From Clostridia bacterium (GTDB lineage: Bacteria; Bacillota_A; Clostridia; Christensenellales; Borkfalkiaceae): DNA of 16,871 nt. Positions 1 through 16,871 of the stretch are shown here, piece after piece; the first letter of the stretch is position 1; each line of letters opens with the position of its first letter. The notes beneath the pieces are model-generated. The model was not told where the DNA came from and did no database searches. It saw only the letters and a list, made by a program, of their open reading frames with translations. The stretch is from NCBI GenBank assembly GCA_017504735.1, contig JAFVQP010000079.1, positions 1-16,871 on the forward strand, written 5' to 3'. The position numbers were made by a program, and so were the translations under genes.

Positions 1-764
1 CGGGAGATTACCATACGCATACACCCTATTCGCACGGAAAAAATACCGTTGCGGAAAACGTGGAAAGGGCGAAAGAATTAGGGTTAAAACAAATCGGTAT
101 TGCCGACCACGGTTTTTCGCACGTGGCGTTTGGTATTCGCCGCCGTCAAGTGGCCGCATATAAGGCAGAATGTGAAGCCGCAAGTCAACGATTTGGTGTT
201 GACGTCTTGGTGGGGATTGAGGCAAATATTCGAGGCATCGAGGGAAAAGCGGATTTAACGGAAAAAGATTTTGAAAATTTTGATTTATACCTTTGCGGAA
301 AGCACGTATTTATATGGTATGATGGTTTTGGCGCGATGCTTCGCTACGGCGGTGGAAATTTCCATGCGGACAAGCTTGGTATTCAGTCGAAAAAACTGAT
401 TGACTACAACACAAAGGCGTATATTAATACGATTAAAAATAATCCAATTGATGCAATTTCGCACCTCAATTATATGTGTCCTGCCAATGCATTAGAGGTG
501 GCGAAATGTGCGGCGGACTATGGTACGTATATTGAATTGAACAGCAAGAAAACGCATTTAACGGATGAAGAATTAAATGAAATTGTTGCTAAAACAGAGG
601 CGCGGTTTATCATCAACTCCGATGCGCACAGCAAGGATAGGGTTGGGGATAAACGGTTGGTAGAGGAACAGCTTGCTAGGTTGAATTTCCCAATGGAGCG
701 TATCGATAACATCGACGGACGCGTACCTACTTTCCGCTTTGCGGACTTTAAAAAGACTATGTAA
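1..764 (+). CDS. PHP-domain metal-dependent phosphoesterase (5' end cut by window edge)
   Basis: The reading frame is open from base 3, upstream of a GTG at 60 that is not the real start: the frame upstream of it encodes the first PHP motif, GDYHTHTPYSHGK. Probably only a few N-terminal residues are missing; 253 residues are visible. PHP metal-site motifs appear in order: HTH, ADHG, GIEANI, GKH, ISHLNY and NSDAHS, so the metal centre looks complete. The family hydrolyses phosphate esters such as histidinol phosphate or sugar phosphates; the substrate here cannot be told. It ends 10 bases before whiA in the same direction, so it is probably co-transcribed with it. PHP genes beside whiA are common in Clostridia, where their role is unclear. 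The family call is firm; the specific function is open. Confidence 0.88.
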   Translation, partial: GDYHTHTPYSHGKNTVAENVERAKELGLKQIGIADHGFSHVAFGIRRRQVAAYKAECEAASQRFGVDVLVGIEANIRGIEGKADLTEKDFENFDLYLCGKHVFIWYDGFGAMLRYGGGNFHADKLGIQSKKLIDYNTKAYINTIKNNPIDAISHLNYMCPANALEVAKCAADYGTYIELNSKKTHLTDEELNEIVAKTEARFIINSDAHSKDRVGDKRLVEEQLARLNFPMERIDNIDGRVPTFRFADFKKTM

Positions 765-774
765 CGGAGCGAAA

Positions 775-1734
775 ATGAGTTTTACTTCGGATTTAAAAAA
801 AGAGATTATACATCGTGGAGTGGGGAAGAACCGTGCTTGTCGAAAGGCTGCGATTTCCGCATTTGTACGTACCAGCGGTTTTGTTGGGCGAAAGGATGGG
901 AAACCTAGCTTTTTCATTGTGAGTGAAACGGAGAACGTTGCCGAGTTCTTTATGGCAACTTTTGCGGAGACTTTTAACACAGAGCTTGCGGTTACCAATG
1001 CGACGATGGATAGGATGAGTGGTAGAGATAAATTACTGCTACAATGTCCTTCTCCTGCGGTGGAATGTGTTCTTTCGGAATTGAATTTCTTGCAAAACGA
1101 TGGCAAGCTGAGTGAAGGGATCAGCGATTTTTATTCTTGGAGCGAGCAAGAGTGTATTGCTTATGCAAAGGGGGCGTTTTTGGGCAGCGGCAGTTGTACC
1201 GTCCCTGGGGAAGGCAGTAAATCGGGTTATCACTTAGAATTTGTCTTTTTGGATGGGGCAACCGCACGGGATTTTTGTGACTTACTGTCGGGTTTGGAGG
1301 TGTTTGCTCGCTTGCGGGAACGAAAGGATACCTTCGTTGTATATATGAAAAGCAAGGAAACGATTTCCGACTTTTTATCGGTAATCGGTGCCAATAAAAC
1401 CTTGAAAAAGTTTTCCGCGTTGGTGGATGAACGTGATAAAGCAAACCAAAATAACCGCGCGCAAAATTGTATGGCGGGCAATGCCGATAAAGCTGCAATC
1501 GCTTCGGTTAAACAAGTAGTTGCCTTTGAGAAGTTATGCCAATGGAGCGGTTTTACCGATTTATCTGAAGAATTGCAGGCGGCGGCACGCGCTCGCTTGG
1601 AGCATAAAAATAAAACTTTACAGGAACTTGCCGATTATTTAAAAATCAGCAAAAGCTGTCTAAACCATCGCATGAGAAGGTTGATGCAGTTGGCTGAGAC
1701 ATGTGAAATAAACAAAGAAACGGAAGAATTATGA
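775..1734 (+). CDS. whiA: WhiA, DNA-binding protein (sporulation/cell-division regulator family)
   Basis: This 319-residue protein has the normal WhiA length. The start is the ATG at 775, preceded by a GGAG at 766-769; a TTG at 739 in the same frame would give a longer product but lies inside the PHP gene and has no good ribosome site. The N-terminal part begins MSFTSDLKKEI as in the family. A degenerate LAGLIDADG-homing-endonuclease-like region follows (about 125-215, CIAYAKGAFLGSGS), then the conserved NR..NC...N segment (227-236). A C-terminal helix-turn-helix spans about 275-305 (TLQELADYLKISKSCLNHRM). In Streptomyces WhiA is a sporulation transcription factor; in Bacillota it affects cell division and chromosome organisation. 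Its stop overlaps the dnaE start by 4 bases (ATGA), suggesting translational coupling. Confidence 0.95.
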   Translation: MSFTSDLKKEIIHRGVGKNRACRKAAISAFVRTSGFVGRKDGKPSFFIVSETENVAEFFMATFAETFNTELAVTNATMDRMSGRDKLLLQCPSPAVECVLSELNFLQNDGKLSEGISDFYSWSEQECIAYAKGAFLGSGSCTVPGEGSKSGYHLEFVFLDGATARDFCDLLSGLEVFARLRERKDTFVVYMKSKETISDFLSVIGANKTLKKFSALVDERDKANQNNRAQNCMAGNADKAAIASVKQVVAFEKLCQWSGFTDLSEELQAAARARLEHKNKTLQELADYLKISKSCLNHRMRRLMQLAETCEINKETEEL

Positions 1735-4700
1735 CGGATTTTGTACACTTACATTTACACACGGAATACAGTTTGTTGGATGGTGCGGCGAAGGTGGACG
1801 ATTTGATCGACCATCTTGTGAAAAACGAGATTGATACCTGCGCGATCACCGATCACGGCAATATGTACGCCTCGTTGTATTTTGCGGAAGAATGTGTAAA
1901 AAAAGGAATTAAATATATCATCGGGTGCGAGTTATACGCAGTAGATAATCACCTTGATAAACGTCCTGGGAAAAACGAGCATATTGTATTGCTTGCGAAA
2001 AACAAAACGGGGTATAAAAACATCGTTAAGCTGGATTCGCTTTCCTTCATTGATGGGTATTACGGCGGTAAACCGCGCATCAGCTACGACTTGATTAAAC
2101 AGTACAGCGAAGGGGTAATTTGCCTCTCCGCTTGTTTGGCTGGACGCATACCGCAGTTGTTGCTTCGAGGCGATTATGAGGGGGCGAAAGCGTGGGCGCT
2201 TGAGATGAAAGGCGTGTTTGGAGAAGATTTCTATATTGAGCTCCAGGATCACGGTATTGCGGAGCAAAGACAAATTTTACCCGACCTTATCAAGTTGGCA
2301 CGTGAGTTAGACATCCAAATGGTGGCAACCAACGACGTGCATTATATTGAAAAGGACGATTGGGAAGCGCACGAAATTTTGCTTTGTATTCAAACGAAAT
2401 CAACGCTTGCTGCGCCGAAAATGCGTTTTGACGAGCATGAATTTTACATGAAATCGGGCGACGAAATGTTAGAAATTTTCAACTACGTTCCCGAAGCAAT
2501 TTCCAATACTCGCGTGATTGCAAACAAGATTGAGGAGCCTGTTTTTGATATTACCCCTAAAGGGGATCCTATCCGTGATACTTCGCTTATTCCTTTGTAT
2601 AAGCCGGATGATGGTTCCACCTCGCCTGATTATTTGACTCGTTTAACCTGGGAAGGTTTGCCTAAGCGTTATGCGGAAATTACCGATACCATCAGAGAAA
2701 GAGCAAATTACGAGCTGGGGATTATCATCAGCATGGGTTTTGCCGATTATTTCTTGATTGTATGGGATTATATTAACTGGTCGCGTTTGAATGGTATTCC
2801 CGTTGGCCCTGGCCGTGGATCGGGTGTAGGTAGTATCGTTGCGTATTCCATTGGTATTACCGACGTTGACCCGTTGAAGTATGATTTGATTTTTGAGCGT
2901 TTCTTGAATCCTGATCGTGTATCCATGCCCGACTTCGACGTCGATTTCTGTACAAAGCGTCGATATGAAACGATTGAATACGTGCGTGAAAAATATCACC
3001 CTGAAAACGTAGCGCAAATTGTTACCTTTGGTACGCTGGCTTCACGTGCTGTTATCAAGGACGTTGGGCGCGTTATGGGTGTGCCTTATTCGGAAACGGA
3101 TAAAGTTGCAAAATTAATGGATGGTAAATCAACCATCGGTGAATTATTAGGGTTAAAAATCCCCAAACTAGAAAAGCAGTTGGAAGATCCTAGCTTATCG
3201 GAAGAAAAGCGTGGGGAACTTACGAAAAAACTGAAAGAACAAAAAGATAAAAAGAACCCCGAATTTATCGAGGTCTATGAAACGAATGAAGAGTTGCACC
3301 GTGTTATTGATATGGGCTTAAAGCTGGAAGGTATGCCCAAGAACACGTCGGAACACGCGGCTGGTGTCGTTATTTGTAATAAAATTTTGGCAGATAACGT
3401 ACCATTGGCTAGAAACGGTGACGATATCGTTACGCAATTCGATATGAAAGAGGTAGAAGCCGTCGGCATGTTGAAGATGGACTTCCTTGCTTTGACGACG
3501 CTCACCGATATCCAAAATACTTTGGAATATATCAAAATAGGACATGGGGTGGACATCGACTTTAATAAAATCGGTGTGGACGTCCCGGAGGCATATCAGT
3601 TGATTTCGTCGGGGGATACTGATGCTGTGTTCCAGCTTGAACAAGGCGGCATGAAGAAATTCATGAAAGACCTGCAACCCAACTGTTTGGAAGATTTGAT
3701 CGCAGGTATTTCCTTGTATCGACCTGGTCCGATGGACTTCATTCCCACCTATATTCGAAATAAGCACAATCCTGAGCTCATTGTGTATGATACCCCGTTC
3801 CTTGAACCGATTTTGAAAAACTCCTATGGGGTTATCGTATATCAGGAACAGGTAATGCAAATTTTCCAACAGCTTGCAGGTTATACCTACGGTCAAGCCG
3901 ACCTTGTGCGTCGTGCAATGGCGAAAAAGAAGAAAAAAGAGCTGATGGAACAAAAGGATAAATTTATTTACGGTGCGCCCGCGGAAAATATTTCAGGGTG
4001 CGTATCGAAGGGTATCCCTGCGGAAGTTGCGGCAAAGATATTCGGCGATATGGAAAGCTTTGCTTCATACGCATTCAACAAATCGCACGCAGCTGCGTAT
4101 GCGGTGGTTGCATATCGTACGGCGTATTTGAAGCATTTCTACCTGAAGGAATTCCTTGCGGGTATCTTGAACGATCGTATTGATAAGAGTGACGAAGTAT
4201 CCAAGTATATCATGTACATGAAGGAGAAAAATATCTCCGTTCTACCGCCTGATATCAATCGATCTAAGGATATTTTCTGGGTAGAAGGCAATGGGCTTCG
4301 TATCGGTTTGGGGGCACTTCGCGGTGTTGGTCAAGACGCAATTGCTTCGGTTATCAAGGAGCGTGAAGAGAATGGCTTATTTAAAGATTTTTCCGATTTT
4401 GCTACCCGTTGTGCAAAGTATATCAATAAGCGTATTGTGGAAAGTTTGATTTATGCAGGCGCATTCGATTGCTTTGGGTATAACCGCGCGCAAGTGGCGG
4501 CGGTATATGAAGAAGTATTGACCCGTGTCAATGCAATGGAAAAACAAAAGGGCGGCGCGCAAATTTCGTTGTTTGGGGAGTTCATTGAAGAACAAGCGAT
4601 TGAAATTCAGTATCCCAATATACCCGAATTTGAAACGATGGAAAAATTATCAAAGGAAAAATCCGTACTTGGCGTGTACGTCAGCGGTCACCCCTTTGAA

Positions 4701-5342
4701 AAATTCTTACCTTACTTCAAAGATAGGACGTTTAATTGCTCAATGCTTAGCGACTACGAAGAAGATGAGGAAACGGGTAGAAAAACCTATCATAATATTG
4801 AAGATGGTCAGCAGATCACGATGGGTGGTATGATTTCAGACTTTAAGAAGTTAAAAACGCGTAGCGGTTCGTTTATGGCGTTTGTAACGGTAGAGGATTT
4901 GTTTGGCTCGATTGAGTGTGTATGCTTCCCTAAAATTTACGAACGGATTCGTAACTTTTTGGAAAGTGACCGCGTCGTATCCTTGTCGGGTAAAATCAGT
5001 ATTGAAGATGAAAAACCGCCTGCAATTATCGTTGATAAAATGTGGGAATTTAACTTGGATGAAGTAGAGGAAAAGACGGCTGCGGCGACAAATGCAAAGG
5101 CGGCTCCTGTTAATGTCCAAAAATCGGATGCGGAGAAGCGTTTGTGGCTGAATATTACAGGGATGGAAGAGGTAGACGTTGAAGAACTGCTTGAAACCCT
5201 TTCTTATTATCCTGGGGAAACGGTTGTATGCTTCGTGCAAAATGGTAAAAAGATGCTTTGTTCGCACAAAGTAAATCCAAATAAGGCACTCTTTGCGGAG
5301 CTTGCTACATTTTTGCCGGAAAATTGCATTAAATTTATTTAA
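1731..5342 (+). CDS. dnaE: DNA polymerase III subunit alpha (DnaE)
   Basis: This 1203-residue protein is the replicative C-family polymerase, slightly longer than many homologues. The N-terminal PHP domain (about 1-270) carries what look like all its metal ligands: HLH at 8-10, DH at 41-42, E67, H84, H174 and D202/H204. The polymerase core has the GPGRGSG motif (359-365), the catalytic PDFDVDF (400-406) and a third acidic residue at D584 in KMDFL. An OB-fold lies near 1020-1110, followed by a short C-terminal tail. A lysine- and glutamate-rich stretch at about 478-510 looks like an insertion before the LEGMPKNTSEHAAG segment. The protein is DnaE type, not PolC: no exonuclease domain interrupts the PHP domain. 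The start ATG overlaps the whiA stop; a GGAAG at 1722-1726 is the ribosome site. Confidence 0.97.
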   Translation: MTDFVHLHLHTEYSLLDGAAKVDDLIDHLVKNEIDTCAITDHGNMYASLYFAEECVKKGIKYIIGCELYAVDNHLDKRPGKNEHIVLLAKNKTGYKNIVKLDSLSFIDGYYGGKPRISYDLIKQYSEGVICLSACLAGRIPQLLLRGDYEGAKAWALEMKGVFGEDFYIELQDHGIAEQRQILPDLIKLARELDIQMVATNDVHYIEKDDWEAHEILLCIQTKSTLAAPKMRFDEHEFYMKSGDEMLEIFNYVPEAISNTRVIANKIEEPVFDITPKGDPIRDTSLIPLYKPDDGSTSPDYLTRLTWEGLPKRYAEITDTIRERANYELGIIISMGFADYFLIVWDYINWSRLNGIPVGPGRGSGVGSIVAYSIGITDVDPLKYDLIFERFLNPDRVSMPDFDVDFCTKRRYETIEYVREKYHPENVAQIVTFGTLASRAVIKDVGRVMGVPYSETDKVAKLMDGKSTIGELLGLKIPKLEKQLEDPSLSEEKRGELTKKLKEQKDKKNPEFIEVYETNEELHRVIDMGLKLEGMPKNTSEHAAGVVICNKILADNVPLARNGDDIVTQFDMKEVEAVGMLKMDFLALTTLTDIQNTLEYIKIGHGVDIDFNKIGVDVPEAYQLISSGDTDAVFQLEQGGMKKFMKDLQPNCLEDLIAGISLYRPGPMDFIPTYIRNKHNPELIVYDTPFLEPILKNSYGVIVYQEQVMQIFQQLAGYTYGQADLVRRAMAKKKKKELMEQKDKFIYGAPAENISGCVSKGIPAEVAAKIFGDMESFASYAFNKSHAAAYAVVAYRTAYLKHFYLKEFLAGILNDRIDKSDEVSKYIMYMKEKNISVLPPDINRSKDIFWVEGNGLRIGLGALRGVGQDAIASVIKEREENGLFKDFSDFATRCAKYINKRIVESLIYAGAFDCFGYNRAQVAAVYEEVLTRVNAMEKQKGGAQISLFGEFIEEQAIEIQYPNIPEFETMEKLSKEKSVLGVYVSGHPFEKFLPYFKDRTFNCSMLSDYEEDEETGRKTYHNIEDGQQITMGGMISDFKKLKTRSGSFMAFVTVEDLFGSIECVCFPKIYERIRNFLESDRVVSLSGKISIEDEKPPAIIVDKMWEFNLDEVEEKTAAATNAKAAPVNVQKSDAEKRLWLNITGMEEVDVEELLETLSYYPGETVVCFVQNGKKMLCSHKVNPNKALFAELATFLPENCIKFI

Positions 5343-5359
5343 AGGTTAAAAAATACTAG

Positions 5360-5376
5360 AAAAGCTTTGCTTTTTT
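5360..5376 (+). terminator. Weak hairpin plus T-run after dnaE (possible terminator)
   Basis: AAAAGC (5360-5365) can pair with GCTTTT (5369-5374) across a 3-base loop, and six T residues occupy 5371-5376. The stem is short and AT-rich, and it overlaps the -35 box of the pfkA promoter, so it may be fortuitous. No other terminator is visible after dnaE. Confidence 0.3.
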
Positions 5377-5395
5377 ATGACAATTTTGCTATAAT
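5367..5395 (+). promoter_or_regulatory. pfkA promoter, extended -10
   Basis: A TTGCTT -35 box (5367-5372) is separated by 17 bases from a perfect TATAAT (5390-5395). A TG one base upstream of it (5387-5388) makes an extended -10. Transcription should start near 5402, giving a leader of roughly 20 bases that contains the ribosome site AGAGGTG (5411-5417). Confidence 0.8.
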
Positions 5396-5423
5396 ATATT
5401 GGTACAAATGAGAGGTGTAAAGT

Positions 5424-6383
5424 ATGAAAAGAATTGGTTTATTGACGAGCGGCGGTGACGCTCCTGGTATGAATGCGGCAATCCGCGCAGTTGTACGTTC
5501 GGGCATCTTCTTTGGTATGGAAGTGTACGGTATCGAACGTGGTTATGCGGGTTTGATTGAAGATAACGTTATGAAGATGGAGATGCGTAGCGTTTCCAAT
5601 ATTGTACAATGTGGTGGTACTCGTTTAAGAACGGCAAGATGTTTAGAGATGTTGACGGTAGAAGGTCAAAAGAAAGCGTTGGATACCTTGGAAAAACACG
5701 GTATAGATGGTTTGGTTGTTATTGGGGGCGACGGTTCGTTTAAGGGCGCGAAAGTCCTTAGCGAATATGGTGTGCCGACTATCGGTATTCCTGGTACGAT
5801 TGACAACGACATTGAATATACCGATTATACCCTTGGCTTTGATACAGCGGTAAATACGTGTCTTGATATCATCAATAAATTGCGTGATACGATGACTTCG
5901 CACGAACGCGTGTCCGTTGTAGAGGTAATGGGCAGACATTGCGGAGATATCGCGTTGTATAGCGGTATTGCATCGGGCGCGGAAATCATCGTTGTACCAG
6001 AACTTCCCTTTAATATGGACGAAATCGCTTCGCGAATTAATCGTTCTCGTGCGCAAGGCAAACATTCGAATATTATTGTTGTTGCGGAAGGTGTTATGAG
6101 TGCGGAAAAATTCGCAAATCAGTTGCAACAGGTAACCGAATATTCTGTTCGTCCTACTTGTATTGGTCACGTACAGCGCGGCGGTTCGCCTACGATGTCG
6201 GATAGAATGTTGGCTGCACAATTTGGTAATAAGGCGGTTCGTTTGCTTAACGAAGGTATTGGTAATCGTGTGGTTGGTATTCGTGATAATAAAATTATCG
6301 ATATGGATATTATCGAGGCAGTTTCGATGAAAAAGACGTTTAATTACGAATTGTATGAAACCCTTCAAATGATTTCTATGTAA
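5424..6383 (+). CDS. pfkA: ATP-dependent 6-phosphofructokinase
   Basis: This 319-residue enzyme phosphorylates fructose 6-phosphate to fructose 1,6-bisphosphate in glycolysis. It aligns by eye with E. coli PfkA almost without gaps, so numbering carries over. The ATP motif GGDGS (101-105) with G104, and PGTIDND with G124, mark the ATP-dependent rather than the pyrophosphate-dependent type. Catalytic and sugar-phosphate residues D127, D129, R162, R171, E222, R243, H249 and R252 are present. In the effector site, R21, R25, R154, E187 and K213 are kept, but position 54 is Met, 211 is Gln and 214 is His, so regulation by ADP and phosphoenolpyruvate may differ. The gene is monocistronic, with its own promoter and a strong terminator. 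The ATG at 5424 has an AGAGGTG six bases upstream. Confidence 0.97.
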   Translation: MKRIGLLTSGGDAPGMNAAIRAVVRSGIFFGMEVYGIERGYAGLIEDNVMKMEMRSVSNIVQCGGTRLRTARCLEMLTVEGQKKALDTLEKHGIDGLVVIGGDGSFKGAKVLSEYGVPTIGIPGTIDNDIEYTDYTLGFDTAVNTCLDIINKLRDTMTSHERVSVVEVMGRHCGDIALYSGIASGAEIIVVPELPFNMDEIASRINRSRAQGKHSNIIVVAEGVMSAEKFANQLQQVTEYSVRPTCIGHVQRGGSPTMSDRMLAAQFGNKAVRLLNEGIGNRVVGIRDNKIIDMDIIEAVSMKKTFNYELYETLQMISM

Positions 6384-6389
6384 AAAAGG

Positions 6390-6419
6390 ATAAGGTTGCT
6401 TCGGCGACCTTATTTTTTT
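6390..6419 (+). terminator. Intrinsic terminator of pfkA
   Basis: A 10-bp stem (6390-6399 with 6404-6413, including one G-T pair) is closed by a TTCG tetraloop and followed by a run of T residues to 6419. It starts 7 bases after the pfkA stop codon. Confidence 0.93.
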
Positions 6420-6450
6420 ATAATTTTCACATAAAAAATTCGTTTTGGTA

Positions 6451-6479
6451 TTGCAATTTTTGGGTATTTAATGTATAAT
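6451..6479 (+). promoter_or_regulatory. Promoter of the 1-phosphofructokinase-like gene
   Basis: TTGCAA (6451-6456), a 17-base spacer and TATAAT (6474-6479) form a sigma-A-type promoter. A second overlapping TATAAT sits at 6479-6484. The leader of roughly 35 bases holds the ribosome site AAGGGGAAG (6506-6514). Confidence 0.75.
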
Positions 6480-6521
6480 ATAATAGAGGCGCAAAAAGGC
6501 GCGGTAAGGGGAAGTTTTTAG

Positions 6522-7445
6522 ATGATTTTAAGTGTTTGTATGAGTCCTTGTATCGACGTGACGGTAGAGCTTGACGAGTTTAAGGTGGGAAAAACGAACG
6601 TTGTAAAACGCAAGGCTTTATCTTTGGGTGGTAAAGCCTTAAACGTAGCCATTGGGGTGAAACGTTTGGGGGGTAGCCCGTATCTGACAGGGATAATGTA
6701 TAAGGAAAATGGATTCATGTTTGAAAATGCCTTAAACAAGGAAGACGTTCCTTTTACGTTTATTTGGAATGATGGCAGAGTACGAGAAAATTATAAATTT
6801 ATAGATAGGCGTGCTATGTTGACAGAAGTAAACGATGTTGGGCAAGAAATTGCGCCGCAAACCGCGAAAGAAATGCTTGCTGCGGTCAGCGCGTTGTCTT
6901 CCCGTAGTAGCGTAACGGTTTTATCGGGCGGACTTCCTCGTGGATTGGATACTTCTTACTATGCAGATTTGGTGAAAGCGGTGGATAATCGTTCTTTAAA
7001 GATCGTGGACGCATCGGGACAGCGCATATTTGCGGCATTAAACGAGGGAGTGGATTTGGTAAAGCCGAATATTGACGAGCTAGAGGATGCAATAGGTCGT
7101 GCAATTACTTCCAAAGAAGATATGCTGACAGGTTGTTACGAGTTGTTGGATAGAGGGGCAAAAGTAGTATTGCTTTCCCTTGGTAGAAAGGGGGCAATCA
7201 TTACAGACGGGACACATTCGTACCATTGTAGAAGCATCAACGTTGCAGTCAACTCTACGGTTGGTGCAGGGGATGCAATGGTTGCAGCTGCTGCCATAGG
7301 ATTAGAACAATGCGCGCCGTTGTCTGAGATTTTACGGACGGGGGTTGCTGCTGGTACTGCAAACGTTATGACGGTAGGGCAGGTATCCTTTACGGAAGAC
7401 AAATACAACGAAGTATTGTCCACTTTAGAGGTGAAAGAAATTTAA
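6522..7445 (+). CDS. PfkB-family sugar kinase, probably 1-phosphofructokinase (FruK/LacC-like)
   Basis: This 307-residue protein belongs to the PfkB (ribokinase) fold. Signature 1 is SLGGKALNVA (34-43), where the usual family form is GGKGINVA. SGGLPRG (135-141) and KPNIDELE (181-188) follow. Signature 2 is NSTVGAGDAMVA (244-255) with catalytic base D251. The NSTVGAGD form is typical of the FruK/LacC branch, which phosphorylates fructose 1-phosphate or tagatose 6-phosphate, rather than of ribokinase (DTTGAGD). The substrate region RVRENYK (86-92) is not the standard FruK sequence, so specificity is uncertain. No fructose PTS genes or FruR-type regulator are nearby. It has its own promoter; no intrinsic terminator is visible after it, so some read-through into the next unit is possible. 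Confidence 0.82.
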   Translation: MILSVCMSPCIDVTVELDEFKVGKTNVVKRKALSLGGKALNVAIGVKRLGGSPYLTGIMYKENGFMFENALNKEDVPFTFIWNDGRVRENYKFIDRRAMLTEVNDVGQEIAPQTAKEMLAAVSALSSRSSVTVLSGGLPRGLDTSYYADLVKAVDNRSLKIVDASGQRIFAALNEGVDLVKPNIDELEDAIGRAITSKEDMLTGCYELLDRGAKVVLLSLGRKGAIITDGTHSYHCRSINVAVNSTVGAGDAMVAAAAIGLEQCAPLSEILRTGVAAGTANVMTVGQVSFTEDKYNEVLSTLEVKEI

Positions 7446-7484
7446 CATTTATTGAAAAAAATGTAGAAAATAGGCGAAAATTTA

Positions 7485-7513
7485 TTGCCTAAAACTGGAA
7501 AATTGTATATAAT
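7485..7513 (+). promoter_or_regulatory. Promoter of the cysteine-rich protein/DUF308 unit
   Basis: TTGCCT (7485-7490), 17 bases, then TATAAT (7508-7513). The predicted start near 7520 leaves a leader of about 60 bases that contains a perfect inverted repeat. The -35 box overlaps the right arm of a TAGGC/GCCTA inverted repeat (7471-7475 and 7487-7491). Confidence 0.7.
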
Positions 7514-7536
7514 AAATATCATAAAATAAGATTTGG

Positions 7537-7559
7537 TGCAAAAAAAGGAGTTTTTTGCA
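7537..7559 (+). promoter_or_regulatory. Leader hairpin with AGGAG in its loop
   Basis: TGCAAAAAA (7537-7545) is perfectly complementary to TTTTTTGCA (7551-7559), enclosing a 5-base AGGAG loop. It lies between the promoter and the true ribosome site of the cysteine-rich gene (AAGGAG, 7566-7571). The stem is nearly all A-T, so its stability as RNA is modest. It could be a leader element, an operator, or chance in an AT-rich gap. Confidence 0.4.
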
Positions 7560-7580
7560 TATAATAAGGAGCGTGTGACA

Positions 7581-7775
7581 ATGGATTTTAAGACACAGCA
7601 GGAACAGTTTGACAGTAAAAAATGGTATGACAGCCTTTGCGCTGGTGAGGATATGTGCGGTAAATACGATTTTTGTATTAAATGCTGTAAAACGGAAAAA
7701 TATCCTTGCGCTAAGGCGGCGCACAGATACAACAACAATTACGTTCGCATTGCTGTAATCCGTCGCCATAGATAA
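7581..7775 (+). CDS. Small cysteine-rich protein of unknown function (64 residues)
   Basis: The start is the ATG at 7581, with AAGGAG nine bases upstream; an in-frame TTG at 7533 lies in the leader hairpin region and lacks a ribosome site. The 64-residue product has six cysteines in 24 residues: C20, C26, C32, C35, C36 and C43 (spacing C-x5-C-x5-C-x2-CC-x6-C). A basic tail (RIAVIRRHR) ends it. There is no signal peptide or membrane segment, so it is probably cytoplasmic and may bind zinc or an iron-sulfur cluster. I recognise no family. It precedes the DUF308-like membrane protein by 18 bases and shares its transcript. That it is a real gene rests on the promoter, a good ribosome site, the cysteine spacing and the operon position. 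Confidence 0.72.
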   Translation: MDFKTQQEQFDSKKWYDSLCAGEDMCGKYDFCIKCCKTEKYPCAKAAHRYNNNYVRIAVIRRHR

Positions 7776-7793
7776 GCGCGAAAAGAGGTGTAA

Positions 7794-8273
7794 ATGAAAA
7801 AAACCGAACGAATTATAGCGGCGGTACTTACAATGGTGGTTGGTATTTTATTGATTGCCATGCAAGATAAATTCATCGGCGTGTTAATGTCGATCGCAGG
7901 GGCTTGCTTGATTGTCCTCGGTGTGGTGGATTTATGTCATCGATACGTTCCGCCTGCGGTGGTGAAAATCATTTCGGGTATTTTGATTATCGTATGTGGG
8001 TGGGTACTTGTGGAAGCGGTGCTTTATATCATTGCGGCAATGCTGCTGATTGCAGGGATTTTACTACTGTACGATAAAATAAAAAAGCGTGTAACGTGTG
8101 ATACCGTTTTTAAAACCGTGTTAGAATATGCATTACCTTCAGTGTTTATTGTAATCGGTTGTGTGTTATTGTTTCATCAAGCGTTTGCAATTGAAATTAT
8201 ATTTGTAATAACAGGTATTTTGACTTTGCTAGACGGTACAATATTATTACTGGAAGCATTTGAAGAAGAATAA
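7794..8273 (+). CDS. Six-helix membrane protein, DUF308/HdeD-like
   Basis: This 159-residue, very hydrophobic protein has six predicted membrane segments at about 6-22, 27-46, 56-72, 73-92, 113-129 and 131-150. A basic loop (YDKIKKR) follows the fourth, and the C-terminus is acidic. The paired short helices with Gly-rich turns (GILLIA, GVLMSIAGACLIVLG, GILIIVCG) resemble the DUF308/HdeD-like family, named after E. coli HdeD, whose biochemical role is unknown. The ATG at 7794 has a GAGGTG just upstream. It lies 18 bases after the cysteine-rich gene and ends 5 bases before a strong terminator, so the two form a complete two-gene operon. The membrane topology is clear; the family call is likely; the function is unknown. 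Confidence 0.8.
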   Translation: MKKTERIIAAVLTMVVGILLIAMQDKFIGVLMSIAGACLIVLGVVDLCHRYVPPAVVKIISGILIIVCGWVLVEAVLYIIAAMLLIAGILLLYDKIKKRVTCDTVFKTVLEYALPSVFIVIGCVLLFHQAFAIEIIFVITGILTLLDGTILLLEAFEEE

Positions 8274-8278
8274 TTTTT

Positions 8279-8307
8279 AAACCTTGTCTATACGGCAAGG
8301 TTTTTTT
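8279..8307 (+). terminator. Intrinsic terminator of the DUF308 unit
   Basis: A 10-bp stem (8279-8288 with 8294-8303, one G-T pair) has a 5-base TATAC loop, and a T-run continues to 8307. It begins 5 bases after the stop codon. Confidence 0.92.
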
Positions 8308-8312
8308 GTTTT

Positions 8313-8340
8313 GGCGGGGTGTTTTCCCCGCCTTTACTTT
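8313..8340 (+). terminator. Second GC-rich hairpin, possible back-up terminator
   Basis: GGCGGGG (8313-8319) pairs perfectly with CCCCGCC (8326-8332) across a TGTTTT loop, followed by an interrupted T tract (TTTACTTT). It sits 5 bases beyond the first terminator. The all-GC stem makes it the strongest 7-bp hairpin in the window; the imperfect T tract makes termination less sure. Confidence 0.6.
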
Positions 8341-8369
8341 GTAAAGACTATAAAATGATAAAAATTTAT

Positions 8370-8385
8370 CGATTTAACGATTTAA
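8370..8385 (+). repeat. Tandem 8-bp repeat upstream of the large-operon promoter
   Basis: CGATTTAA occurs twice in direct tandem (8370-8377 and 8378-8385), about 26 bases upstream of the -35 box at 8411. The position suits an activator site, but the repeat is short and AT-rich and could be chance. Confidence 0.4.
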
Positions 8386-8410
8386 AATATTTAAAAAGTG
8401 CTTCAAATGT

Positions 8411-8439
8411 TTTGTGTTTGGGGGAAAGTATGCTATAAT
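8411..8439 (+). promoter_or_regulatory. Promoter of the dehydrogenase-fumarase-Hdr-Flx operon, extended -10
   Basis: A TATAAT (8434-8439) is preceded by TGC (8431-8433), giving the same TGCTATAAT extended -10 as pfkA. The -35 region is TTTGTG (8411-8416, 17-base spacer) or TTGTGT (8412-8417, 16-base spacer), a weak match that suits an extended -10 promoter. The predicted start is near 8446, leaving a leader of about 83 bases. Confidence 0.75.
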
Positions 8440-8452
8440 AGAGTTGTATAAT

Positions 8453-8489
8453 TGCGTAAGCTTGGGATAGTGCGCCCAATACTTGCGTA
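8453..8489 (+). promoter_or_regulatory. Structured 5' leader hairpin of the operon
   Basis: Bases 8453-8460 pair with 8482-8489 (8 bp, two G-U pairs) and 8462-8466 with 8475-8479 (5 bp), with a small internal loop and an 8-base apical loop. It would begin about 7 bases after the predicted transcription start. It matches no riboswitch I recognise and has no T-run, so it is not an intrinsic terminator. A role in mRNA stability or as a protein-binding site is possible. Confidence 0.5.
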
Positions 8490-8528
8490 TAGAAGTTGGA
8501 AAAAATTAAACAAATGGAGATAAAAATT

Positions 8529-9479
8529 ATGAACAACAAAGTGACAATCATCGGTGCAGGTTCGGTAGGTGCTACGGTAGCATACACCTTGGTGACGACG
8601 GGCTCGGTTTCGGAAATCGTATTGATTGACGTAAACGAAGCAAAAGCTAAAGGGGAAGCGCTTGACATGATTCAGGCTACGCCTTACCTTTACCCTGTAA
8701 AAGTTTATTTCGGTACCTATGAAGATGCGGTTGGTTCGGACATGGTTATCGTAACGTCGGGTGTAGGCAGAAAGCCTGGTCAATCTCGTATCGATTTGAC
8801 GCAAATCAACGTTAATATCTTGAAGAGCATCGCTCCTCAAATCGTAAAATATGCGCCTGATGCATTGTATATTTTCGTTGCAAACCCCGTTGACGTACTC
8901 ACCTACGTATTCTGCAAAATTACGGGTATCCCCAAGAACCGTGTAATCGGTACGGGTTGTACGCTTGACAGCATTCGTTTGAGAACTCGCCTTTCCGAAT
9001 TGTACTCGGTAAATCAACAGCAAGTACACGCATACGTTTTGGGCGAACACGGCGATTCTTCCTTTGTCGCTTGGTCCACGGCAAACATTTCTGGTATCCC
9101 TCTTGATGAATTCGAAGGTACTTTGACGGCAAAAGAAGGGGTAAAGGTATCTCCTTACACGCATGAAGAAGTGGAAGAATACGTTAAGAAATCGGGTGGT
9201 AAAATTATTGCAGGCAAAGGCGCAACCTTCTACGGTATTGCTACTTCCGTAATGAAGATTGTAAACGCTGTTTATGCAAATGCAAATACGGTTTTGCCCG
9301 TTTCCAGCGTACTTGATGGTGAATATGGCATTTCCGACGTTGCTCTTTCCACGCTTTGCGTAATTGGTAAAAATGGTATTGTAACCACCTTGACGCCGAA
9401 GCTTTCCGATGAGGAACTTGGAAAGATGAAAAACAGTGCGGAAATGCTTAAGGGCGTTATCGCACAAATCGAAATCTAA
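8529..9479 (+). CDS. L-lactate/malate dehydrogenase family enzyme (LDH-like, Arg at the specificity position)
   Basis: This 316-residue NAD-dependent 2-hydroxyacid dehydrogenase starts at the ATG at 8529, with GGAGA eight bases upstream. In-frame starts at 8496 (TTG) and 8514 are less well placed. GAGSVGATVA (9-18) and D34 form the NAD site. The catalytic residues of the LDH/MDH family are present: R87, N119, D147, R150 and H174 (in GEHGDSSF). The backbone is LDH-like (EHGDSS; KGATFYGIA with T233). However, position 81, which corresponds to the canonical Gln102 of LDH, is Arg (GRKPGQSR), the residue found in malate dehydrogenases. I therefore infer oxaloacetate/malate as a likely substrate, supported by fumC 23 bases downstream. 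True LDH activity is not excluded. It is the first gene of the operon. Confidence 0.88.
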   Translation: MNNKVTIIGAGSVGATVAYTLVTTGSVSEIVLIDVNEAKAKGEALDMIQATPYLYPVKVYFGTYEDAVGSDMVIVTSGVGRKPGQSRIDLTQINVNILKSIAPQIVKYAPDALYIFVANPVDVLTYVFCKITGIPKNRVIGTGCTLDSIRLRTRLSELYSVNQQQVHAYVLGEHGDSSFVAWSTANISGIPLDEFEGTLTAKEGVKVSPYTHEEVEEYVKKSGGKIIAGKGATFYGIATSVMKIVNAVYANANTVLPVSSVLDGEYGISDVALSTLCVIGKNGIVTTLTPKLSDEELGKMKNSAEMLKGVIAQIEI

Positions 9480-9502
9480 ATTAAAATAACGGAGTAAAAA
9501 TT

Positions 9503-10879
9503 ATGGAATACCGTATTGAAAAAGACACGATGGGTGAAATGCAGGTCCCTGCGGATAGATACTGGGCTGCGCAAACGCAGAGAAGTTATCAAAATTTCCG
9601 CATCGGTGACGAAATTATGCCCCGTGAAATAACGAGGGCGTTTGGTATCTTGAAAAAGGCAGCTGCCCTTGCAAACTGCAAGCTTGGTAAGCTTCCTGAA
9701 GAAAAGAAAGATGCAATTTGCGCGGCTTGCGACGAAGTGATTTCTGGCGAATTGAACGGACACTTCCCCTTGGTTGTATGGCAAACGGGCAGCGGTACGC
9801 AGTCGAATATGAATGCGAATGAAGTTATCGCAAATCGCGGTAATGAAATCGCGGGTAAGAAATTGCTTCACCCTAATGACGATATCAACAAGAGTCAAAG
9901 CTCCAACGATACCTTCCCTACGGCAATGCATATTGCGGCTGTTGTTGCAATTGAAGACAAACTTTTCCCTGCAATGGACAAGTTGATTGCTACCTTAAAG
10001 CGTTTGGAAGCAGAAAACGAAGGAATTGTTAAGAGTGGTAGAACGCACTTGCAAGATGCAGTTCCCATCGCATTCTCGCAAGAAATCAGCGGTTGGACGA
10101 ATATGGTGGAAAAGGCAAAGGCTCAGCTTCAGTTGGCGTTGCCTGGCTTGAAAGAACTTGCACTTGGCGGTACGGCTGTTGGTACGGGCTTGAACGCCCC
10201 CAAAGGCTTCGCTGAGGAAGTAGCGGCTCAAGTTTCCATATTGACAGGTAAAACCTTTATTACGGCTGAAAATAAATACCATGCATTGACGGCGAAGGAT
10301 GAACTCGTATTTGCGCATGGTGCATTGAAAGCGCTTGCTTGCAACCTTATGAAGATTGCAAACGACGTTCGTTGGTTGGCGAGTGGTCCTCGTGATGGCC
10401 TTGGCGAAATTTTCATCCCTGAAAATGAACCCGGTTCCTCGATCATGCCTGGTAAAGTAAATCCTACGCAGTGCGAATCGATGACGATGGTTGCCGTACA
10501 GGTTATGGCAAACGACGTAGCAGTAGGGGTAGGTGCTTCGCAGGGTAACTTTGAACTTAACGTGTTCATGCCCGTAATCATCTACAACTTCTTGCAGTCG
10601 GTACGTTTGCTTGCGGATGGTATTGTATCCTTTGAAAGCAACTGTGTAACGGGTATTAAGGCAAATAAGGAAAAAATGCATCATAACCTTTACAACTCTT
10701 TGATGCTTGTAACCGCACTTAATCCTTACATCGGTTATGAAAATGCGGCGAAGACGGCGAAGAAGGCATATAAGGAAAACATTTCTTTGAAAGAAGCTTG
10801 CGTTGCGCTTGGTTTCTTGACGGCTGAAAAGTTCGACGAAGTATTCCGTCCTGAAGAAATGGCATACCCTCAAAAATAA
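9503..10879 (+). CDS. fumC: Class II fumarate hydratase (fumarase C)
   Basis: This 458-residue enzyme of normal FumC length interconverts malate and fumarate without an iron-sulfur cluster. It carries the fumarase/aspartase superfamily motifs GSGTQSNMN (97-105), SSNDTFPT (133-140), GRTHLQDA (179-186, with the general acid-base-associated H182) and the signature [15 protein letters not shown] (311-325). S313 is the likely catalytic base and K318/N320 are substrate-binding residues. [11 protein letters not shown] favours fumarase over aspartase. The ATG at 9503 has a GGAG eight bases upstream. The gene lies 23 bases after the LDH/MDH-like gene and 30 bases before hdrB, placing malate/fumarate chemistry in the same transcript as the Hdr-Flx electron-transfer genes. 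An oxygen-stable fumarase is unremarkable in itself; its operon position is the notable part. Confidence 0.95.
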
Positions 10880-10909
10880 CGGAAGAAATTTACCAAAGGT
10901 GCTAAAAAT

Positions 10910-11689
10910 ATGAAAATCAGTTATTATCCCGGTTGTACGCTTAGGACGAAGGCAAAGGAATTGGACGTAACCGCCCGTCTTTGCGCAGAAACCTTGGGTG
11001 TAGAAATGGAGGAAATTGAAAATTGGCAATGTTGCGGTGCGGTCTATAAAATGGGCACTGATGAAATCGCAACGAAGTTGTCTGCGGTACGTGCGCTTGC
11101 GGCGGCAAAGAAAAACGGTGGTAAGCTTCTTACCCTTTGCTCGGCTTGTCACAACGTAATTAAGCGTGCCAACGAAGACATGAAAACGAATGAAGATATT
11201 TGCTTTCGTGCCAACAACTACTTGAAACTTGACGAACCCTATAAAGGGGAAACAGAAGTTATCCACTATCTTGAAATGTTGAAAAATATTGTAGGATTTG
11301 ACAATATCAAGAAAGCGGTGGTAAATCCCATCAATAGAAAGATTGGTGCGTATTACGGTTGCTTATTACTTCGTCCTAGCGGCGTAATGGCATTCGACAA
11401 TCCTGAAAATCCTACCATTATTGAGGATTTTATTCGCGCAATTGGCGGCACGCCCGTTGTATATCCGTTCCGTAACGAATGTTGCGGTGCTTACGTATCA
11501 CTGAAGAATAGTGAATTGCCGAAGAAAAAGAGCGAAAAGGTGCTTGCAAGCGCGAAAGAAAAGGGCGCTGAAGAAGTGATTACTGCTTGTCCGCTTTGCC
11601 TTTATAATTTACAGGCAAACGGCGGCGATATTTTGCCTGTTAAGTATTTCACGGAACTGCTTGCAGAAGCATTGGGGGTGAAGGCATGA
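10910..11689 (+). CDS. hdrB: Heterodisulfide reductase subunit B homologue (HdrB)
   Basis: This 259-residue protein contains two complete CCG cysteine-rich domains: C9, C41-C42-G, C77-x2-C80, and C151, C191-C192-G, C227-x2-C230. In methanogen HdrB these bind two noncubane [4Fe-4S] clusters that split the CoM-S-S-CoB disulfide. Bacterial homologues act on other, often unknown, acceptors. No methanogen coenzymes are expected here, so the acceptor is open. Similar CCG domains occur in thiol:fumarate reductase TfrB and in some succinate dehydrogenase membrane-anchor subunits, which is relevant given the adjacent fumarase. The ATG at 10910 has AAAGGTG eight bases upstream; the end overlaps hdrC by 4 bases (ATGA). 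No cysteine of either motif is missing, so the protein should be functional. Confidence 0.9.
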   Translation: MKISYYPGCTLRTKAKELDVTARLCAETLGVEMEEIENWQCCGAVYKMGTDEIATKLSAVRALAAAKKNGGKLLTLCSACHNVIKRANEDMKTNEDICFRANNYLKLDEPYKGETEVIHYLEMLKNIVGFDNIKKAVVNPINRKIGAYYGCLLLRPSGVMAFDNPENPTIIEDFIRAIGGTPVVYPFRNECCGAYVSLKNSELPKKKSEKVLASAKEKGAEEVITACPLCLYNLQANGGDILPVKYFTELLAEALGVKA

Positions 11690-12072
11690 CGAAAGAAGAA
11701 CGCATTGAAAATCTCAATAGATTAAGCGGCACTGACGTAAGAAAATGTATGAAGTGCGGCAAATGCTCTGGTCGTTGTCCTGCGTTTAATGATATGGACA
11801 TTAAGCCCCATCAATTCGTATCGATGCTTTGCCAAGGTAAGATTGATCAGTTGCTTGAAAGTCAAGCGATTTGGAATTGTCTTTCCTGCATGGCTTGCGT
11901 AGAGCGTTGTCCTCGCGGTGTTGCGCCTGCGGCAGTGGTGGAAGCGGTGCGTGATACGGTTGTCCGTATGCAGGGTGCAAACGGCATTAAAGCTGAGGAA
12001 ATTCCTCCCATTGTGGACGAGCTTATACCTCAACAGCTGCTTGTCAGCGCGTATAGAAAGTATAACAAGTAA
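11686..12072 (+). CDS. hdrC: Heterodisulfide reductase subunit C homologue (HdrC)
   Basis: This 128-residue soluble ferredoxin-like protein has two [4Fe-4S] motifs: C21-x2-C24-x2-C27-x3-C31-P and C65-x2-C68-x2-C71-x3-C75-P. HdrC carries electrons from the HdrA flavin to the HdrB clusters. It is shorter than many HdrC proteins and has no membrane segment, so this is the cytoplasmic HdrABC type and not the membrane-bound HdrDE type. The start overlaps the hdrB stop by 4 bases, which suggests coupled translation and equal stoichiometry. Confidence 0.9.
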   Translation: MTKEERIENLNRLSGTDVRKCMKCGKCSGRCPAFNDMDIKPHQFVSMLCQGKIDQLLESQAIWNCLSCMACVERCPRGVAPAAVVEAVRDTVVRMQGANGIKAEEIPPIVDELIPQQLLVSAYRKYNK

Positions 12073-12076
12073 CTCC

Positions 12077-12091
12077 CCGAAGTGATTTCGG
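12077..12091 (+). other. Intercistronic hairpin between hdrC and hdrA
   Basis: CCGAA (12077-12081) pairs with TTCGG (12087-12091) across a 5-base loop in the 57-base hdrC-hdrA gap, the widest gap within the operon. No T-run follows, so it is not an intrinsic terminator. It could mark an mRNA processing or stability point, or be chance. Confidence 0.35.
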
Positions 12092-12129
12092 TTATTAAGA
12101 AAAAATTCTAAAGAAAGAGAGTGAACAAA

Positions 12130-14121
12130 ATGCAAAGAATAGGTGTTTTTATTTGTTGGTGCGGCAGCAATATTGCGGCTACGGTAGATGTAGTAAAAGT
12201 CGCGGAAACCATTAAACACGAGCCTGGCGTTGTTTTCGCAGCAAACTATCAATATATGTGCTCCGAAAATGGTCAGCAGCTCATCAAGCAAGCCATTAAA
12301 GAACATAATCTTACGGGCATCGTTGTAGGCGCTTGTTCGCCTAGAATGCACGAAGCAACCTTCCGTAAGGCAGCTGAAGAAGCAGGTCTCAACCCTTATA
12401 TGGTTGAAATTGCAAACATTCGTGAACATTGTTCGTGGATCCACAAGGATATGGAAGAAGCTACTGAAAAAGCGGTTATCCTTGTTCGTACGGCAATTGC
12501 AAAAGTGAAATTGAACGCACCCTTGACGGCAGGCGAAAGCCCCGTTGCAAAGCGTGCGCTCGTTATCGGTGGCGGTATTGCAGGTATCCAAGCGGCTTTG
12601 GATATCGCAGACGCAGGCTTTAAGGTTGATATTGTAGAAAAGAATGCAACCATCGGCGGCAGAATGGCTCAGCTCGATAAGACGTTCCCCACGCTCGACT
12701 GCTCCGCTTGTATTCTTACCCCGAAAATGGTAGATTGTGCGCAGCACGAAAATATTGAAATCCTTTCCTACTCCGAAGTGGACGATGTAAAGGGCTTCGT
12801 AGGTAACTTCAACGTTAAAATTCGCCGCAAGGCAAGATACGTTGACGAAACGAAGTGTACGGGTTGTAAGCTTTGTATGGAAAAATGTCCTTCGAAGAAG
12901 GGCTTGAACGAGTTCAATATGAACTTGAATACGCGTACGGCAATTCACATTCCCTTCGCGCAGGCAATCCCTAACGTTGCGGTAATCGACTCGACACAAT
13001 GTCTTAAATTTAAGACGGGTAAATGCGGTATTTGTCAAAAATTCTGCGAAGTTGGCGCAATCAACTTTGAACAGCAGGATACGTTTGTAGAACGTCAATA
13101 TGGTGCAATTGTCGTTGCAACCGGATTCAAGCCCATCGCACTTGACAACTTCAACGAATATGGCTATTCGGACAACAAGGACGTTATCACGTCGCTTGAA
13201 TTGGAACGTTTGATGAATGCGGCTGGCCCTACCAATGGTGTTCTTCTTCGTCCTTCCGACAACGAACATCCTCACGTTATTACCTTCATTCAATGTGTAG
13301 GCTCGCGTGATACCAGCGGTTGTGGTAAACCTTACTGCTCCAAAATCTGCTGTATGTACACGGCAAAACACGCAATGATGATTCGTGAAAAATACCCCGA
13401 TACGCAGGTAAACGTATTCTATATCGATATTCGTACCCCTGGTAAGAATTATGATGAATTCTACCGTCGCGCGGTTGAACAATACGGTGTAAACTATATC
13501 AAGGGTATGGTTGGTAAAGTTTACAATGAAAACGGTAAGTTGATGGTACAAGGTTCTAACCTTATCGATAACGAACAAGTTACGATTGAATCCGACCTTG
13601 TTGTTTTGGCAACGGCAATCGAACCGGAACCTTCCGTAAGAAAGGTTGCGACCTTGTTGACGGCAAGTATCGACACCAACAATTTCTTGACGGAATCGCA
13701 CGCGAAGCTTCGTCCCGTAGAAAGTCCTACGGCAGGTGTATATCTTGCAGGTGTATGTCAAGGTCCTAAGGATATTCCTGAAACTGTTTCGCAGGCATCC
13801 GCTTGTGCTGCAAAGGTTATCGGTTTGCTTGTAAAAGATAAGTTGAAGACGAACCCTTGCGTAGCTTCGCCTGATGAAATGATGTGTAACGGTTGCAGTC
13901 AGTGTGCAAACGTTTGCGCATACGGTGCAATTACTTATGTAGAAAAAGAATTCCGTATGCCTGGTGGCAAGACGGAAATCCGTCGCGTAGCATCTGTAAA
14001 CCCTGCAGTTTGTCAAGGTTGCGGCGCATGTACGGTAACTTGTCCTTCGGGCGCGATGGACTTGAAGGGCTTTAGCTCGAAGCAAATTATGTCGGAGGTG
14101 GAAGCAATATGCAAGATGTAA
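12130..14121 (+). CDS. hdrA: Heterodisulfide reductase subunit A homologue (HdrA), flavin-bifurcating core
   Basis: I start this 663-residue protein at the ATG at 12130 (MQRIGVFICWCG), with GAGAGTG six bases upstream. An in-frame GTG at 12121 would add three residues and has a poorer ribosome site. The N-terminal domain has the C9-x-C11-G motif. A dinucleotide fold (GGGIAG, 147-152) with a thioredoxin-reductase-like body holds the FAD that, in characterised HdrA, bifurcates electrons. Iron-sulfur motifs are: C243-x2-C246-x2-C249-x3-C253-P; C291, C299, C302, C306; and two C-terminal ferredoxin clusters, C586/C589/C592/C596 and C628/C631/C634/C638. The DCSACI (190-195) and CVGSRD...CSKICC (389-408) segments are typical of the family. 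The inferred role is to split electron pairs between ferredoxin and HdrBC. It overlaps the next gene by 13 bases. Confidence 0.95.
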   Translation: MQRIGVFICWCGSNIAATVDVVKVAETIKHEPGVVFAANYQYMCSENGQQLIKQAIKEHNLTGIVVGACSPRMHEATFRKAAEEAGLNPYMVEIANIREHCSWIHKDMEEATEKAVILVRTAIAKVKLNAPLTAGESPVAKRALVIGGGIAGIQAALDIADAGFKVDIVEKNATIGGRMAQLDKTFPTLDCSACILTPKMVDCAQHENIEILSYSEVDDVKGFVGNFNVKIRRKARYVDETKCTGCKLCMEKCPSKKGLNEFNMNLNTRTAIHIPFAQAIPNVAVIDSTQCLKFKTGKCGICQKFCEVGAINFEQQDTFVERQYGAIVVATGFKPIALDNFNEYGYSDNKDVITSLELERLMNAAGPTNGVLLRPSDNEHPHVITFIQCVGSRDTSGCGKPYCSKICCMYTAKHAMMIREKYPDTQVNVFYIDIRTPGKNYDEFYRRAVEQYGVNYIKGMVGKVYNENGKLMVQGSNLIDNEQVTIESDLVVLATAIEPEPSVRKVATLLTASIDTNNFLTESHAKLRPVESPTAGVYLAGVCQGPKDIPETVSQASACAAKVIGLLVKDKLKTNPCVASPDEMMCNGCSQCANVCAYGAITYVEKEFRMPGGKTEIRRVASVNPAVCQGCGACTVTCPSGAMDLKGFSSKQIMSEVEAICKM

Positions 14122-14564
14122 CCACGGAAAAGAAAGAATTTACCCCGAACATCGTAGCTTTTTGCTGTAACTGGTGTTCGTATGCAGGTGCTGACCTTGC
14201 AGGTTCTAGCCGTTTGAGCTATCCTGCAAACGTAAAAATTATTCGCGTACCTTGCTCCTGCCGTGTAAACCCCACCTTCATTTTAAAGGCGTTCCTGCAG
14301 GGGGCTGACGGCGTAATTATTTGCGGTTGTCACCCTGGCGACTGCCATTACGTAACGGGTAACTATTACACGAGAAGAAGAATTGCAATGCTTTACAGCT
14401 TCCTTAATTATATGGGTATTGAAAAAGAACGTACCCGTTTAGAATGGGTATCCGCAGCTGAAGGCGCACGTTTCTCCGCCGTTATGAACGATTTTGTAAA
14501 AACGGTAACGGAGCTTGGTGAAAACAAGCGTCTTACCGACCTCAGAGTAAAGGAGGGCGAATAA
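14109..14564 (+). CDS. flxD: MvhD/FlxD-like iron-sulfur protein (hydrogenase delta-subunit family)
   Basis: This 151-residue protein carries the family hallmark CCNWCSYAGADLAG (19-32), then CGCHPGDCHY (72-81) and LEWVSAAEG. In methanogens MvhD holds a [2Fe-2S] cluster and passes electrons from hydrogenase to HdrA; in Flx complexes the equivalent FlxD links the NADH-oxidising part to HdrA. No hydrogenase gene is visible, and the FlxA-like gene downstream supports the second reading. An additional cysteine, C51, follows C49 (PCSCRVNP) where I recall family members having Gly (CSGRV). The start lies within hdrA with a strong GGAGGTGG upstream (14094-14101), and the stop is one base from the next start, so translation is probably coupled on both sides. 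Confidence 0.9.
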   Translation: MQDVTTEKKEFTPNIVAFCCNWCSYAGADLAGSSRLSYPANVKIIRVPCSCRVNPTFILKAFLQGADGVIICGCHPGDCHYVTGNYYTRRRIAMLYSFLNYMGIEKERTRLEWVSAAEGARFSAVMNDFVKTVTELGENKRLTDLRVKEGE

Positions 14565-14565
14565 G

Positions 14566-15543
14566 ATGAAAGATGTTGAATTGAAGATGCTTGAACGCGC
14601 AAAAGAATTGCTTTCCAGTGGTGAAGTAGCGCGTGTAATCGGTTGGAAGAAAGGGGAATTTGAATTTGACCCTGTTCCCGCTTCCTTTGAAACAGTAGAA
14701 GAGCTTGACGGCTTCGTTTACAATTACTTCTGCGGTGCAAACCTCTCTAAATACCTTATTCAAATGAGCAAAAAGGAAGGAAAAACGGCAGTATTCTTGA
14801 AACCCTGCGATACCTACAGCTTTAACCAGCTTGTAAAAGAACATCGTGTAAAACGTGAAAACATTTACGTGATCGCGGTAGAATGTCTTGCAAAACTTGA
14901 TATTAACAAAATCAAGGCGCAAGGTGTTACGGGTGTAACCGGCGTAGAAGTAAATGGTAAGGAAGTAAAGGTTGCCTCCCTCTATGGCGAAGTTGTATTG
15001 AATAAGGAAGACGTTGTATTGTCGAAGTGTGCTGTTTGTGAAAAGACGCATCAGGCAAAAGATGAAGAAATTATTTTGCACGAACGCCCTGAACGCGACG
15101 TTAATCGTTTTGCGGAAGTGGAAGCTCTTGAAGCTATGTCCGAAGATGAACGTTTCGCATTCTGGAGAAACGAGCTTTCGAAATGTATCCGTTGTAATGC
15201 TTGTCGCAACGTATGTCCTGCATGTTCCTGTGTGAAGTGTGTATTCGATAATCCTGCATCGGGTATTTCGGCAAAAGCAAACGATGATAAGTTTGAAGAA
15301 CAGTTGTTCCACATCATTCGTGCATTCCACGTTGCAGGGCGTTGTACCGACTGTGGCGAATGCTCGCGCGTGTGTCCTCAAAACATTCCTTTGCACCTTT
15401 TGAACAGAAAGTTTATTAAGGATATCGATACCTTCTACGGTGAATATCAGGCAGGGGAAACGGCAGAAGGCAAAACGCCTTTGACCGAATATACGGAAGG
15501 CGATACTGAACCGAACGACGTTTTTAACGGGGAGGCAAAATAA
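14566..15543 (+). CDS. flxC: FlxC-like protein: FrhB-like N-domain plus two [4Fe-4S] motifs
   Basis: In this 325-residue protein the N-terminal half has conserved cysteine motifs KPCD (79-82) and SKCAVCEK (153-160), resembling the F420-hydrogenase beta-subunit/dicluster family. The C-terminal half has C207-x2-C210-x2-C213-x3-C217-P, extra cysteines C220, C222 and C225, and C260-x2-C263-x2-C266-x3-C270-PQN. The C-terminal tail is acidic. It is probably an electron relay between the FlxA flavoprotein and FlxD/HdrA. The FlxC label follows from gene order (FlxD, this gene, a sulfhydrogenase/AsrA-like gene, FlxA) and is less sure than membership of the complex. A strong AAGGAGGG (14550-14557) precedes the ATG, and the stop shares one base with the next start (TAATG). 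Confidence 0.8.
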   Translation: MKDVELKMLERAKELLSSGEVARVIGWKKGEFEFDPVPASFETVEELDGFVYNYFCGANLSKYLIQMSKKEGKTAVFLKPCDTYSFNQLVKEHRVKRENIYVIAVECLAKLDINKIKAQGVTGVTGVEVNGKEVKVASLYGEVVLNKEDVVLSKCAVCEKTHQAKDEEIILHERPERDVNRFAEVEALEAMSEDERFAFWRNELSKCIRCNACRNVCPACSCVKCVFDNPASGISAKANDDKFEEQLFHIIRAFHVAGRCTDCGECSRVCPQNIPLHLLNRKFIKDIDTFYGEYQAGETAEGKTPLTEYTEGDTEPNDVFNGEAK

Positions 15544-16589
15544 TGTTAAAGATTGCAAAAGAAAGATTGAACGAACTGTATGCGAAGATTAATGAAAGCA
15601 TGGGTTTATTCCTTCCCATCAAACGTGCAGGTGAAGTAAATTACGCTGTGTGGGAAGAAGGGAAAGAGGTTTCCCTTGAGACCCTAAAGACGGTTAAATC
15701 CCCCAAGAATGCATTCTTCCCTCAAACGGAAAATATGATGAAGTTTAAGACGGAAGAGGGCAATTTGCAGGTTATTGACGTTCGTGAAAAATTGAGCGAA
15801 AAAATCGAAGCAAGACCCTTCGTTCTCTTTGGGGTAAAGGCTTGTGATTACAAGGCGATCGAGGTTCTTGATAAGGTATTTTTGGCGGATCCCGTGGATA
15901 CCTATTATCAAATGAGAAGAGAGGGCTCGACGATTGTTACGCTCGCTTGTTCTCGTCCTGAAGAAAGCTGTTTCTGTAAAGCTTTCGGTGTAGATGCAAC
16001 CTCGCCCCTTGGTGACGTTACCACTTGGATGGATGAAGCTTACCTTTATTGGCAGGCTAACACCGAAAAAGGTGAAAAGCTTACCGCTTTGGTAAATGAA
16101 TTGTTAGAAGAAGGCGGCGAAGCAGAAGTAGCAGCTCAAAAAGAAGCTACTGCTGCTATTATGGACAAATTGCCGTATTCTAACCTTAATTTGAGTAAAT
16201 TTAAGCCTGAAAACTTGAACGAATTGTTCAACGCGGCAGAATGGGAAGAATTGAGCGAGGCTTGCCTTGGCTGCGGTACTTGTACCTTTGTATGTCCTAC
16301 TTGTCAATGTTTCGATATTCGTGATATCAAGACGAAAGAAGGAGTGTTGCGTTATCGTTGTTGGGATTCCTGTATGTATTCCGACTTTACCCTGATGGCG
16401 CATGGCAACAGCCGTAACACACAAATGCAACGGTTCCGTCAAAGATTTATTCACAAGCTTGTTTACTATCCTTCGCAAAACGATGGTATGTATTCGTGTG
16501 TAGGTTGCGGACGTTGTTTGAATAAGTGTCCTCAAAACTTGAACATTGTCAAAGTAATTAAAACGTTGGGAGGGAAAAACAATGATTAA
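15543..16589 (+). CDS. flxB: FlxB-like protein: AsrA/HydB-type two-[4Fe-4S] electron-transfer subunit
   Basis: This 348-residue protein resembles the beta subunit of sulfhydrogenases and anaerobic sulfite reductase subunit A (AsrA), which pair with a flavin/NAD(P)H subunit like the one encoded next. The N-terminal half has KACD (99-102) and cysteines C136, C143 and C145. The C-terminal half has C241-x2-C244-x2-C247-x3-C251-P with C254 and C256, and C319-x2-C322-x2-C325-x3-C329-PQN. A Glu/Ala-rich linker lies at about 175-210. Its layout matches the FlxC-like neighbour, so the two look like old paralogues. Its likely role is to carry electrons from FlxA toward HdrA. The ribosome site is GGGGAGG just upstream; the end overlaps the next gene by 8 bases. 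Confidence 0.82.
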   Translation: MLKIAKERLNELYAKINESMGLFLPIKRAGEVNYAVWEEGKEVSLETLKTVKSPKNAFFPQTENMMKFKTEEGNLQVIDVREKLSEKIEARPFVLFGVKACDYKAIEVLDKVFLADPVDTYYQMRREGSTIVTLACSRPEESCFCKAFGVDATSPLGDVTTWMDEAYLYWQANTEKGEKLTALVNELLEEGGEAEVAAQKEATAAIMDKLPYSNLNLSKFKPENLNELFNAAEWEELSEACLGCGTCTFVCPTCQCFDIRDIKTKEGVLRYRCWDSCMYSDFTLMAHGNSRNTQMQRFRQRFIHKLVYYPSQNDGMYSCVGCGRCLNKCPQNLNIVKVIKTLGGKNND

Positions 16590-16871
16590 TGAAACTTTAA
16601 TTCCTAAAGTTGGCGTTGTAACGGATATTCGTAAAGATACTCCCGACGTAAAAACTTTCCGTGTAGTAGGGTTAGACGGTAAAAAGTTGTTCCAGCATAT
16701 GCCTGGCCAGTGCGCGATGGTTTCTATCCCTGGTGTCGGTGAATGTATGTTCTCGATTACCTCTTCGCCTACAAATGAAGAATATATGGAATTCTCCATC
16801 AAAAAGTGCGGTTGCGTTACCGAAGTATTGCATGCTTTAGAGGTTGGCGCACAGTTGACCGTTCGTGGCCC
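16582..16871 (+). CDS. flxA: FlxA-like FAD/NAD(P)H oxidoreductase (3' end cut by window edge)
   Basis: The frame opens at the ATG at 16582, 7 bases after a GGGAGGG (16568-16574), and is open to the window end, giving 96 full codons. The visible part is a ferredoxin-NADP-reductase-like FAD-binding barrel: TFRVVG, MPGQCAMVSIPG and ECMFSITSSP match the segments that in AsrB, HydG and FlxA read roughly PGQF..v.vpG.GEaPFSISS. The FAD phosphate motif region is here MFSITSS. In the Flx complex this subunit oxidises NADH. The nucleotide-binding domain that would show NADH versus NADPH preference lies beyond the window. Being last in a run of overlapping genes, it belongs to the same operon; whether more genes follow is not visible. 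Confidence 0.83.
   Translation, partial: MINETLIPKVGVVTDIRKDTPDVKTFRVVGLDGKKLFQHMPGQCAMVSIPGVGECMFSITSSPTNEEYMEFSIKKCGCVTEVLHALEVGAQLTVRG

Follow-up and report, generated by a model that had tools for sequence, protein, structure and literature searches.

A clostridial operon for malate dehydrogenase, fumarase, and Hdr-Flx that probably serves a bifurcating soluble fumarate reductase

The window, that is, the whole stretch of 16,871 nucleotides of clostridial DNA that was analyzed, carries an operon whose products probably act in a soluble NADH:fumarate reductase, with HdrA-FlxABCD splitting electrons between fumarate and ferredoxin. The operon comprises nine genes on the + strand in the order mdh-fumC-hdrBCA-flxDCBA (8529-16871), the last of which, flxA, is cut by the window end (Table 1; families by Pfam and NCBIfam). 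An earlier note on this DNA had described nine closely spaced genes on one strand that combine a dehydrogenase and a class II fumarase with seven Hdr and Flx subunits, and the open reading frame calls, computed gaps, and family assignments bear this out, with flxA partial. The gaps amount to 23 nt (mdh-fumC), 30 nt (fumC-hdrB), -4 nt (hdrB-hdrC), 48 nt (hdrC-hdrA), -13 nt (hdrA-flxD), 1 nt (flxD-flxC), -1 nt (flxC-flxB), and -8 nt (flxB-flxA); of the spacing given before, “1-57 bases or overlaps,” the tight packing stands but the upper value does not, since it needs a later start of hdrA.

Table 1. Features of the operon and its upstream region
Feature	Position	Strand	Basis
Two intrinsic terminator-like hairpins, predicted to close the upstream DUF308 unit	8279..8332 (8279-8303, 8313-8332)	+	Terminator prediction
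Probable operator, a 26-bp element (GATAAAAATTTATCGATTTARCGATT) 5' of the promoter	8357..8382	+	Conservation among relative loci
Promoter-like TTGTGT-16-TATAAT, extended -10 (putative)	8412..8439	+	Read from sequence; TGnTATAAT kept in relatives
mdh, predicted malate dehydrogenase of LDH-like sequence	8529..9479	+	Pfam, NCBIfam, alignment, residue conservation
fumC, class II fumarase	9503..10879	+	TIGR00979, 731.5 bits versus cut-off 664.75
hdrB, two CCG domains, ten cluster-ligand cysteines	10910..11689	+	Pfam, alignment, conservation
hdrC, two 4Fe-4S motifs	11686..12072	+	Pfam, NCBIfam, conservation
hdrA, FAD/Fe-S subunit of bifurcating type	12121..14121	+	NCBIfam, alignment to 5odc_A, conservation
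flxD, MvhD/FlpD-like linker	14109..14564	+	PF02662
flxC, 4Fe-4S protein	14566..15543	+	Pfam, conservation
flxB, 4Fe-4S protein, sulfhydrogenase-beta/AsrA-like	15543..16589	+	Pfam, NCBIfam
flxA 5' part (96 codons), FAD/NAD-binding NADH dehydrogenase subunit; runs past the window	16582..16871	+	Pfam, NCBIfam

At least 576 FlxB matches were obtained, and for comparison we used the best 80, which represent just the nearest relatives; all counts in this paragraph refer to these 80 loci. Of the 52 relatives whose upstream sequence extends to 3 kb or more, 26 have MDH-FumC immediately 5' of hdrB and 48 have MDH or FumC there (neither in 4), which argues against a chance arrangement. The linkage of fumC to hdr in close relatives, which the earlier note had put forward as a point to check, is present at 31 of the 52 loci. 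Of 43 clusters, 37 contain either FumC or the unrelated FumAB, none contains both, and the remaining 6 have no fumarase. Downstream, frdB directly follows flxA in all 76 loci with room for it, frdA comes next in all 70 with room, and 51 of 61 relatives encode an AspT/YidE-type (Asp-Al_Ex) permease no more than five genes further on. In near relatives, frdBA is flanked by flxA and, mostly, the permease. We infer that the window's own frd genes follow flxA in the same way. The gene directly downstream of flxA in relatives is frdB, not metF or metV, and the presence of frdBA supports the proposal of the note that the high-potential acceptor lies on the malate/fumarate branch and is reached via a separate FrdA-like flavoprotein.

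The first gene, previously described as LDH/MDH-like, can be narrowed to a likely malate dehydrogenase. Although NCBIfam names it lactate dehydrogenase and TIGR01771 passes its cut-off, the product features Arg at the position of LDH residue 102 (residue 92 of the 327-aa open reading frame starting at 8496), aligned with Gln in the LDH of 2zqy. This Arg is found in 46 of 46 sequences, and L-lactate dehydrogenase was rejected on these grounds.

FrdA of the relatives keeps the fumarate-site residues and has no covalent-flavin histidine, with Asn at this position in 107 of 108 sequences. This feature bears on the direction of the reaction: Hdr-type complexes are reversible in principle, which would allow the complex to oxidize succinate with ferredoxin and NAD+ (confurcation), but enzymes whose FAD is not covalently bound oxidize succinate poorly, and we regard the reversed direction as highly improbable. 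L-Aspartate oxidase (NadB) was considered as an identity of FrdA and rejected (280.7 bits versus a cut-off of 452.75, with frdB directly 5' of frdA). FrdA residues 1-69 found no aligned partner among the 50 PDB matches listed. On the side of FrdB, the two proteins scanned (∼224 aa each) gave no CCG match, suggesting that FrdB depends on a partner protein, for example HdrB. FrdBA does not appear to be committed to Hdr, given that 10 of 20 phylum-level loci hold FrdBA without adjacent hdr genes; the neighbors scanned at these loci include a cytochrome b561-FeS protein, a NapC-type cytochrome, pyruvate carboxylase, and malic enzyme. When Hdr and Frd trees were compared (FastTree, 78 loci), the main clades agreed, and 23 of 41 well-supported Hdr splits recurred in the Frd tree while 18 did not, which points to a broad rather than strict inheritance as one block.

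Starting from what the sequences directly display, namely, gene content, gene order, conserved ligands, and an active site, we propose that the cluster would form the reductive branch from oxaloacetate via malate and fumarate to succinate in a fermenting clostridium of gut type. MDH and FumC would supply the fumarate that a putative soluble HdrABC-FlxABCD-FrdBA complex reduces. FlxA would accept the hydride of NADH, and FlxB, FlxC, and FlxD would relay electrons to the flavin of HdrA, where bifurcation may send the downhill electron through HdrC, the noncubane clusters of HdrB, FrdB, and FrdA to fumarate, and the uphill electron to ferredoxin. The net reaction, 2 NADH + fumarate + Fd(ox) -> 2 NAD+ + succinate + Fd(red), comes to approximately -33 to -53 kJ/mol from published E0' values, and the permease beside frdA probably exports the succinate. 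As for the entry point of this route, PF00970 stays just below its cut-off in the partial FlxA of the window; a full-length FlxA from a relative (L004) holds PF00970, PF00175, and PF10418, and in five relatives the protein measures 275 to 286 aa. Among openly licensed PMC papers, we found neither a paper on a bifurcating fumarate reductase nor purified-enzyme proof or biochemistry for such a complex.

The bifurcation to ferredoxin is suggested by the homology of HdrA and FlxABCD. HdrA aligns along its length (E 1e-206) with 5odc_A, the corresponding subunit of a bifurcating heterodisulfide reductase, and of the 33 cysteines in HdrA, 28 are conserved in all 62 sequences compared. Both observations speak against the unlikely alternative that Hdr-Flx simply passes electrons from NADH to FrdBA as a soluble conduit, without bifurcation or ferredoxin reduction, in which case an HdrA with many clusters would be superfluous. 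Such a conduit would nevertheless agree with the published model for Blautia luti, an organism that forms succinate, transcribes frdAB strongly, and exhibits fumarate reductase activity; the model assumes a plain NADH-dependent fumarate reductase, and the main text of that article makes no mention of Hdr, Flx, or heterodisulfide (PMC12773636).

Another question is whether HdrB hands its electrons to FrdB at all. Its ten noncubane-cluster cysteines are all kept in 61 of 61 sequences, including the window, as in disulfide-cleaving HdrB; this would also fit a scheme, very unlikely in our judgment, in which the substrate of HdrB is a disulfide (of a DsrC/TusE-like protein or a small thiol) and FrdBA works independently, though co-regulated, and draws on the resulting thiol in the manner of the methanogen thiol:fumarate reductase. 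However, conserved HdrB cysteines need not imply a disulfide, since the CCG domains of TfrB and SdhE-type fumarate reductases serve as electron conduits, and TfrB has its own HdrB-type domain, which the two scanned FrdB proteins lack. The DsrC family was above cut-off in none of 20 genomes (one match was sub-threshold), which makes the scheme less likely; DsrC was rejected as acceptor, leaving small thiols as a weak rival. Within the window, a scan of ten proteins against Pfam and NCBIfam confirmed the earlier observation that DsrC, hydrogenase, and methanogen-cofactor families are absent. A search of viral contigs for HdrB returned no locus. The main alternative of the earlier note, a methylene-tetrahydrofolate reductase partner (MetF/MetV) as proposed for Moorella, did not hold up. 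A MetF-family gene is present in 11 of 13 genomes searched, but it lies on a different contig from the frd operon in three of them (G001, G002, and G003), the relatives' MetF proteins match no open reading frame in 120 neighborhood loci, and frdBA occupies that place, so methylene-tetrahydrofolate is almost certainly not the acceptor and was rejected.

Concerning the fate of ferredoxin, no Rnf was found in six near-kin genomes, all incomplete, and reduced ferredoxin may therefore feed an [FeFe] hydrogenase in near kin; NiFe hydrogenase was not found in the window's own clade. It is tempting to speculate, as a possible if rather doubtful extension, that Hdr-Flx-FrdBA acts in this clade as a fumarate-powered H2 engine, with ferredoxin and NADH giving H2 via a HydABC-type [FeFe] hydrogenase, and that FrdBA is more widely an exchangeable terminal module, docked according to lineage to Hdr-Flx, a two-HdrA fusion type, HdrBC alone, or cytochromes. 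If the H2 reading is true, one fumarate would dispose of three NADH.

Upstream, the two terminator-like hairpins lie between the DUF308 gene and the operon; the prediction found three such hairpins (the third overlaps the second), compared to a mean of 0.5 in shuffles. That one promoter serves the operon, as claimed before, is plausible: the promoter-like site has its TGnTATAAT conserved 5' of mdh in each of the 24 relatives examined, but the promoter prediction did not list it, as its -35 matches too poorly, and listed a single site, at 8220-8247 within the DUF308 gene, fewer than in shuffles. The probable operator GATAAAAATTTATCGATTTARCGATT, exact in the window, recurs with at most three mismatches at 19 of the 80 relative loci (best 80 of at least 576 FlxB matches), all of them among the 24 with an mdh at least 65% identical and 280 nt upstream, and is single copy in six of seven genomes searched. 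A Rex-type operator was unsupported, with one match (L008) in 25 sequences. The 20-base core of the element occurs exactly before hydC in G003 only (L193) and with four mismatches 87 nt before hydC in G001 (L192); before the hydrogenase operon of L194 and L195, it was not found at up to five mismatches. We regard an operator shared with the hydrogenase operon as a lead only. An Rfam search of the window gave no match above threshold.

Many fermenting clostridia are not known to possess quinones or a membrane fumarate reductase, so that what they gain from succinate is a puzzle. If our reading is correct, a bifurcating soluble fumarate reductase would raise the energy yield and alter published ATP balances, e.g., that of B. 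luti, and fumarate would join the short list of high-potential acceptors for flavin-based electron bifurcation. The question is directly testable, as cultured Blautia wexlerae holds the operon (L078), with frdBA behind hdrBCA-flxDCBA.

Among known systems, membrane quinol:fumarate reductase (FrdABCD) is set apart by its covalent-FAD histidine, and MetVF-Hdr-Flx by its MetF, in whose stead our loci have frdB after flxA. The window encodes all seven subunits (flxA in part) of the Desulfovibrio vulgaris HdrABC-FlxABCD; that complex is linked to DsrC and reportedly tied to ethanol metabolism (Ramos 2015), whereas here Hdr-Flx goes with MDH, fumarase, and FrdBA. As in methanogen TfrAB, CCG chemistry is joined to a soluble fumarate reductase, and TfrA is the nearest NCBIfam model to FrdA. 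However, FrdA scores below its cut-off (356.2 bits versus 718; 332 in B. wexlerae), has ∼85 extra N-terminal residues, and leaves the last 120 positions of the model unmatched, and FrdB and HdrB/C are separate proteins, unlike TfrB, in which an FrdB-like part is fused to an HdrB-like CCG part. Fumarate reductase genes also stand beside flx-hdr in rTCA clusters of Gammaproteobacteria, where tfrAB is interspersed with flxABCD-hdrABC and direct electron transfer was suggested (PMC6315080); as described, those clusters feature a TfrAB-type enzyme and korABCD in autotrophs, whereas the FrdB considered here has no HdrB domain and its hosts are likely fermenters. Our proposal is not new, as fumarate-linked bifurcation is in print for the “succinate operon” of Pseudoclostridium thermosuccinogenes (PMC7282089, with preprint 10.20944/preprints201912.0288.v1 as its source); what we add is breadth, the MDH assignment, and the negative searches for DsrC (none above cut-off in 20 genomes) and Rnf (six incomplete near-kin genomes), the latter being present in P. 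thermosuccinogenes. The description of that operon names no MDH, whereas the window has an LDH-like one. As described, the published operon unites Flx-Hdr with a fumarase, a fumarate reductase, and a presumed transporter, and the window likewise holds fumC-hdr-flx in one cluster; frdBA and, mostly, the permease follow flxA in its relatives.

The operon noted earlier is confirmed: nine genes (mdh, fumC, hdrB, hdrC, hdrA, flxD, flxC, flxB, flxA) lie close together on the + strand in the right half of the window, with computed intergenic spacings of -13 to 48, and flxA is present with its first 96 codons only. What follows flxA was read from relatives: the best 80 of at least 576 from an FlxB-seeded scan of species genomes. 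Judged by record title, most of these are Clostridia MAGs from the guts of herbivores; Candidatus Scatosoma pullistercoris and Blautia wexlerae are among the named members. All 80 loci were annotated with the window proteins and six seeds from L004 (a relative's locus with full-length flxA) and L078 (B. wexlerae), counting only where there was room. Among these best 80, a frdB-like gene adjoins flxA in 76/76 loci with room, and a frdA-like gene is present in 70/70. In two loci the sequence stops within flxB, and in another two it runs on for <700 nt past flxA, showing a frdB start in one; the six with 700 to 2400 nt all have frdB, five with partial frdA. The earlier note had suggested that the acceptor at HdrB may lie on the malate/fumarate branch, for example via a separate FrdA-like flavoprotein; such a gene lies beyond flxA in relatives, which supports and strengthens that suggestion.

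Where at least 4.2 kb of sequence follows flxA (61 of these 80 loci), the next five genes include an Asp-Al_Ex permease in 51, a class I fumarase (FumAB) in 17, both in 12, and neither in 5. At L144, mdh comes after frdA, ahead of the permease. Upstream, the fumC-hdr linkage is common: where the sequence reaches at least 3 kb ahead of hdrB (52 loci of the same 80), FumC adjoins hdrB in 31, as MDH-FumC in 26, MDH alone adjoins it in 17 and neither does in 4. Both flanks are open at 43 loci: 37 of them have FumC on the upstream side or FumAB on the downstream side, none has both, and 6 have neither; distant, opposite-strand FumAB-like genes further upstream at L045 were left out. The recruitment of two unrelated fumarases to one cluster is stronger evidence for fumarate than one of them would be by itself. 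L050, on a contig labelled Sphaerochaetaceae, has the cluster with FumAB otherwise found in Lachnospiraceae and other Clostridia, reflecting either transfer or a binning error.

To avoid the bias that comes with an FlxB seed, we also searched with FrdA (alignment A1, 4 rows). Among 151 order genomes, 22 matched with E <= 1e-80 (weakest 2.8e-280); among 398 phylum genomes there were 41 matches, 39 at E <= 7.6e-209 (starting genome included) and two at about 1e-83 to 1e-86, taken for ordinary relatives. Neighbourhoods from 20 of the 21 other order genomes with a match showed flxA-frdB-frdA in 20/20, with hdrA visible in 18 and the contig ending first in the other 2. In 20 phylum loci from 19 other genomes, hdr genes adjoin frdBA in 10, in several layouts, and are not adjacent in 10. 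The variety of its neighbourhoods across the phylum marks FrdBA as a module, one that is tied to Hdr-Flx in the lineage of the window. At four phylum loci a second, large HdrA-like protein takes the place of FlxA/FlxB beside FrdBA (three measured: 1070 aa in L167, 1058 aa in L170, 1489 aa in L178); a family scan of the L167 protein found Pyr_redox_2 and extra ferredoxin domains, and a different NAD(P)H input is possible. Judging from neighbouring genes, the same module is apparently wired to the membrane in L180 and L183.

Features of the operon and of FrdBA neighbourhoods (L, loci of relatives; spacings computed from first-start ORFs)
Class	Feature	Location	Detail
Spacing	flxA-frdB	L004, L010, L022	12, -26, -26 nt
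Spacing	frdB-frdA	L004, L010, L022	12, 11, 11 nt
Spacing	frdA-permease	L004, L010, L022	48, 53, 53 nt
Operator candidate	26-bp element GATAAAAATTTATCGATTTARCGATT	window 8357-8382	before operon in 19/80 relatives (best 80 of at least 576)
Phylum layout	frdBA before hdrBCA-flxDCBA	L171-L173, L175	
Phylum layout	hdrCBA-flxDCBA-frdBA	L179	
Phylum layout	second, larger HdrA-like protein, no flxAB	L167, L168, L170, L178	
Phylum layout	hdrCB only, with frdBA	L174	
Scanned neighbour, no adjacent hdr	pyruvate carboxylase	L164	
Scanned neighbour, no adjacent hdr	malic enzyme	L166	
Scanned neighbour, no adjacent hdr	NapC-type cytochrome	L180	
Scanned neighbour, no adjacent hdr	MmgE/PrpD protein	L181	
Scanned neighbour, no adjacent hdr	isocitrate dehydrogenase-family protein	L182	
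Scanned neighbour, no adjacent hdr	cytochrome b561-FeS protein	L183	

A MetF partner had been the main alternative. MetF occurs in 11/13 genomes searched. Yet no ORF in the 120 neighbourhood loci matched the MetF proteins extracted from genomes of relatives (one stray match was to an RnfC-like seed piece), and with frdBA occupying the place this alternative is rejected. DsrC exceeded its cut-off in 0/20 genomes. A complex of Hdr-Flx with FrdBA would likely bifurcate electrons from NADH to fumarate and ferredoxin. With E0' of +33 mV for fumarate/succinate and -320 mV for NAD (PMC5861303), and ferredoxin at -400 to -500 mV (PMC12773636), we compute -68 kJ for one electron pair to fumarate and a cost of 15 to 35 kJ for one to ferredoxin, a net of about -33 to -53 kJ per fumarate.

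The first gene passes the NCBIfam L-lactate dehydrogenase equivalog TIGR01771 (343.8, cut-off 303.55), as do three relatives, and likewise the malate dehydrogenase subfamily model NF004863. Despite the former, lactate dehydrogenase identity is contradicted by alignment to LDH structures, where its Arg occupies the LDH Gln position; this Arg is present in 46/46 sequences, window included. Gln-to-Arg at this position is the classical LDH-to-MDH switch, and residue and operon context identify the gene as a malate dehydrogenase. Since TIGR01771 passes on proteins having this Arg, public annotation may misname mdh. Translation of mdh most likely begins at ATG 8529, with GGAG at 8516-8519 ahead of it, in agreement with 316-aa relatives (16/46 loci having an mdh ORF; the remainder were called at 166-385 aa).

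Two terminator-like hairpins mark the operon's upstream edge. The 26-bp element, probably an operator, is single-copy in 6/7 genomes; G003, a near-kin genome, has a second copy with 3 mismatches just upstream of hydC-hydB-hydA. Window 1-8273 holds what we take to be a PHP-family gene, whiA, dnaE, pfkA and a PfkB-family kinase, besides a DUF308 gene; the presumed pfkA and PfkB-family genes remain close to the operon in many relatives.

For the fate of reduced ferredoxin we considered six near-kin genomes (G001, G002, G003, G004, G007, G008), MAGs whose completeness is not established. RnfD (found in 13 of all 20 genomes searched), rnfC over cut-off, NiFe hydrogenase and ATP-PEPCK were each found in 0/6, GTP-PEPCK in 5/6 and [FeFe] hydrogenase in 6/6. 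An RnfC-like protein of ~443-493 aa scores 152-170 bits (cut-off 246) in G001, G002, G003 and G007, genomes without an RnfD-family match. Four of the six have hydC-hydB and whole or partial hydA (L192-L195), named by size, sequence and a neighbouring PF02906 match; G004 has a hydB-sized ORF before hydA, and G007 only a 508-aa, single-subunit-sized [FeFe] hydrogenase. B. wexlerae has Rnf, and hydC-hydB-hydA-like genes (159, 626, 562 aa) downstream of its frd-fum genes; at both L078 and L080, frd-fum genes are followed by genes of 159 and 623-626 aa.

The idea is not novel: the cluster belongs to a known, still unproven kind, because proposals are in print and a search of open PMC papers turned up no purified-enzyme or other enzyme-level demonstration that fumarate serves in bifurcation. 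In glucose-grown B. luti extracts, PMC12773636 measures MDH at 1070 mU/mg and fumarate reductase, assayed with reduced viologen, at 504 mU/mg, and assumes a plain NADH-dependent fumarate reductase; frdAB transcription was high and hydA expression absent, an argument against HydABC as sink there. PMC6315080 suggests that electrons pass directly from flx-hdr to TfrAB. The succinate operon named in PMC7282089 comprises fumarase, Flx-Hdr, fumarate reductase and a putative transporter; it rose ~4-fold when CO2 was limiting, though the change did not reach significance for every subunit. That paper also cites a preprint of 2019 in which fumarate reductase is potentially involved in bifurcation. Carbon in the window's lineage would run from PEP to oxaloacetate (GTP-PEPCK), malate, fumarate and succinate, the same route as that described in the same paper for Pseudoclostridium thermosuccinogenes, source of that operon.
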